DNA of 64,000 nucleotides from Cytophagales bacterium (GCA_004293905.1 RDZE01000022.1:1-64000); one strand, 5' to 3'; shown: positions 1 to 64,000, counted from the first letter of the stretch. Program-made: numbers and translations. The notes: generated from the sequence alone by a model not told the origin.

Positions 1-32
1 AAATCGGTATAAGGATTGATGTATTTTGCCAT
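1..32 (-). CDS. Rpn-family nuclease/transposase, N-terminal fragment (runs off the left edge)
   Basis: Read on the minus strand, an ATG at 32-30 opens MAKYINPYTD and continues past base 1. This is the characteristic opening of Bacteroidota Rpn-family recombination-promoting nucleases/putative transposases (PD-(D/E)XK fold, PDDEXK_2 group), in which MAKYINPxTDFGFKKxF is very common. Only about ten residues are visible, so the call rests on that signature alone. A TAACTTTG -7 element on the minus strand at 65-58 would give a leader of about 20 bases. Whether the gene is intact cannot be seen here. Confidence 0.5.
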   Translation of the reverse strand, partial: MAKYINPYTD

Positions 33-57
33 TGTAGTATGGATTTGTTTGGGTAGA

Positions 58-65
58 CAAAGTTA
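58..65 (-). promoter_or_regulatory. Candidate -7 element for the leftward Rpn-type gene
   Basis: CAAAGTTA on the plus strand reads TAACTTTG on the minus strand and fits the Bacteroidota TAnnTTTG -7 consensus. It lies about 26 bases before the ATG at 32. No good -33 TTG is seen 20 bases further upstream, so this is tentative. Confidence 0.3.
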
Positions 66-146
66 CACTTTTTTGGGTGAAAAAGCTACTGTTTTCCCTA
101 CTAATAAAAAAACACTGAAAAAATTTATTTATTCCAATTCTTTGTT

Positions 147-154
147 TATATTTG
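147..154 (+). promoter_or_regulatory. Candidate -7 element for the small membrane protein/lipoprotein pair
   Basis: TATATTTG matches the TAnnTTTG consensus and lies 41 bases before the ATG at 196. The -33 position has no clear TTG. Bases 33-195 show no coding signal on either strand. Confidence 0.3.
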
Positions 155-195
155 TAAAGGGTAGCGAAATTTAACTATAAAAACATAAATAAAAC

Positions 196-449
196 ATGTA
201 CCAACCAATTTTATCATTTATTTTTACATTTTTGTACTTTATAGGAATAATATACTCTGTGCAAATGATAGTTTTTATCTTGAAACAAAAAAAAGAAAAA
301 AAGAATGGGAAGAAGATATTAAAAATAATAAATACGAACCATTGGTATATGACTGGTTTGATATTAGTTTCAAATCTGGCTGCATCACAGTAATAGTATT
401 GATCCCAGCTTTCATCATTTATCTGCTTATAGAACGATGGTTAGGATAA
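196..449 (+). CDS. Two-TM small membrane protein interrupted by a -1 frameshift at A AAA AAG
   Basis: Frame 0 from ATG 196 gives a strongly hydrophobic helix (about residues 5-29), then a Lys-rich stretch, and after base 303 a poor tail that stops at 393. The -1 frame entered at 303 instead reads EWEEDIKNNKYEPLVYDWFD, then a second hydrophobic helix, and ends LLIERWLG with a stop at 447-449. Joined, they give about 85 residues: TM, charged linker, TM. The switch point is A297 AAA298-300 AAG301-303, an in-phase -1 slippery heptamer after a run of eight A. The -1 frame overlaps the next gene's ATG (437) by 13 bases, which suggests translational coupling and supports it as the true C-terminus. 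It may be programmed frameshifting, a phase-variable tract, a mutation or a sequencing error. The function is unknown. Confidence 0.5.
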
Positions 450-1120
450 TTTTTCCATTCCCACACACATTAAGGGCTCTCCCATTATTCATTATACCCC
501 TCATCATGGCTTGTTCGCAAGATGACCAAAAAAACATCAGGTATCATTCTATCCACAATTCTGATTGGCATAGTATCGATTTGGGTTTATTTACAATTGA
601 TGCTCCGAAATCTTTTAGGTGCAAAATAGAAAAGGGGATTGATTCTTTTATTGGCATAATCTCAAACGATACAATAAGGCTTCATTTCGACTACGGTTAT
701 TATTCTTTACCTTTTGAAACAGAAAAAAGCTATTTGGAAGGTAAAAAATGGTTGCCTGATGCCGAATTAGGGATTCTGGTACACAAAAAACTTGATGCAT
801 TTGGTAAATTAGAGGTAATAAACATCTCTAACCATACTGCTGAACTGAAATTGGGTGATAGTACCTTTTTTTACAAAATTCCCATACCCGACTCTATTCA
901 AGACTATCAAATAGAAAAAGATACGACCGCTGATAAAATTTATGAAATATCATACCCCAAAAATAACAAAGAGGGTATAGTATCCTTACGCATAACACGA
1001 TTAGATAAATTCAATCCCAGCATGGAAAACCATATTGCTATATTGGTTAGTTCTGAAAAAGTAAAAGGAGATGCAATCAAATTAATTTTGAAAATGTACA
1101 AAACATTTCGCTTCCAATAA
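437..1120 (+). CDS. Secreted lipoprotein of unknown function
   Basis: The 227-residue product opens with a signal peptide and lipobox (LIMAC, Cys26) followed by SQDDQ, so it should be a lipid-anchored periplasmic or outer-membrane protein. The mature part is polar, with alternating beta-type stretches and no catalytic motif that I recognise. Its ATG lies inside the end of the shifted frame of the preceding small membrane protein, so the two probably form one unit. The next gene is on the other strand, only 4 bases away, with no terminator hairpin visible between them. I do not recognise the family. Confidence 0.75.
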   Translation: MVRIIFPFPHTLRALPLFIIPLIMACSQDDQKNIRYHSIHNSDWHSIDLGLFTIDAPKSFRCKIEKGIDSFIGIISNDTIRLHFDYGYYSLPFETEKSYLEGKKWLPDAELGILVHKKLDAFGKLEVINISNHTAELKLGDSTFFYKIPIPDSIQDYQIEKDTTADKIYEISYPKNNKEGIVSLRITRLDKFNPSMENHIAILVSSEKVKGDAIKLILKMYKTFRFQ

Positions 1121-1124
1121 AAAA

Positions 1125-1823
1125 CTACGCATCTTTTTTTTCATTAATCACAAACAAGTATTTCCCCAAATAAAAAGCCCCTACTGCCGTAGAAATATGC
1201 CATAGCCAATGCGAGCCTATTTCCATCTGATGCAGATGTACGTCTTTGTCTATCTGCCTGAACATAAGCGCGGCGATGAACCAAACAATACTAATGAGCA
1301 ATGCAGGCGCAGCCAAAAATTGGGTGCGAAACAAAAAAATAACCATTGGCAAAAACAAAGTGATACCACGCAATAGATACAGTATATTTATTTTGTTAGA
1401 TAAATACTGCGCAGGAATATTGATAATCAAGGCACTCAATAACATAAATCCAATCATCAGCGCGATTGTCCCTAACCAAGAACCCAATAATTTTTGCCAA
1501 AAATAAATACTTACCAACAAAGTAAGCAATAAAATAGGAAGCACATCTAAAGCCAAAAAAATACGCGATACTCTAAATGCGTGGAACAATGCACTGCCCA
1601 AACCTCCTAAAAACAGCAAAGGCAGGGAAAAAGTAAGTATCCAATAATGCTTAAAATGAGGCTTTACGCGCGCATACCAATAAAAAACAGGTATCCAAAA
1701 AGTAAGCGAACTCAGCGCATTCCAAGGCTCCATAATCCAAAAATTAGGGTTCGTTTCTTGGTAATAAGGTGCGCCATCGGGGAGGAGTGTTTGCAGAAAT
1801 ATAAAAAAGAATAAGAAAGGCAT
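1125..1823 (-). CDS. CREST-superfamily (alkaline-ceramidase-like) membrane hydrolase
   Basis: This 232-residue protein is polytopic (about seven hydrophobic segments) and carries the CREST superfamily signature: Ser77 and His81 in GSALFH, Asp93 in LALDVLP, and His205 and His209 in SHWLWH of the last helix. In alkaline ceramidases and PAQR receptors these residues form a zinc-dependent hydrolase site that cleaves lipid amides. All five are present, so the protein is probably an active integral-membrane metal hydrolase, perhaps on ceramide-like lipids. The substrate is inferred. A sphingosine-phosphate-lyase-like gene lies at 21083-22510, which is compatible with sphingolipid metabolism. The gene stands alone, convergent with the lipoprotein gene and divergent from gapdh. 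Confidence 0.7.
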   Translation of the reverse strand: MPFLFFFIFLQTLLPDGAPYYQETNPNFWIMEPWNALSSLTFWIPVFYWYARVKPHFKHYWILTFSLPLLFLGGLGSALFHAFRVSRIFLALDVLPILLLTLLVSIYFWQKLLGSWLGTIALMIGFMLLSALIINIPAQYLSNKINILYLLRGITLFLPMVIFLFRTQFLAAPALLISIVWFIAALMFRQIDKDVHLHQMEIGSHWLWHISTAVGAFYLGKYLFVINEKKDA

Positions 1824-1873
1824 AGTGTTTTTGGTAAATAAAGAACGGCAAAAGTAAGTATATTCAGAAATAA

Positions 1874-2908
<1,035 letters not shown>

Positions 2909-2917
2909 TTTTTTTCT

Positions 2918-2967
2918 AAAAGCCCTATAAGACAAGCGATTTGCTACAATCTTTATAGGGCTTTTTT
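2918..2967. terminator. Bidirectional terminator between gapA and the SiaC-type gene
   Basis: A 13-base perfect stem (2918-2930 with 2953-2965; AAAAGCCCTATAA) has A/T runs on both flanks, so it can end gapA transcription rightward and the siaC-type gene leftward. Confidence 0.9.
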
Positions 2968-3330
2968 CTAATAAGATTGTTTCATTACTGGAATTTTTAC
3001 CAACTCTTCAAATTCCTCTATTTCAAGGGCTATTTCTGTTTGGTCAGCAGGATAATACCAAACCACACTTGCCCCCCTTACACTTTCCAAAAGTTGCATC
3101 AAGGCTAATAAATATTTAGTGGATGCTGTGTTGTAGTATTCTAAGCGAATAATAAGCAAGGTTTCTGCCAAAGGATTTTGGGCATATTCTTTCATCCAAT
3201 CTATGATGGGCTGAAAAAAACTGCTGGCATTGGAGGGCATAGAAACCCCCGAAATACTGAAAATGGGAGCTTCTTTGTCTAAGAAAACTTGGGGCGTATT
3301 GCGTGTAGATTCGATTTCTAAAGGTGTCAT
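2968..3330 (-). CDS. SiaC-family regulatory phosphoprotein (DUF1987), copy 1
   Basis: A 120-residue single-domain protein with the SiaC/DUF1987 layout: an N-terminal strand with ISGVSMPSNASSFFQPIIDW, then LEYYNTAST. Thr68 in the NTAS motif aligns with the Thr phosphorylated by the SiaB kinase in Pseudomonas SiaC. There, unphosphorylated SiaC activates the diguanylate cyclase SiaD. A second copy lies at 41876-42271 and a SiaB-like kinase at 31743-32309, so a complete kinase-substrate pair exists in the window but in separate loci. The gene lies 69 bases downstream of the exbB-type gene on the same strand and ends at the gapA terminator. The downstream target is unknown. Confidence 0.8.
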   Translation of the reverse strand: MTPLEIESTRNTPQVFLDKEAPIFSISGVSMPSNASSFFQPIIDWMKEYAQNPLAETLLIIRLEYYNTASTKYLLALMQLLESVRGASVVWYYPADQTEIALEIEEFEELVKIPVMKQSY

Positions 3331-3399
3331 GGGCTTCTATATCTTTTTGATAGTACCATAGCAAACGAAAAGCCCTGAACGATTGTTGTACTCTAAGAA

Positions 3400-4056
3400 T
3401 TATTTTTGCGGCTCTTGCAACAAATCTATAAAATCCATAGAATAGTACTCCATTGTATGCACCACACGCTGCACTTGTGCTATCAGATAGTTATAACCAA
3501 TATTAGCCAAAATACCCACAATCAAACCCGCTACCGTAGTTACCATTGCCGTATAAATACCCGATGAGAGTAACTGAGGGCTGATGGCTCCCTCTTGTTG
3601 CGAAATCACCATAAAAGACTCTATCATACCAATCACTGTGCCCAAAAAGCCAACCATCGGAGCAGCACCTGCAACGGTAGCCAACATAGACAAGCCTCTC
3701 TCTAAACGATAAACCTCTATTTTACCTACATACTCTATGGAGGTTTCTATGTTTTTCAGGGGACTGCCTAAGCGTGTGATGCCTTTTTCTATCATACGCG
3801 CTACAGGTGAGTTTTTCTTTTGGCATAGTTGTTTGGCTTCCTCTACACGCCCCTGCATTACGGCTTCTTTCACTTTTTTCATAAAAGTAGAGGGATTGCC
3901 GCCCGCTCTTTTGATGGTGATAAAACGCTCAATGAATATATACAAGCCTATCAATGAAAGCAATACAATCGGTATCATCGTAACCCCTCCCTTGAAAGCA
4001 AGGTCTAAAATGGTCATTACTTCTTGAGGAGCTTGGGTGGTTATTTGTAGGAACAT
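3400..4056 (-). CDS. exbB: MotA/TolQ/ExbB-family proton channel protein
   Basis: The 218-residue inner-membrane protein has the ExbB/TolQ architecture: one N-terminal TM (about residues 22-42), a cytoplasmic helical region, and two C-terminal TMs, including the family motif GAAPMVGFLGTVIGMIESF and a second stretch around TTVAGLIVGILANIGYN. Such proteins pair with ExbD/TolR and use proton flow to energise TonB-dependent uptake or envelope movement. Unusually, no ExbD/TolR gene follows. The next gene on the strand is the SiaC-type regulator after 69 bases. ATG 4056 is taken as the start. Met14 (4017) is an alternative. Confidence 0.88.
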   Translation of the reverse strand: MFLQITTQAPQEVMTILDLAFKGGVTMIPIVLLSLIGLYIFIERFITIKRAGGNPSTFMKKVKEAVMQGRVEEAKQLCQKKNSPVARMIEKGITRLGSPLKNIETSIEYVGKIEVYRLERGLSMLATVAGAAPMVGFLGTVIGMIESFMVISQQEGAISPQLLSSGIYTAMVTTVAGLIVGILANIGYNYLIAQVQRVVHTMEYYSMDFIDLLQEPQK

Positions 4057-4153
4057 AGGTATTTTTTAGAATAAAATAAAGACTTTATGAGTGATTGAAT
4101 GGCAAAATTATAAGTTTTTTCTAATTTTGTTTTCATTTATAATTTGTTTTTTT

Positions 4154-5077
4154 ATGCAAGCCCTTCTCTACTATGCACTTCTTCCGCTCGTTTATTTGCT
4201 GATATACAGTCCTTGGTGGCTTTTTTATCGCATTTCTGATGCTGTATTTATTTTTGTGTACCATATTGTTGGCTATCGCAAAAAGGTAGTAATGGCTAAT
4301 TTGCAAAAGAGTTTCCCTGAAAAAAGCCCAAAAGAAATCAAAAAAATAGCCCAAAATTTTTATTCTTATTTTGTAGATATGCTCTTGGAAAGCGTCCGCG
4401 CTATAGGTATGAGCAAAGAAAGCATGTTGCGCCGATGCCAAGTAAAAACCCCCGAAGTAGTCAATGCATTACACGCAAAAGGGCTGAATGTCATCATCGT
4501 AACAGGACATTATGGCAACACAGAATGGGCGGGCGCAGCAATGAGCCTTTCGGTAGCCCCTCCCCTATTTTTGACCTATGCCCCTTTCAAAAATCGCTAT
4601 TTTGAAAACCTCATCAAAAATGCCCGCGAAAAATTCAGCTCTACGATGGTGCCCCTTGCCGAAGTATTGAAAGTAATGGTAAAACACAAACAAAATAGTT
4701 TTCAATATGGCATCATCTTCTCTGCCGACCAAATGCCTCACCCCGAAAAAGTATATTGGACTACCTTCCTGAACCAAGAAACTGCCGTATATTGGGGCGT
4801 TGAGAAAACAGCAGTAAAATTCAATTATCCCGTAGTTTTTGGCTACATCAGACGACCAAAGAGGGGCTATTATGATATTTATATGGAATTGTTGTGTTTA
4901 GAGCCTCAAAAAACCGAAGAAGGCGAAATTTCCGAAGCCCATACCAAAGCCCTTGAAAAACAAATAGTACAATACCCCGAAATTTGGTATTGGACACACA
5001 AACGCTGGAAAAACCACCCTTGGCAGCAAAACTATAAAAAAGAGTTTTTAGCAAAAAAAGCAGGGAATAATAGTTAG
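4154..5077 (+). CDS. LpxL/HtrB-type lysophospholipid acyltransferase
   Basis: The product (307 residues from the chosen ATG) has one N-terminal TM and the LABLAT acyltransferase fold. The catalytic motif HYGNTEW (His-x4-Glu) follows an IIVTGH strand, as in lipid A late acyltransferases. Later conserved stretches are FSADQMPHPEKVYWTTFLN and a C-terminal YWTHKRWK (the common WxHRRW variant). It probably transfers a secondary acyl chain to lipid A or a related lipid at the inner membrane. A GTG at 4091 would add 21 hydrophobic residues, but ATG 4154 fits the family's usual length. The gene is divergent from exbB. Confidence 0.85.
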   Translation: MQALLYYALLPLVYLLIYSPWWLFYRISDAVFIFVYHIVGYRKKVVMANLQKSFPEKSPKEIKKIAQNFYSYFVDMLLESVRAIGMSKESMLRRCQVKTPEVVNALHAKGLNVIIVTGHYGNTEWAGAAMSLSVAPPLFLTYAPFKNRYFENLIKNAREKFSSTMVPLAEVLKVMVKHKQNSFQYGIIFSADQMPHPEKVYWTTFLNQETAVYWGVEKTAVKFNYPVVFGYIRRPKRGYYDIYMELLCLEPQKTEEGEISEAHTKALEKQIVQYPEIWYWTHKRWKNHPWQQNYKKEFLAKKAGNNS

Positions 5078-5112
5078 TAGATTGTTAATGAAAAATACCA
5101 CAGTTAGACTAC

Positions 5113-5574
5113 TTAATTGCAGTCTTCTAATTGCCAACAATCTGTACAAGGTTGATTGACAATCTTAAAATTTCCTCTGTTTTTTTCATTGGTGAATAAA
5201 ATACTTAAAATTTCAGTATTTTGGTTATCTGACCAATGAAGTTTGTAGATGTTTTTTTGTGTATCAAATTCAACCAATTCAATTTCAGAACCATCATCAA
5301 GTTTAGCTTTTATTCCATTTGTTAATTCTAAAATTAGTATAATTTGATGAAAACTTGATTGTTGTCCCCAATGGTAAGCCAATATATTTTTATCTTCTTG
5401 GTCAATGACTGTAAATGATTGATTTTCAGCAGCACAGGGATTATAAATTACAACCTCATTATTTACTGTTGTAAGTTTTATCCAATTATTATTTAACTGA
5501 GAAAAAACATCTTTTTGAGCATAACAATTAAAGTTAAGGTATAAAAAGAATAAAACTGAGTATATATTTTTCAT
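5113..5574 (-). CDS. Small secreted protein of unknown function
   Basis: The 153-residue product has a signal peptide (about residues 1-19, cleavage near CYAQ-KD). The mature region is rich in Asn, Gln and Ile, with beta-type periodicity, and ends with Cys-rich NQPCTDCWQLEDC, which could form disulfides outside the cytoplasm. I recognise no family. It is convergent with the acyltransferase gene and separate from the next minus-strand gene by about 170 bases of AT-rich DNA, so it is probably monocistronic. Confidence 0.65.
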   Translation of the reverse strand: MKNIYSVLFFLYLNFNCYAQKDVFSQLNNNWIKLTTVNNEVVIYNPCAAENQSFTVIDQEDKNILAYHWGQQSSFHQIILILELTNGIKAKLDDGSEIELVEFDTQKNIYKLHWSDNQNTEILSILFTNEKNRGNFKIVNQPCTDCWQLEDCN

Positions 5575-5745
5575 TTTTGTATGTGGGTAAAAAGTAAGAA
5601 ACTGTAATTTTTAGAAGAGCATCATATCCATGATTACACGAAATTTTAGAATCATTAGAGATTTAATGCGATTATTTTGTTATTTAAGCTAAAAAAACGT
5701 AATAAATAACAAGTTTATTTTAAAAACCATATATAAACATTAAAA

Positions 5746-7164
5746 TTACGTTTCATAAAGTGGGAGGCAGTTTTTGTATTTGTTGATAAAGTTTTTTATG
5801 GAGTGTGGATTCTTTCTATGAAGATTTATAAATATATCCTGCACTTGATTAAAGAGCTCATTGGTCGTAATTAAACCTTTCTTATGTGTTGCAAAAATCT
5901 CATAAACATTAAAACTAAAATTACTTTTAAAGTCTTCCATAAAAACCATCTGTAAAACTGTTTTATGATTCATTTTTAGATAAGCGTGTAAACTCAATAA
6001 AAAGAACATATCCACTTGATAGTCTTTTATGAATGTTTGTGTAGAGGTTTTATAAGCAAGTTTACAAGCGTATTCACAGTGATTTCTGCTTAAATATTCA
6101 AAATAATATGTGAAAATATCCTGAATATACACGTCAACAAATCTACTTTCGTAGTTGTGATTTTGAAATTGAGAAATGATAAAATAGCTACACATAGGGC
6201 TACCTTTGAAAGGCATAAGCATATACTCAAAACTTGAACCGATAGACGTTTCATATAAACTATCCTGCTCATAAAGTTCTATAAGCAGATTTAATGCTTC
6301 ATTTTCTAAATCATTTCTCACACATTCGATAGCTTGCACAAGTTTGAATAACTTTGCATCTGCTTGCATTTCTTGTAAAAATGGCTTGATATCCTCTTTT
6401 TTTTTTTCATTATTAAATTTATTGTATTTGTTTCTTTCTATCCAACAACTTAATTCCAAATTTACCAACATTTGCGGGTTAAATTTTTTAGCAACTTCTA
6501 CAAAAGATTTATTGCCTATTTTAAGCATATTAAGTTCCCTCTTCCCTACATTTTCGTGCCTTCCCAAATCTAAGAAATGTACGTTATTTAATTTCAGAAT
6601 TGTATAAGGTAAGTCATAGATAACTCCCTCTGTAATAATACCTTTTATTTCTGAAAAATTGCCTACTTCGGGCGGAAGTCTGATAACATCAATAGTCAGT
6701 ATATTACGTTTGTCTATACGAAAAGGGATAAGTTCTTCTTTGGGAATATATGGTGAGTTAAAAAGCTTTTGCTCAAAATGAGCAGCCGTACCACCTCTGA
6801 AATAAGGATAATCGACAGGAAGTATAAAAGATTTCAAGAGTCTTTTCCAAGAAAACTCTTTGTGGAGTTTGGGGATTTTTGGAAGATGACAAAAATTTTT
6901 GGCTCGTTGATAGTCTTCGTGTAAACTAAACCAAATATGCGCAGACTCAAATTCCTCTTCAGGAAAGTATTTGAGCAATAAAGAAGCTATAGATGGGCTC
7001 CGATAAGATTTCTCAAAAAGAAAGAAAACCAAATCATCGGGAATAACCAAATCCCAAAGAATACTCACTCCTACTGCCACAATGCTTTCATCTGTACTAT
7101 TCAACAGATTGAAAAGGTCTTCTCGGATTTTTTGCATTTTCATACTATTTTCAAGTAGATTCAT
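5746..7164 (-). CDS. Orphan 472-residue protein with HEAT/LRR-like flavour
   Basis: There is no signal peptide or TM segment. The first 70 residues resemble a short alpha-helical repeat (SILWDLVIPDDLVFFLFEKS), the middle carries a leucine-rich-repeat-like stretch (VIRLPPEVGNFSEIKGI), and the C-terminal 200 residues are mostly helical with several Cys and Tyr. STM-repeat or leucine-rich-repeat proteins of Bacteroidota are the nearest impression, but no family can be named. The gene is isolated: 170 bases of AT-rich DNA follow it and 311 bases precede it. Codon use is more AT-rich than the flanking housekeeping genes, which would fit an accessory gene. Confidence 0.6.
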   Translation of the reverse strand: MNLLENSMKMQKIREDLFNLLNSTDESIVAVGVSILWDLVIPDDLVFFLFEKSYRSPSIASLLLKYFPEEEFESAHIWFSLHEDYQRAKNFCHLPKIPKLHKEFSWKRLLKSFILPVDYPYFRGGTAAHFEQKLFNSPYIPKEELIPFRIDKRNILTIDVIRLPPEVGNFSEIKGIITEGVIYDLPYTILKLNNVHFLDLGRHENVGKRELNMLKIGNKSFVEVAKKFNPQMLVNLELSCWIERNKYNKFNNEKKKEDIKPFLQEMQADAKLFKLVQAIECVRNDLENEALNLLIELYEQDSLYETSIGSSFEYMLMPFKGSPMCSYFIISQFQNHNYESRFVDVYIQDIFTYYFEYLSRNHCEYACKLAYKTSTQTFIKDYQVDMFFLLSLHAYLKMNHKTVLQMVFMEDFKSNFSFNVYEIFATHKKGLITTNELFNQVQDIFINLHRKNPHSIKNFINKYKNCLPLYET

Positions 7165-7476
7165 TAGATAAAATTATTTTGGGTATACTAACCTTATTCC
7201 CATCTAAACAAAACAACACCGACAATCATTCTAATAAAATAACCTTTTATAGTTAAGAATAAAAACACAAGTTAAAAATAATAAAAATTTAGATTAATTT
7301 CACTGTCTAATAGAAAAAACACAAGAATATTGATAAATTTTATTTTAACAAAAACAGTAGATTTTTCAGGAAAAAAGATAAACAAACATAAAATATCCTG
7401 AGCATCATTTTGTACAAGCGCACAAACTTAATTATATTTGTTCATTCATAATAATTATTGGTTTTACACAAAAAAA
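7165..7476. other. Non-coding AT-rich spacer with one promoter
   Basis: This 312-base gap holds no open frame of interest on either strand. Its only readable signal is the promoter at 7409-7440 for the broken gene that follows. Confidence 0.6.
7409..7440 (+). promoter_or_regulatory. Bacteroidota-type promoter for the broken secreted gene
   Basis: TTTG at 7409-7412 is followed after exactly 20 bases by TATATTTG at 7433-7440, matching the -33 TTTG and -7 TAnnTTTG consensus. The ATG is 36 bases downstream. Confidence 0.65.
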
Positions 7477-7987
7477 ATGAATCCTATGAAAAAATCTATT
7501 TTCTCAACATCTTTACTGACGCTACTCTTCAGTTTTTCTTTACTCTCCAGAAAGTTACACCAGTTTTTTAGGCATTACCTACGGAGATACCATTGATAAG
7601 GTATATAAAATATTTGGCGAACCCACTGAAATAGACCAAAACGATAACTACTCTTTTATATCTGTTTACTATCACTATAATTCGGAACACGTACTTACTT
7701 TTACCTACGACAAAGTAACGCGCAAAGTAGAAGTAACCCGCCTAAAATCAAACCTAAACCCCGATGCTACAGCTTCGCTCCGCTATGTAGGTGAACGCCA
7801 AAAAGACACTAAAGCCCTATTTTTGGGGCAAAGTAAAAAGGAAATCTTAGCCAATTTTGGCAATCCCGGTCGTGTAAACGCGGGTAATTATGAATATTCG
7901 AGTAGTAATTTTTCCCTTACTTTTATCTGTTATGATTTTCAAGATGAAAAATGCAGTGAAATCTACTTACAATGGTATCATCGCTAA
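7477..7987 (+). pseudogene. Secreted small protein split by a frameshift after the signal peptide
   Basis: ATG 7477 opens MNPMKKSIFSTSLLTLLFSF, a clear signal peptide, but that frame stops at 7597. The +1 frame from about 7541 reads ESYTSFLGITYGDTIDKVYK and continues openly to a stop at 7985-7987. It repeats a GxSxxEILANFGNPGR-type module resembling the first GDTIDKVYKIFGEP module, so the protein has two similar halves. The body frame has an upstream stop at 7517 and no ATG, GTG or TTG of its own before the first half, so it cannot be translated independently. A single-base indel between about 7525 and 7552 explains everything. It may be a real mutation or a sequencing error. The promoter upstream looks intact. 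The function is unknown; the modules resemble SmpA/OmlA-like or DUF-type repeats only loosely. Confidence 0.65.
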
Positions 7988-8007
7988 ACAAAGAAAGATA
8001 AACGCTG

Positions 8008-8151
8008 TTAAGCAAAATTAACAAATTGTATAGAAGGATTAAAAGGTTTAATAAAGTCTTTTAGTCTATTTTCACCAAATATTCTTCTAAAAAGAAACCT
8101 ATTTGAAGAAAAAATTGCACCTTTACAATTACATTTTATTATATTATCCAT
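8008..8151 (-). CDS. Possible 47-residue peptide or remnant
   Basis: An uninterrupted minus-strand frame runs from ATG 8151 to a stop at 8008-8010. The peptide begins MDNIIKCNCKGAIFSS, with a CxC pair, and continues with basic and aromatic residues. It fills most of the gap between the broken secreted gene and the large amidohydrolase. No family is recognised and no promoter is obvious, so chance or a decayed gene end are both possible. Confidence 0.2.
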   Translation of the reverse strand: MDNIIKCNCKGAIFSSNRFLFRRIFGENRLKDFIKPFNPSIQFVNFA

Positions 8152-8175
8152 ATTTTTATCTAAAAAATACACAAA

Positions 8176-11175
8176 ATGAAACACTTTTACACGCTGTTGT
8201 CGTTTTGCTTGTACTTGTTCTCATCTACGCTACAAGCACAAGTAGTAACACATACACAAAACTACAGTGTCAATGATGTGCGTACTGGCTACTATGCCTT
8301 TACAAATGCTACCATTTACACCGACTACCAAACCAAACTCGAGAAGGCAACCCTCATCATCAAAAATGGGAAGGTAGAAGCCGTAGGTACTAACCTTTCC
8401 GTACCCGCAGGTGCTACAGAAATCGACCTCAATGGTCGTTATATTTATCCTTCTTTCATAGACCTGTATAGTAACTACGGTGTTGTTACGAAAGGCTACT
8501 CAGGCAATACCGATGGGCAATTTTTGGAAAGCCCCGATAAAACCGCCCTGCATTGGAACTATGCCATACGCCCACAACTCAACGCTCAAGACTTATTCAC
8601 AGTCAATGGCGGTGATGCTAAAAACTGGCGCAAAAATGGTTTTGGGGTAGTCGTAACACACCACCAAGACGGTATTATGCGTGGCACAGGCGCACTCGTA
8701 ACACTTGCCGATGGCAAAGCTCAAGAAGTACTATTGCAAGGAAAAGCCGCTCATTTTTTAGACTTTGACAAAGGCACTTCTCCCCAAGACTACCCCTCAT
8801 CGCTCATGGGTTCTGTAGCCTTGCTCAGACAAACCTATTTAGATGCCGATTGGTACAAAAAAGCCACCGACAAGAAAGAATACAATCTTTCTTTAGAAGC
8901 ATTGAACAATACTCTTTCTTTGCCCGCAATTTTTGCCGTAGAAGACAAACTTTCTTTGCTTCGTGCCGATAAAGTAGGCGATGAGTTTGGCATTCAGTAC
9001 ATCATCAAAGGCAACGGCGACGAATACCAACGCTTACAAGAAATAAAAGCTACAGGGGCAATGCTACTCTTATCGCTCAACTTCCCCGATGCTTATGAGG
9101 TAGAAGACCCTTTCGATGCCAAAATGCTGAGTTTAGAGCAACTCAAACACTGGGAAATGGCACCCGCCAATGCCGCTATGGTAAGTAAAGAAGGAATTAC
9201 TTTTGCCTTCACAAGCAATGGACTGAAAAATATGGACGATTTCATCAAGAACATAAGAAAAGCCATAGAATACGGACTTTCAGAAACCGAAGCACTCAAA
9301 GCCATCACTTTTACACCCGCTCAAATTATCAAAGCTCAAGATAAAGTAGGCTCTCTGACTCAAGGAAAATTAGCCAATTTTATCATCACTTCCCAGCCTG
9401 TTTTTGATAAAAGCAGTACCATCCTCGAGAATTGGATACAAGGAAAACAATATATTCTCAAAGACATCAACGACGACATCAGAGGCAACTATAACCTAAG
9501 CCTTAGCAATGGCGAAAGTGCAAAAATCATCATTGCAGGCACACCCGATAAGCTCGATGTAAAAATAGACAAAAACGGAACCACACAAAATGCAGATTTT
9601 TCGCTCAAAGAAAAACTCATCAGCTTACAGTTTAGCCTCAACGACCAAAAATACCGCCTAAGTGGTTGGGTAGAGGGTAAAAATCTAAAAGGCATCGCCG
9701 AAACAGACAATAGCAGCCTCAAATGGAATGCTACTTTTGAAAGTGCTTACAGCCCAACTGCCGAAGAGAAAAAAGAAAACAGCCCCATAGAAGTAGGCAA
9801 AGTTGTATACCCTTTCACGGCTTACGGAAATGCTGAAATACCCAAAACAGGTACTTATCTTATCAAAAATGGCACCGTTTGGACAAACGAAAAAGAAGGC
9901 ATACTGAAAGAAACCGATGTGCTCATCAAAGATGGTAAAATAACCCAAATAGGCAAAAATCTCAATGCCAATGGTGCAACAGTAATAGACGCAACAGGCA
10001 AACACGTAACTTGTGGCATCATAGACGAGCACTCACACATAGCACTTGCCAATGTAAACGAAGGCTCGCACTCCAGCACTGCCGAAGTACGCATGGGCGA
10101 TGTCATAGACAGCGAAAGTATGAGCATTTACCGCCAAATAGCAGGAGGTGTTTGTGCCGCACAACTTTTACACGGTTCTGCCAATACTATCGGCGGACAA
10201 TCAGCCCTTATCAAACTAAAATGGGGATTTGCGCCTGAAAGTATGAAAATACCCAATGCAGATGGCTTTATTAAATTTGCCTTAGGCGAAAACGTAAAAC
10301 AAGCCAACTGGGGCGATGGTTATCGCACTCGTTTCCCTCAAACACGTATGGGCGTAGAACAATTCCTCAATGATGTATTCACACGCGCACGCGAATACGA
10401 AACCCTTAGCAAAACAAAAGGGGCTATCTACCGCCGCGACCTCAATATGGAAGCTACCTTAGAAATTTTGAACCAAAAGCGATTTATCACTTGCCACTCT
10501 TATGTGCAATCTGAAATCAACATGTTGATGAAACTTGCCGAATCATTTAATTTCAGAGTGAATACATTTACCCACATCTTAGAAGGATACAAAGTAGCCG
10601 ATAAAATGGCAAAACACGGCGCAGGAGGTTCAAGTTTTGCCGATTGGTGGGCTTATAAAATGGAAGTAAAAGATGCCATTCCGCACAATCCCGCACTGAT
10701 GCACAGTCAAGGCGTAGTAGTATCTATCAATTCTGATGATACTGAAATGGCGCGCCGCCTCAATCAAGAAGCTGCCAAAGCCGTAAAATATGGTGGAGTA
10801 AGCGAAGAAGATGCTTGGAAAATGGTAACGTTGAACCCTGCCAAACTATTGCACTTAGACAGCCGAATGGGTAGCCTCAAAGCAGGCAAAGATGCTGATA
10901 TAGTAGTATGGTCTGACAATCCACTCTCTATTTATGCCGTAGTAGAAAAAAATATCATTGATGGTATCCTCTTTTTCGACCTTGAAAAAGAAGCCGAAAA
11001 ACTACAAAGCGTAGAGCAAGAAAAAGCGCGCATCATCAAAAAAATGATAGATGCCAAAAATGGTGGAGCTTCTACACAAAAAGCCGTAGGTAACAAACAA
11101 AGAGAATGGCACTGCGAAGATGTAGTGGACTGGTTCAAAGAAAAACAAATTTCAGAAGAATATATCAAAGAATAA
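8176..11175 (+). CDS. Secreted double-domain amidohydrolase
   Basis: The 999-residue product has a signal peptide (cleavage near LQAQ-VV) and two amidohydrolase (imidazolonepropionase-like) units. The N-terminal unit (about 25-450) keeps the beta-sandwich and TIM-barrel framework (YPSFIDLYSNYG, then SLTQGKLANFIITS) but lacks the HxH metal pair. The C-terminal unit (about 560-970) has GIIDEHSHIA, FTHILEG, MHSQGVVVSINSDD and GSLKAGKDADIVVWSDNP, giving the metal ligands of an active hydrolase. It probably cleaves amide or cyclic-imide bonds in imported peptides in the periplasm. The substrate is unknown. Such ~1000-residue proteins are common in Bacteroidota and usually sit beside a shorter paralogue, as here, 7 bases downstream. 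Confidence 0.85.
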   Translation: MKHFYTLLSFCLYLFSSTLQAQVVTHTQNYSVNDVRTGYYAFTNATIYTDYQTKLEKATLIIKNGKVEAVGTNLSVPAGATEIDLNGRYIYPSFIDLYSNYGVVTKGYSGNTDGQFLESPDKTALHWNYAIRPQLNAQDLFTVNGGDAKNWRKNGFGVVVTHHQDGIMRGTGALVTLADGKAQEVLLQGKAAHFLDFDKGTSPQDYPSSLMGSVALLRQTYLDADWYKKATDKKEYNLSLEALNNTLSLPAIFAVEDKLSLLRADKVGDEFGIQYIIKGNGDEYQRLQEIKATGAMLLLSLNFPDAYEVEDPFDAKMLSLEQLKHWEMAPANAAMVSKEGITFAFTSNGLKNMDDFIKNIRKAIEYGLSETEALKAITFTPAQIIKAQDKVGSLTQGKLANFIITSQPVFDKSSTILENWIQGKQYILKDINDDIRGNYNLSLSNGESAKIIIAGTPDKLDVKIDKNGTTQNADFSLKEKLISLQFSLNDQKYRLSGWVEGKNLKGIAETDNSSLKWNATFESAYSPTAEEKKENSPIEVGKVVYPFTAYGNAEIPKTGTYLIKNGTVWTNEKEGILKETDVLIKDGKITQIGKNLNANGATVIDATGKHVTCGIIDEHSHIALANVNEGSHSSTAEVRMGDVIDSESMSIYRQIAGGVCAAQLLHGSANTIGGQSALIKLKWGFAPESMKIPNADGFIKFALGENVKQANWGDGYRTRFPQTRMGVEQFLNDVFTRAREYETLSKTKGAIYRRDLNMEATLEILNQKRFITCHSYVQSEINMLMKLAESFNFRVNTFTHILEGYKVADKMAKHGAGGSSFADWWAYKMEVKDAIPHNPALMHSQGVVVSINSDDTEMARRLNQEAAKAVKYGGVSEEDAWKMVTLNPAKLLHLDSRMGSLKAGKDADIVVWSDNPLSIYAVVEKNIIDGILFFDLEKEAEKLQSVEQEKARIIKKMIDAKNGGASTQKAVGNKQREWHCEDVVDWFKEKQISEEYIKE

Positions 11176-11182
11176 AAAAGAC

Positions 11183-12484
11183 ATGAAATCTATCCTTATA
11201 TATTTGATGCTGATAAGCACTTGCCTTTTCGCATCTCAAACAAAAAGTTGGGCGCAAAACCCTGCTGCCGCTGCTCCACAAACCAAACCTATAGTAATCA
11301 AAAATGCAACTATACACATAGGCAATGGGGAAGTATTGCAAAATGCAGCCATCAGATTTGAAAATGGACTCATCGTAGCCATTGGTGCGGGCATAGACGA
11401 AAGCAATGCCGAAGTAGTAGATGCCGCTAATAAACACATCTACCCTGGTCTGATACTGCCACACACCATCACAGGGCTTACGGAAATTCAAGCCGTAAGA
11501 TCTACCTCTGACTTCAGCGAAGTAGGCATGTTCAAGCCCAATATTCGTAGTTTAGTAGCTTACAATACCGATTCGGAGATTATCCCTACACTTCGTTCCA
11601 ATGGTGTCCTCATTCTCCAAACAACCCCCAGAAATGGTATTATTACGGGTACATCTTCTATCATGGAAGCTGACGGTTGGAATTGGGAAGATGCCGCACT
11701 CAAAGCCGATGAAGGCATACACATGAACGCCGTAAGGTTTTATGGTTATAATTTCTTTACAGGGCAAATGAGCAAAAACGAAAGCCACGACATCAGCATT
11801 CAAGAAACCGAACGCTTTTTTCAGGAAGCACTTAGCTATAGCAAAAATACCAACATCAGCACAAAGAACCTGAAATTTGAAGCCATGAAAGGTCTTTTTG
11901 ATGGCACAAAACGACTGTATATTTATGCCGATTTTGCCAAAGAAATCTTAGAAAGCATTCAATTGGCTAAAAAATATGGTGTCCAAAAAATCGTATTAGT
12001 GGGTGGCAATGATGCATTACTCGTAGCTGATTTTCTCAAAGAAAACAACATACCTATCATCTTAGAACGCATACATCGCCTACCTATCCGCAACGATGAA
12101 GACGTTTATTTGCCCTACAAACTACCTGCATTGCTCAAAAAAGAGGGCTTAATGGTCGCATTGGCTTATGATGATTTCGAACCTATGGGCTCACGCAATC
12201 TGCCTTTCTTAGCAGGTACTGCCGCCGCTTATGGGCTTAGTAAAGAAGAGGCTTTAATGACGATTACTGCCAATACAGCCAAAATTTTGGGCATAGACGA
12301 CAAAGTGGGAACACTCGAAAAAGGCAAACACGCTACCCTTATCGTTTCAGAAGGCGACTTATTAGATATGCGCACCAATCAAATCACACATGCTTTTATT
12401 AGAGGTAAAAAATTAGATTTGGACGACAAACAAAAACGCCTCTATCAGATTTATAAGCAGAAATACGCAAGCCAAACCAAATAA
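11183..12484 (+). CDS. Secreted amidohydrolase-family protein with degenerate metal site
   Basis: This 433-residue protein has a signal peptide and one amidohydrolase unit related to the N-terminal half of its upstream neighbour. The usual HxH is replaced by LPHTITG, which offers one His only. The late Asp motif is also altered (LMVALAYDDFEPMG), although the C-terminal beta-sandwich signature KVGTLEKGKHATLIVSEG is intact. It probably acts as a partner or scaffold of the larger enzyme rather than as an independent hydrolase. It lies 7 bases after the 8176-11175 gene in the same transcript, which ends at the 12511-12545 hairpin. Confidence 0.8.
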   Translation: MKSILIYLMLISTCLFASQTKSWAQNPAAAAPQTKPIVIKNATIHIGNGEVLQNAAIRFENGLIVAIGAGIDESNAEVVDAANKHIYPGLILPHTITGLTEIQAVRSTSDFSEVGMFKPNIRSLVAYNTDSEIIPTLRSNGVLILQTTPRNGIITGTSSIMEADGWNWEDAALKADEGIHMNAVRFYGYNFFTGQMSKNESHDISIQETERFFQEALSYSKNTNISTKNLKFEAMKGLFDGTKRLYIYADFAKEILESIQLAKKYGVQKIVLVGGNDALLVADFLKENNIPIILERIHRLPIRNDEDVYLPYKLPALLKKEGLMVALAYDDFEPMGSRNLPFLAGTAAAYGLSKEEALMTITANTAKILGIDDKVGTLEKGKHATLIVSEGDLLDMRTNQITHAFIRGKKLDLDDKQKRLYQIYKQKYASQTK

Positions 12485-12510
12485 TTTAATAATAGGCTAA
12501 AACACAACAT

Positions 12511-12545
12511 AAAAGCCCCAAATAGTAAGAATTTGGGGCTTTTGT
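12511..12545 (+). terminator. Terminator of the amidohydrolase pair
   Basis: A 13-base perfect stem (12511-12523 with 12531-12543, AAAAGCCCCAAAT) with a 7-base loop and flanking T-rich sequence. Confidence 0.9.
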
Positions 12546-12618
12546 TATAAAAAAAATAACTTTTTGTTGTGATTATCAAGAAATTTGTTTTTTTTGAAGA
12601 AATTTTAGCACTTCAATA

Positions 12619-13965
12619 ATGGAAAATACCCAAAAACCTTCTCTTCGATACGCTTGGTATGTAGTTTTTATACTCATGTTGGCGTATGTATCCTCTTTTG
12701 TGGATAGACAAATTCTAAGCCTTTTAGTAAAGCCTATCAAAAGAGATATGCACCTCAGCGATACGGAAATGAGCCTGCTCATGGGGTTGAGTTTTGCTAT
12801 TTTCTACACTCTTTTGGGCATTCCCATAGGGCGGTGGGCTGACAGAGGCAACCGTAGACAAATTATTATGCTTGGTATTGCTGTTTGGAGCGTGATGACT
12901 GCTTTGTGCGGCATTACAAAAAACTATTTTCAACTATTTTTGGCGCGTGTAGGCGTAGGTGTAGGCGAGGCTGCCCTTACTCCTGCTGCTTACTCTATGA
13001 TTAGTGATTATTTCCCCAAAGAAAAATTGGCATTCGCGCTCAGCGTATATTCTATGGGTATTTATATTGGTTCAGGGTTGGCTTTGATGGTGGCGGGGTT
13101 GGCATTTCAATTAGCCTCCGTGCAAACTACTTGGGAGCTTCCTTTAGTAGGTAGTATCTACCCTTGGCAAATGGTGTTTTTTATTATAGGCTTGCCCGGA
13201 TTGTTGATTTCTTTATTGATATTTACCATTCGTGAGCCTATCCGCACACAAAAACGAATGATAAAAACCGAAAGTGGCGAAAGTATTGCCGCACAAGTAA
13301 GCCTTAAAGAAGTATTGACTTATATCAATGCCAACAGACAATCTTTTTTGGGCATCTCTTTGGGTTTGGCTTGCACCTCTTTGGCTGGCTATGCTACTTC
13401 AGCATGGTATCCTACGGTCTTACAACGCGTTTTTGGCTGGTCAGAGGTAGCTTCAGGTTTTAGTTATGGGCTCATGGTAGCTGTCTTTGCAACCACAGGA
13501 GCAGGTGTAGGGGGTAGTTTGGCTGATAAGTTTAAGAAAAAAGGAAACCCCAATGCCAATATCCGTATTTGTATGATTGCCGCTACGGGTGTAGTACTTT
13601 CAGCACCACTATTTTTACTAATGCCAACAGGAGCATTATCAGTTGCTTTTGTAGGTTTGCCTTCTTTCTTCACAGGCTTTCCGATAGGGGCTGCCGCTGC
13701 CGCTATTCAAGAAATGATGCCCAACCAAATGCGCGCATTAGCCTCTGCCATTTATTTTTTCATTCTTAATATCATTGCCATTAGCTTAGGTCCTATGTTT
13801 ACGGCATTGCTTACCGATTATTGGTTTGCTAACGAAAACATGGTGCATTACTCTCTACTCATCGTGGCGATTTTTGCCAATATTGCCGCACTCATTTGTT
13901 TGTATTCGGCGCAAAAGTCTTATACAAAAAGCCTGCAATATTTAGAAAATTATATGGAAAAATAA
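12619..13965 (+). CDS. MFS transporter, spinster-like
   Basis: This 448-residue inner-membrane carrier has 12 predicted TMs. Motifs near the N-terminus are typical of the spinster-like branch of the major facilitator superfamily: DRQILSLLVKPIKRDMHLSD, the loop 2-3 motif GRWADRGNRR, and ARVGVGVGEAALTPAAYSMI in TM4-5. The family includes lysolipid, sphingosine-phosphate and anion exporters. The substrate cannot be told from sequence. Thirteen bases separate it from the acetyltransferase gene that follows, so MFS, acetyltransferase and HhH protein probably share a transcript. Confidence 0.85.
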   Translation: MENTQKPSLRYAWYVVFILMLAYVSSFVDRQILSLLVKPIKRDMHLSDTEMSLLMGLSFAIFYTLLGIPIGRWADRGNRRQIIMLGIAVWSVMTALCGITKNYFQLFLARVGVGVGEAALTPAAYSMISDYFPKEKLAFALSVYSMGIYIGSGLALMVAGLAFQLASVQTTWELPLVGSIYPWQMVFFIIGLPGLLISLLIFTIREPIRTQKRMIKTESGESIAAQVSLKEVLTYINANRQSFLGISLGLACTSLAGYATSAWYPTVLQRVFGWSEVASGFSYGLMVAVFATTGAGVGGSLADKFKKKGNPNANIRICMIAATGVVLSAPLFLLMPTGALSVAFVGLPSFFTGFPIGAAAAAIQEMMPNQMRALASAIYFFILNIIAISLGPMFTALLTDYWFANENMVHYSLLIVAIFANIAALICLYSAQKSYTKSLQYLENYMEK

Positions 13966-13978
13966 AACCCAATTTGTT

Positions 13979-14614
13979 ATGAATATACCAGATAAAAATG
14001 ATGTATTCCCCTTAGAAAATTATAAAAATCTCTGCTTTCTTAAAAATATCATCAAAAACCCCAACATTATTGTAGGCGACTATACCTATTATGACGACTT
14101 CGAGAATGTAGAAAATTTTGAAAAACAAGTCAAATATCATTTTGATTTCGAGGGTGATAAACTCATCATTGGTAAATTTTGTATGCTTGCTTCAGGCGTT
14201 TCCTTCATAATGAACGGCGCGAACCACCTCACAGAGGCTATCAGTACATATCCTTTTGCTATTTTCGGGAAAGATTGGGCAGATGCGATGGACGGAAAAA
14301 AGTATCCACACAAAGGCGATACTATTGTTGGGAATGATGTATGGATAGGGCACGAGGCAACCATTATGCCTGGTATCAACATTGGTGATGGGGCAATCAT
14401 TGCCACAAAATCAGTAGTAACACAAGATGTGCCCCCTTATGCCATCGTAGGAGGAAATCCTGCAAAAATAATTCGCAAGAGATTTTCAGAAACAGAAATT
14501 CAAGAACTTTTAGCAATACAATGGTGGCATTGGGAAATAGAGAAAATAACCAAGTATGTGCAATACCTCACTGCCAACGACATAGTATCTCTGAAAAAAG
14601 TAGCCAATTTATGA
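13979..14614 (+). CDS. Vat/CatB-type xenobiotic O-acetyltransferase
   Basis: The 211-residue left-handed beta-helix acetyltransferase uses acetyl-CoA. It has the Vat/CatB signature GDYTYYDDFENVENFE, the catalytic His83 in MNGANH (His82 in VatD), and the hexapeptide region ending VPPYAIVGGNPAKIIRKRF. Relatives inactivate streptogramin A or chloramphenicol, but chromosomal homologues in environmental Bacteroidota are common and usually untested, so a resistance function is only a possibility. The stop overlaps the next gene's start in an ATGA arrangement. The upstream MFS gene may be part of the same detoxification unit. Confidence 0.85.
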   Translation: MNIPDKNDVFPLENYKNLCFLKNIIKNPNIIVGDYTYYDDFENVENFEKQVKYHFDFEGDKLIIGKFCMLASGVSFIMNGANHLTEAISTYPFAIFGKDWADAMDGKKYPHKGDTIVGNDVWIGHEATIMPGINIGDGAIIATKSVVTQDVPPYAIVGGNPAKIIRKRFSETEIQELLAIQWWHWEIEKITKYVQYLTANDIVSLKKVANL

Positions 14615-15555
14615 AAAAGATTCTACTATTCATACGCAACGCTTTTGGCTTCTCCAGCAAAGAAGCCAATGGATTTGTCATTGTCCATATTATTATTTTA
14701 GCACTGCTACTAACCCCATTCATTTATCTCCAATTATACGCCCTATTTCCTACTGCCACAGCTACCGATAAAGATGCCGAAACCATCAGTTTGGTATTAG
14801 ACAGTTTGGCGGTAGAGAAAAGTAGCGAAAAAACCAACAATCCGAACCTTCAACTCTTTCCTTTTGACCCCAACACAGCCAGCTTAGAAGATTGGATCGC
14901 CTTAGGGCTTTCAGAAAAAATGGCACAAAGAATCAAAAACTATACAAACAAAGGCGGTAAATTTTATCAGAAAGAAGACCTCATGAATATTTATGGTTTC
15001 CCAGAATCGCATTATTTACTGCTTGAACCCTATATTAACATTAGTATTGAAGTTAAGAAAAAAGAATACAATCAAAAATATACCAAACAAGGCAAATACA
15101 ATCAGAAAGACAGCACTTGGACTAAAAAAGAAGAGAAAAAAGGAAAGGAAACCAAAAAAGAAATCGAAATTTTTATCAACACTGCCAACCTTGAAGAACT
15201 CAAAACATTGAAAGGCATAGGTGATAAACTTGCAGAACGCATCATCAAATACAGAGACTTATTGGGAGGTTTTTATGATAAAAGCCAATTCAAAGAAATT
15301 TATGGATTGAGCCCTGAAGTAATTTTATTGTTAGAAGAAAAAGCCATACTCAATCCAGCACAAATCAAGAAGATAAACCTAAACCAAACCCCTAAAGAAG
15401 TGATGGCAAAACACCCTTACATAGGCGAAAAATATGCTTCTATTATTGATAACTACCGAAAACAACACCCCAATATAGAAAATACCACTTTTTTAGACCG
15501 CATCATTACCGATGTAAATAAACGCAATAGACTACTGCCTTACCTTAGTTGGTAA
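14611..15555 (+). CDS. Membrane-anchored helix-hairpin-helix (ComEA-like) DNA-binding protein
   Basis: From ATG 14611, which overlaps the acetyltransferase stop by 4 bases, the protein is 314 residues: one TM (about 21-42), then several HhH units of the ComEA type. Visible examples are FDPNTASLEDWIALGLSEKM, INTANLEELKTLKGIGDKLA and INLNQTPKEVMAKHPYIGEK. A Lys-rich linker lies between the first and second. It probably holds DNA on the outer face of the inner membrane during uptake for transformation. An upstream in-frame start inside the acetyltransferase gene would add about 30 residues unlike the family. The 3' end overlaps the convergent symporter gene by 11 bases. Confidence 0.8.
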   Translation: MKKILLFIRNAFGFSSKEANGFVIVHIIILALLLTPFIYLQLYALFPTATATDKDAETISLVLDSLAVEKSSEKTNNPNLQLFPFDPNTASLEDWIALGLSEKMAQRIKNYTNKGGKFYQKEDLMNIYGFPESHYLLLEPYINISIEVKKKEYNQKYTKQGKYNQKDSTWTKKEEKKGKETKKEIEIFINTANLEELKTLKGIGDKLAERIIKYRDLLGGFYDKSQFKEIYGLSPEVILLLEEKAILNPAQIKKINLNQTPKEVMAKHPYIGEKYASIIDNYRKQHPNIENTTFLDRIITDVNKRNRLLPYLSW

Positions 15556-17032
15556 ACAAAGTTTCATCTGTTTTTTTGCGTAAAAACCACATGCCCACAA
15601 AAGTAAGCGCACCATTCAAAATTAATATCTCAAAACCAAATTGATAGCCCCAAAGCCACTCTTTTGAGTTCAAATTAAGCACATAACAGAAAATAGGCGA
15701 AGCCACACAAACTAAAGGTATCCAATTATCTTTTACCCTATATTTAGTAAATAAGCCAAAAGCATACAAGCCCAGCAAGGGTCCATAAGTGTAACCTGCT
15801 GCATTAAAAAGACTCGTTATCACATTACTATCAGGATTTTGTTCTTGTATTACCTTAAAAATGAGAATCACCACTACCAACAGCACCGAAAAACCCACAT
15901 GCACCCAACGCACCCAAAAAGCGCGTTCTTTTTCCTCTTTATTACTTACACCTACGAAGTCTATACAAAAAGAAGTTGTCAATGATGCCAAAGCAGAATC
16001 AGCACTTGCATAAGTAGAAGCGATAATACCTAAAAAGAATACAATGCCTGCCCAGCCACTAAAATATTTCAATGCCAAAATAGGATACAAATCATCTGTT
16101 TTTTGAGGAATAGCAATTCCTTTTGCCCCTGCATAAAGATAAAGCAACGCACCCAAAGACAAAAACAATAAATTCACGATTACCAAAATAACCGTAAACC
16201 AAAACATGTTTTTTTGTGCCTCTTTGATATTCTTACAAGTCAGGTTTTTTTGCATCAAGTCTTGGTCAAGCCCTGTCATGGCGATGGCAATAAACATTCC
16301 CGCAAAAAATTGTTTGAAAAAGAAATGAGGGCTATTAAAATCTTCCCAAAAGAATGTTTTGGAGTAAGGGCTCTCCCAAATTGTACTCGCCAAACCTCCC
16401 AAGCTAAGCCCTAATTCTTGTTGTATGAGCAAAATACTCAATACTACCGCCAACAACAAAAAGGTGGTTTGTAAAGTATCTGTCCAAACAATGGTTTTGA
16501 TTCCTCCCCTAAAAGTATATACCCAAATTAAGAAAATACTAATAACAGCCGTAAGCCAAAAAGGAATATTGAAATTATCAAAAATACTAATTTGTAACAC
16601 GCCTACAGCTAAAAATATTCTAAAAGCCGCTCCTATAGTTCTGGAAAGTAAGAAGAAAAAAGCTCCTGTTTTATAAGACCAAAAACCAAAACGTTGTTCT
16701 AAATAACTGTAAATCGAAACCAAATTGAGCCTGTAATACAACGGCATTAGCAAGGTACCAATGACCACATAACCCGCTACATAGCCCAATACTACTTGAA
16801 AATAGCTAAATTGCGCCTTCCCTACCGCCCCCGGAATAGAAATGAATGTAACCCCAGAAATAGACGCGCCAATCATACCAAATGCTACTAAATACCACGC
16901 CGATTGTTTATTGGCTACAAAGAAATCGTCCGTAGTAGAACCCTTAGAAGTAAAATAGGCAATGAGAATTAGTACGCTAAAATAGGCAATCAAAATGCCC
17001 AAAATCAGTTCAGGAGATAAATCAGCAGACAT
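15545..17032 (-). CDS. Sodium:solute symporter (SSS family)
   Basis: This 495-residue inner-membrane protein has about 13 TMs and the SSS/SLC5 layout. Recognisable parts are DDFFVANKQSAWYLVAFGMIGASISGVTFIS (TM1-2 region, sodium site), YRLNLVSIYSYLEQRFG, and TGLDQDLMQKNLTCK in the loop before TM8. It uses sodium to import a small solute. Sugars, amino acids and carboxylates are all possible. It is transcribed divergently from the lipoprotein/barrel pair, with 134 bases between. Confidence 0.85.
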   Translation of the reverse strand: MSADLSPELILGILIAYFSVLILIAYFTSKGSTTDDFFVANKQSAWYLVAFGMIGASISGVTFISIPGAVGKAQFSYFQVVLGYVAGYVVIGTLLMPLYYRLNLVSIYSYLEQRFGFWSYKTGAFFFLLSRTIGAAFRIFLAVGVLQISIFDNFNIPFWLTAVISIFLIWVYTFRGGIKTIVWTDTLQTTFLLLAVVLSILLIQQELGLSLGGLASTIWESPYSKTFFWEDFNSPHFFFKQFFAGMFIAIAMTGLDQDLMQKNLTCKNIKEAQKNMFWFTVILVIVNLLFLSLGALLYLYAGAKGIAIPQKTDDLYPILALKYFSGWAGIVFFLGIIASTYASADSALASLTTSFCIDFVGVSNKEEKERAFWVRWVHVGFSVLLVVVILIFKVIQEQNPDSNVITSLFNAAGYTYGPLLGLYAFGLFTKYRVKDNWIPLVCVASPIFCYVLNLNSKEWLWGYQFGFEILILNGALTFVGMWFLRKKTDETLFTN

Positions 17033-17166
17033 ATAATAAGTTTAAAAGACAGCGATAATGACCGCAATGTTCGTTATTTTATTACTTTTTTCCAAATCTT
17101 AGTATCTCAAAGCCCTTATTTTACGTCATGAAACAATAAAACATTAATTTTTTATTATCAAACACA

Positions 17167-18153
17167 ATGCATTTAAAAAAATATCTTATCATTTTCACTT
17201 GCTTACTTTATCTGACAGCTTGTGATGCCAACGATGACCTCAAATGGCAGCCAGAAATTTTGGCACCTTTAGTCAAAAGTGACATTAGTTTTCAAAGCGT
17301 ACCTGAATTAGCGGGCTTATCTTACGCGCTTACAGTTCCTTTAGGTGGTCTGCCTATTACAGGGGCAAGCGTAGTAGTACCTGCATTTAACAATCTAAAC
17401 TCAACCCCTGCTGCTTTCCAAATCAACCAAGCTCCTGTAGTAGAAGTTGGTTTCAGCGAACTCACCGTAGAAGGCACCTTGCAAAACCCTTTAGGAGTGC
17501 CTATCAATGCAGGGGGAAAAATAGTGATTCGCAACGTAGCTGATGGTAGTATTGTAATATCGCATACTATTGCAAATACTATTGCTGCACGTGGTTCTTA
17601 TGCTTTCAACTCTAAAGTGAGCAAAAGTAAAGTAAAAGACCAATTAGAGTTTTTACTTCAAGACATAAGCTCACCCGGTAGCAGTGGGCAAGCAGTGAGC
17701 ATGAGCAGCAATCAGTTTTCATTCTCGCTTAAATTAGGGCTACCGACCATCGATTATGCCGACTTCAGAGGCAATGCCAACTCTACGACTACCCAAACGA
17801 CTAATTTCGAGATGGGCTTAGAAGACGAAGGCAAAGCTACAGGTAATTTAGTCATTCAATTCCAGAATGCTATAGCCCTCAATTTCAGTATTGTAATAGA
17901 TTTTTTAGATGAAAAAGACCAAGTATTAGCTCGTCTTAATAGTGTTCCCATTACTATTCAGGCAGGTAGCAGTAGCGCACCTAAAAGTAGTACTACTACA
18001 ATCAACGCCTCTTCAGTGATTACACAGTTGCAAAAGGCAAAAAAAATACGTTTTACCATAGCCTATACCAATCCTTCCGCTACTGCTGTAAGGGTACTTG
18101 CTACTGATAAACTTTCTTTTAAAATGATTAGCGACATCAAAGCCGACTTATAA
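17167..18153 (+). CDS. Outer-membrane or periplasmic lipoprotein paired with a DUF5723 barrel
   Basis: A signal peptide and lipobox (LTAC, Cys19) open the 328-residue product. The mature part is rich in Ser, Thr and Asn with long beta-strand patterns, including the repeated theme of Ile-rich strands and Asn-Ser-Thr turns. I recognise no enzyme motif. It is followed 4 bases later by a beta-barrel protein gene; this lipoprotein/barrel pair is recurrent in Bacteroidota and suggests a two-component outer-membrane complex. The role is unknown. Confidence 0.7.
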   Translation: MHLKKYLIIFTCLLYLTACDANDDLKWQPEILAPLVKSDISFQSVPELAGLSYALTVPLGGLPITGASVVVPAFNNLNSTPAAFQINQAPVVEVGFSELTVEGTLQNPLGVPINAGGKIVIRNVADGSIVISHTIANTIAARGSYAFNSKVSKSKVKDQLEFLLQDISSPGSSGQAVSMSSNQFSFSLKLGLPTIDYADFRGNANSTTTQTTNFEMGLEDEGKATGNLVIQFQNAIALNFSIVIDFLDEKDQVLARLNSVPITIQAGSSSAPKSSTTTINASSVITQLQKAKKIRFTIAYTNPSATAVRVLATDKLSFKMISDIKADL

Positions 18154-18157
18154 AATT

Positions 18158-19525
18158 ATGAAAAAAACAACTTTTATATATTCTTTATCAGTACTCTTGT
18201 TTGTGCTGATTACAAACCATATTCAAGCACAAATTACCCCTTTTCATGCCTATAACGACCATTACGAATTGTATAGAACTCGTTTTGAACCTGCTTATTT
18301 GGGCAACAATGGGAAAAAATTCGAAGCCAATTTGATGTTTAACTTCAATCTTTGGGCAGGAAATAATTTTATGAAAGTAAGCACCATCAACGCATTTGCG
18401 AGCAATAATCTCACCAATAGCCTTGTAGAACAAGCCTTAGGAGATATGCGTAGCACTGATAATCGCATTGGATTAGGACTTTCAGTACAATGGCTCAGTG
18501 CCAAATTCAGAGCCGATAATACCTTTGGCGAAGAAATCGCTACTTTTTCCTTCGAAATCAATGAAAGATTTGATGCAAGCATGAGTTTCTCTAAAAATAT
18601 TGCCGAATTTTTATGGTATGGTAATAAACGTTTTGCAGGTCAAAATATCAATTTAGGTGGTTTTTATCCCAATATGCTTGCCTATAGAGAATTTGTTTTG
18701 GGTGGCGCACGCGATGTGCTTAATAACGGAACATTGCGACTTAGAGCGGCAGTTCGCCTCAAATATTTAGTAGGTATTGCCGCAGCACGCACCGAATCTT
18801 CTAACTTTATTGTCAATACTGCGCCCGATGGAAGTTATATAGATTTTAGTGTGGGCTACAAAGCACAATATGCAAACGCAAATGAAGAATTTAGTTATAA
18901 ACGCGCTGGCGGAGGTTTTGGTACAGATTTAGGCATCACGGCTACTTACCAAGAAAATCTCAAAGTTTCACTTTCTGTATTGGACATAGGCAGTATTAAT
19001 TTCAACCAAAATACAGGTGGATACGAACGCCGCGATACAACCTTCCGCTTCGATGGAATATTAGTAAACACAAGTGGAGTTAGCTCTAACAATAGCAATA
19101 ATGTGATAGATAGTCTACAAAATATTATTACAGGCAAAGAAATCAAAGGGGGTAGCTTTTCACAAAAATTACCCACACGCCTTAGCCTACAAGCCGAGTA
19201 CACACTCCCTTCTGGAACAGAAAATGCACATCATTTCTTTTTTACATACATTCAAGGGTTTTCCGATATTGGTTTGGCTTCGCGCCGTCCTTTTTTCAGT
19301 TTAGGCTATGTTTATCAAATCAGAAACCAACTCAATTTGGGACTTACTCCTTCTTGGGGCGGCTACAACAATCTATCTCTTGGCTCCTTTATTTCCTACG
19401 CAGCAGGTCCTTTCCGAGTAGGTTTTGGTACTAACAATTTGATGAGTTTGATTAGCTTTTCACAAGGCAAAAGTTTTGATTTAACTTTCAATTTAGGATT
19501 TAACATCAGCCAAAAAACAGACTAA
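18158..19525 (+). CDS. DUF5723-family outer-membrane beta-barrel protein
   Basis: The 455-residue product has a signal peptide (cleavage near IQAQ-IT) and many alternating amphipathic strands with aromatic girdles typical of an outer-membrane barrel. The N-terminal region (FEPAYLGNNGKKFEANLMFN) matches what I remember of DUF5723. The last strands (FDLTFNLGFNISQ) fit membrane insertion, although the chain does not end in a terminal Phe. It is co-transcribed with the preceding lipoprotein (4-base gap), and a strong terminator follows 21 bases after the stop. The ligand or function is unknown. Confidence 0.7.
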   Translation: MKKTTFIYSLSVLLFVLITNHIQAQITPFHAYNDHYELYRTRFEPAYLGNNGKKFEANLMFNFNLWAGNNFMKVSTINAFASNNLTNSLVEQALGDMRSTDNRIGLGLSVQWLSAKFRADNTFGEEIATFSFEINERFDASMSFSKNIAEFLWYGNKRFAGQNINLGGFYPNMLAYREFVLGGARDVLNNGTLRLRAAVRLKYLVGIAAARTESSNFIVNTAPDGSYIDFSVGYKAQYANANEEFSYKRAGGGFGTDLGITATYQENLKVSLSVLDIGSINFNQNTGGYERRDTTFRFDGILVNTSGVSSNNSNNVIDSLQNIITGKEIKGGSFSQKLPTRLSLQAEYTLPSGTENAHHFFFTYIQGFSDIGLASRRPFFSLGYVYQIRNQLNLGLTPSWGGYNNLSLGSFISYAAGPFRVGFGTNNLMSLISFSQGKSFDLTFNLGFNISQKTD

Positions 19526-19546
19526 AAACGATTTATTTCTTTGGTT

Positions 19547-19608
19547 ACTTCTTAATGTTTTTGGTATACTAAATTTTATAGTGTATATAACATTAAGAAG
19601 TTTTTTTA
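19547..19608 (+). terminator. Terminator of the lipoprotein/barrel pair
   Basis: A 13-base perfect stem (19547-19559 with 19589-19601) is followed by seven T. The loop contains a further partial pairing (TATAC...GTATA). Confidence 0.88.
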
Positions 19609-19626
19609 TGACTTCTATCGGCAAAA

Positions 19627-19640
19627 CTGATTTTTATCAT
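19627..19640 (+). promoter_or_regulatory. FNR/CRP-like operator upstream of hemN
   Basis: CTGATTTTTATCAT has the core TGAT-N4-ATCA of the FNR box (TTGAT-N4-ATCAA). Its centre is at 19633.5. If the -7 element at 19663-19670 is correct, the start of transcription falls near 19675 and the operator centre near -41.5, the classic class II activator position. The -33 position has no TTG, as expected for an activator-dependent promoter. Confidence 0.5.
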
Positions 19641-19662
19641 TTTTTTTTCTGTCAAGGGTTGC

Positions 19663-19670
19663 TAATTTTG
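19663..19670 (+). promoter_or_regulatory. -7 element of the hemN promoter
   Basis: TAATTTTG fits TAnnTTTG and lies 34 bases before the hemN ATG. There is no TTG 20 bases upstream; an FNR-like palindrome occupies that place. Confidence 0.55.
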
Positions 19671-19704
19671 ATACTCAATTATCACTAATTAAAGCCACCT
19701 AACC

Positions 19705-21090
19705 ATGAACCCTTCTCCTAAAAACATTTACCGACTTATCGAAAAATACGATAAATCAGTACCTCGCTACACAAGTTACCCAACTGTTCCTTTTTGGCAA
19801 ACTACGCAATGGAATCCTCAAGATTGGCAAAAACAATTATCCAACCAATTCAAACAAGCCCCTAACCAAGCCATCAGTTTATATATTCATTTGCCTTATT
19901 GTGAAAATTTATGTACTTATTGTGGCTGCAACAAAAGAATTACTAAAAATCATGCCGTAGAAATGCCTTATATAGAAGCAGTTTTGGAAGAATGGAAATA
20001 CTATGTGCGTCTTTTGGGTAAAAAACCTATCGTAAGCGAACTCCATTTGGGAGGTGGTACGCCTACTTTTTTCTCGGCAGAAAGTCTAAGAAAACTTATA
20101 GAAGGCATTTTTAAGGAGGCAACTCCAGCCCCTACGCCCGCTTTCAGCGTTGAGATACACCCTACTGTTACCAATACAGAACACCTCACCACGCTGTACG
20201 AATTAGGTTTTAGAAGACTCAGTGTAGGGATTCAAGATTTTGACCAAAGAGTACAAGCCATTATTAATCGTCATCAAACTTTTGAAGAAACACAATACAT
20301 TTTTCAACAAGCAAGAAATATAGGCTACGAAGCCATCAATGCCGATATTGTGTATGGATTGCCACTTCAAACTACTGAAAGTATATGCCTCACTATGAAG
20401 CACATACAAACACTGAAACCCGAAAGAATTGCTTTTTATAGCTATGCCCATGTGCCTTGGAAAAGCAAAGGACAACGCCGCTACACCGAAGCCGATTTGC
20501 CCAACAGTAAAGAGAAAATAGAATTATACTTGTTAGGAAAAGAAATTCTTAGACAAGCAGGGTACAAAGAAATCGGTTTTGACCACTTTGCACTCCCTAA
20601 AGATGCCTTGTACAAAGCCGCAGAAAAAGGACAATTACACCGAAATTTTATGGGCTATACCACCCAAAACACACAATTACTCATCGGTTTAGGGGCTTCT
20701 TCTATCAGCGATACGGGTACTATGTTTGCACAAAACGAAAAAACTATAGAGGCATACCTTGAAAATATACAACAAAAAGGATATGCCACTCATCAAGGGC
20801 ATACTTTGAACGAAGAAGACCAACTACTGAGAAAACATATTTTAGAATTGATGTGCCAATTGAACACAGACCTAAGCGAACTACCTCACTATCTGAAAAA
20901 TGATATTTTGCCGCGTTTAGGCACTTTTATAGATGATGATTTAATAACCTTAGAAGGCTATAAAATTCAAGTAACAACTTTGGGCAGAACCTTTTTGCGC
21001 AATATATGTCTTTGCTTAGATAGTTACTATTGGTCTTCTCTGCAAAAAAACAAAGAGAAAGAAACTCCTTTATTTAGTAAAGCTATTTAA
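19705..21090 (+). CDS. hemN: Oxygen-independent coproporphyrinogen III oxidase
   Basis: The 461-residue cytosolic radical SAM enzyme converts coproporphyrinogen III to protoporphyrinogen IX in haem synthesis without oxygen. The cluster ligands are Cys66, Cys70 and Cys73 in PYCENLCTYCGC, and the extra Cys75 is the HemN hallmark that separates it from HemW. Other family stretches are ELHLGGGTPTFFS, RLSVGIQDFDQRVQ and RNFMGYTTQ. The length is normal for HemN. An FNR-like site at the expected position suggests induction under low oxygen. The end overlaps the convergent lyase-like gene by 8 bases. Confidence 0.95.
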   Translation: MNPSPKNIYRLIEKYDKSVPRYTSYPTVPFWQTTQWNPQDWQKQLSNQFKQAPNQAISLYIHLPYCENLCTYCGCNKRITKNHAVEMPYIEAVLEEWKYYVRLLGKKPIVSELHLGGGTPTFFSAESLRKLIEGIFKEATPAPTPAFSVEIHPTVTNTEHLTTLYELGFRRLSVGIQDFDQRVQAIINRHQTFEETQYIFQQARNIGYEAINADIVYGLPLQTTESICLTMKHIQTLKPERIAFYSYAHVPWKSKGQRRYTEADLPNSKEKIELYLLGKEILRQAGYKEIGFDHFALPKDALYKAAEKGQLHRNFMGYTTQNTQLLIGLGASSISDTGTMFAQNEKTIEAYLENIQQKGYATHQGHTLNEEDQLLRKHILELMCQLNTDLSELPHYLKNDILPRLGTFIDDDLITLEGYKIQVTTLGRTFLRNICLCLDSYYWSSLQKNKEKETPLFSKAI

Positions 21091-22510
21091 AAAGTTCATT
21101 TACAAAGGCTTTCAAAAGATACTCACGCATAGGAACAGGCAACTCATTGAGCAGTGCATTAATCAATGCCATTTCCGTAGGAAGGTTGCCTTCTTTCATT
21201 CCAAGCAATGTTGTAATATCTGCGATAGAGGGTTGTTTGCTTGATTGCAACGAAGTAAGAATTGCTGAAACTTGTGCTTTGAGCGCAGACGGACGAGCAA
21301 GTAATTCCCTACAAGCAGTGTCTAAGTCTTCTAATAAAAACGTGATTTGAGGTACATTAGAAGGACTAATAGAAAAATGCAGGTTTTCGGGCGATGTTGT
21401 TGATTGTAGTTGTGGCTGCAAATACCACCCTTTTAGCCTCATAAGGTCTGCTAACTCGAAAAGATTGACCTTATCAGAAGCAAAAGCAACCAAATTCATG
21501 GCTGGCTTGCCCAAAAGATAGAAATAATCACTATCCTTTGCATAATCTATCATTCTTTGAGTGGCTTCCATTGTCATTTGCACTCTTTGACGATAGCCCT
21601 CTTTGCCTAAAAAATTTAAAATAGCCCAACAAGCCGCCAATGACCCTCCAGACTTTGTGGAAAGCAAAGTAGTGTTAATCATTGTATAACCAGCCCAACT
21701 TGAAGAAACAAACAATTGGTATTGACGCAAATGGGCATTTTTATACAACACTGCCGAAGCTCCTTTGGCAGCATAGCCGAATTTATGGAAATCCATAGAA
21801 AGGGAAGTAACACCTTCTACTGAAAAATCGAAAGAAGGTATTTGGTAACCAACTTCTTTGGCAAAAGGCAAATACATACCGCCCACACAAGCATCTACAT
21901 GGAAAAGTAAATTGTGTTTTTGTGCTATCTTTGCTATTTCTTCTATAGGGTCTATGACTCCATGCGCATACGAAGGTGCAGAAGCTACCAAGAGAATTGT
22001 ATTGGGTGTAATGGCTTCTTCTATCCATGCAGGAACGGCGCAAAAGGAGGTTTTATCTACTGCAATCACAATGGGTTTGATACCCAAAAAAGCACAGGCT
22101 TTATGGAAGGCGGCATGGGCAGTGTGAGGCAAAATGACTTCAGGCGTTTGTATTTGGCGGGTAGCTTTTGCAAAATCACGAGCAGTTTTCAATGCTAAAA
22201 ATATACTCTCTGTGCCTCCAGTAGTGAAATTACCTACCGTTTCTGCATTTCCTCCTACCAAATCAGCCGCCCAAGCAATGACTTCATTCTCCAGATGTAA
22301 AAGGCTCGGAAACACCGTAGGGTCTAAGGCATTTTCAGAGAGAAATAGGTTATGCGCCTGTCTTAACAAGTCTTGACTTTCTTCGCCTGCATCGTATACA
22401 TAAGCAAATACCCTCCCCGATTTCCAGTCTATATCATTGATTTTAAGCGCATTAAGCCTTTCTACAATATCTTTTGCTGAAAGTCCTTGTTCGGGGAAAG
22501 GTTGTGTCAT
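21083..22510 (-). CDS. PLP-dependent decarboxylase family, sphingosine-1-phosphate-lyase-like
   Basis: The 475-residue protein is a group II PLP decarboxylase-fold enzyme. The active-site Lys243 is in SMDFHKFGYAAKG, the cofactor-ring Asp206 in HVDACVGG, and the phosphate-binding GNFTTGGTESIFLA is near residue 93. The HKFGYAAKG variant resembles sphingosine-1-phosphate lyases (HKYGYAPKG) more than glutamate or aromatic decarboxylases. It may cleave long-chain base phosphates, in line with the presence of sphingolipids in many Bacteroidota, but an amino acid decarboxylase remains possible. No N-terminal TM is seen, so it is soluble. Three bases separate its start from the end of the PIG-L gene's stop, so both may be co-transcribed with pdhC. 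Confidence 0.75.
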   Translation of the reverse strand: MTQPFPEQGLSAKDIVERLNALKINDIDWKSGRVFAYVYDAGEESQDLLRQAHNLFLSENALDPTVFPSLLHLENEVIAWAADLVGGNAETVGNFTTGGTESIFLALKTARDFAKATRQIQTPEVILPHTAHAAFHKACAFLGIKPIVIAVDKTSFCAVPAWIEEAITPNTILLVASAPSYAHGVIDPIEEIAKIAQKHNLLFHVDACVGGMYLPFAKEVGYQIPSFDFSVEGVTSLSMDFHKFGYAAKGASAVLYKNAHLRQYQLFVSSSWAGYTMINTTLLSTKSGGSLAACWAILNFLGKEGYRQRVQMTMEATQRMIDYAKDSDYFYLLGKPAMNLVAFASDKVNLFELADLMRLKGWYLQPQLQSTTSPENLHFSISPSNVPQITFLLEDLDTACRELLARPSALKAQVSAILTSLQSSKQPSIADITTLLGMKEGNLPTEMALINALLNELPVPMREYLLKAFVNELFK

Positions 22511-22513
22511 TGT

Positions 22514-25048
22514 TTAAGGTTGTTTGGGAGGACTGATGATATTTACAAATAATCGATAAGCTCCTGTAATGCCATCGGGCAATTGCCTAAAAAAAGACAA
22601 CCCTGTATACACATATCGCCCTTTGCCATACGATGCATAAAGCAACCCTCCTTCTAAAGATTTTTCGCCTGCATCATTGGAAGCTAAAATAGGCTGATAG
22701 GCTTTGTCCCATTGGCTTGCGAAATATAAACCTCGCTCTTGAGTCCAATTGAGGAAGTCTTTTTCAGTAATTTTATTGGGATAATTGAGCAATGCGTGGT
22801 CAGGTACTAATGTCTTCATAAGAGCGTCTTCTTCTGTTACCCTATCTCTGCCAAGTGTCAAAGGGTAGGGTCCTAATTTAGAAACCAATAAGCCGTTACT
22901 TGTTTGGTATTGTACTACCAAGTTTCCGCCATTTTCTACATATTTCATAAGGGCTTCTGTATAAAAACGCCATCTTTTTTCTTCCATATTAAATGCCCTT
23001 ACGCCTACAATAATGGTAGGAAATGCCGATAAATCGCCTTGCAAATGACTTTCATTGAGCATCGTTACTTGGTAGCCTATTTGGGTAAGGCACTGCGGAA
23101 TTTCATCGCCTGCCCCTTCTAAGTAGCCTATTTGGGTGCTGTTTTTATTAATTTCTAACCGAACTGCTTTCACCTCACTTACAGGATAAATCGTTTGTAT
23201 GGGTATGTGTGGGTATTGGATTGTGATAATGCCTTTGAGCGGTTCGAACTGCGTTTGTTCTTGTGTTTTTCCTACTATTTTGATGGTTGCCTCACTTGCA
23301 TTAGTAGGGGGAAAAACCTTGAAAATGAGGGTTGTTTCTTCGTTTTTGTTCTTCAAATAAACACTTTGGGTGTTGGGCTCACAACGCCAGCCTTCGGGCA
23401 TTTGAAGTTGAATATCGGCTTTAGTTTCGGCTTTTCCTGCTTTTAGACGTACTTTGATTTCTTTGGGTTGGTCATTGGCAAACATATACACTTGATTTTC
23501 GGCATTAGCCATCAATGTAGGCGTAATTTGAAAACTTCTGTAGAGTTCGCCTTCGTCTGGTTTTACCCATTTATGCAATATAGGCGTATAAAGTTGAAGT
23601 GTTTCCTCCCCGATTTGAATAGTAAAAGTAGCTCCAATAAAAGGCTGATTTTCGGGCATGCCTATTGCCCAATAATCTTCGGGTAGGAGTTGGAACATGC
23701 CTTTGTTGGGGGGTTGTTTGAGCCAATAAGGTTGTGTGATGGGTAGGTTTTTAGGCAAAAGTAATGTTTCATTAAAGGTTATCATTTTCCCTTTTTCAGT
23801 ATTTTGCGTCAGGTTTTCTTTTCTCCAAAAGATTTCATTGTCTTTTTGGTGCAAAACAATTCCTTTGAGTTGTATAGCAACATTGCTAAACTTCACAAAA
23901 TCGAGTGTTATCTTTAAAGAATCGCCCGCTGTGGCAGCATATTCTTTGGCAGTTGCCTCATACCATACGCCCGCACAAGCAATAATAAGGCGTTGTAATT
24001 CTTCTTTTTTAGTCAAGAGCCAATGGTCTTGCCCTTTGCTCAATAATTGATTGATGGACTGATAGGCTTTTAGTAAAATTGGTAAAATAGCGGAAGGGTC
24101 TTGCGGTGAAAATTTTGTTTCTGCTTCTTTCAGCAAATAGGCTATTTCTTGTGTCCCTTGTACCCTTCCCCAAGAAATATCTATGCCTTCCCAAAGGTCT
24201 TTTTGCGCCTCTACCCCATCTGTATGTACTAAATAATCTATACGTTCTGCTCTGTTTTTTGCACTTCCAAAACCTTGACTTTTATGCATGCTACGGCTTT
24301 CGGCAGCAATTACAGTATGTGTTTTCCCTAATAAAGTATTGTAAGTACTGATTAGAATAGGCATTGTTTTAATAGAATCGGGGGGTTGGTTGGTAAAATT
24401 CCCATTTCTTCTGAAAAAGGCATTCCATAAAATTCTTTTTGCTTGCCAAACCTGTACATACTGCAATTGTTCGGGAAATTTTGTGGGGTCTGCGGCGGCT
24501 TTGAATGCTTCTATGGCAAGTACGGCAGAGGCAGAATGATGTCCGTGCCCTGCTTCGGCAGTGGTAGGGAAACGTGTAATGATAACATCAGGTTTGAATT
24601 TTCGAATAGCCCAAACGACATCGGCAAGTACTTTGTCTTTGTCCCATACTTTGAGTGCTTCTTGAGTATTTTTTGAAAATCCAAAATCATTGGCACGCGT
24701 AAAAAACTGTTGCCCACCATCTATATTTCTTGCTTGCAATAGTTCTTGTGTTCTGATGATGCCTAATAGTTCGCCTTGTTCTGCTCCAATAAGATTCTGC
24801 CCACCATCTCCTCTTGTAACGGACAAATAACCTGTTTTTACGAGTTTATCGTTTGCAAGCCAAGCAATGAGTGCCGTATTCTCGTCATCGGGGTGCGCCG
24901 CTACGTACAAAGCTGAACCCAAAACATTCATTTTTTTGAGTGCTAATTGTATTTCGGCAGTGTTATAGCTTTTTAGGTATTGGGCTTCTGCTATGCTCAT
25001 ACTTTGTAAAAAGAATAGCACAAGGAGTATTTTTTTTATCATTTGCAT
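22514..25048 (-). CDS. Secreted PIG-L family deacetylase with C-terminal GATase-like domain
   Basis: The 844-residue product has a signal peptide (cleavage near AEAQ-YL). The N-terminal domain is a LmbE/PIG-L zinc deacetylase: AHPDDE at 51-56 and a GHGHHSAS region near 165. These enzymes remove acetyl groups from GlcNAc-type sugars. A middle beta-sandwich region (about 400-620) and a C-terminal region with GDLSAFPTIIVGVRAFN and YVENGGNLVVQYQ resemble a ThuA/class I amidotransferase-like fold without an evident catalytic Cys. This layout is common in Bacteroidota. It is probably periplasmic and acts on glycan or glycolipid. Its ATG abuts the pdhC stop (TAAATG). Met3 is an equally good start. 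Confidence 0.82.
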   Translation of the reverse strand: MQMIKKILLVLFFLQSMSIAEAQYLKSYNTAEIQLALKKMNVLGSALYVAAHPDDENTALIAWLANDKLVKTGYLSVTRGDGGQNLIGAEQGELLGIIRTQELLQARNIDGGQQFFTRANDFGFSKNTQEALKVWDKDKVLADVVWAIRKFKPDVIITRFPTTAEAGHGHHSASAVLAIEAFKAAADPTKFPEQLQYVQVWQAKRILWNAFFRRNGNFTNQPPDSIKTMPILISTYNTLLGKTHTVIAAESRSMHKSQGFGSAKNRAERIDYLVHTDGVEAQKDLWEGIDISWGRVQGTQEIAYLLKEAETKFSPQDPSAILPILLKAYQSINQLLSKGQDHWLLTKKEELQRLIIACAGVWYEATAKEYAATAGDSLKITLDFVKFSNVAIQLKGIVLHQKDNEIFWRKENLTQNTEKGKMITFNETLLLPKNLPITQPYWLKQPPNKGMFQLLPEDYWAIGMPENQPFIGATFTIQIGEETLQLYTPILHKWVKPDEGELYRSFQITPTLMANAENQVYMFANDQPKEIKVRLKAGKAETKADIQLQMPEGWRCEPNTQSVYLKNKNEETTLIFKVFPPTNASEATIKIVGKTQEQTQFEPLKGIITIQYPHIPIQTIYPVSEVKAVRLEINKNSTQIGYLEGAGDEIPQCLTQIGYQVTMLNESHLQGDLSAFPTIIVGVRAFNMEEKRWRFYTEALMKYVENGGNLVVQYQTSNGLLVSKLGPYPLTLGRDRVTEEDALMKTLVPDHALLNYPNKITEKDFLNWTQERGLYFASQWDKAYQPILASNDAGEKSLEGGLLYASYGKGRYVYTGLSFFRQLPDGITGAYRLFVNIISPPKQP

Positions 25049-26671
25049 TTATGCCAACATTTTAATAGGTGCTTCCAAAAGAGATTTTAGGGTTTGTAAG
25101 AAGGCAGCTCCTAATGCGCCATCTACTACTCTGTGGTCGCAGGAAAGCGTTACACGCATCATATTGCCTGCTTGTACTTGGTTGTTTTTCACTACGGGTA
25201 CTTGTTTGATAGCTCCAATGGCTAAAATGCAGGCATCGGGCGGATTAATGATGGCGGTAAATTCTTCTATACCAAACATGCCCAAGTTAGAAATAGAGAA
25301 AGTATTTCCTTCCCAATCAGCAGGCTGAAGTTTTTTATTTTTAGCTTTTTCCGCCAAGTTTTTGGTTTCTTTGGCTATATCCGAGAGCGATTTATAATCG
25401 GCAAATCTTACTACGGGGACTAACAAGCCTTCATCTACGGCTACTGCTATGCCCACATGGATATGGTGGTTGTACCTTATTTTTTCTCCTAACCAAGAGG
25501 CATTGATTTTAGGGTGTTTGCGAAGAGCAAGCGCGGCTGCTTTTACAATCATATCATTGAAAGATATTTTCACTTCTGCATTCTCATTGAGTTGTTGGCG
25601 TGCAGCAATGGCATTGTCCATATCTATATCCATTGTTAGGTAGAAATGAGGGGCAGAGAATTTGCTTTCAGAAAGCCTTCTTGCAATGGTTTTACGCATT
25701 TGTGATAGGTTCACCTCCTCAAAAGATTCTTGTCCTATCTGTATATTTGTGGAGGCAGAAGAAGTGTTCAATGTTTCTGTTTTTGCAGGTGCAACTCCTC
25801 CTTTGAAATTATCAATATCTCGTTTTACAATGCGCCCATTTTCTCCTGTTCCTTTCAATAAGGCTATGTCTATTCCTTTTTCTTTGGCTAAGGCACGTGC
25901 CAAAGGTGATATTTTTAGTCGTCCGTTGGTATTTGTGTGACTATTTTCTTGTGCTACTTGTGTTTTTTGTGAAGTATTTTCTTGTGAGGAAGTTATTTGA
26001 GTAGGTGTTTGCTCTGCTGAGGAAGTTGTTTTTCCAAAATGTTCTACAAATAGTGTAGGGTCTGCATTTTGTTCGCCCACTACTGCAATGAGCGCATCTA
26101 TAGGTACTGCGCTACCTGCCTGAATATGATACAACAAATACCCTTCTTCATAAGACTCAAATTCCATCGTTGCCTTATCAGTTTCTACTTCGGCTATTGG
26201 TTCGTTTTCTTTTACGAAATCACCTACTTTTTTCAACCAACTCACGACTACGCCCTCTTGCATGGTATCGCTCATTTTGCGCATCGTAACAGCTCTCATA
26301 TTAGTAGGGAGTGCTATAGCAGTAGTAGTAATAGCGGTAGATTGTGTTTGAGCAGATGTATTTGTTTCAATTACAGCAGATTGAGTGGCAGTAGATGAAG
26401 CCCCCCCAGAAAGTAACGCGCTAATGTCTTCTCCTTGTTTGCCCACAATGGCTATGGGAGCATCTATAGGAACAGTAGTGCCTTCAGATACGATCACATG
26501 TAACAGATAGCCTTCTTCATAAGACTCAAATTCCATCGTTGCCTTGTCAGTTTCTACTTCGGCTACTACCTCGTTTTCCTTCACGAAATCACCTACTTTT
26601 TTTAACCAAGCAACCACAACACCCTCTGTCATGGTGTCGCTCATTTTGCGCATTGTAATAAATTCTGCCAT
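25049..26671 (-). CDS. pdhC: Pyruvate dehydrogenase E2, dihydrolipoamide acetyltransferase
   Basis: The E2 core of the pyruvate dehydrogenase complex passes the acetyl group to CoA. The 540 residues comprise two lipoyl domains, each with ETDKATMEFESYEEG (lipoyl-Lys in DKA), linkers rich in Thr, Ser, Gln and Ala, a peripheral-subunit-binding domain (ISPLARALAKEKGIDIALLK), and the catalytic domain ending with the active-site DHRVVDGALGAAFLQ. ATG 26671 is preferred: an upstream ATG at 26701 would overlap the -7 element. PIG-L and lyase-like genes follow directly downstream, an odd partnership. E1 and E3 are not in this window. Confidence 0.94.
   Translation of the reverse strand: MAEFITMRKMSDTMTEGVVVAWLKKVGDFVKENEVVAEVETDKATMEFESYEEGYLLHVIVSEGTTVPIDAPIAIVGKQGEDISALLSGGASSTATQSAVIETNTSAQTQSTAITTTAIALPTNMRAVTMRKMSDTMQEGVVVSWLKKVGDFVKENEPIAEVETDKATMEFESYEEGYLLYHIQAGSAVPIDALIAVVGEQNADPTLFVEHFGKTTSSAEQTPTQITSSQENTSQKTQVAQENSHTNTNGRLKISPLARALAKEKGIDIALLKGTGENGRIVKRDIDNFKGGVAPAKTETLNTSSASTNIQIGQESFEEVNLSQMRKTIARRLSESKFSAPHFYLTMDIDMDNAIAARQQLNENAEVKISFNDMIVKAAALALRKHPKINASWLGEKIRYNHHIHVGIAVAVDEGLLVPVVRFADYKSLSDIAKETKNLAEKAKNKKLQPADWEGNTFSISNLGMFGIEEFTAIINPPDACILAIGAIKQVPVVKNNQVQAGNMMRVTLSCDHRVVDGALGAAFLQTLKSLLEAPIKMLA
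26142..26653 (-). repeat. Near-identical direct repeat encoding the two lipoyl domains
   Basis: Copies at 26142-26284 and 26511-26653 (143 bases each, offset 369) are nearly identical at DNA level over long stretches, for example a 35-base identical run at the left end of each. The rest of the two domains is more diverged. This points to recent duplication or gene conversion within pdhC and is a place where assembly or recombination could collapse one copy. Confidence 0.85.
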
Positions 26672-26698
26672 AAATTGTTGTTTCAGTATATTGTTGTT

Positions 26699-26729
26699 CA
26701 AAAATAGATAAAAAAAGATATACCATCAA
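26699..26729 (-). promoter_or_regulatory. pdhC promoter
   Basis: On the minus strand TTG (29-27 of 267xx) is followed after 20 bases by TATTTTTG (26706-26699), 28 bases before ATG 26671. It is what decides the start: the ATG at 26701 lies inside the -7 element. Confidence 0.6.
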
Positions 26730-26796
26730 TAGTTTTGAATATTTTTTGGTATTTTTGGGCTAAATTGTTCATTAATTTTATTCTAAAGCATCTCTT

Positions 26797-27408
26797 ATGA
26801 AAATACTTGCAATAGGGCGCAACTATGCCGAACATATTGCCGAGCTAAACAATGAAAGACCTTCTGAGCCTGTTATTTTTAGTAAACCTGATACGGCTTT
26901 ATTACGCAACAATGAGCCTTTTTTTTATCCTTCTTTTAGCCAAAATATCCATCACGAAGTAGAATTGATACTACGCATTAGCAAGGAGGGAAAAAATATA
27001 GAGGAAAAATTTGCGAATAAATACTACGATGCCATAGGCATAGGCATAGATTTTACGGCACGCGATTTACAAGATGCCGCCAAAGCCAAAAGCCTCCCTT
27101 GGACAATCGCTAAGGGCTTCAATGGTTCAGCTCCTATTTCTCATTTTTTGCCCATAGAAGAATTTAAAGACTTGAAAAATATTAATTTTCACTTAGAAAT
27201 CAATGGTGAACTGAAGCAAAAAGGCAATACTTCCTTTATGTTATTCAATTTTGATTATATGATTGCGTACTTATCACGTTTTTTTACACTCAAGCAAGGC
27301 GATATTATCTTTACGGGAACTCCGCAGGGAGTGGGCTCTGTAAAAATAGGCGATGTACTCACTGCTTATATTGAGGACAAAAAAATGATGGAATTTGAAA
27401 TTAAATAA
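26797..27408 (+). CDS. Fumarylacetoacetate hydrolase-family protein
   Basis: The 203-residue cytosolic protein has the short FAH fold. It starts directly with KILAIGRNYAEHIAEL and has FSKPDTALL, the metal ligands in HHEVELIL and GIDFTARDLQ, and the C-terminal FTGTPQGVGSVKIGD. Family members cleave C-C bonds in beta-diketo acids or decarboxylate oxaloacetate with Mg. The short form is often acylpyruvase or oxaloacetate decarboxylase. The precise substrate is unknown. It lies 14 bases upstream of the patatin gene, with the SLC13 carrier 17 bases further on, suggesting an operon for organic acid use. A -7 candidate TATTTTTG is at 26750-26757. Confidence 0.88.
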   Translation: MKILAIGRNYAEHIAELNNERPSEPVIFSKPDTALLRNNEPFFYPSFSQNIHHEVELILRISKEGKNIEEKFANKYYDAIGIGIDFTARDLQDAAKAKSLPWTIAKGFNGSAPISHFLPIEEFKDLKNINFHLEINGELKQKGNTSFMLFNFDYMIAYLSRFFTLKQGDIIFTGTPQGVGSVKIGDVLTAYIEDKKMMEFEIK

Positions 27409-27422
27409 ACTAACTTAAACCA

Positions 27423-28436
27423 ATGAAAGAACAGAAAAAATTAGCTGTAGCATTACAAGGCGGCGGCTCGCACGGCGCATTTACTTGGGGTGTGATAGAC
27501 CGCTTATTAGAAGATGAAAGATTGCATTTGGAAGGCTTTTGCGGTACAAGTGCAGGCGCGATGAACGCTGTTGTATTGGCTTATGGTATGCACTCAGGGG
27601 GTCGTATGCGTGCCAAAGAATTATTGGAAAAATTTTGGCGTGAGGTGGCTTCTTATATTCATACCTCCCCTTTGCAACCTTCTTTGTACGATATTCTTTT
27701 CGGAAATGGCAATATGGATTATTCGCCGGGCTATCTGATGAGTGAAATGATGGCTTTGTTTACTTCTCCTTATCAATCTCCTATCGATATCAACCCGCTA
27801 AGAGATATTCTATTGAAATTTGTAGATTTTGACAGCTTAAAACAATGCAAAATAGTAAAAGTATTTGTTTGCGCTACCAATGTCAGAAAAGGAAAAGCAA
27901 AAGTATTTCCTACACATGAAATTAGTGTGGAGGCAGTTTTGGCTTCAGCTAATCTACCCTTCCTTTACAAAGCCGTAACTATAGATGGAGAAGATTATTG
28001 GGACGGGGGCTATATGGGTAACCCTCCTATTTTTCCGCTCATCGATGGTACTGATTGTAGTGATATACTCATTGTTCAAATCAATCCTATCAACATTCCT
28101 GAAACGCCTAAAAATGCCAACGAAATCAGAGACCGTGTCAATGAATTAAGTTTTAACTCAAGTCTTATGTTAGAGATGCGAAAAATTGATTTTATCGATA
28201 GATTGTTAGACAAAGGAATAGATTTAGGCGATAAGTTCAGAAAGATTTATGTGCATAATATTAACCCTGAAAAGCATATACACCATTATAATGTATCGAG
28301 CAAACTCAATATTACTTGGAGCTTTTTAAGCCATTTGCACCAATTAGGCAGGCAATATGCCGAAGAGTGGATTGAGCAGCATTTCGATAAATTGGGTAAA
28401 AAACACTCTACCAACATAAGAGAAGTATTTATGTAA
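27423..28436 (+). CDS. Patatin-like phospholipase
   Basis: The 337-residue soluble protein has the patatin Ser-Asp dyad: oxyanion loop LQGGGSHGAF at 11-20, nucleophile Ser43 in GTSAG, and Asp194 in DGGYMGN. These enzymes hydrolyse acyl esters of phospholipids. There is no signal peptide or TM, so it is cytosolic, acting on the inner-membrane face or an unknown acyl ester. The C-terminal 80 residues (after 250) are helical and of unknown role. It lies between the FAH-family gene and the SLC13 carrier with short gaps, so it is probably co-transcribed. Confidence 0.9.
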   Translation: MKEQKKLAVALQGGGSHGAFTWGVIDRLLEDERLHLEGFCGTSAGAMNAVVLAYGMHSGGRMRAKELLEKFWREVASYIHTSPLQPSLYDILFGNGNMDYSPGYLMSEMMALFTSPYQSPIDINPLRDILLKFVDFDSLKQCKIVKVFVCATNVRKGKAKVFPTHEISVEAVLASANLPFLYKAVTIDGEDYWDGGYMGNPPIFPLIDGTDCSDILIVQINPINIPETPKNANEIRDRVNELSFNSSLMLEMRKIDFIDRLLDKGIDLGDKFRKIYVHNINPEKHIHHYNVSSKLNITWSFLSHLHQLGRQYAEEWIEQHFDKLGKKHSTNIREVFM

Positions 28437-28453
28437 TTTTTGCGTATTAATGT

Positions 28454-29890
28454 ATGAACTCAAAACAAATTCTGACGCTTTTAGCTCCTGCTCTTTTCAT
28501 CATAATATTGTTATTGCCCGATGCCTTTTTTGCCAACCCCGAAGCAAAAATAGTATTGGCAGTAGCCGCTTGGATGATTATTTGGTGGGTATCTGAATCG
28601 GTAGAATTGCCCATTACTGCCCTCTTGCCCATTATATTGTTTCCGCTGCTTGGTGTTAGTAAAATAGAAGAAGTAACCAAACCCTATAGCGACCCCATCA
28701 TTTATCTTTTCATGGGCGGTTTTGTGATTGCTTTGGCATTAGAAAAGTGGAATTTACACCTGCGAATTGCACTGAATATTGTCAGGGTGATTGGTACACA
28801 TGCCGATGGTATCATTTTAGGATTTATGCTTGCTACGGGCTTTTTGAGCATGTGGATTAGTAACACAGCTACTACGGTAATGATGCTTCCTATTGCGCAG
28901 TCAGTAGTAAAATTGATGTTGCAAAATAAAACAACTCTTAGTAAAGGAGAAGCAAATTTTGCTCTTTGTATGATGTTGGGTGTAGCCTATGCCGCTAATA
29001 TAGGAGGCATAGGTACATTAGTAGGTACGCCCCCCAATGTAGTAATGGCAGGTTTTTTATCTAAAACTTACCAATTCGAAATCGGCTTTGGGCGTTGGAT
29101 GGCTATAGGATTTCCTTTTGCTACAGTACTTTTATTAGTTTCTTTTCTATTGATGGTAAAAGTTTTTTATCCCAATGGTTTAGGAAAATTTACCCACTCA
29201 AGCGAGTTAATAGACGGAGAATTACAAAAATTAGGGAAAATGCAAAAAGCAGAAATTTTAACCCTCGTCATTTTCGTAACTACCGCATTATTATGGATTT
29301 TGCGCGAGTATTTACAACAATTTTTACCTTCTTCTATCAAGTTGCACGATGCTACAATTGCCATGTTAGCTACGATTGCTTTTTTCTTAACACCCACAGG
29401 GTTGGGTAAAAATAAGTTCCTTCTGCATTGGTCTGATACACAGAAACTCCCTTGGGGTATTTTATTGCTATTTGGCGGAGGCATGTCGTTGGCAGAAGCC
29501 TTGTCTAAGACAGGTATTACACAAATTATTGGTATTCAAGCAGCACAGTGGGGTTTGGGCAATCCTACTTTGGTAATAGCAGTGCTGAGTCTTGTGGCTT
29601 TGTTTCTTACTGAAATAATGAGCAATGTGGCTTTGGTTACTGTTTTTATGCCTGTGGTAAGCGGCATAGCTATAGGAATGGGCATTGAACCCGTTTATCT
29701 GTGCTTACCAATCACTATAGCTGCCAGTTGTGCTTTTATGCTTCCAATGGGCACCCCTCCCAATGCAATCGTTTTTGCGAGTGGCTATATCAAAGTTTCG
29801 CAAATGGTAAAAGTAGGCTTTTGGCTTAACATAATTTCAATTATAATATTGATGTTATTGGTGAAATTGCTAATGCCTTATCTATTTTAG
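28454..29890 (+). CDS. SLC13/DASS sodium-coupled anion (dicarboxylate) transporter
   Basis: The 478-residue inner-membrane carrier has about 12-13 TM segments. The sodium- and carboxylate-binding hairpin motif WISNTATTVMMLP is present, and the matching second half has EIMSNVALVTVF (SNV in place of SNT) with PMGTPPNAIVFASG close to the C-terminus, as in VcINDY. It probably imports succinate-like dicarboxylates or sulfate-type anions. It is last in a three-gene run with the FAH-family and patatin genes. The 3' end overlaps the convergent oxidoreductase gene by 9 bases. Confidence 0.88.
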   Translation: MNSKQILTLLAPALFIIILLLPDAFFANPEAKIVLAVAAWMIIWWVSESVELPITALLPIILFPLLGVSKIEEVTKPYSDPIIYLFMGGFVIALALEKWNLHLRIALNIVRVIGTHADGIILGFMLATGFLSMWISNTATTVMMLPIAQSVVKLMLQNKTTLSKGEANFALCMMLGVAYAANIGGIGTLVGTPPNVVMAGFLSKTYQFEIGFGRWMAIGFPFATVLLLVSFLLMVKVFYPNGLGKFTHSSELIDGELQKLGKMQKAEILTLVIFVTTALLWILREYLQQFLPSSIKLHDATIAMLATIAFFLTPTGLGKNKFLLHWSDTQKLPWGILLLFGGGMSLAEALSKTGITQIIGIQAAQWGLGNPTLVIAVLSLVALFLTEIMSNVALVTVFMPVVSGIAIGMGIEPVYLCLPITIAASCAFMLPMGTPPNAIVFASGYIKVSQMVKVGFWLNIISIIILMLLVKLLMPYLF

Positions 29891-31381
29891 CCAATCTCGC
29901 TTTAATTTTTCAAATGCAATCATACCGCTCAGTACCACGCCCGGTATTCCTTGCCCTGGGTAAGTACTATCTCCACATAAGTAGGCTTTGTGGTTATCTA
30001 ACCGTGCCTCTATCATTTGCCAAGGTTTTATACGCATCATTTGGGGGTATCCTCCTACAAAACCATATTCGCGCGCTGTCCATTTTTGCCAAGATTGTTG
30101 CGTAGATGAGTGATAATACACTATGTCTTTTCTTTTGATGATGTTTTTTTGGTCTAAAAGCATCAATATATTTTCTTCTATCTCTTTTTTATCTCCGATG
30201 ATACAGTTAGCAGGGTCTGCTATATGCGTACTCACAGAAGCAACACGACCTTCGGGATTGTCGCTTCGGGTTTTGTCTTCGGGGTGGCTGAGGCTTATAA
30301 ATATACTTTTTGAGTTCAAATAGGGCAAAGGTTCGGGTAAGTGTATTTGATGATGAATGCAGGAATGATGATAGAGTTGATTGATTTCGGAAGGGACAAA
30401 ACCTATACCCAGCTGAAAAGCACTATTCAGTTGAACAGAGGAATAAAGTTTTTTCTTGTATTTTTTGGTAAATTTACCTTCATAGATTTGAAGCGCATTG
30501 TTAATTGGGATTCCAAATATGATAAACTCCGAACGAAAATTACCCTTATTGGTATTTACTAAGTAGCCTTGCTCGGTTTTAATGATTTTTTGTGCTTCTG
30601 TTCTCAGAAAAACTTTCCCTTGATGGTTTTCTACATATTCTAACAGTGGTTGCACCAAGTTAATAAGCCCTCCCTCAACATAATAATTATTATAGTTAGT
30701 ATAACAAATAGCTGTTGCACCAAAAAGTACATTTACCTCCTCTATTGTATTTTGTGCGGTGATGAGTAACTGTTCATTGATATACTCTACAAAAAGGGTA
30801 TTTTCTAATAAGTCAAACTTTTCGAGTAGCCATTTCATCGAGAAGAAAGTATAGGGCACATGCTTTACTTGGGTTATATTGGCATTTTTAATACAATTCC
30901 AAAGGTCTGGCCAATTTTTGGGTGGGAAAGTGAGTTGTTGAGAAGAGGTTTCCCAAACGAAATTGCTTATTTGAAAACAATAATTCCAAAAAGCTCTTTG
31001 ATTTTTGACTCCAAAAACGCGTTCTGCTTCCTGAATCCACTCTTCTAATGATTGCTTTTTTTTGATGATTGTGCCATCTTTGAGCATTACTGTCATGGGC
31101 AATGTCAGGGGACGCAGCGGGAAATGGAGATCGAGGAGGTTCAGTTTTTCGCAAAGCTGAAAAATAGGCATAGGATTGTCAAATCCTACTAAGGTAGTAG
31201 CACCTGCTTCGAAGGTGAAGCCTTTGCGCCAATAGGCACTTGTACAGCCTCCGGGTAGGTAGTTTTGTTCTAATATGGCTACTTTTTTACCTGCTTTACT
31301 GAGCAGCGTAGCCGTAGAAAGTGCTCCCATTCCTGAGCCTATCACAATGGCGTCGTAGTGATTGCTTTTTTGACTATTCAT
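29882..31381 (-). CDS. NAD(P)/FAD-dependent oxidoreductase, phytoene-desaturase/CrtISO-like
   Basis: From ATG 31381 (499 residues) the protein has an N-terminal FAD-binding GSGMGALSTATLLSKAGKKV dinucleotide motif, the Glu at the strand end (AILEQN), and LPGGCTSAYWRKGFTFEAGA. The C-terminus has AYLCGDSTYPGQGIPGVVLSG, the usual FAD-contacting motif. It belongs to the carotenoid isomerase/phytoene desaturase-like amine-oxidase superfamily. The substrate could be a carotenoid or a saturated polyprenoid. Neighbouring genes give no carotenoid context. The first ATG, 6 codons earlier, is less likely. The small membrane protein gene upstream ends 35 bases before it. Confidence 0.82.
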   Translation of the reverse strand: MNSQKSNHYDAIVIGSGMGALSTATLLSKAGKKVAILEQNYLPGGCTSAYWRKGFTFEAGATTLVGFDNPMPIFQLCEKLNLLDLHFPLRPLTLPMTVMLKDGTIIKKKQSLEEWIQEAERVFGVKNQRAFWNYCFQISNFVWETSSQQLTFPPKNWPDLWNCIKNANITQVKHVPYTFFSMKWLLEKFDLLENTLFVEYINEQLLITAQNTIEEVNVLFGATAICYTNYNNYYVEGGLINLVQPLLEYVENHQGKVFLRTEAQKIIKTEQGYLVNTNKGNFRSEFIIFGIPINNALQIYEGKFTKKYKKKLYSSVQLNSAFQLGIGFVPSEINQLYHHSCIHHQIHLPEPLPYLNSKSIFISLSHPEDKTRSDNPEGRVASVSTHIADPANCIIGDKKEIEENILMLLDQKNIIKRKDIVYYHSSTQQSWQKWTAREYGFVGGYPQMMRIKPWQMIEARLDNHKAYLCGDSTYPGQGIPGVVLSGMIAFEKLKRDWLK

Positions 31382-31416
31382 ATTAAAGTAAAAAAGCAAT
31401 TGTAGTAAAAAAATGT

Positions 31417-31596
31417 TTAGCGTCTGCGGCGGCTTGCTTGCAGATTGCTAATTGTTTCGCGCACTTCCCCTATCTTTTCACCTGTTTTTTTAACTACTGA
31501 GGAGGTTTTTTTAACCGTAGAGGGCACATGAGGCATCATAAAGAGTAGTATTACGATAATCCCCATGACGAAGAAGAAATTCATGAATAAGGTCAT
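31417..31596 (-). CDS. 59-residue single-TM membrane protein
   Basis: The frame begins MTLFMNFFFVMGIIVILLFM, giving one TM near the N-terminus, and is followed by a basic and Ser/Thr-rich tail with a repeated TVKKTSSVVKKTGEKIGEV pattern ending in RRRR. It is uninterrupted from ATG 31596 to the stop at 31417-31419, sits between two same-strand genes (oxidoreductase and SiaB-like kinase), and has the composition of a true small membrane protein. The tail may form an amphipathic helix at the inner face. The function is unknown. Confidence 0.6.
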   Translation of the reverse strand: MTLFMNFFFVMGIIVILLFMMPHVPSTVKKTSSVVKKTGEKIGEVRETISNLQASRRRR

Positions 31597-31653
31597 TTTT
31601 GTATAAATTTTGGGTGTCGAATTTTTTTTCTATTTATACTAAAATCTGAATCA

Positions 31654-31693
31654 GAATGTTTAGTTTGGAGTGCAAAAATGCACAAAAACATTC
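31654..31693. other. Two-tier hairpin upstream of the small membrane protein
   Basis: An outer 8-base stem (31654-31661 with 31686-31693) and an inner GTGCA/TGCAC stem (31670-31674 with 31679-31683) lie in the gap between the SiaB-like and 59-residue genes. It is not followed by an obvious T run on the minus strand. It could be a processing site, a leader structure or a weak terminator. Confidence 0.3.
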
Positions 31694-31742
31694 ACATGAA
31701 TTGCATCTTTTTGGGCTAAAAACTTACATGTTGTTTGTTTTC

Positions 31743-32309
31743 CTAAAAACTATTGAGTTGCACGGTTACATGAAGGCACATAAATACCAATTCTTTGTCT
31801 TTGGTTTCTTTGATTTCTACAACTATTGGACTTTCTGACTTGCGCATCATGTCTATCAAGCCTATGTTGCCACCGCTTTTGCCTTGGTCGTGCGGTTTTT
31901 GGCGTTCTTGTTTATAAAAGGCTTTGAGTTCTTCTCTGCCCAAAGTATTGAGGTATTCACACTTTTGTTTTATTTTATCAGCGGCTTGCCTTTCTGCTCT
32001 ATTTCCAGAGATAATGGTGAAAGAATTTTCATCGCGTTTTACTAAGATGATTCCCATGCCAATGTCTTTGTTTTCAACAGATGAGAAGTATCTTTCTTGT
32101 GAGTGTAATAAGATATTTTGTGCTAACTCTATAAATATAGAAAAAAGTCTTCTTCTGATGGTTTCCGAACTGTCCTGAGATTTACTCTGTAGTGTTACTC
32201 CTAAATCAACTAATATGCCTTGTGAAACTGCGCCATTGTATGCCATGATGATGCCGTCTTGTCGCATACGTTCGTAGTAAAAAATAGGGTCAATTAACAG
32301 TTCGTTCAT
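31743..32309 (-). CDS. SiaB-family protein kinase
   Basis: The 188-residue protein matches the SiaB family (GHKL-like kinase that phosphorylates SiaC). The ATP-binding N box is ELAQNILLHSQ (Glu61, Asn65, His69), followed by a strand with MGIILV and by the G-box KSGGNIGLIDMM (residues 144-155). In Pseudomonas it sits in siaABCD with its substrate and a phosphatase. Here no SiaA or SiaD is adjacent, and two SiaC-type genes lie at 2968-3330 and 41876-42271. A TAGATTTG -7 candidate is at 32354-32347 of the minus strand. Confidence 0.8.
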   Translation of the reverse strand: MNELLIDPIFYYERMRQDGIIMAYNGAVSQGILVDLGVTLQSKSQDSSETIRRRLFSIFIELAQNILLHSQERYFSSVENKDIGMGIILVKRDENSFTIISGNRAERQAADKIKQKCEYLNTLGREELKAFYKQERQKPHDQGKSGGNIGLIDMMRKSESPIVVEIKETKDKELVFMCLHVTVQLNSF

Positions 32310-32392
32310 AGTTATTCGGTATAGAGTGAATTTAAAGGCTATACAGCAAATCTAAGGCTAAACTTTTTAAAAATAAAAAAATGAGGGAAAAA

Positions 32393-33487
32393 TTATCTAA
32401 TTTTTAGTCTTTGTCCCACTTTTAGTTTTGTATAAACATCTATTTGGTTCATTTCAGCTAAGGTATTTATGGGAATACCATATTTTTGACTAATAGATTG
32501 TAAGGTTTCTCCCATCATTACTTGGTGATAGATGTTAGAACGGACTTGATTGCCCAAATGACTGAAATGTTGGGGGAGTAAAATGAAATATTGGGATTTT
32601 ATTTGGGGGCTTTTGGGGTTAGAAAAATCAAAAATAAGGGCAGGGTCTATAGGGTGTCCTTCGTAGCGTACTTCTAAATGCAAGTGAGGACCGGTGCTCC
32701 AGCCTGTACTTCCGCCTAATCCAATGAGTTGCCCTGCTTTAACAGGTTGTTGTACTTCTACTTTTCGCATGCTCATGTGCCCATAAAGTGTTTCTAATCC
32801 GTTAGGGTGTCTGATGACTACGTAGTTTCCATACCCATTTTCATAAGTAGAGATACGCACTATACCATCAAAAGTAGCGTAGATAGGTTGCCCCATTTGT
32901 AAATTAAGGTCTAATCCGGGGTGAAATCTTCCCCATCGGGGTCCGAATAAAGAAGTGATTAGGGTAGTTTCGAGAGGTGCTGCCCAAAGTAGTCCCTTGT
33001 TAGGGTTATATAATTCTATATTGACTACTTCGTTGAATTGTGCGGCGTTGGTACGGTATGGGTTTATATTATTTATATCCCATATTGCATAGTGTTCATA
33101 AGCTTTTACCCAAGTGCTGTCTTCGCCTATTCTTAATTCTTCTGAAACGCTTACTATCTGTGATTCGCCTACTTCTACACTTAGGTCTTCGTATTCGCTA
33201 ACGATGGATCTTTGGCTTTGGAAAAGGTTAAAACTTACGTCTTTTCTATCTGACTGAATATTGTTAGTGTCATTTTCTTGGACAGTAAGGTTACCGTTGT
33301 TGTTGTTTTGGGTTTGAGCTTTCAGGGAGTCTGCTTTTTGTAGAGAATCTTTTGTTCCGGCAGATGTGAGATTTTCTTTGGGGTCGATAATTTTATTTTC
33401 ATTTACATTGAAAGGTGGTTGTGCGTATGCATATTCCAAACAACTGATAATTAAAACTATAGCCAAAAAAACTACTTTTCCCCACAT
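32393..33487 (-). CDS. Secreted M23 metallopeptidase with C-terminal LysM
   Basis: The 364-residue product has a signal peptide (cleavage near AYAQ-PP), a low-complexity, Asn/Gln/Ser-rich spacer to about residue 110, then an M23 (lysostaphin-like) Zn endopeptidase domain (about 165-275): RFHPGLDLNLQ supplies His and Asp, and GPHLHLEV supplies the His-x-His. The last 45 residues (VMMGETLQSISQKYG, KVGQRLKIR) are a LysM, which binds peptidoglycan. It should cut peptide crosslinks in the cell wall in growth or division, or act as an EnvC/NlpD-type activator. It is downstream of trxB, 47 bases away. Confidence 0.93.
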   Translation of the reverse strand: MWGKVVFLAIVLIISCLEYAYAQPPFNVNENKIIDPKENLTSAGTKDSLQKADSLKAQTQNNNNGNLTVQENDTNNIQSDRKDVSFNLFQSQRSIVSEYEDLSVEVGESQIVSVSEELRIGEDSTWVKAYEHYAIWDINNINPYRTNAAQFNEVVNIELYNPNKGLLWAAPLETTLITSLFGPRWGRFHPGLDLNLQMGQPIYATFDGIVRISTYENGYGNYVVIRHPNGLETLYGHMSMRKVEVQQPVKAGQLIGLGGSTGWSTGPHLHLEVRYEGHPIDPALIFDFSNPKSPQIKSQYFILLPQHFSHLGNQVRSNIYHQVMMGETLQSISQKYGIPINTLAEMNQIDVYTKLKVGQRLKIR

Positions 33488-33534
33488 TACATTTTCTTAT
33501 TTTAGTTAGATGATCCTCATGTAGTACTACTCAT

Positions 33535-34485
33535 TTATGCTTGTTCCATTACTTCTTTTGCTGCCAAATATCTTTCGGCATCTAAGGCAGCCATACACCC
33601 TGAGGCGGCTGCAGTAACTGCTTGGCGGTAAGTATGGTCTTGCACGTCTCCACAGGCAAAAACACCTTCAATGTTTGTGCGTGTAGTACCTTTTTCGGTG
33701 ATAATATAACCTTGTTCGTCTGTGGCGATATAGGGTGTAAAGATATTTGTATTAGGTTGGTGTCCTATAGCTACAAAAAAGCCGTTAGCATTGATGTCTT
33801 GGGTAGCATTGGTTTCTGTATTTTTTATTCTTACGCCTATTACTTCTTCTTCTCCTAATACTTCTTCTACAACAGTATTCCAAAGTATTTCTATGTTTGA
33901 AGCGTTTTTAACGCGCGCTTGCATGATTTTGGAGGCACGCATTTCGTTTTTACGCACCAATAAATATACTTTGTTACATATTTTAGATAGGTAAGAAGCT
34001 TCTTCGGCAGCCGAGTCTCCCCCTCCTACTACTACTACATCTTGCCCACGATAAAAGAAACCATCGCAAACGGCACAAGAAGATACGCCTTTGGCTTGGA
34101 GTTTTTTCTCAGAAGGTAATCCTAACCATTTGGCGGAAGCACCTGTTGAGATAATAATAGAGTCGGCGTGAATTTCTTTTTCATCATCAACCCATACTTT
34201 TAAATCATTGGGATTAGAAAAATCTACTTTAGTAACCATTCCCAGCCTAATGTCAGTACCAAATCGGGCGGCTTGTTCTTGAAGTTCTGCCATCATTTGT
34301 TGCCCCATTACGCCATTGGGGTATCCGGGAAAGTTTTCTACTTCACCAGTGAGCATAAGCTGCCCTCCGGGTTCGAGTCCTTGGTAGAGAATTGGTTGTA
34401 ATCCTGCTCGGGAGGCATAGATAGCGGCTGTATATCCTGCGGGTCCTGCTCCGATAATCAAACAATGTGTTTTTTCTGCTTCCAT
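33535..34485 (-). CDS. trxB: Thioredoxin reductase
   Basis: The 316-residue flavoprotein passes electrons from NADPH through FAD and a CAVC disulfide (Cys137, Cys140) to thioredoxin. The FAD site is IIGAGPAGYTA near residue 10, the NADP site VVVGGGDSAAEEA, and the C-terminal FAD motif GVFACGDVQDHTYRQ. The length is the bacterial low-Mr norm. The promoter at 34511-34541 overlaps the terminator of the sigma-factor gene that precedes it on the same strand. Confidence 0.96.
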   Translation of the reverse strand: MEAEKTHCLIIGAGPAGYTAAIYASRAGLQPILYQGLEPGGQLMLTGEVENFPGYPNGVMGQQMMAELQEQAARFGTDIRLGMVTKVDFSNPNDLKVWVDDEKEIHADSIIISTGASAKWLGLPSEKKLQAKGVSSCAVCDGFFYRGQDVVVVGGGDSAAEEASYLSKICNKVYLLVRKNEMRASKIMQARVKNASNIEILWNTVVEEVLGEEEVIGVRIKNTETNATQDINANGFFVAIGHQPNTNIFTPYIATDEQGYIITEKGTTRTNIEGVFACGDVQDHTYRQAVTAAASGCMAALDAERYLAAKEVMEQA

Positions 34486-34510
34486 GGTATAGTTTTCTAT
34501 TTTTGATTTG

Positions 34511-34541
34511 CAAAGGTAGTAAATAAAAAGTTCTTATTCAA
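34511..34541 (-). promoter_or_regulatory. trxB promoter
   Basis: On the minus strand TTG (34541-34539) is followed after 20 bases by TACCTTTG (34518-34511), 26 bases before the ATG at 34485. The -33 TTG lies in the left arm of the sigma-factor terminator. Confidence 0.65.
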
Positions 34542-34571
34542 GCATTAAGTAGTTTAATGCTTGAATAAGAA
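34531..34571 (-). terminator. Terminator of the primary sigma factor gene
   Basis: An 18-base perfect stem (34531-34548 with 34554-34571) has a 5-base loop and a T-rich tail on the minus strand (ACTTTTTATTT). It overlaps the -33 element of trxB. Confidence 0.9.
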
Positions 34572-34582
34572 CTCAAAGACGA

Positions 34583-35446
34583 TTAACCCAAATAAGGTTT
34601 TAGGGCTTTGCTACGAGAGGTATGTCTGAGCCTTCTGATGGCTTTTTCTTTGATTTGTCTTACTCTTTCACGTGTTAGATTGAATTTTTCTCCAATTTCT
34701 TCTAATGTGAGTGCGCTTTGCCCATTGAGTCCGAAATAGTAGCTTACTACATCGGCTTCGCGTGGGGTAAGTGTGGAAAGAGCCCTTTGTACTTCTTTTC
34801 TCAAAGACTCATCGATGAGTGAGGAGTCTGGCGTTTCTTCGCTGTCATTTTCGAGTACATCTAAGAGGCTATTTTCCTCGCCTTGTACGAAGGGCGCGTC
34901 TACTGAGACGTGTCTTCCTGATATTTTGAGTGTATCGATTACTTCTGAGGTAGTTACGTCTAAGACTTCTGCTAATTCATCGGCAGAGGGTTCTCTTTCG
35001 TATTTTTGCTCGAGTTCGGAGAATGTTTTGGAAATTTTATTGAGAGAGCCTACTCTGTTGAGAGGGAGTCTTACAATTCTTGATTGCTCGGCTAAGGCTT
35101 GTAGGATAGATTGACGTATCCACCATACGGCATAAGAGATGAATTTGAAACCTCTTGTTTCGTCAAATCTTTGTGCAGCCTTGATAAGCCCTAAGTTACC
35201 CTCATTAATCAAATCTCCTAATGAAAGTCCTTGGTTTTGGTATTGTTTGGCTACTGAAACTACGAAGCGTAGGTTGGCTTTTGTGAGTTTTTCGAGGGCA
35301 ACTTGGTCGCCTTCGCGTATTCTTTTGGCTAATTCTACTTCTTCATCAGGTGTGAGTAGGTCTACCTTACCTATTTCTTGTAGGTATTTGTCTAAGGATT
35401 GACTTTCACGGTTGGTGATTTGTTTGCTAATCTTGAGTTGTCTCAT
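34583..35446 (-). CDS. rpoD: RNA polymerase primary sigma factor (short RpoD/SigA type)
   Basis: The 287-residue protein has regions 1.2 to 4.2 but no acidic region 1.1, as is usual for the Bacteroidota housekeeping sigma. Visible are region 1.2 ([20 protein letters not shown]), 2.3-2.4 ([20 protein letters not shown]), 3.0-3.1 and 4.2 ([20 protein letters not shown]). It should recognise the TTG-N20-TAnnTTTG promoters seen in this window. It is monocistronic with its own hairpin. Confidence 0.96.
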
Positions 35447-35540
35447 GTGTATATACTATTCTTATCGTAACATTTAGTTGAACAACGAATAAAACAATTA
35501 AATGGTTATAAAAGTTCTTTATTTTTTCTTTCTTTCCCCA

Positions 35541-37688
35541 TTAATTATTGTTGGGCTTAGGAATAAGGACTTTTCTTGAAAGTCTGTATTTTCCTGTTTT
35601 TTTGTCTACTTCTAAGAGTTTTACTTTTACTTCTTCTCCTATTTCTAAAACTCCTTCCATATTTTCCAATCGTTCCCATTTGATTTCGGAGATGTGCAAT
35701 AGTCCTTCTTTTCCGGGTAAGAACTCTATAAATGCACCAAATGGCATGATGGATTTGACGATACCATCGTAGATTTCGCCGGGTTCGGGCACTGCTACTA
35801 TTTTTTTCACACGGTCTACGGCAGCGTCCATTACTTCTTGGTTGTTTGCAAATATATTTACAAAACCTGCATTGTCTTTTTCTTCTATTACTATGGTTGC
35901 ACCTGTAGTTTTTTGAATTTCTTGTACTACTTTTCCGCCAGGTCCTATTACTGCTCCTATTTGTGAAGTATCTATTTTGATGATTTGTGAGCGTGGTGCG
36001 TGTGGTTTTAGGTCTGGGTTAGGCGTAGGAATGGTTTCTATCATTTTGCTAAGGATATGAAGACGTCCTCTTCTTGCTTGTTCGAGGGCTTCTTCTAAGA
36101 CTTGGAAGGTGAGTCCGCTGGTTTTGATATCCATTTGACAAGCAGTGATTCCTTCGGCAGTACCTGTTACTTTGAAGTCCATATCGCCAAGATGGTCTTC
36201 GTCTCCTAATATATCGGAAAGAACTGCATATTCTTGTGTTTTTTCATCAGAAATAAGTCCCATTGCTATTCCTGCTACGGGTGCTTTGATGGGTATGCCT
36301 GCGTCCATGAGGGCGAGTGTTCCTGCGCAAACGGTTGCCATAGAAGAAGAACCATTGGATTCTAATATATCGGAAACAATGCGTATGGTGTATGGATTTT
36401 GGTCGTCGGGAGGGAGCATATTTTTAAGTGCTCTGAAGGCTAAATTGCCGTGCCCTATTTCACGTCTTCCGGGTGCTCTATTGGGTTTTACTTCGCCTGT
36501 TGAGAAAGAGGGGAAGTTGTAATGGAGCATGAATTTGGAATAAGAAAGATGCAATGCGCTGTCTATGAGTTGTTCGTCTAATTTTGTGCCTAAAGTAATG
36601 GTAGTGAGGGATTGTGTTTCACCTCTTGTAAAAAGAGCAGAACCATGTGCATTGGGAAGGTAATTGACTTCGCACCAGATTTGTCGGATTTGTTCTAATT
36701 GTCTGCCGTCTAATCTTTTTCTTTCCTTGATTACCATATCGCGTGAGGCTTTCCAATGAATTTCGCCAAAGTAGCGGCTGATGAGTCCTTCGTTGGGCAT
36801 TTCGGTTGCATTGGTTGTAGCTTCGGCTTTTAGTTTTTCTACGAATGCTTCTTTAATGGCTTTGATGGTGGCACTTCTTTCTTTTTTGTTTTCTATATAA
36901 CTTGCGCAGGCTTGGTAGAGTGGCGTATAAAGTTCTTCATACATTCTGTTTTTGAGAGCCTCATCGTGGGTTTCGTGGCTGTATTGCCTTTTTTCGGTTT
37001 TGCCTACTTTCTCTGTCAGTTCTTTTTGTGCTATGCAGTGAGGTTTGATGGCTTCGTGTGCTACTTTGATGGCTTCTATCATGGTTGCCTCGCTTACTTC
37101 TCTCATTTCTCCTTCGACCATTAGGATGTGGTCGTAAGAAGCACCTACGACAATGTCTAAAGTGGCGTTTTCTAAGTCAGCAACAGAGGGGTTGACAATA
37201 AATTGGTTGTTTTTTTGGATTACTCTTACTTCTGAGATGGGTCCGTTGAAAGGAATATCGGATACTGATAGGGCTGCGGAGGCGGCTAATGCGGCTAATG
37301 AATCAGGACTAATGCTATAGTCAGCAGAAATAAGATGTATGTTGATTTGTGTTTCGGAGTGATAATCTTCGGGAAAGAGGGGACGTATGACACGGTCTAC
37401 GAGGCGGCTAATGAGTATTTCGTAGTCAGAGAGTTTTCCTTCTCTTTTTTGAAAACTTCCGGGGATTCGTCCTGTTGAGGCAAATTTTTCTTGGTAATCT
37501 ACGGAGAGAGGAAGGAAATCTATGCCTTCTTTATGATTAAGGTCGGAAACTACGGTAGCTAAAAGCATCGTATTTCCACATTTTACCATAACAGAGCCAT
37601 CTGCTTGACGGGCTAATTTTCCTGTTTCTATGATGATTTCTCTACCATCAGGTAATGTTATGGTTTGTTGATATATTTGTGGTAACAT
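35541..37688 (-). CDS. pnp: Polyribonucleotide nucleotidyltransferase
   Basis: The 715-residue phosphorolytic 3'-5' exoribonuclease of RNA decay consists of two RNase PH-like domains (the second with the [10 protein letters not shown] and [10 protein letters not shown] active-site region), a helical linker, a KH domain ([20 protein letters not shown]) and a C-terminal S1 domain ([20 protein letters not shown]). The length is standard. It follows rpsO on the same strand, as in most bacteria, with a 119-base gap containing a hairpin. Confidence 0.97.
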
Positions 37689-37750
37689 AGTTTTCGAATT
37701 TTTTGAGAGATATAAATATGTGTTGTTATAAAAGATTATAGAGCCAACAC

Positions 37751-37773
37751 AACCTTTCTTAAAAAAAAGGTTG
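37751..37773. other. Hairpin in the rpsO-pnp spacer
   Basis: AACCTTTC...AAAGGTT forms a short stem between rpsO and pnp with a poly-T run on the minus strand inside it. The rpsO-pnp spacer of other bacteria carries a terminator or RNase processing site, so a partial terminator or processing element is plausible. Confidence 0.4.
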
Positions 37774-37807
37774 CATTCGCTCTTCTTTTATGAGGGTATA
37801 TTGTAAT

Positions 37808-38083
37808 TTATTTACGGATATTAAGCAGTGCAATGATGGCTCTGTATCGTTCGATATCGTTTTTTTGCAAATAGTTAAGCAGTCTGCGTCTTTTACCTAC
37901 CATTTTCAAGAGTCCTAATCTGGTGGAGAAGTCTTTTTTATGAGCTTTTAGGTGGTCGGTAAGATGATTAATTCTGTGGGTAAGAAGGGCTATTTGACTT
38001 TCGGGTGAGCCTGTATCCGCTTTGCTTTTTGATAAGCTAAATTTTTCGAAGATTTCTTCTTTTTTTTGTGTGTTCAGGTACAT
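37808..38083 (-). CDS. rpsO: 30S ribosomal protein S15
   Basis: The 91-residue small-subunit protein binds 16S rRNA in the platform. Family stretches are [20 protein letters not shown] and the basic [20 protein letters not shown]. The length and start are standard. A minus-strand TACCTTTG (38143-38136) 53 bases upstream is a good -7 element, so rpsO-pnp has its own promoter after lptF/G. Confidence 0.98.
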
Positions 38084-38135
38084 AGTTACTGTTCTATATG
38101 TTCTTTGTATTCTTCTATAACTTTATTATGCGGTG

Positions 38136-38143
38136 CAAAGGTA
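38136..38143 (-). promoter_or_regulatory. -7 element of the rpsO promoter
   Basis: CAAAGGTA reads TACCTTTG on the minus strand, exactly the -7 form seen before trxB, pfkB-type and fusA genes. The -33 position has no TTG. Confidence 0.5.
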
Positions 38144-38163
38144 TTCTTTTTTTTGTAATTATT

Positions 38164-39639
38164 TTATTTTTTTCTGATTTTTTTTATTCTTTCTCTGATT
38201 TTTGCCACCCATATATAGTAAATATCTGCTTCGAAGATGCGCGAATCGGTGCGGGCTTGTTGCATGAAGAAGATTCCGAAGGCAAACATGATGACGATAG
38301 GCGACCACATTCCGTAGATTACGGGTACGTAAGATTCTTTTGCCCATTTTTCGCCTGTCATGGTGAGGATATAAAAAATGATGAAGAAAATGATGGATAC
38401 TAATATTGGTATGCCCAAACCGCCTTTTTTGATAATGGCTCCTAAGGGTGCGCCGATGAGAAACATAACAAAGCAGGCGACTGCATTGCTATATTTGCGG
38501 TGAAATTCTATTCGGAAGGAGTTTACGTCTTTTTTTAGGTTTTCTTGTATTTGTGTGCGGGTTTGGGTCATTGTTCTTACATTGCGGGCGCGGTTGAGGG
38601 CATTGTCTATGGTGTTTTTTTGAAGGGTAAGTTTTTGGTATTTGGCAATGATGAGGCTGTCTTTTTGCCACTTTCGAAGTAGCGATTGGTTTATTTTTTT
38701 GATGCTATCTATCATTGTAGTGTGTTGAAAATGAAAACGATAGTAGGGTGATAGGTATTTTTCATTGTCTTTGTTCATCATTTCGCGGGTTTTGCCAAGT
38801 GAGTCTATGTCTTTGGTGAGTTGGTTTACGTTTCTCATGATTCTATTATTGGCAAATAAGGACTCATCTAAGCGTTTGAGTTCGAAAGATTCGAGGCTGA
38901 ATACTAATTTGGTGTGTTTGAAGTATTCTCTTGCAAATTGTTGCCCGTTGTTGAATTGTGCGGCGGCGGCGTTTTCAGCGAAGCCATCTGAGTAACTTTT
39001 GCCATTGAAGAGTTCTAATACAAGGTATCGGTTGTTTTTGATGGCATACATTTGGGCAGAATCTGCTACGGTTACATCTGTATTGCCTAAACCTTTGCTA
39101 TGGTCATAGATGACTACATCGCGGAGGGCTTTTCCGTCAGGGTATTTGTATCGGACTTTGATGCTATAGTTGGGTATGCCATCATAAAAAGTACCTGCTT
39201 TGATTTCTAATGAAGGTTTTTTTTGTTTTACGTCATAAAGTAAGCTGTAGGCTTTGAGATTGGCATAGGGAATGACTGTGTTGTTGAACCAAAAAGAAAC
39301 AAAGACCAACATAATAGTAAATAACATAGATGAGAGCATCACTCTGGGCAGTGAGATGCCTCCACTTTTGAGGGCGGTGAGTTCGTTGTGCTCGCCTAAG
39401 TTGCCAAAACTGATGAGGCTGGAGATGAGTATGGAAAGAGGCAAGGCTAAGGAAACTAAAGTAAGACTAAAATAGTAGATAAGTTGTCCTAATGTGATAA
39501 GGTCTAAGCCTTTGCCAATGAGGTCGTTGGTAAAACCGACCATGTGTTGTGTAAGCAGGATAAAAATCACTACTCCGAAGGTAATAAAAAAAGGTCCTAA
39601 GAAATTGGTTAATAACAGTTTATCTATTTTTTTTAACAT
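38164..39639 (-). CDS. LptF/LptG-family lipopolysaccharide export permease
   Basis: The 491-residue inner-membrane protein has six TMs, three before and three after a long periplasmic beta-jellyroll and a coiled-coil insertion. The N-terminal stretch MLKKIDKLLLTNFLGPFFIT and the ISSLISFGNLGEHNELTALK coupling-helix region are typical. It forms part of the LptB2FG ABC extractor that moves LPS from the inner membrane. Bacteroidota commonly have LptF and LptG in separate loci, so F or G cannot be decided. It lies 6 bases downstream of corA. Confidence 0.9.
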   Translation of the reverse strand: MLKKIDKLLLTNFLGPFFITFGVVIFILLTQHMVGFTNDLIGKGLDLITLGQLIYYFSLTLVSLALPLSILISSLISFGNLGEHNELTALKSGGISLPRVMLSSMLFTIMLVFVSFWFNNTVIPYANLKAYSLLYDVKQKKPSLEIKAGTFYDGIPNYSIKVRYKYPDGKALRDVVIYDHSKGLGNTDVTVADSAQMYAIKNNRYLVLELFNGKSYSDGFAENAAAAQFNNGQQFAREYFKHTKLVFSLESFELKRLDESLFANNRIMRNVNQLTKDIDSLGKTREMMNKDNEKYLSPYYRFHFQHTTMIDSIKKINQSLLRKWQKDSLIIAKYQKLTLQKNTIDNALNRARNVRTMTQTRTQIQENLKKDVNSFRIEFHRKYSNAVACFVMFLIGAPLGAIIKKGGLGIPILVSIIFFIIFYILTMTGEKWAKESYVPVIYGMWSPIVIMFAFGIFFMQQARTDSRIFEADIYYIWVAKIRERIKKIRKK

Positions 39640-39645
39640 GTTGTT

Positions 39646-40662
39646 TTAAAATAATCTTTTGTTTTTGAAGTACCAATAAGTACCCAACGCAATGGCAAGC
39701 ATAAGTCCCCAAACGGCATAGTAACCATATTCGAAATGGAGTTCAGGCATTTTTTCAAAGTTCATTCCATAGACCCCTGCTATGAAAGTAAGAGGAAGGA
39801 AAATACTTGAGAAAATAGTAAGAAACTTCATTACATCATTGGTTTTGTTGCTTAGTATACTGAGGTATAAATCGAGTAGATTGGCTGTAGCATCTATGTA
39901 GGCTTCTGCATTTTCTATTACTTGTAGGGTGTGGTCGTTTACGTCTTGAAGATAAATGTGTACTTTTTGGAGTTGTTGTACGCTTTTCATAGTGTCGTTT
40001 TCGGTGCGTAGTAGCACACTTGAAATTTCGCGAACGGGGTTGATATGTTTATAAACAGATTTGAGTTTCTTACGAAATTCGTACAGTTCTTTGGTGGGAT
40101 TTCGTTCGGCTTCCTTTTCTATGATTTCTTCTTCGAGCTTTTCGAGTCCTTCATTGATGTCTTCTAAGGTAATTGTATAACCATCAACGATGGCATCGAG
40201 CATACTGTAAAACAAATAGGCAGCATTAGAATTTCTAACTTTGCCATTGTGTTGTTTTCGTATTTTTTCACGAATGGGTTCAAAAACATCGCCTTCTATG
40301 TCTTCTTGAAAAGAGAGGATATAATTGTTTCCTAAAATAAGGCTTACTTGCTCTATGAATAAATTTTTTTCTTCTCTTTGGTAGCTAAGCATTTTTAGGG
40401 ATACAAAAATATGGTCTTGGTAAAATTCTATTTTGGGGCGTATGTTGGTATTGCAAATATCTTCAATGAGTAATGGATGCAAATCGAAGTACATACCTAC
40501 TTTTTTGACTTGTTTGCTATCTTTTACACCATCTAAGTTGATCCACATCACTTCGTGCTCTTGGCGCAGTTGGGTGCAATCTCTGATGTCTTGTACAACA
40601 GTTTCAACAAATGACACAGGATTGTAGGCTAATAATGACAATTTTGCAGTGTTCTCGTTCAT
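39646..40662 (-). CDS. corA: CorA magnesium/cobalt transporter
   Basis: From the chosen ATG 40662 the protein is 338 residues. The N-terminal two thirds is the cytoplasmic funnel. The C-terminus has two TMs with the signature YGMNFEKMPEL between them (the GMN selectivity motif) and a basic end (YFKNKRLF). It transports Mg2+ as a pentamer. An upstream ATG at 40692 would add ten polar residues and is less likely. LptF/G follows 6 bases later, so the two are co-transcribed. Confidence 0.95.
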   Translation of the reverse strand: MNENTAKLSLLAYNPVSFVETVVQDIRDCTQLRQEHEVMWINLDGVKDSKQVKKVGMYFDLHPLLIEDICNTNIRPKIEFYQDHIFVSLKMLSYQREEKNLFIEQVSLILGNNYILSFQEDIEGDVFEPIREKIRKQHNGKVRNSNAAYLFYSMLDAIVDGYTITLEDINEGLEKLEEEIIEKEAERNPTKELYEFRKKLKSVYKHINPVREISSVLLRTENDTMKSVQQLQKVHIYLQDVNDHTLQVIENAEAYIDATANLLDLYLSILSNKTNDVMKFLTIFSSIFLPLTFIAGVYGMNFEKMPELHFEYGYYAVWGLMLAIALGTYWYFKNKRLF

Positions 40663-40755
40663 AATTTTGTGTTCATGTTTGTAGTTTTTCATGTAGTGGT
40701 GTGGTCATTTTTGTCATTTAGAGGAACAAATATATAAAAAAAAGATTCTATAGCA

Positions 40756-41868
40756 TCAAACTATGCCTTTTGTACTTGGAATTTGCGTATGCGTTATTTT
40801 TATTGCTTGTTTCATTGCTTTTGCAAAGGCTTTAAAAATGGCTTCTATTTGGTGGTGGTCATTTTCGCCTGTACATTGAATGCTTATGTTGCAAGCACAA
40901 TGGTCTGTAAATGATTTAAAAAAATGGCTTGCCATTTCTGTGGGGAAATTTCCTATTTGCTCGCGGTGCCATTGCACAGACCATTGTAGCCAAGCCCGCC
41001 CTGAAAGGTCTAAGGCAACTTGAGCGAGGGCATCGTCCATCACAAGATTAAAAAAACCATACCTTTCTATTCCTTTTTTATTGCCTAATGTTTCTTTGAA
41101 CACCATTCCTAATGCAATGGCAGTGTCTTCTATGGTATGGTGTTGGTCTATGTGCAAATCACCTTTTGCATTGATTGTGAGGTCTATTTGGGCATGAAAA
41201 GCTATTTGCTCGAGCATGTGGTCAAAGAAGCCTATGCCTGTGTTGATATTGGCTTTTCCTGCACCATCAAGATTAAGGGCTATTTCTATGTCTGTTTCTT
41301 TTGTTTTTCTTTTGATGGTGCTATTTCTATTTGTTTTTTGAAGTAAAAAATGCGCTATTTCTGCCCAATCGGTAGTTTGTAGTACGATGTTATTATCGGT
41401 TGTTTCTTCTACTTTAGTTTGCATTAAGATTGCTTTTGCCCCTAAATTTTTAGCCAATTCTACATCGGTAAGGCGGTCGCCGATGACAAAAGAGTTTGCT
41501 AAGTCGTACTCTGCTTCGTTGAGGTATTGAGTGAGCATGCCTATGCGAGGTTTGCGAGTAGGTGCGTTTTCGTGTTCAAAAGTTTTGTCTATGTGTATGG
41601 CATCAAATAAAATACCTTCATTGGCAAATGTTTCTATCATTTTTTGGTGTGGTGGCAGAAAATTTTCTTCGGGAAAGGCTGTTGTCCCTAAGCCATCTTG
41701 ATTGGTTACCATCACTAAAAGATATTGCCCTGATTGGGCTATTTTGCTCAAATTTGTAACTACTTTAGGGTAAAAAGATAATTTTTCTAAACTATCTACC
41801 TGAAAATCAATAGGGGGCTCAATGATAAGTGTACCATCGCGGTCGATGAATAAAATTTTTTTCTTCAC
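40756..41868 (-). CDS. hisB: Bifunctional histidinol-phosphatase/imidazoleglycerol-phosphate dehydratase
   Basis: The 370-residue fusion enzyme serves histidine synthesis. The N-terminal HAD phosphatase has FIDRDGTLI (Asp9 and Asp11) and motif III near SFVIGDRLTDVELA. The C-terminal dehydratase (from about residue 190) has the paired Mn-binding HIDQHHTIEDTAIALG and the second HHQIEAIFKAFAKA. The fusion is known from enterobacteria and many Bacteroidota. No other his gene is nearby. It is the third gene of a tamL-siaC-hisB run. Confidence 0.96.
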   Translation of the reverse strand: MKKKILFIDRDGTLIIEPPIDFQVDSLEKLSFYPKVVTNLSKIAQSGQYLLVMVTNQDGLGTTAFPEENFLPPHQKMIETFANEGILFDAIHIDKTFEHENAPTRKPRIGMLTQYLNEAEYDLANSFVIGDRLTDVELAKNLGAKAILMQTKVEETTDNNIVLQTTDWAEIAHFLLQKTNRNSTIKRKTKETDIEIALNLDGAGKANINTGIGFFDHMLEQIAFHAQIDLTINAKGDLHIDQHHTIEDTAIALGMVFKETLGNKKGIERYGFFNLVMDDALAQVALDLSGRAWLQWSVQWHREQIGNFPTEMASHFFKSFTDHCACNISIQCTGENDHHQIEAIFKAFAKAMKQAIKITHTQIPSTKGIV

Positions 41869-41875
41869 AATTATT

Positions 41876-42271
41876 TTAGGGGGTTTTACGATGTACTATT
41901 TCATATTTCATGTGTTTTAGAAAAGGACTTAGGCTTTCTTCTAACACTTCTACCCAGCCCTCTTTGTCTTCCTCATCAAAATACCATTTAAGTACAACGG
42001 AGTGTCCAGTACCTGCTAAGTCATCTAAAATTTTAAGTATATTAAGCAAATACATACTTGAGCTGGTATTGTAATAATCTAAATTGATAACAATCTCCGT
42101 TTTTGTATTTTTGGTATCTTGCGAGTACGATTCTATCCAATTCAGTAGGGGTTCATAAAAACTAAATGCATCTTCGGGGATAGACCTTCCCGATATTTCG
42201 ATGATGCCTTTTTGGGGGTGAAAACTAACAGAAGGCGTTTTCTTGGTTTTTTCTATTGTTAGATGATTCAT
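41876..42271 (-). CDS. SiaC-family regulatory phosphoprotein (DUF1987), copy 2
   Basis: The 131-residue paralogue of the 2968-3330 gene has ISGRSIPEDAFSFYEPLLNW and LDYYNTSSS, with Thr69 in the position of the SiaB-phosphorylated residue. It is closer to the consensus than copy 1. It stands 21 bases after tamL and 7 bases before hisB on the same strand. How a SiaC-type switch relates to TamL or HisB is unknown; regulation of envelope biogenesis by a SiaB-like kinase (31743-32309) is possible. Confidence 0.82.
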   Translation of the reverse strand: MNHLTIEKTKKTPSVSFHPQKGIIEISGRSIPEDAFSFYEPLLNWIESYSQDTKNTKTEIVINLDYYNTSSSMYLLNILKILDDLAGTGHSVVLKWYFDEEDKEGWVEVLEESLSPFLKHMKYEIVHRKTP

Positions 42272-42292
42272 AGTATATTCTCTTTTTCTTAT

Positions 42293-44776
42293 TTAGAACG
42301 GATAACCAATGCCAATGTTTATGAGTGTTTGGTCTTGGTAAAAAGGTCTTGTTATGTCATATTTTGGGAGTACAAATCTTTCCCCTTCAGGTCTTGCAGG
42401 GTCATAGAGTTTGATACCAAAATCGAGGCGAAAGACCAAAAAACTAAAATCAAAACGCACCCCAAACCCTGTGCCTATGGCAATTTCTTTGTAGAACCGC
42501 GAAGGTTGGAAATCGCCTCCAGGTCTTTCGGCTTCAGATTGCACAGTCCATACATTGCCTGCATCGAGAAACAATGCCCCTGCTATAAAACTAATAAGTG
42601 GGAAACGATACTCTATGTTGGCTTCAAGCAGTATTTCGCCGGGTTGTTCGAAATCGTAGTTCAAAGTTCCATCAGCATTTACTTTAGAAAAAGAGCCCGG
42701 TCCTACGCGGCGTGGTCGCCAAGCGCGTAAACTATTGCCTCCTCCGCTGAAGAAGAATTTTTCGTAGGGTAAGGTAGAAGAAATGCCGTAGTACCTCGCC
42801 ATACCTATATTGACCCTAAAGGCAAGGCTCTGGTTTTCTATGAGTTTTCTTTGGTAGTTATAGGTTAGGTTAATACGCCAAAACTGAAAATACCTAAGGT
42901 CAAGAATCGTAGGATTGTTCTCAAGAAATTGTTTTCCTAAAAAATTATACATATTTCCTCCTAATTCTAAAAGTACACGTAAGTATTTAGGGTTTCTGAT
43001 GCCCTCCTTAGATGCATTGTTAAAGGTGTAAATAATGTAGGAAGAACTGACTAATGCTCTTGCAAAACTTTGTTGTATGGGGCTTCCTAAGGCTGTAAGA
43101 CTATCTAACTGCTGTTGGAAAGTAGCACTGATACGCGTAGTATTGATCACACCTATTTCTGAAAGAACAAGATTATAGGTGTTAAAATTTTTAGTACCAG
43201 AATAGGCGATCGATCCTCTAAGACTCGTTCGGCTGTACTCAGGTCTTTGCACAAAATTGACCCCTAATGAAACCCTTGTTTTGGGGTTATAATTATTGAA
43301 TTTGAAGCGGAGCGCAGTAGGAAAAATAAGTTGTGGAAAAATAATGGCAGAATTAAAACTAAACTCTTGGCTATTGTAAAACTGATTGTTTTGTGAAAAA
43401 CCCGCTTGCCCATCTATCGAAAATTGGAAATTATTTTCTATGATTTCACAGCCTCTGAATACATTCCGATTTTTAAGCGATAAGTTAGCAAAAGGACCGG
43501 GCACAGCAGCTTGCCCTACATTGATGCCACTTTCTATCGATATTTGCGTTTTTTCGAGAGGGTTAGTAAAAATATTCATTATGAATTTGCGCCCCGTAGT
43601 ATCAAAGTTAAGATTGATAAATTTAAACATATCAAGATTAATCAATGCGCGCTGGGTTTCTAATGTTTTATCTAAACTATAGGGCTCTTTAGTCTGTGTT
43701 TTTACACGCGTATTGAGTACTTTTGGAGAAAAATAGAGATTTTTACCCTGATGAACATACTTTACTGTGTGGGGATTGTCCCGAAAAGCAAAAGGAGTAG
43801 TATCACGTTCTGTAAATTTATTTTCGTGTGTGCCCATCGTATGGAAAAAAACATCATCAACATAAAATTTTTTGTGATAAATAGCATTATTGGGCGTATT
43901 AATGACTACACGCAGTTCCGCAGGTTTTTTGTCTGCTTCGCGCATGGGTAAAATAGTATCCACTTCAAAAACAATATATTGACGAGAAAAAGTAAAATAG
44001 CCATTGTTGCGCATCAAACGTTCAATGCGTGCTTGTTCGCTAAGAATTAAAGACTGGTCGTAATTGGTATTTTCTTTCAGTAATTTTTTACTTTCATACT
44101 GATTAATAACATTTAGCAGTGCGGTATCTTTGCTATAATATACTATAGTATCCCAAACGGTAGGTAGATTTTCGGTGATTTTATAGTTGATTTTAGTCCT
44201 TTTCTTTCTTTCATTGTTGATTCTTTCTATCTCCACTTTAGCCTGAAAATAGCCTTTTGTTTGCATAAATTTCTCTAAGTTTTGACGCGCTTTTTCGGCA
44301 TCATTGGCATCAAAAAAAACAGGGGGCTCGCCCACTACACGCATCAACCAATTACCTTCTTTGACACGAGAAGTTTTTCGGGCTATTACTTTTTCTTTTT
44401 TATCTTTGAGTCGATTTACTTTCTTCAAATCAGCCGAATAACTATGAATCAGTGAGTCATAGTGTAGTTCAGCCTTTTGGAGGTTGGCTTTGGCTTTTTC
44501 AGGGCTATGAAATTTCCTTCCTACGTTGTAAAGCCAAAGATAAGGCAGCGCAATTAAGATGTTTCGGTTAGGCTTTTGCCTTAGTTTTCCATAGAGGTCA
44601 TAATAAGATACATGCTTGTAACCTGTAAAATTTTGCTTTACTAAAAGATATTGGTCGGGCTTCCAGTTTTTAGTAGAAATACAAGAATTTAACAAGAATG
44701 CACTTATAAAAACAATTAAAAAACGAAAAAAATTTAGTTGTAACAAATGTTTGGATATTTTTATTTTGATGGGCAA
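42293..44776 (-). CDS. tamL: TamL-type lipoprotein of the Omp85 family
   Basis: The 827-residue protein has a lipobox (LLNSC, Cys32), then a long periplasmic region with POTRA-type repeats and a 16-strand Omp85 barrel in the last 400 residues. The barrel has the loop motif SLRAWRPRRVGPG (the RGF/RAW-type motif) and ends in IGIGYPF with the required aromatic. This is the lipid-anchored TamA of Bacteroidota (TamL), which works with TamB in outer-membrane assembly or lipid transport. TamB is not in this window. Confidence 0.9.
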   Translation of the reverse strand: MPIKIKISKHLLQLNFFRFLIVFISAFLLNSCISTKNWKPDQYLLVKQNFTGYKHVSYYDLYGKLRQKPNRNILIALPYLWLYNVGRKFHSPEKAKANLQKAELHYDSLIHSYSADLKKVNRLKDKKEKVIARKTSRVKEGNWLMRVVGEPPVFFDANDAEKARQNLEKFMQTKGYFQAKVEIERINNERKKRTKINYKITENLPTVWDTIVYYSKDTALLNVINQYESKKLLKENTNYDQSLILSEQARIERLMRNNGYFTFSRQYIVFEVDTILPMREADKKPAELRVVINTPNNAIYHKKFYVDDVFFHTMGTHENKFTERDTTPFAFRDNPHTVKYVHQGKNLYFSPKVLNTRVKTQTKEPYSLDKTLETQRALINLDMFKFINLNFDTTGRKFIMNIFTNPLEKTQISIESGINVGQAAVPGPFANLSLKNRNVFRGCEIIENNFQFSIDGQAGFSQNNQFYNSQEFSFNSAIIFPQLIFPTALRFKFNNYNPKTRVSLGVNFVQRPEYSRTSLRGSIAYSGTKNFNTYNLVLSEIGVINTTRISATFQQQLDSLTALGSPIQQSFARALVSSSYIIYTFNNASKEGIRNPKYLRVLLELGGNMYNFLGKQFLENNPTILDLRYFQFWRINLTYNYQRKLIENQSLAFRVNIGMARYYGISSTLPYEKFFFSGGGNSLRAWRPRRVGPGSFSKVNADGTLNYDFEQPGEILLEANIEYRFPLISFIAGALFLDAGNVWTVQSEAERPGGDFQPSRFYKEIAIGTGFGVRFDFSFLVFRLDFGIKLYDPARPEGERFVLPKYDITRPFYQDQTLINIGIGYPF

Positions 44777-44809
44777 AAATATAATATTTTAAAAAAAAAT
44801 ACCAACAAA

Positions 44810-44841
44810 TTAGTTTTTTTAAAAAATAAAGTTTATCTTTG
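44810..44841 (+). promoter_or_regulatory. RRM-protein promoter
   Basis: TTAG (44810-44813) is followed by 20 bases and TATCTTTG (44834-44841), giving a leader of about 35 bases. TTAG instead of TTTG is also seen before fusA. Confidence 0.45.
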
Positions 44842-44881
44842 ATACAGTTTATTTTATATTCAATTTTAATTATCAAATTCA

Positions 44882-45190
44882 ATGAACATTTATGTAGCCA
44901 ATCTTAACTATAAGATTGACAATGACAAGTTGCGAAGCATTTTCGAAGAGTATGGTGAAGTATCATCTGCTAAAGTAATTTTTGATCACCAAACAGGTCG
45001 CTCACGCGGTTTTGGCTTTGTAGAGATGGATACTCAAGCAGACGCTGAAAATGCAATTGAAAACCTTAACGGGGCTGAAGTGGAAGGAAAAGTACTAACA
45101 GTGAATGAAGCACGCCCTAAAAAGACAGGTTTTGGAAATGGAAACGGAAATGAGAAGTCTTTTAATAAATTTAATAAATATAAGAATTAA
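44882..45190 (+). CDS. RRM-type RNA-binding protein
   Basis: The 102-residue protein has one RRM: RNP2 IYVANLNY at the N-terminus, RNP1 RSRGFGFVEM at about 40-49, and an Asn/Gly/Lys-rich tail (GNGNGNEKSFNKFNKYKN). It is probably a single-stranded RNA chaperone, similar to cyanobacterial and Bacteroidota Rbp proteins that rise in cold. It is monocistronic, with its own promoter and a hairpin terminator 41 bases downstream. Confidence 0.92.
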   Translation: MNIYVANLNYKIDNDKLRSIFEEYGEVSSAKVIFDHQTGRSRGFGFVEMDTQADAENAIENLNGAEVEGKVLTVNEARPKKTGFGNGNGNEKSFNKFNKYKN

Positions 45191-45231
45191 TTTAAAGATT
45201 ATCGAAGTTTTTTGACAAAAACGAAAGTTTT

Positions 45232-45274
45232 AACTGCCTATACTTCTCTGATGAATTATAGGCAGTTTTTTTTA
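45232..45274 (+). terminator. Terminator of the RRM-protein gene
   Basis: An 11-base perfect stem (AACTGCCTATA 45232-45242 with 45257-45267) is followed by an eight-T tract. Confidence 0.9.
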
Positions 45275-45301
45275 TGTTTAAATTTTTCCTCCTATTTTAT
45301 C

Positions 45302-45309
45302 TATCTTTG
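45302..45309 (+). promoter_or_regulatory. -7 element of the AAA/nuclease gene
   Basis: TATCTTTG lies 19 bases before ATG 45329. A TTTA at 45277-45280 is a weak -33. The leader would be very short. Confidence 0.4.
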
Positions 45310-45328
45310 TCAATAAAAATAAAAAGTG

Positions 45329-46903
45329 ATGCGAAAAAGATTCAATGATACAGGACTTTGTATTCCTAACAAACATTTTATGGTGGATACCTCTGCCAAA
45401 ATAGAAAAAGTCATGGATTTGGTTGAAAATGGAGAGTATTTCACTATAAATCGCCCTCGTCAGTTTGGAAAAACAACTACAGCTTTTTTGTTATACGAAA
45501 ATTTACAAATCCAAAAAGAATATCTTATCATAGATTTAAGTTTTGAAGGAATTGGAGATCGGATTTTTGAAGAAGAAAAAAATATAACTTTTGGCTTTTG
45601 GCAAATGATAAGCAAACGTTTAGAACTAGCTACAGAAGAAGAATTGCACACTATTTGCGAAATGCTTTTGCCTCAAATACAAAGTTTTAAACATCTTTCA
45701 GAAAGTATTACAACCCTTGTTCAGAAGAGCCAAAGAAAAATAATACTTCTAATTGATGAAGTAGATAAGTCTAGTAATAACATTTTGTTTTTGCATTTAT
45801 TAGGAATGTTTAGAGATAAGTATTTGTTGCAAAACAGAGGTATTGACAAAAGTTTTCATTCTGTTATTTTATTGGGTGTTCACGATATTAAAAATCTAAA
45901 GCGAAAGATTCGCCCCGAAGATGCTCACTCGCTCAATAGCCCTTGGAATATTGCCGCAGATTTTACCGTAGATATGAGTTTCAGTGCCACAGAAATTCAA
46001 ACGATGCTCAAGCAATATGCTGAAGAAACCGATATAAGTATGAATATTCCTGAAATTGCGGAAAAAATTTACTATTATACTTCAGGCTATCCTTATTTGG
46101 TGAGCAAGATGTGTAAGGTAATTGATGAAATTATTTTGCCTAAAACACAGAAAAAACATTGGACTTTAGAAAACTTGGAGGAAAGTTTTAGGTACTTGGT
46201 AAACCCCAATCACACTACCACACTTTTTGATGACTTAGCCAAAAATCTGAATAACAATAGCGATTTGTATGATTTAGTATTTGATATTGTGATTAATGGC
46301 GATAAAAAGAAATTCAATTTATACAACCCCACTATAGGATTGGCAGCTACTTATGGGATTTTATCGGTTGATGAATCGGGTTTTTGCGAAGTGCATAATC
46401 GCATTTTTGAGAAAATTGTGTATGATATGATGCTTTCTAAAGAAGAAACGAGCAAAAAACAAGTCTTAGAACGTAGTTTGTACGAGGGCGAAAATGGCGA
46501 ATTATTGCTCAAGCCTGCCCTGATAGCTTTTCAAAATTTTATGCGAGAAAATCATTCTCAAAAAGACCTTAGTTTTTTGGAGCGCGAAGGCAGGCTATTG
46601 TTTTTGTCTTTTTTGAAACCAATTTTGAATGGCAAGGGCTTCGATTTCAAAGAGCCTGTGGTAGGCGATGAGCGAAGAGTGGACATTGTGATAACTTACT
46701 TACAACATAAATATGTCTTAGAATTAAAACGTTGGCAGGGCGAGAGATACCACGAAAAAGGCTTACAACAACTTAGCGATTACTTGGATTTGCACCAACT
46801 CAAAGAAGATTTTTTGCTCATTTACGATTTCCGAAAAACGAAAGAATACAAAATAGAAGACATCAAATTTCAAGACAAGGAGATTTTTGCGGTGTGGGTA
46901 TAA
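45329..46903 (+). CDS. AAA-like ATPase fused to a PD-(D/E)XK nuclease
   Basis: From ATG 45329 (a GTG one codon earlier is less likely) the protein is 524 residues. The N-terminal STAND/AAA-like ATPase has Walker A NRPRQFGKTTT (Lys48) and Walker B IILLIDEVDKS (Asp143, Glu144). The C-terminal domain has the PD-(D/E)XK core RRVDIVI...VLELKRW: Asp452, Glu465, Lys467. The layout (AAA-like + DUF1703-type nuclease) recurs in Bacteroidota and is often encoded in several copies per genome; a mobile or defensive role is suspected but not proven. It stands alone between the RRM gene and convergent rocD, and shares a bidirectional terminator with rocD. Confidence 0.85.
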   Translation: MRKRFNDTGLCIPNKHFMVDTSAKIEKVMDLVENGEYFTINRPRQFGKTTTAFLLYENLQIQKEYLIIDLSFEGIGDRIFEEEKNITFGFWQMISKRLELATEEELHTICEMLLPQIQSFKHLSESITTLVQKSQRKIILLIDEVDKSSNNILFLHLLGMFRDKYLLQNRGIDKSFHSVILLGVHDIKNLKRKIRPEDAHSLNSPWNIAADFTVDMSFSATEIQTMLKQYAEETDISMNIPEIAEKIYYYTSGYPYLVSKMCKVIDEIILPKTQKKHWTLENLEESFRYLVNPNHTTTLFDDLAKNLNNNSDLYDLVFDIVINGDKKKFNLYNPTIGLAATYGILSVDESGFCEVHNRIFEKIVYDMMLSKEETSKKQVLERSLYEGENGELLLKPALIAFQNFMRENHSQKDLSFLEREGRLLFLSFLKPILNGKGFDFKEPVVGDERRVDIVITYLQHKYVLELKRWQGERYHEKGLQQLSDYLDLHQLKEDFLLIYDFRKTKEYKIEDIKFQDKEIFAVWV

Positions 46904-46905
46904 AA

Positions 46906-46938
46906 AAACTGCCCTAAATTACCTTTTTAGAGCAGTTT
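46906..46938. terminator. Bidirectional terminator between the AAA/nuclease gene and rocD
   Basis: A 13-base stem with one mismatch (46906-46918 with 46926-46938, AAACTGCCCTAAA) has a 7-base loop. The stem ends supply A/T runs for both directions. Confidence 0.8.
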
Positions 46939-46954
46939 CAAAAATCAATCGATA

Positions 46955-48187
46955 TTATTGCAATATGCTTTTTTCAATAATATCACAACAGTCATGTAAT
47001 TCTTGTTCGGTGATAACTAAAGGAGGCGCAAATCGGATAATATTGCCGTGTGTGGGTTTGGCGAGCAATCCATTGTCTTTCATTTTGAGGCATATATTCC
47101 ATGCGGTATCACTTTCGGGTGCATCATTGATGACAATAGCATTGAGAAGTCCTTTTCCTCTTACTAAGGTTACTTTATCTGTTTTTTCAATCAATGCTTG
47201 CATACGTTCTCTAAAAACAATACCCAAACGATAGGCATTTTCAGCTAATTTTTCTTCTTTCAATACTTCTAATGCAGCAATAGCAACCGCACAAGCCAAC
47301 GGATTGCCACCATAAGTAGAGCCGTGTTGTCCGGGTTTGATGCACATCATTACTTCATCATCTGCCAATACTGCCGATACAGGCATAGTACCTCCTGAGA
47401 GTGCTTTTCCTAAAATAAGAATATCGGGTTTTACTTCTTCGTAGTCGCAAGCAAGCATTTTGCCTGTTCTTGCTAAACCTGTTTGAACTTCATCGGCTAT
47501 CAAGAGTACATTTTTCTCTTTGCACATTTGTTTGGCTTTTTTGAGGTATCCTTCATCGGGCATTCTTACTCCTGCTTCGCCTTGTATAGGCTCTAAACGA
47601 AATCCTGCTACGGTAGGGTCTTCGAGGGCTTTGGCGAGGGCTTCTAAATCGTTGAAAGGTATGAGCACGTAGCCGGGTGCATAGGGTCCGAAATCTGCTT
47701 TTGCATTGCTATCAGTCGAGGTAGAAACGGCACTGATGGTGCGTCCCCAAAAATTACCCTCTATGAAGATGATTTTTGCTTCGTTTTGAGGGATGCCTTT
47801 TTTGGTATATGCCCATTTGCGGCAAAGTTTTACGGCGGTTTCGCCTCCTTCTACGCCTGTATTCATAGGGAGTACTTTGTCGTAGCCAAAATAATTGCAT
47901 ATATATTGTGCATACTTACCAAGCATATCGTTATGAAAAGCACGTGAAGTAAGCGTCAATTTTTGGGCTTGTGTTATGAGTGCATTGATAATTTTGGGGT
48001 GCTGATGCCCTTGATTCACAGCACTATAAGCGGAGAGAAAGTCAAAATATTTTTTACCTTCTACGTCCCATAGATAGATTCGTTCGCCGCGTGAGAGCAC
48101 TACGGGTACGGGGTGGTAGTTGTGCGCGCTGTAATGTTCTTCAAGATTGATTAGTTCTTCGGTGGTGGAGAGAGTTGTTGTTGTCAT
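46955..48187 (-). CDS. rocD: Ornithine-oxo-acid aminotransferase
   Basis: The class III PLP aminotransferase (410 residues from ATG 48187) moves the delta-amino group of ornithine to 2-oxoglutarate, giving glutamate semialdehyde for arginine breakdown or proline synthesis. It has the family stretches [53 protein letters not shown] and the PLP Lys in [18 protein letters not shown] start at 48208 is ruled out because the -7 element lies over it. Confidence 0.95.
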
Positions 48188-48205
48188 ATTATGATTCTTT
48201 TTTTG

Positions 48206-48236
48206 CAAAATTAGTTTTTTTTTGAGAACTTGCCAA
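48206..48236 (-). promoter_or_regulatory. rocD promoter
   Basis: On the minus strand TTG (48236-48234) is followed after exactly 20 bases by TAATTTTG (48213-48206), 18 bases before ATG 48187. It places the true start downstream of the longer alternative. Confidence 0.6.
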
Positions 48237-48260
48237 CCAAATAAGGAATAAAGTTGTTGT

Positions 48261-48268
48261 TATGTTTG
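48261..48268 (+). promoter_or_regulatory. -7 element for the DUF5522 gene
   Basis: TATGTTTG fits TAnnTTTG, 20 bases before the ATG at 48289. No -33 is evident; the rocD promoter is adjacent on the other strand. Confidence 0.35.
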
Positions 48269-48288
48269 TGTATAAAAAATAGACAAAC

Positions 48289-48480
48289 ATGAGCGAAAAA
48301 AAACCATACAAAAACTTGGAAGAAGAAGATTATTACTATGATGACAGAGGTTTTATTGTTTTCACAGAAAAATATCATCTCAAACGAGGTTATTGTTGTA
48401 AGAGCGGTTGCAGACACTGTCCTTATGGGTATGATAAAAAAACAGATAGGTTTGTGAAAAAGCCTTTTAGTGATATATAA
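48289..48480 (+). CDS. DUF5522-type small Cys-rich protein
   Basis: The 63-residue cytosolic protein has the invariant pattern RGYCCKSGCRHCPYGYDK. The four Cys could bind zinc or an iron-sulfur cluster. The family is small, widespread in bacteria and eukaryotes, and has no assigned function that I know of. It is a lone plus-strand gene between two minus-strand genes, and its stop is 2 bases from the end of the Gfo/Idh gene. Confidence 0.85.
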   Translation: MSEKKPYKNLEEEDYYYDDRGFIVFTEKYHLKRGYCCKSGCRHCPYGYDKKTDRFVKKPFSDI

Positions 48481-48482
48481 CA

Positions 48483-49493
48483 CTATTCTAAATATACTAT
48501 TTTCCCTCCATTTTTGATAGAAGTTTGTGTGGCTTCTAACAATCTTACTACTTGTAATCCATCTTTGGCATCGGTGAGTGGTTTTCTTTGCTCTGTAATG
48601 GCTTTCAAAAATTCTTCTATTACCATTTGAAGCGTTTCTTTTTGATGTAACATAGGACTATACATATCGCCTGAACGGTATTGAATGAGGGTTTGGTACT
48701 CTTCCTCTTTGGTTTTTACATCTATGCCTTTGTCATAAATTTTGATTTTTTCATTGGGTTCTAAATCATCATACACTACCATTTTTTTACTTCCTGCAAT
48801 GAGTGTTTTCCTTATCTTGAGTGGAGAGAGCCAATTGAGGTGAAAGTGTGCAATGAGGTTGTTCTCGAAGGTGATGTGCACATACGCAACATCTTCAAGC
48901 CCTTTGCCCACGTGGTCAGCACCCATTGCTTGGAGGGCAAGGGGTTTTTTATCGAGCACATGAAGCATAATAGAAAAATCGTGAGGAGCTAAGTCCCATA
49001 TCACATTGACGTCGCGTTGGAAAAGACCTAAGTTAACCCTTACTGAATCATAATAATAAATATCGCCCAATTGTCCTGTTGTGATGAGTTCTTTGATTTT
49101 TCGTATGGCAGGCGTATAGATAAAAGTATGGTCTACCATTAAGGTCAGTTTTTCCCTTTGGGCTATTGCTATGAGTTCTTCGGCTTCTTGATGGGTACTT
49201 GTAAAGGGTTTCTCCACTAATACGTGTTTTTGGTGCAAAAGAGCTTGTTTGGCTAATGCATAGTGTGTGTCTACGGGTGTAGCAATGATAACGGCTTGAA
49301 TTTGAGGATTTTGCAATATATTCTCGAAAGAAGTAGCTACCTTTACACCTGAAAAATTTTGTAGTATTTTTTGTGTATTTTTCTCTTGTATATCGTAGAT
49401 GTGTACTTCTTCTACTGAAACATTGCTTAGGGCATTGCGCACCATATTGGGTCCCCAATAGCCTAAACCAACTATAGCGATTTGATACTTCAT
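48483..49493 (-). CDS. Gfo/Idh/MocA-family oxidoreductase (WlbA/WbpB-like)
   Basis: From ATG 49493 (336 residues) the protein has the N-terminal Rossmann motif IAIVGLGYWGPNMVRN and the active-site LVEKPFTSTHQEA. The C-terminal sheet has RVNLGLFQRDVNVIWDLAPH. The start at 49550 would add 19 residues before the Rossmann strand and is unlikely. Homologues include WlbA/WbpB, which oxidise C3 of UDP-GlcNAcA before amination by a DegT enzyme. It lies divergently and 123 bases from a sugar operon containing a DegT aminotransferase and a WbpG-like amidotransferase, which makes that role attractive. Confidence 0.85.
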   Translation of the reverse strand: MKYQIAIVGLGYWGPNMVRNALSNVSVEEVHIYDIQEKNTQKILQNFSGVKVATSFENILQNPQIQAVIIATPVDTHYALAKQALLHQKHVLVEKPFTSTHQEAEELIAIAQREKLTLMVDHTFIYTPAIRKIKELITTGQLGDIYYYDSVRVNLGLFQRDVNVIWDLAPHDFSIMLHVLDKKPLALQAMGADHVGKGLEDVAYVHITFENNLIAHFHLNWLSPLKIRKTLIAGSKKMVVYDDLEPNEKIKIYDKGIDVKTKEEEYQTLIQYRSGDMYSPMLHQKETLQMVIEEFLKAITEQRKPLTDAKDGLQVVRLLEATQTSIKNGGKIVYLE

Positions 49494-49539
49494 GGTAGTA
49501 TGAATTTTGAAGATGCAAGTAAGTATTTTTGCGAAAATA

Positions 49540-49570
49540 TTGCAAAGCATTTTATTTTTAAATAATTTTG
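49540..49570 (+). promoter_or_regulatory. Promoter of the 12-gene sugar-tailoring operon
   Basis: TTG at 49540-49542, 20 bases, then TAATTTTG at 49563-49570: a full match to the Bacteroidota consensus. The leader to the GTG start at 49617 is about 45 bases. Confidence 0.7.
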
Positions 49571-49616
49571 CGAGAACTAACTTTACCTTGTTATTTTATT
49601 TATTGTTTCCATCTGC

Positions 49617-51107
49617 GTGCATACCAAACATTATACCCTCTCTTTTCTCATTCTTTTAGTTTATGGCTGTTTGCAAATATGGATTGGCAATATTATTCCT
49701 TTTTGTAATGGGTATGGGCAAGATGGTTGCTTGTATGGTGCTATTACTGAAAATTTTTACCAAAAAGTAATTACTGAAGGGCTCAATGCTTATCATGTAC
49801 AGCGACTTCTACCTCTTTTTATAGTACATTACCTATTAAAATTTTTACAAATTCCGTTGGAGGCTTTTTATATCATTAAAAGTTTTCAGATTTTTAATTT
49901 GTTGATCCTATTGGGCATTCAAACAATTTGGTGGAAGATTTGTAAGTTACAAACACTCAACCATACATTGTTTTGGGTTGGGCTTATTCTTGCTTTGTTG
50001 AATTTTCAGATTGGGTACAATGCTTTTTACTATCCTATTGCAACCGATTATTTGACTTATCTTTTGGGTTTTTTGTTGTTGTACTTTTATTTGCGCAATT
50101 GGCTTTGGGGTATGAGCGTGGTGAGCTTTTTAGGTGCATTTTGCTGGCCTTCTTTTTTATATTTTAGCTTTTTCCTGATGCTTTTCCCCTACCCTACACA
50201 TCAACTATCTACTTTTTATGAAAAATACAAAACTACTTTCAATAATTGGATAGTAGCTGCTGTGATTACTATTGTTTATTTTGTTTTTGTTGCTTCGCAC
50301 ATACAAGGCAATGGTATTTATTGGTCTGTGGGTTTGTATGAAGACAAGATAGAAGGCAATTTTTATAGTTTTTATGTGGCTTTGGTCATCAATGTAGCTC
50401 TTTTATTTGCTTTTCTTCGTTTTTATGTACCTGCTTTTCGCCTTATGGGGCTTTTAATCGCGGAGCACTTTCTTAAAATTGTATGGTTACGGGTATTAGC
50501 TTTTATAGTGTTGTATTTAATTGTGAATGGTTTAGTAGCGCAACTGAGCCTGCCCGAACCTAACTACATAGACCCGCTCCAATTGCCTAAAACGATAGCC
50601 TTTTATAGTGTGCTTTCGCCTCTGTTCTATTTGGTAGAGGCTACTACTTCTATGGGTCTTATTTTCTTGTTTATTATCCTGTATTTTAAGCATTTTTTCC
50701 AACGAAGTGTACTGCATTTTGGCACAAGCATTTACATTACCTTTTTTGTATTTGTGATACTTCGCTTTGTGCCCGAAGTACGTTCTACTATCAATTTCCA
50801 CCCTTTTATTGTATTCTTGGTTTGCTATTCTCTGCAAGATTTTTTTATTTCTAAACGATTTTTAATTACCTTAGGGCTTCTTTCTTTTTTTCTCTCAAGG
50901 GTATATCTTTCTTTTTTACCCATTCCTCCTTCTTGGCACGATACTTCTTTTGGACTCATGGAGGGCATTTTTATACACACTTTGGGCTGGACACGCGATT
51001 TTTATCTTTGGGCAAAACTTATTACATTTGTACTATTAGGCACATTATTAGTGCTATCAAAGAAGAAAATTAAAGAAAATTTTTATATTCAATCATATTT
51101 AAAATAG
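49617..51107 (+). CDS. Polytopic membrane protein, GT-C glycosyltransferase-like
   Basis: The 496-residue protein has about 11-12 TMs. The first periplasmic loop carries CNGYGQDGCLYG and NAYHVQRLLP; an acidic residue in that loop followed by a QR-containing segment is typical of GT-C enzymes that move sugars from lipid-linked donors. A second acidic pair lies in ATDYLTYLLG. I cannot name a family. It starts with GTG; without it the first TM would be lost. It opens an operon that also has a polyprenyl-phosphate GT2 and a DMT-type 4-TM protein, so it may be the final transferase. The next gene is 10 bases away. Confidence 0.65.
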   Translation: MHTKHYTLSFLILLVYGCLQIWIGNIIPFCNGYGQDGCLYGAITENFYQKVITEGLNAYHVQRLLPLFIVHYLLKFLQIPLEAFYIIKSFQIFNLLILLGIQTIWWKICKLQTLNHTLFWVGLILALLNFQIGYNAFYYPIATDYLTYLLGFLLLYFYLRNWLWGMSVVSFLGAFCWPSFLYFSFFLMLFPYPTHQLSTFYEKYKTTFNNWIVAAVITIVYFVFVASHIQGNGIYWSVGLYEDKIEGNFYSFYVALVINVALLFAFLRFYVPAFRLMGLLIAEHFLKIVWLRVLAFIVLYLIVNGLVAQLSLPEPNYIDPLQLPKTIAFYSVLSPLFYLVEATTSMGLIFLFIILYFKHFFQRSVLHFGTSIYITFFVFVILRFVPEVRSTINFHPFIVFLVCYSLQDFFISKRFLITLGLLSFFLSRVYLSFLPIPPSWHDTSFGLMEGIFIHTLGWTRDFYLWAKLITFVLLGTLLVLSKKKIKENFYIQSYLK

Positions 51108-51117
51108 ATAAACACCT

Positions 51118-52272
51118 ATGCACTTACCTTTGTCAGAAAAAGTGGAAAATTTAAGCCAAGCTATTTCCATCAAATACAATAATATTGTCTATGAACTCAA
51201 AGAAAAAGGAGAAAAAATCATTACTTTGTCTTTAGGTGAGGCTTTCTTTGATATTCCATTATTCCCTTTAGATAAATTACCCTTAGATAAGATATATCAT
51301 TATACTCACTCTAAAGGACTTTTAGAACTGAGAAAAAAAATTGCAGAATACTATCAGCATCATTTTAAGGTAACCGCCAACGCTGAAAAAGAGGTATTAA
51401 TTACAGCAGGCTCTAAGGCAGCCATTTATTTCTGCCTTTTAGCTATTGTAGAACCTCAAAGCGAGGTCATCATTCACGAACCAGCTTGGGTTAGTTATAC
51501 AGAAATGGTAAAACTCTGTGGAAGTAATTCGGTCTTAGTTCCTTACACAGAAAAATTTACAGATTATGAAAAATATATCACCCCTAACACGCGTGTTATC
51601 ATTCTAAATAACCCTAATAATCCTTCTGGTAAAACTTATACACATGAAGAATTAAAGTATTTGGTTGACTTGTGTAAAAAACACAATTTGTATCTTCTTT
51701 CAGACGAAGCATACAGCGATTTTACAAAACAAAAAGATGATTTTATATCCGCAGGTGTTTTTGAAAAGGAATGGCAGAATGTAATTGTTTGCAATTCTAT
51801 TTCTAAAAATTTTGGAATTTCAGGTTGGCGGATAGGGTATGTATTTGCTAATGAACAAATTATACAAGAGATTCTAAAAATCAATCAACATGTAATTACC
51901 TGCCCCCCTTCTATCCTTCAATATTACTTAATAGCCTATTTTGACGATATTATCAACATCACTTATGACCAAATTCATGCTTTAATGGAAACGAGGGAAA
52001 AAGTAAGTAGTTATATGAAAGAAATAGGTTTAGAAGCCTTAGAAGGTAATTCTACTTTCTATTTCTTTGTATCAATAGCCCCTACTCTACTCGATTCGGA
52101 AGCATTTTGTGATAAACTATTATATGAATACAAAGTATGCGCCGTTCCCGGAATAGGTTATGGCAAATCTTGCGATAAATTTGTACGAATTTCTATCGGT
52201 ACTGAAAGTTTAGAAAGTATAAAAGAAGGTCTAAAAGCCATAAAAACATTAATAGATATTACTTCAAAATAA
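51118..52272 (+). CDS. PLP-dependent class I/II aminotransferase
   Basis: The 384-residue fold-type I aminotransferase has LNNPNNPSGKTYT, DEAYSDF, and the PLP Lys in NSISKNFGISGWRIGY with the substrate-binding Arg at RISIGT near the C-terminus. It resembles aspartate or aromatic aminotransferases; the specific amino acid is unknown. In this operon it is followed by an ATP-grasp ligase (11 bases) and could supply or modify an amino acid or keto acid for the ligase. Confidence 0.88.
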   Translation: MHLPLSEKVENLSQAISIKYNNIVYELKEKGEKIITLSLGEAFFDIPLFPLDKLPLDKIYHYTHSKGLLELRKKIAEYYQHHFKVTANAEKEVLITAGSKAAIYFCLLAIVEPQSEVIIHEPAWVSYTEMVKLCGSNSVLVPYTEKFTDYEKYITPNTRVIILNNPNNPSGKTYTHEELKYLVDLCKKHNLYLLSDEAYSDFTKQKDDFISAGVFEKEWQNVIVCNSISKNFGISGWRIGYVFANEQIIQEILKINQHVITCPPSILQYYLIAYFDDIINITYDQIHALMETREKVSSYMKEIGLEALEGNSTFYFFVSIAPTLLDSEAFCDKLLYEYKVCAVPGIGYGKSCDKFVRISIGTESLESIKEGLKAIKTLIDITSK

Positions 52273-52283
52273 ACTAAATAAAG

Positions 52284-53486
52284 ATGCAAAAAAGTGTTCT
52301 TTTTTTAGGAGCAAATCGTCTGATGAGCAATGCCATCAAGATGGTAAAAGCATTAGGACATCGTGTTGTAGTAATGGATAAAAATGAAAATGCATTTGCC
52401 TTCAAGTACGCAGACCAAGTAGCCATCGTAGACTTTTTTCACCCCGAAAAAGTCTACCAATATTTAAACGAGTCCAAAGAATCCATCCATGCCGTAATTG
52501 CAGCCAATGATGCAGGTGTACGCAGTGCTGCCTATGTGAGTGAAAAACTTAATATTATTAATCACTCCATAGAAACTTCATTGGCTTGCACTGATAAAGG
52601 ACTCATGAGGACAAAATGGAAAGAGCAAAATATTTCTCAACCTCCATTTGAAATAGTGGACAACGCCAATGCCTTAGAAAACGCCATTAACAGAATAGGA
52701 ATACCTTGTGTTATAAAGCCTTGCTACAGTTGGGGTAGTCGTGGAGTGAGTATTATTTCAGAACCCCAACACCTACAAAAAGCAATTCAATTTACAACCC
52801 AAAACGACTACGAAGGAAGACATTATATTGTAGAAAAAGCCATAGAAGGTACAGAGTATACCGTAGAAGGATTGGCAAAAAATGGTAATATTAGTATTTT
52901 AACTACCTCTGACAAAGTACCTCAAAACCACATTATTTATCGTGTGGCTATGCAACTGAACTATCCTGCGCAACTTTCCAATGAAAAATTAGAAACACTC
53001 CAACAATTAGTAAAAGATGCTGCAAAAGTGTTAGGTATTGAAAATGGAGCTATCCATGCAGAGTGTATTTATGATGGTGAAAAATTTCAGATGGTAGAGT
53101 TAGCAGGAAGACCAGGCGGGGGGCATATTTTCGGTTATATTGTAGAAGCAGTCAGTGGTATTTGTATGCCACAAGTACTCACCCAAATATTATTGAATGA
53201 GAACCCCAATATAGAAGCTACTCAGCAAAAGGGTGCCTGTTATAAGTTCTTTGCTCCTGCCCAATCAGGCAAATTCATAGGTATTGAAGGATTAGAAAAA
53301 GCTCAACAAAACCCCTATTTGTTAGATATAGGTTTCGATATGATTCCAGGTACTTTTTTCGAGGGAGAAGTTGCTACTGATATGGGACGTCCTGGATTTA
53401 TTGTAAGCAAAGGATCAAATCGAGAAGATGCAATTAAAAATGCAGAACGAACACATCAATCATTGGTCATCAAGATAGAAAATTAA
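52284..53486 (+). CDS. ATP-grasp ligase
   Basis: The 400-residue protein is a carbamoyl-phosphate-synthase/PurK-type ATP-grasp enzyme: a pre-ATP-grasp domain (VLFLGANRLMSNAIKMVKAL), the ATP-binding PCVIKPCYSWGSRGVSII loop, and the Mg-binding ENGAIHAECIYDG...MVELAGRPGGG. It joins a carboxylate to an amine or similar nucleophile through an acyl phosphate. The substrate is unknown. BacD-like amino acid ligases share the layout. The amidohydrolase-fold gene follows after 4 bases. Confidence 0.85.
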   Translation: MQKSVLFLGANRLMSNAIKMVKALGHRVVVMDKNENAFAFKYADQVAIVDFFHPEKVYQYLNESKESIHAVIAANDAGVRSAAYVSEKLNIINHSIETSLACTDKGLMRTKWKEQNISQPPFEIVDNANALENAINRIGIPCVIKPCYSWGSRGVSIISEPQHLQKAIQFTTQNDYEGRHYIVEKAIEGTEYTVEGLAKNGNISILTTSDKVPQNHIIYRVAMQLNYPAQLSNEKLETLQQLVKDAAKVLGIENGAIHAECIYDGEKFQMVELAGRPGGGHIFGYIVEAVSGICMPQVLTQILLNENPNIEATQQKGACYKFFAPAQSGKFIGIEGLEKAQQNPYLLDIGFDMIPGTFFEGEVATDMGRPGFIVSKGSNREDAIKNAERTHQSLVIKIEN

Positions 53487-53490
53487 AACA

Positions 53491-54282
53491 ATGAATATAC
53501 CTGAGATTATAGATGCCAATACACACATTACGCGCAGCGGAAAATGGTTTGAAACTACACGAGATGCTTCTTTAAATGCACTCATCAAAGAGATGGAAAA
53601 CGCTAATATTAACAAAAGCCTCTTGGTTGCACTTCCTGAAGTAATAGAAAACGAGTTCATCTTAGAATGTTGTGAGAAATACCCTAAAAAACTAATACCA
53701 ATCGCTGCTTTAAATCCTAAAAAACTATACAGAGCCACTCTTGCTAGTACATTATTGGAAATAAAAGAGAAAAATTTTAAAGCCATCAAACTCCATAATA
53801 GACTCTCTCAACATAACCCTTTAGATGATGATTTTTTGGCACTTTTAGAAATAAACAATTCATTGGAAAATCCTAATGTTATTTTTATATGTAGCTTGTT
53901 TTACTCCAAAGATTTATACTTTGACAAAACACCTCCTCAAATCATTCATTTTCTAAGTAATCAGTTCCCTAAAACCACCTTCTTATTTATGCATGCTGGC
54001 GGTAGTTGGTTCTTACAAGTTGTAGAAGCCATAAGAGATTGTCCAAATGCCTATCTCGACCTCTCTTTTAGTATATCAAAATACAAAGAAAGCAGCTTCA
54101 GTATAGATTTAAAATACCTTATCAATACTTTTGACCAAAGACTTGTTTGGGGCTCAGATTTCCCCGAATACCTTCCTAAGGCTGCCAAACAAGATTTTTT
54201 ATCGCTCACTGATGCAACCATACCTTCAGAAAAAATACAAAATATTATGGCTAATAACATAAAAAAAATATTAAATCTTTGA
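53491..54282 (+). CDS. Amidohydrolase-2-fold protein
   Basis: The 263-residue TIM-barrel protein is of the amidohydrolase 2 (PF04909) type: N-terminal DANTHITR (Asn-x-His where His-x-His is usual), LFMHAGGSW in the middle and LVWGSDFPE near the end with the catalytic Asp. The missing first His makes the metal site unusual; it may hold one metal or none. Typical reactions are decarboxylation or hydrolysis of small carboxylates and lactones. It ends in TGA and is followed after 14 bases by the methyltransferase. Confidence 0.75.
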   Translation: MNIPEIIDANTHITRSGKWFETTRDASLNALIKEMENANINKSLLVALPEVIENEFILECCEKYPKKLIPIAALNPKKLYRATLASTLLEIKEKNFKAIKLHNRLSQHNPLDDDFLALLEINNSLENPNVIFICSLFYSKDLYFDKTPPQIIHFLSNQFPKTTFLFMHAGGSWFLQVVEAIRDCPNAYLDLSFSISKYKESSFSIDLKYLINTFDQRLVWGSDFPEYLPKAAKQDFLSLTDATIPSEKIQNIMANNIKKILNL

Positions 54283-54296
54283 TCCCTTTCCTCATC

Positions 54297-54959
54297 ATGA
54301 ACCAACACGACAAAGAAATTTATTTGAAAAGATACAACGAAAGATTAGAATTGTATGGCGACTCCCCCGAAACACTTGGTTGGGGCAAAAATGCACGTCA
54401 AGAACTACGTTTTCAAGTACTTAGTGATTTAGCAACCCAAAATAAATTTTCTTCTATCTTAGATGTAGGTTGCGGCTTTGCAGATTTATATGGATTTCTA
54501 AAAAATAAAAATTGGCAAGGACAGTATTTAGGCATTGATATCAACAAAAATTTACTGAATATAGCCCTACAAAAATACCCTCAAGTTTCAGTCAAACAAC
54601 AAGATATTTTACAAGAAGAGCTTAATCAATCTTATGATTATGTAATAGCTTCTGGCATATTCAATGCTAAACTAGAAAAAGAAAACAACTATACATATAT
54701 AGAGGCGATGTTAAGAACGATGTACTCTATAGCTAAGGAAGCAGTTTGTGTAGATTTTCTAAGTACTTATGTAGATTATATGCAAGAAATTGCTTGGCAT
54801 AGTAACCCAGAAGAAATCATAAAAATAGCCCATACAATCAGTAAACGATTTAATGTTCGTTATGATTATATGCCCTATGAGTTTAGCTTAATCTTGTATA
54901 AAAATCAAACTATATCAAACATTAATACATTTGAAGGTTTCAACTTAAAACATTCATAA
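54297..54959 (+). CDS. Class I SAM-dependent methyltransferase
   Basis: From ATG 54297 (220 residues) the protein has motif I ILDVGCGFADLYGF, an acidic residue at the end of the second strand (GIDINK), and DYVIASGIFNAKLE as the motif IV region. A TTG six codons earlier is unlikely to be used. It resembles small-molecule or lipid methyltransferases of sugar clusters. The substrate is unknown. Confidence 0.82.
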   Translation: MNQHDKEIYLKRYNERLELYGDSPETLGWGKNARQELRFQVLSDLATQNKFSSILDVGCGFADLYGFLKNKNWQGQYLGIDINKNLLNIALQKYPQVSVKQQDILQEELNQSYDYVIASGIFNAKLEKENNYTYIEAMLRTMYSIAKEAVCVDFLSTYVDYMQEIAWHSNPEEIIKIAHTISKRFNVRYDYMPYEFSLILYKNQTISNINTFEGFNLKHS

Positions 54960-54973
54960 TCAATTAAAAAACC

Positions 54974-55909
54974 ATGAAATTAGACATTGTCATACCCGCC
55001 TATAATGAGCAAGACAATATAGCCACTACCATAGAAGACATACAAAATGCCATAGCAAAAATTCCAATTATAGAAACACATCAAATTTATGTAATAGACG
55101 ACCACTCAGAAGACAATACTTTTGAAACTGTTAGGGACATTCGCCAAGACAACATACACTGCCTAAGACTCAGTAAAAGAAGTGGAAGTCATACTGCCAT
55201 TAGAGCAGGTATTGAGGCTTCTAAAGGCGATGCCTTGCTTTGTATCGCTGCTGATGGGCAAGACAATGCAGGCTCTATTTTGGAAGAAATGCTCCACAAA
55301 TTAAAACAAAAAAATTACATCGTTTGGGGAATGCGCCAAAGCCGTAAAAACGAGCCACTAAGCGTCAAATTATTTGCTATTTTGTTCTATAAGATTGTTT
55401 TTTGGCTCACACAAGTAAAAAATAGTCATATCAACTATGCCAATGTTACTTTTTTTGTGCTCGATAAGAAAGTAGTCAAAGCAATTAAGCACTTTACAGA
55501 AACCAATACCTCTCTGTTAGGCTTACTACTTTGGTCAGGCTTCAAACAAGACTATGTAGAGTATGAAAGAAAAGAAAGAGTGCATGGAAAATCAAAATGG
55601 AACTTTCGCAGCCGTTGGAAATTGGCTAAAGATTGGATTTTGTCTTTTTCTGCCTTACCTTTGCGCCTGATTACCTATATTGGTATTTCCTTCGCAAGTT
55701 TAGGTTTTATGTATGCCTTAGTGATTGTTGTGTTAGCCCTAATGGGCAAAACAGCCCCAGGATTTGCTGAGCCCGTAACATTAGCCTTACTCATCGGAGG
55801 TGTACAAATGACTATGTTAGGTATTTTAGGGGAATATCTTTGGCGTATATTAGATGAAAGCAGAAAAAGACCCCTATATTTTATTGAAGAATCTACAAAA
55901 GAAACTTAA
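54974..55909 (+). CDS. GT2 polyprenyl-phosphate glycosyltransferase (GtrB/ArnC/DPM1-like)
   Basis: The 311-residue protein has an N-terminal GT-A domain (VIPAYNEQDNI, VIDDHSEDNT, the DxD-type AADGQDNAG) and two C-terminal TM segments (about 235-290). Family members transfer a sugar from a nucleotide donor to undecaprenyl or dolichyl phosphate on the cytoplasmic face. It is directly followed (3 bases) by a 4-TM DMT protein, as ArnC is with ArnE/F and GtrB with GtrA. Confidence 0.88.
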   Translation: MKLDIVIPAYNEQDNIATTIEDIQNAIAKIPIIETHQIYVIDDHSEDNTFETVRDIRQDNIHCLRLSKRSGSHTAIRAGIEASKGDALLCIAADGQDNAGSILEEMLHKLKQKNYIVWGMRQSRKNEPLSVKLFAILFYKIVFWLTQVKNSHINYANVTFFVLDKKVVKAIKHFTETNTSLLGLLLWSGFKQDYVEYERKERVHGKSKWNFRSRWKLAKDWILSFSALPLRLITYIGISFASLGFMYALVIVVLALMGKTAPGFAEPVTLALLIGGVQMTMLGILGEYLWRILDESRKRPLYFIEESTKET

Positions 55910-55912
55910 AAC

Positions 55913-56299
55913 ATGAAAAATTTTATTATCAATTATGGTTTAATCATTGCCTCAGCTTTTTTAGACTCCTATGCTGCATTTGTAATGAAAAAACAATTTA
56001 ACAAATTAGGATTGATTGACTACTCCACTCTCGAATCTGTACTGATATACCTTTATAAATTTATCCAAAACCCACTCCTCATCACCGCAGTCATAGGTTT
56101 CATAGTTGCGCCATTGCTTAGTTTCTTGGCATTCAACCGCTTAGAACTTTCCGTAGGTTATCCCATTTTAGTAGGGTTTCACCTTGTCTTTGGTTTTATG
56201 TTTAGCGCATTATTTTTAGAAGAAAATCTAACCACCTATAAAATAATAGGTTGTATTCTTATATTCATTAGTCTTTATTTGTTTTATCGTACAAGTTAA
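55913..56299 (+). CDS. 4-TM DMT/EamA-SMR-like membrane protein
   Basis: The 128-residue protein has four TMs: IASAFLDSYAAFVMKK in TM1, then FIVAPLLSFLAFNRLELSVGYPILVGFH and a final IIGCILIFISLYLFY. This is the half-size DMT fold of SMR exporters and the ArnE/ArnF flippase subunits. Its place after the polyprenyl-phosphate GT2 suggests flipping of a lipid-linked sugar rather than drug export; this is inferred. The nitrilase gene follows after 5 bases. Confidence 0.8.
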   Translation: MKNFIINYGLIIASAFLDSYAAFVMKKQFNKLGLIDYSTLESVLIYLYKFIQNPLLITAVIGFIVAPLLSFLAFNRLELSVGYPILVGFHLVFGFMFSALFLEENLTTYKIIGCILIFISLYLFYRTS

Positions 56300-56304
56300 C
56301 TATT

Positions 56305-57138
56305 ATGAAAATAGCCTTAGGACAATTATTAGTAGAGGGCGGAGAGCCTGAAAGAAACTTGGAAAGAGCTGAAAAAATGATAAAGGAAGCTGCTAACGCA
56401 CAAGCCGACCTTATTCTTCTTCCAGAAACATTAGACTTTGCTTGGACGCACCCGAGCGCACTACAAGAAGCCGAACCCATTCCGGGTAAATACAGCGATT
56501 GGTTATGCAAAGCCGCAAAAGAGCACAATATCTATGTTTGTGCAGGTTTGACCGAAAGAAAAGAAGGGAAAAACTACAATACAGCCATTTTCATAGACAA
56601 AAATGGCGAAATACAATACACCTGTCAAAAAATCAATCTCCTTGAAGTAGAATTTCCTTACTACGAAGTAGGGCAAAAAATACAAGTAATAGACACCGAA
56701 TTTGGCAAAATAGGCATTAATGTATGTGCCGATAATTATTTAGATGGCTTGCACATTGGTCATGCCTTAGCGCATTTGGGGGCGCAAATGATTCTTTCTC
56801 CTTCTTCTTGGACAGTAGACTACCACATCACGGAAGGGCAAGACCCCTACCACGAAAAATGGATAAAACCTTACAGCATTTTGGCAAAACTCTATGGCAT
56901 TGCTGTCATCGGAACTACAAGCGTAGGTTACATCGTAGGAGGTCCTTATGAAGGAAAAAAAATGGTAGGATGCTCCTTAGCTATAGGGCAGGAAGGCATC
57001 TTAGCACGTGGCGACTTTAACGAGTTTGCAGGCGAAATTACCTACCTTGAACTTCAAGTACCACAAAGAACCGAAAAAGGAACACAAATAGGCAAAAGAC
57101 TGAAAGAAAAAGGTTACAACTTTGACGTAAAAATATGA
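56305..57138 (+). CDS. Nitrilase-superfamily amidase, possible ammonia donor
   Basis: The 277-residue carbon-nitrogen hydrolase has the full triad Glu41 (LPETLD), Lys109 (QKINLL) and Cys141 (NVCADN), and the family beta-sandwich. Relatives include omega-amidases, N-carbamoyl amidases and the glutaminase domains of NAD synthetases. Its stop overlaps the start of the next gene (57135) by 4 bases, so translation is coupled to a PP-loop sugar amidotransferase. A glutaminase role feeding ammonia to that enzyme is my inference; cleaving an amide on a pathway intermediate is the alternative. Confidence 0.85.
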   Translation: MKIALGQLLVEGGEPERNLERAEKMIKEAANAQADLILLPETLDFAWTHPSALQEAEPIPGKYSDWLCKAAKEHNIYVCAGLTERKEGKNYNTAIFIDKNGEIQYTCQKINLLEVEFPYYEVGQKIQVIDTEFGKIGINVCADNYLDGLHIGHALAHLGAQMILSPSSWTVDYHITEGQDPYHEKWIKPYSILAKLYGIAVIGTTSVGYIVGGPYEGKKMVGCSLAIGQEGILARGDFNEFAGEITYLELQVPQRTEKGTQIGKRLKEKGYNFDVKI

Positions 57139-58325
57139 GCAATATAACTATTAACACAAATACAGACACTAATTACCAGTGCTGTACCCGTTGTATCTGC
57201 GATACAACCATGCCTGGTATTACATTTGACAATACAGGCGAGTGCAATTTCTGTAAATTACACGATAAATTGGACAAAGCCTTTTCTTTAGATGAAAAAG
57301 GACAAAAGAAACTACAACGTTTAGTTAGTACGATTAAGAAGAGCGGCAAAAATAAAAAATACGACTGTGTTGTAGGCATTAGTGGAGGACGCGACAGTAT
57401 GTATACACTCTACTATACCGTAAAAATATTAGGCTTACGTCCCTTAGCAGTCCACTTCAATGATGGATTTGGAAACCCCATTGCAGGCGAAAACATGCGA
57501 AAAGGAACTAAAATCTTGGGTGTAGACCTCATCACTATCACCTCTGATTGGCGCGAATCTAAAGACCTTAAAATTGCTTTTCTGAAAGCCTCTGTGCCCG
57601 AATCAGGAGTAGCAACAGATATTGGTATTGCCACAGCACTTTATGGAGTAGCTGCCAAAGAAAACATCAAATATGTACTCATAGGGCAATCTTTTCGTAC
57701 AGAGGGCATTTCTCCACTTTCTTGGAATTACATGGACGGAAAGTACCTCAAATCAGTTCATAAACTATTTGGCACTGTGCCTTTGCGTAAATGGACACCT
57801 AACGACCCGGGTTTTCACTTAGACCTCCGCGAAGTTTTTTACTATGTCATCATGAGAGGGATTAAAACAATTCCTATACTATATTTAGTAGATTATGTAC
57901 GAAAAGATGTTGATGCTATCATTTCTAAAGAACTCGAATGGGTCAATACAGGCGCGCATTATTTTGATGATTTATGGCAAAGTTTAGCAACTAACCTACA
58001 TAGAACCAAATTTAACATTGATAGGCGTTTGTTCAATTATTCTGCTTTAGTACGCTCTGGCCAGATGACGCGCGAAGAGGCTCTCGAGCGCACCAAAGAG
58101 GTTTATGTGATAGAAGACCCTAAAGTAATAGACCTTTGTATCAAACGTTTAGGGCTTACACGCGAAGAATACGAAAGCATCATAGACCAACCCGTCAAAA
58201 CATTTCGCAACTATAACACAAACTATAGTATTATGCGTTGGCTCAAATTCCCTATTTGGGTAGCCAGCAAACTCAATATACTACCCGGCACAGCCTACGA
58301 TAAATATTTTAATTGCGGAAAATAA
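57135..58325 (+). CDS. N-acetyl-sugar amidotransferase (WbpG/PseA-like)
   Basis: The 396-residue protein has the N-terminal zinc-type Cys pairs (Cys17, Cys20, Cys37, Cys40 in CTRC...CNFC) and the PP-loop SGGRDS (83-88). This is the WbpG/PseA family, which activates an N-acetyl group with ATP and replaces oxygen with ammonia to give an acetamidino sugar. In known systems ammonia comes from a HisH-like class I glutaminase (WbpH). None is present here; the gene overlaps a nitrilase instead. The downstream SDR and DegT genes provide nucleotide-sugar context. Confidence 0.88.
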   Translation: MSNITINTNTDTNYQCCTRCICDTTMPGITFDNTGECNFCKLHDKLDKAFSLDEKGQKKLQRLVSTIKKSGKNKKYDCVVGISGGRDSMYTLYYTVKILGLRPLAVHFNDGFGNPIAGENMRKGTKILGVDLITITSDWRESKDLKIAFLKASVPESGVATDIGIATALYGVAAKENIKYVLIGQSFRTEGISPLSWNYMDGKYLKSVHKLFGTVPLRKWTPNDPGFHLDLREVFYYVIMRGIKTIPILYLVDYVRKDVDAIISKELEWVNTGAHYFDDLWQSLATNLHRTKFNIDRRLFNYSALVRSGQMTREEALERTKEVYVIEDPKVIDLCIKRLGLTREEYESIIDQPVKTFRNYNTNYSIMRWLKFPIWVASKLNILPGTAYDKYFNCGK

Positions 58326-58335
58326 ACCCAAAACA

Positions 58336-59352
58336 ATGAGTACAAAAGGCAATATACTAATCACAGGCGGGGCAGGGTTCATAGGCTCACACCTTACCGA
58401 TTATCTTTTGGCAAAGCAATACAAAGTAACCGTGTTGGATAATTTCGCCAATGGAAAAAAAGAAAACCTCTTAGATGCCGAAAAAAATCCAAACTTTAGA
58501 TGCATAGAAGGGGATATATTGGATAAAGATACTTGTCAAAATAGCTTAAAAGACGTTGATTATGTTTTCCATTTGGCTTGTTTGGGAGTAAGGCATTCTA
58601 TTCATAGCCCCTTCGAAAACCACAGAGTCAATGCCGAAGGAACACTCAATGTATTAGAGGCTTCAAAACAACACAATATCAAGCATTTTTTCTACATTTC
58701 CACTTCCGAAGTGTACGGACGCACCCATACCTTTCCTATAGAAGAAAACGCCCCTACCCTACCCCTTACAGTGTATGGTGCAAGCAAGTTAGCGGGAGAA
58801 CACTATGCGCACGCATTTTATGAATGTTATCAACTTCCTATTACTGTGTTGCGTATTTTTAATAATTATGGAGAACGCGCTCACTATGAAGGAGATGCAG
58901 GGGAATTAATTCCACGTAGCATCATCAAAATACTCTACCATGAAACGCCTGTTATTTTTGGCGATGGCTCCATCACACGCGATTTTTTCTATGTAAAAGA
59001 CACCGCCAAAGCCCTTCACAACATGTTAGAAATTAGTCAAAAAAGCCCTGAAAATATACTTAACCAAACTTTTAATATAGGCACAGGCATAGAGTACAGC
59101 ATCAAAACAATGGTAGAAAAACTACTGCAACTCATGCAAAAAGAGGCATTGGGCATACAATACCAAACCGATAGAGTCGCCGATGTTCCTCGATTATGGG
59201 TCAATGCTGATAAATTCAAAAAAATATCCCATTTCCAAGCCGATTACGACCTCGAGACAGGCTTGCAAAATACCATTCAGTACTATACAGAAAAAGTAAA
59301 AAATGCCGATAACTTACTCCAAGAAGTAAAATTATTCAATTGGGAAAAATAA
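58336..59352 (+). CDS. NAD-dependent nucleotide-sugar epimerase/dehydratase (extended SDR)
   Basis: The 338-residue extended SDR has the NAD-binding GGAGFIGSHL, the catalytic Ser in STSEVYG and the Tyr-x3-Lys in VYGASKLAG, followed by LRIFNNYGERA and the nucleotide-sugar region with TRDFFYVKDTAKAL. It is close to UDP-sugar 4-epimerases, 4,6-dehydratases and UDP-glucuronate decarboxylases. The exact reaction cannot be decided by eye. It is 10 bases after the amidotransferase and 15 before the DegT gene. Confidence 0.88.
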   Translation: MSTKGNILITGGAGFIGSHLTDYLLAKQYKVTVLDNFANGKKENLLDAEKNPNFRCIEGDILDKDTCQNSLKDVDYVFHLACLGVRHSIHSPFENHRVNAEGTLNVLEASKQHNIKHFFYISTSEVYGRTHTFPIEENAPTLPLTVYGASKLAGEHYAHAFYECYQLPITVLRIFNNYGERAHYEGDAGELIPRSIIKILYHETPVIFGDGSITRDFFYVKDTAKALHNMLEISQKSPENILNQTFNIGTGIEYSIKTMVEKLLQLMQKEALGIQYQTDRVADVPRLWVNADKFKKISHFQADYDLETGLQNTIQYYTEKVKNADNLLQEVKLFNWEK

Positions 59353-59367
59353 AACACCATACAACAA

Positions 59368-60513
59368 ATGAAAGTAGCATTTGCAAAACCTTATTTAGGG
59401 CACGAAGAAGCTCAATATGCCTATGATACCATACTCACCAGTTGGGTAACTCAAGGACCTAAAGTACAAGAATTTGAAGAAAAATTTGCACAGCGCACAG
59501 GCGCAAAATACGCCACCGCTGTTTCTAATTGTACTACTGCCCTCCATTTAGCCATGATTGTTGCAGGCATACAAGCAGGCGATGAAGTAATATGCCCCTC
59601 TATGTCTTATATAGCCACTGCCAACTGCATACGCTATGTAGGCGCGACCCCCGTATTTGCAGAAGTGAACGAAGACTATAACATAGACCCCAATGATGTA
59701 ATTGCTAAAATCACCCCTAAAACCAAAGCCATTCTCATAGTACATCAGATGGGTATGCCCGCCGATATAGACGCTTTCAAAACCATTTGCGAACAGCACC
59801 ACCTACAACTTATTGAAGATGCTGCCTGTGCCATTGGCTCAAGTTATAAAGGCAAACCCATAGGACAACATTCCGATTTGGTATGCTTTTCTTTTCACCC
59901 CCGAAAAGTAATCACTACTGGCGATGGTGGAATGATTACAACCAACCGCCCTGACTATGACAAACGCCTAAAAATACTCCGACAACACGGAATGTCTGTC
60001 AATGACCGCGCAAGACACGAAGCCAAAGACCTCATTTTTGAAGACTATGAAGAGGTAGGTTATAACTATCGTATGACCGACATACAAGCCGCCGTAGGTA
60101 TCAAACAATTAGAACGCCTTGACTGGTTCATAGAGCAAAGACACCAAACTGCAAAATGGTACAAAGAAGAGCTGAACGAGATACCTCATTTGCAACTTCC
60201 CTCACATAATGAAGATTTTTTTACTACCTATCAAAGTTATAGTGTATTGCTAAAAAAAGGATTTCCCATAGAGCGCGATGCACTAATGAGAGCACTGCAC
60301 CAAAGAGGAATCGCCACACGCAGAGGCATTGTACTCATTCATCAACAAATTGCTTACCAACAAGAATTTTCTTCGGTAGCACTCCCTCATTCCGAATATC
60401 TAAGCAATCAAAGTATACTTTTGCCTATGTATGTAGGACTAACACAAGCAGAAATACAATACGTATGCAATACTCTTAAAGAAATCATTCAAACTATTCC
60501 CTCTTTTTCATGA
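59368..60513 (+). CDS. DegT/DnrJ/EryC1 sugar aminotransferase
   Basis: The 381-residue PLP enzyme has Lys180 in SFHPRKVITTGDGG (Schiff base), the cofactor-binding IEDAACAIGSSYKG and VSNCTTALHLA, and the C-terminal IATRRG region. These enzymes aminate a keto group on a nucleotide sugar, for example at C3 in WbpE or C4 in ArnB. The regiochemistry is not readable here. Its stop overlaps the next start by 4 bases. Confidence 0.92.
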   Translation: MKVAFAKPYLGHEEAQYAYDTILTSWVTQGPKVQEFEEKFAQRTGAKYATAVSNCTTALHLAMIVAGIQAGDEVICPSMSYIATANCIRYVGATPVFAEVNEDYNIDPNDVIAKITPKTKAILIVHQMGMPADIDAFKTICEQHHLQLIEDAACAIGSSYKGKPIGQHSDLVCFSFHPRKVITTGDGGMITTNRPDYDKRLKILRQHGMSVNDRARHEAKDLIFEDYEEVGYNYRMTDIQAAVGIKQLERLDWFIEQRHQTAKWYKEELNEIPHLQLPSHNEDFFTTYQSYSVLLKKGFPIERDALMRALHQRGIATRRGIVLIHQQIAYQQEFSSVALPHSEYLSNQSILLPMYVGLTQAEIQYVCNTLKEIIQTIPSFS

Positions 60514-61898
60514 CCTCTATCAAAGATTTTTTGTACCAATGGCCTCAAGAAACCCTTGAAAACAACCCCCATTGGCAAACAAGCCAATTATCTCCTGAGT
60601 ATTTCACACGTAAACTTCCCGAAAGCCGTGAGGAATTAGCCAAAGATAGCCGCTGGCCTGCTTTTTTCCCCTCTGCCATCAGCCTCGTTACTGTTCAGTA
60701 CGAAGACCAAACCGCCATTGAAAAAGTAGTAGGAGCTTCCATTGTCAATCGTTTTCCTTATATCATCGCACTTAGTTTTGCTAAAGAAGACCTCTCCCAA
60801 CGCCACCACCAACGTAGCCACTTCACTGAACTGATAGAAAAAAGCAAATCTGTAGCCATTCAGTTTTTACCACCTAACGATACTTTGCAAAAAATAATGC
60901 AAACCATTGTTCAAAGTAAAGATGAACAAACTACCAAGCGACTCCAACAAATAGGCGTGCCCATCAGAAAGGCGCATAGTAACAATGCACCCGTTTTTAC
61001 AGAGGCTTATATGGTTTATGAAGCAACATTAGTAAACCCTACTCAAGATTTTGAAGGCAACGCTATTTTTCAACAGCCTTATCAAGATGTAGGAAGCCAT
61101 CGCATTTATTTTTTTGAAATAGAGGCTATTCAATTAAAAACAGAAATTGCACAAGGTAAAGAACAAATTTATTGGAAAAGCCTACCCGCTTGGCAGGGAA
61201 TGACTTTTCAAAAAACGGCACAAGATATAGAACAAGCCCAACTCAAAGCCAAATATACTAAAGGCTACTCTCCTAATTATAAATTTCCAGCGAAAAATAC
61301 TGTAAGTTTCGAGAGTCATCACTCCGAAAATAACATGGAAATACAAATAATAAAAAAATGGAAATACGAAGAAATTAAATTAGACAACGATGCGGCACGC
61401 TGGCCTTGTTTTTTTCCTTCCTCCTTAGGTATGATTACCTCTTATGACGACAATCAAACCCCTAATCTAATGCCTTGCGGTTCTACTACCTTAGTAAGCC
61501 GTCACCCTCTCATCATAAGCCCATGTATATGCTATGCGAGCATCAATGATAGGTATGCCAAACGTAGCAGTCTCGAAAACATTCGTAAAACCAAAAAATT
61601 CGGTTGTGGTGTAGCTTATATTGATGATGCCCTCACAGAAGCCATCAAATACAGTGGCAGCCTCTCCATCACTCAAGACCCTCAAAAAATTCAGAATAGT
61701 GGCTTAAAAACGCTCCCTCACCCACATGCGCCTATCATACACGACCTCCCTATTCATTTTGATTGTGAGGTTGTAGGAGAAATACTATTGGGCACTCATA
61801 CTATGTTATTGGGTGAGGTAAAACAAATTTATGTGCATAAAAACCTTAGCCCTTCTGCTCCTTTTGAATGGTATCCTTGGTCAGATATTGTGGTATAA
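60510..61898 (+). CDS. Tandem flavin-reductase-like (FMN split-barrel) protein
   Basis: The 462-residue protein has two split-barrel units of the flavin reductase-like group: one at about 1-230 with RWPAFFPSAIS (48-58) and one at about 270-462 with RWPCFFPSSLG (297-307), joined by a Lys-rich linker. Each unit keeps the loop with VNRFPYIIA or VSRHPLIIS that contacts FMN. The second ends in GTHTMLLGEVKQIYV. Single-unit proteins are the rule, so the fusion is unusual. It may reduce flavin or a sugar-pathway substrate. It is translationally coupled to the DegT gene and is the last gene before the terminator. Confidence 0.75.
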   Translation: MTSIKDFLYQWPQETLENNPHWQTSQLSPEYFTRKLPESREELAKDSRWPAFFPSAISLVTVQYEDQTAIEKVVGASIVNRFPYIIALSFAKEDLSQRHHQRSHFTELIEKSKSVAIQFLPPNDTLQKIMQTIVQSKDEQTTKRLQQIGVPIRKAHSNNAPVFTEAYMVYEATLVNPTQDFEGNAIFQQPYQDVGSHRIYFFEIEAIQLKTEIAQGKEQIYWKSLPAWQGMTFQKTAQDIEQAQLKAKYTKGYSPNYKFPAKNTVSFESHHSENNMEIQIIKKWKYEEIKLDNDAARWPCFFPSSLGMITSYDDNQTPNLMPCGSTTLVSRHPLIISPCICYASINDRYAKRSSLENIRKTKKFGCGVAYIDDALTEAIKYSGSLSITQDPQKIQNSGLKTLPHPHAPIIHDLPIHFDCEVVGEILLGTHTMLLGEVKQIYVHKNLSPSAPFEWYPWSDIVV

Positions 61899-61901
61899 AT
61901 G

Positions 61902-61943
61902 AAAAGCATCGCTTTGATTCAAAAACAAAGCGATGCTTTTTTT
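61902..61943 (+). terminator. Terminator of the 12-gene operon
   Basis: A 15-base perfect stem (61902-61916 with 61926-61940) with a 9-base loop is followed by a T run. The A run on the other side may also help end the convergent pfkB-type gene. Confidence 0.92.
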
Positions 61944-61961
61944 ATGATTGGTAAGTATTCA

Positions 61962-62885
61962 CTATTTCAATACAATATCAAAACTGCTCAAACTTTTGAA
62001 AGCCTGCACACGGTTTTGAATTTGTGCTTCAGTAAGGCTATCTAATGCCTCAGGACCAAATTTCTCAACACAAAAAGAAGCCATTGCCGAACCATACACA
62101 ATAGCCCTTTTCATATTTTCAAAAGAAATATCATTGGTCTTTGCCAAATAACCAATAAAACCGCCAGCAAAAGTATCGCCAGCACCAGTAGGGTCAAAAA
62201 CTTCTTCAAGAGGCAATGCAGGCGCGAAAAATACTTCTTTTTCGTGGAACAACAATGCGCCATGCTCCCCTTTTTTAATGATGAGGAAACGAGGTCCCAT
62301 AGTCAATATCTTACGTGCTGCTTTTACCAATGAATTTTCTTTAGCCAACAAACGCGCCTCTTCGTCATTGATAGAAAGAACATCTACCATTTTTAAGGTT
62401 TTAAGAAGGCTTTCCAAAGCAACCTCCATCCAAAAGTTCATCGTATCCATCACAATCAACTGCGGGCGATTGCGCAAACGCTCCAATACCAAACGTTGAA
62501 TGTCAGGCGTAAGATTGCCCAACAACAAAAATTTACAATCTTGGTAGCTTTCAGGAATAATAGGGTCAAAATCTGCCAACACATTTAGGTCGGTAACTAA
62601 AGTATCGCGGCTGTTCATATCCAAATGATAGCGTCCTTTCCAGAAAAAAGATTTTTCATTAGGGCGAATTTGCAAGCCTTCAGTATTGATATTTTGTTTT
62701 TGAAATTTTTCAATCTCAGTTTGAGGAAAATCGCCCCCCACTACCGCCACAATATTCACACCGGGCGTAAAATAAGAAGCAGATTTAGCAATATAAGTGC
62801 ATGAGCCTCCAATGATGCGCTCTGCATTGCCAAAAGGCGTTTCGATGCTATCGAAAGCTACAGTTCCTACAGTTAATAAAGACAT
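61962..62885 (-). CDS. PfkB-family sugar kinase
   Basis: The 307-residue ribokinase-fold enzyme phosphorylates a sugar or nucleoside with ATP. The anion hole and catalytic Asp are in DPTGAGDTFAGGFIGYL, and an N-terminal GGSCTYIAKS is present in place of the usual GG motif. The sugar cannot be named. It is transcribed divergently from fusA, and both have a TACCTTTG -7 element. Confidence 0.88.
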   Translation of the reverse strand: MSLLTVGTVAFDSIETPFGNAERIIGGSCTYIAKSASYFTPGVNIVAVVGGDFPQTEIEKFQKQNINTEGLQIRPNEKSFFWKGRYHLDMNSRDTLVTDLNVLADFDPIIPESYQDCKFLLLGNLTPDIQRLVLERLRNRPQLIVMDTMNFWMEVALESLLKTLKMVDVLSINDEEARLLAKENSLVKAARKILTMGPRFLIIKKGEHGALLFHEKEVFFAPALPLEEVFDPTGAGDTFAGGFIGYLAKTNDISFENMKRAIVYGSAMASFCVEKFGPEALDSLTEAQIQNRVQAFKSLSSFDIVLK

Positions 62886-62929
62886 AATTAAGAGTTTCTT
62901 TAAGGGTTACTTTTGATAATGATTGGGTG

Positions 62930-62937
62930 CAAAGGTA
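62930..62937 (-). promoter_or_regulatory. -7 element of the PfkB-type kinase promoter
   Basis: CAAAGGTA reads TACCTTTG on the minus strand, 44 bases before the start at 62885. The same element faces the other way for fusA. Confidence 0.5.
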
Positions 62938-62965
62938 AAAAAAATTAATAAATATAGCCATGTCG

Positions 62966-62997
62966 TTAGGAATTATAAAATAAAAACCGTACCTTTG
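62966..62997 (+). promoter_or_regulatory. fusA promoter
   Basis: TTAG (62966-62969), 20 bases, TACCTTTG (62990-62997). The leader to ATG 63075 is about 75 bases. Confidence 0.5.
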
Positions 62998-63074
62998 CGC
63001 AAAATTTTGAAAAACGATACATCAATATTTTTATACTTTTATACCCTTTTTACACTTTGTAAACTTGCTTCAAA

Positions 63075-64000
63075 ATGGCAGACTTATCATTCTTACGTAA
63101 TATAGGCATCATGGCACACATCGATGCTGGCAAAACAACAACCACCGAGCGTGTTCTCTACTATACAGGTAAAGTACATCGTATGGGTGAGGTGCACGAA
63201 GGTGCCGCAACAATGGACTGGATGGAACAGGAAAAAGAACGCGGAATCACCATCACCTCTGCCGCCACTAACAGTACTTGGAACTACCCCACCGTACAAG
63301 GGGAGTCAACACCTGAAACCAAATCCTACATCGTAAATATCATTGACACTCCCGGTCACGTTGATTTTACCGTAGAGGTAGAACGTTCATTACGCGTATT
63401 AGATGGAGCTGTTGCTTTGTTCTGTGCCGTATCTGGTGTAGAACCTCAATCTGAAACAGTATGGCGACAAGCAGATAAATACAAAGTACCTCGCATTTGT
63501 TTTGTAAATAAAATGGACAGAGCAGGTGCCGACTTCTTCAATGTAGTTACTGAAATCAAAGAGCGTTTAGGAGCAAACCCTGTGCCTTTGCAAGTACCCA
63601 TTGGTGCGGAAGAAACTTTTAAAGGTGTGGTAGACCTTATCACTAACAAAGCAATCGTTTGGGACGAGGAAACTGAAGGCAAAACCTACAAAGAAATTCC
63701 CATTCCTGAAGATTTGATAGATACTGTAGCCGAATGGAGACAAAAATTGGTAGAAAGTGTAGCCGAATATGATGACGCACTTCTTGAAAAATTCTTTGAA
63801 GACCCCAACTCTATCACTGAAGAAGAAATGCGCGCCGCTATTCGCAAAGCAGTAATCGATATGGCTATGTCCCCTGTAATGTGTGGCTCTTCGCTTCGCA
63901 ACAAAGGTGTTCAGGCTGTTTTAGATGCTGTAGCTGCTTATTTGCCTTCTCCCTTAGATATGCCTGCTATCGTAGGAATCAACCCTAACAATAATGCAGA
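63075..64000 (+). CDS. fusA: Translation elongation factor G, 5' part (runs off the right edge)
   Basis: The visible 308 codons encode the GTPase domain of [23 protein letters not shown] with the P loop, the switch I region [17 protein letters not shown] (G3), and NKMD (G4). EF-G moves tRNA and mRNA through the ribosome. In many bacteria fusA lies between rpsG and rpsJ. Here it is preceded by a divergent sugar kinase and its own promoter, so this may be a relocated or second EF-G copy. The rest of the gene is outside the window. Confidence 0.95.

Follow-up and report, generated by a model that had tools for sequence, protein, structure and literature searches.

What does a twelve-gene operon of unfamiliar composition from a Cytophagales bacterium make, and where does its sugar amidotransferase obtain ammonia? 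The operon lies in a 64,000-nucleotide stretch of DNA (GCA_004293905.1 RDZE01000022.1:1-64000), referred to here as the window, and its genes are numbered g1 to g12. Its likely product is an unusual sugar rich in nitrogen, assembled on a membrane lipid and moved to the cell surface. Our main reading, to which we give a probability of about 0.6, is an Arn-like lipid-carrier sugar-tailoring operon with N-acyl amidination, in which the nitrilase-like g8 provides ammonia to the amidotransferase g9. New here is that g8 seemingly replaces HisH/HisF, the usual ammonia supplier of WbuX, in several phyla.

Anatomy of the operon

Gene families were assigned by Pfam/NCBIfam profile matches, which were compared with curated cut-offs. 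The features are as follows.

48483–49493, minus strand: GFO/IDH/MocA dehydrogenase, divergent; the closest NCBIfam model is UDP-GlcNAc 3-dehydrogenase, below its cut-off
49540–49570, plus strand: candidate Bacteroidota-type promoter TTG-N20-TAATTTTG, found by pattern, in the divergent intergenic region
49617–51107, plus strand: g1, multi-pass membrane protein with 11 predicted transmembrane (TM) helices, presumed GT-C glycosyltransferase
51118–52272, plus strand: g2, class I/II aminotransferase (Aminotran_1_2; Pfam/NCBIfam)
52284–53486, plus strand: g3, ATP-grasp ligase of the L-amino-acid-ligase type (LAL_C2; Pfam/NCBIfam)
53491–54282, plus strand: g4, Amidohydro_2 protein (Pfam)
54279–54959, plus strand: g5, SAM-dependent methyltransferase (Pfam/NCBIfam); an ATG start is possible at 54297
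54974–55909, plus strand: g6, GT2 like PgfS/ArnC, polyprenyl-phosphate sugar transferase type with C-terminal TM helices (Pfam/NCBIfam)
55913–56299, plus strand: g7, 4-TM EamA protein, ArnF-like half flippase (Pfam/NCBIfam, TM prediction)
56305–57138, plus strand: g8, CN-hydrolase of the nitrilase superfamily, tetrad E41, K109, E116, C141; proposed glutaminase for g9
57135–58325, plus strand: g9, WbuX/WbpG-type N-acetyl sugar amidotransferase (tetracysteine motif, PP-loop SGGRDS)
58336–59352, plus strand: g10, extended SDR of the LegB/RmlB-like 4,6-dehydratase type (motif TSEVYG)
59368–60513, plus strand: g11, DegT sugar aminotransferase, PseC/ArnB/LegC-like (Pfam/NCBIfam)
60510–61898, plus strand: g12, tandem Flavin_Reduct protein, two Flavin_Reduct stretches with RWPxFFPS in each half
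about 61901–61941, plus strand: intrinsic terminator hairpin with T tract, 3′ of g12, found by fold energy

The open reading frame listing of the window shows 12 consecutive plus-strand frames at 49617–61898, in agreement with the tight spacing described in the original prediction. Intergenic gaps are 3–15 bases, except that g8/g9 and g11/g12 each overlap by 4 bases. The g4/g5 junction is a 4-base overlap if g5 starts at TTG 54279 and a 14-base gap if it starts at ATG 54297. The twelve genes presumably form a single transcript. The predicted promoter sequence is indeed present at 49540–49570, though there are 6 matches to the pattern in the window versus 2.4 expected from shuffles, and another of these (55633) falls within g6; thus the pattern is weak by itself, and the promoter owes its credibility as a candidate chiefly to lying in the short intergenic region between the divergent genes. 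The terminator predicted to be strong shows a fold energy of −21.6 kcal/mol (z = −6.0), and 0 of 200 shuffles gave an equally good hairpin. It was missed by the pattern scan because its loop is 9 nt and the scan permits loops of 3–8 nt. The divergent dehydrogenase, predicted to lie 123 bases away, does so if its start is ATG 49493. On the far side of the dehydrogenase, a PF09820 AAA-ATPase-like protein (window 45326–46903) adjoins an ornithine aminotransferase gene.

The predicted gene list agrees with the Pfam/NCBIfam matches for the aminotransferase, ATP-grasp, Amidohydro_2, methyltransferase, GT2, EamA, WbuX, SDR, DegT and Flavin_Reduct proteins. The list left g8, the most informative gene, unnamed, and its GT-C-like assignment of g1 is presumptive: as a candidate ArnT-type GT-C transferase, g1 has 11 predicted TM helices and no family match in Pfam/NCBIfam, and its AlphaFold2 model, made from a two-row alignment, has a pLDDT of 40. 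The g12 model, also from a two-row alignment, has a pLDDT of 38. Solved relatives of g3 are 4dim and 3vot. The N-terminal motif of g4 is DANTH; the Amidohydro_2 family usually displays a metal-binding His (DxHxH-type motif) where g4 has Asn, and the metal site may be altered.

In the proposed pathway, g10 and g11 would form a nucleotide-linked 4-amino sugar, with possible C3 chemistry by the divergent dehydrogenase. The sugar is likely 4-amino-4,6-dideoxy or 2,4,6-trideoxy, without a firm assignment since the best scores of g10 (LegB 206 bits, cut-off 475; dTDP-glucose 4,6-dehydratase 204 bits, cut-off 365) and g11 (PseC 340 bits, cut-off 424) are all below the cut-offs. The products of g2, g4 and g5 may build or modify an acid, which the g3 ATP-grasp enzyme would ligate to an amino group. 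Next, g6 would attach the sugar to polyprenyl phosphate, g7 would flip it and g1 would transfer it. In the g9 reaction, ATP would activate the N-acyl carbonyl oxygen and NH would replace the oxygen, yielding an amidine; g8, instead of HisH/HisF, would hydrolyse an amide, most likely glutamine, and pass the ammonia to g9. If the sugar comes from UDP-GlcNAc, the target of g9 may be the 2-acetamido group or the acyl group added by g3. We infer the sugar identity, the order of steps, the roles of g1–g5 and g12, the glutaminase activity, the g8–g9 complex and the amidine product from the gene content and its comparison with other loci. A pure O-antigen (Wzx/Wzy) cluster was considered and rejected, as no such flippase or polymerase family is found in the operon.

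Proposed ammonia supply to the WbuX-type enzyme

Against the WbuX/N-acetyl sugar amidotransferase model TIGR03573, g9 scores 225.3 bits (cut-off 203.2), and it carries the CxxC...[GN]xCxxC motif and the SGGxDS PP-loop. The usual HisH/HisF partner genes are absent and g8 is found instead; the partners are not part of the TIGR03573 sequence definition. Acetamidino sugars are the reported products of WbpG and of WbuX of E. coli O145 (PMC10607449). The P. aeruginosa loci wbpG, hisF2 and hisH2 follow one another directly (PMC4783410).

A search of genome contigs with the g8 alignment yielded 118 relatives, 80 of which were kept as loci. These consist of 47 Hymenobacter loci and 33 others: Bacteroidota MAGs, Omnitrophota, and single loci titled Opitutia, Nealsonbacteria, Deltaproteobacteria and Acidobacteria. 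A WbuX gene is situated within 500 bp of the g8 relative, on the same strand, in 78 of the 80, and the phyla showing this linkage include Bacteroidota, Omnitrophota, Verrucomicrobiota and Myxococcota. HisH/HisF is present in none of the 80 loci within stretches of about 4–19 kb, a result that is weaker for short contigs. The comparison set was 32 other WbuX rows from the order of the window (L007 and L106–L135). Thirty of these adjoin HisH and/or HisF (26 both, 3 HisH only, 1 HisF only) and two have neither, most of these loci being only 3–4 kb; a g8-like gene lies beside none of the 32. Thus g8 is linked to g9 across phyla and, in the sampled loci, the two kinds of partner are mutually exclusive. 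Given this replacement pattern, the simplest reading is that g8 takes the HisH/HisF role. The pairwise divergences of g8 and g9 are correlated (r = 0.75, 0 of 999 permutations), which shared descent alone could also give. In one Omnitrophota locus (L048:8992–14274) the CN-hydrolase and WbuX are separated by three genes. Relatives of g8 were not found in viral contigs, and those in plasmids are all less than 60% identical (best rows 26–31%). A search of open-licence PMC text found no paper on a nitrilase or carbon-nitrogen hydrolase with a sugar amidotransferase.

The g8 sequence displays a CN_hydrolase domain with the C-E-K triad and a second Glu, as in the nitrilase-like class IV glutaminase. 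E41, K109 and C141 are kept in 81 of 81 proteins and E116 in 78, with Gly in the other three. The class IV glutaminase is that of NAD synthetase, is also found as a separate subunit, and in the glutaminase classification is listed for NAD synthetase only (PMC3376133); NAD synthetase contains a tunnel for ammonia (PMC6946656). The genome also encodes a separate two-domain NadE of 624 aa, whose glutaminase domain shows Glu after the catalytic Cys, the residue that is Glu177 in M. tuberculosis NAD synthetase (PMC6946656). In the 81 g8 proteins this residue is Ala (78) or Ser (3). It therefore gives no support for glutamine recognition, and another amide donor is possible.

The absence of this Glu also suits a different role for g8, as an amidase or nitrilase acting on its own to trim or mature the acyl group, or to reverse the amidine; g9 would then draw on free ammonia. 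Most PDB relatives of g8 are amidases and nitrilases, and use of free ammonia is reported for single-domain NAD synthetases (PMC3376133). We consider this role unlikely. Replacement of HisH/HisF by g8 is near-complete, the pair persists despite swaps of gene order, and the three contexts in which it is found (below) share no acyl-transfer gene, all of which point to a role of g8 in the WbuX reaction itself. Judged on these comparisons, g8 is most likely a class-IV-type glutaminase supplying ammonia to WbuX.

The WbuX proteins partnered with a CN-hydrolase (CN-type) also differ in sequence. The PP-loop residue R (SGGRDS) is present in 78 of 79 CN-type proteins and in 1 of 30 of the HisH/F type, and about 20 columns, this one included, separate the CN-type from 17 sister rows. 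In a tree of 73 WbuX rows, a single branch (support 81/78) divides the CN-partnered rows from the rest, and 0 of 500 shuffles were as clustered by partner. Support for a single origin of the CN-type is moderate. Hymenobacter sequences nest beside those of the window and of Flavobacteriales.

The pair is not restricted to sugar operons. In 13 loci (L028–L031, L041, L066, L067, L079, L088, L092, L098, L103, L104) it is directly followed by a NodU/CmcH-type carbamoyltransferase (PF16861, PF02543), identified by Pfam in five loci and by phmmer in the remainder. The g8/g9 order is swapped in five loci of this group, with the pair still together, and the WbuX proteins of the group form, with L078, one well-supported branch (99/99). 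In the 47 Hymenobacter loci (among L026–L102) the pair stands alone without sugar genes near. The pair adjoins a large divergent open reading frame in nine Hymenobacter regions taken from whole genomes (L006, L018–L025); beside the pair at L006:9799–12048 this frame is valyl-tRNA synthetase (valS). GT2 proteins elsewhere in Hymenobacter genomes are only 29–35% identical. The pair can thus occur independently of the lipid-carrier block. Five remaining non-Hymenobacter loci show it in other contexts.

The carbamoyltransferase loci, the solitary Hymenobacter pair and the changed PP-loop with about 20 altered columns would also be expected if the CN-type WbuX were a general amidine- or guanidine-forming amidotransferase, reused across pathways, and g9 did not act on a sugar N-acyl group, e.g. 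converting a ureido to a guanidino group after a carbamoyltransferase. This appears improbable for the operon, as g9 exceeds the WbuX model cut-off and the window and 15 other loci place the pair in or at the edge of a nucleotide-sugar, lipid-carrier block.

Recurrence of the block in other genomes

The recurrent set consists of the GFO dehydrogenase, SDR, DegT, ArnC-like GT2, ArnF-like EamA, CN-hydrolase, WbuX and a multi-pass membrane protein, found together in Omnitrophota, Bacteroidota and one Verrucomicrobiota genome. In 15 of the 33 non-Hymenobacter loci, g8–g9 is situated within or at the edge of this block, although in three of them (L046, L053, L056) only EamA is seen with the pair; the L053 and L056 contigs begin there. 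Homologues of the dehydrogenase with 43–53% identity occupy the same block in other phyla. The richest locus, L100 (Omnitrophota), contains g1 (28% identity, at 3172–4683), g6, g7, g8, g9, g10, g11 and the dehydrogenase; L080 (Opitutia) contains g6, g8–g12 and the dehydrogenase. Conserved synteny of at least eight of the twelve genes, proposed originally as a check, was thus narrowly missed, the best locus having 7 of 12 plus the dehydrogenase. A conserved core of about half of the operon exists, and the full twelve-gene set is not conserved.

The claim of a full set fails at g2–g5, which occur near the block in none of the 80 related loci, and at g12, which has a relative in one (L080:13083–14480, 47% identity, between SDR and DegT). 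Proteins of the g12 type, with RWPxFFPS in each half, are found only in the window and in this Opitutia genome. Neither of two genome draws, 241 genomes from the order of the window and 296 from its phylum, contains a g12 relative outside the genome of the window, nor do plasmids. Relatives of g3 are likewise absent outside that genome in the phylum draw (296) at E ≤ 1e-50, and iterated profile searches for g3 and g4 gave no relatives. Iterated-profile matches for g2 and g5 were discarded, having drifted into the DegT and GT2 families, i.e. homologues of g11 and g6.

With g2–g5 missing from all 80 loci, and g3 and g12 from the other sampled genomes of the phylum at the thresholds used, the operon might be a lineage-specific patchwork of one functional block (g1 and g6–g11) and recent separate insertions (g2–g5, g12). 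We regard this as doubtful. Genes g2–g5 separate g1 from g6 and no gap along this stretch exceeds 14 bases, the L080 relative of g12 also lies between SDR and DegT, and g2–g5 fill a slot that in other loci holds an acyltransferase. In related loci the slot between DegT and GT2 is often taken by a formyltransferase gene or one of N-acyltransferase type: some, such as L034, encode a hexapeptide acyltransferase that weakly matches PglD_N, and others a formyltransferase (L075, with its cluster mate in L071). In the window, g2–g5 hold this position before GT2. In the main reading, g3 would accordingly acylate the amine of the sugar with a carboxylic or amino acid instead of acetyl or formyl. The product originally proposed, a polyprenyl-linked amidino or aminoacyl sugar, is still the best reading and gains from the recurrence of the block in other phyla; its full gene set is not syntenic, and it leaves g8 unnamed.

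Comparison with known systems

WbpG/HisH2/HisF2 of P. aeruginosa, WbuX of E. coli O145 and LpNASAT (8wex) resemble g9 in the tetracysteine motif and SGGxDS. Like g9, they are WbuX-family enzymes in sugar-biosynthesis operons. In contrast to these systems, the partner of g9 is a nitrilase-superfamily hydrolase, the PP-loop is SGGRDS and about 20 residues are clade-specific. The pair also resembles the two-subunit glutamine-dependent NAD synthetase, which combines a nitrilase-like subunit with an amidotransferase of the ATP-pyrophosphatase fold (PMC3376133, PMC6946656), whereas the synthetase partner of g8 is WbuX, not NadE, and Ala/Ser replaces Glu after Cys.

Tentatively, and at somewhat less than even odds, the pair may be a second amidotransferase with a nitrilase-type glutaminase beside NAD synthetase: a portable amidine-forming module of CN-hydrolase and SGGRDS-type WbuX used in three contexts, namely in lipid-carrier sugar operons, with carbamoyltransferases (possibly forming guanidino groups) and alone. 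In the window it would act with an ATP-grasp ligase to give a new amidino, aminoacyl surface sugar. If so, a second, independent recruitment to a sugar amidotransferase would widen class IV of the glutaminases. An adjoining CN-hydrolase and SGGRDS PP-loop would then be a signature predicting amidine-bearing surface sugars, of use in phyla where hardly any examples, or none, are known. Gene pairs to which family models give just the names carbon-nitrogen hydrolase and N-acetyl sugar amidotransferase would also be accounted for.

The best NCBIfam match of g6 is PgfS of polyprenyl glycosylation systems, at 181 bits far below the family cut-off of 500, and the neighbouring genes differ from those of PgfS systems. 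The Arn system consists of ArnA-B-C-E/F-T and adds Ara4N to lipid A. As in Arn-type systems, the operon unites a DegT aminotransferase, an ArnC-like GT2 and an EamA flippase, giving the likeness of a DegT-made 4-amino sugar, GT2 loading on polyprenyl phosphate, an EamA flippase and a multi-pass transferase candidate; two related loci add an N-formyltransferase gene to this likeness. The Arn models score 107 (ArnC, cut-off 529), 27 (ArnF, cut-off 99) and 287 (ArnB, cut-off 631), all below curated cut-offs, so the operon is Arn-like but not Arn, and an ordinary Arn operon was rejected on these scores. Compared with Arn, the N-acyl group is probably kept and amidinated (no ArnD is seen), and this operon adds the ligase genes g2–g5, a LegB-like SDR and a flavin-reductase protein.
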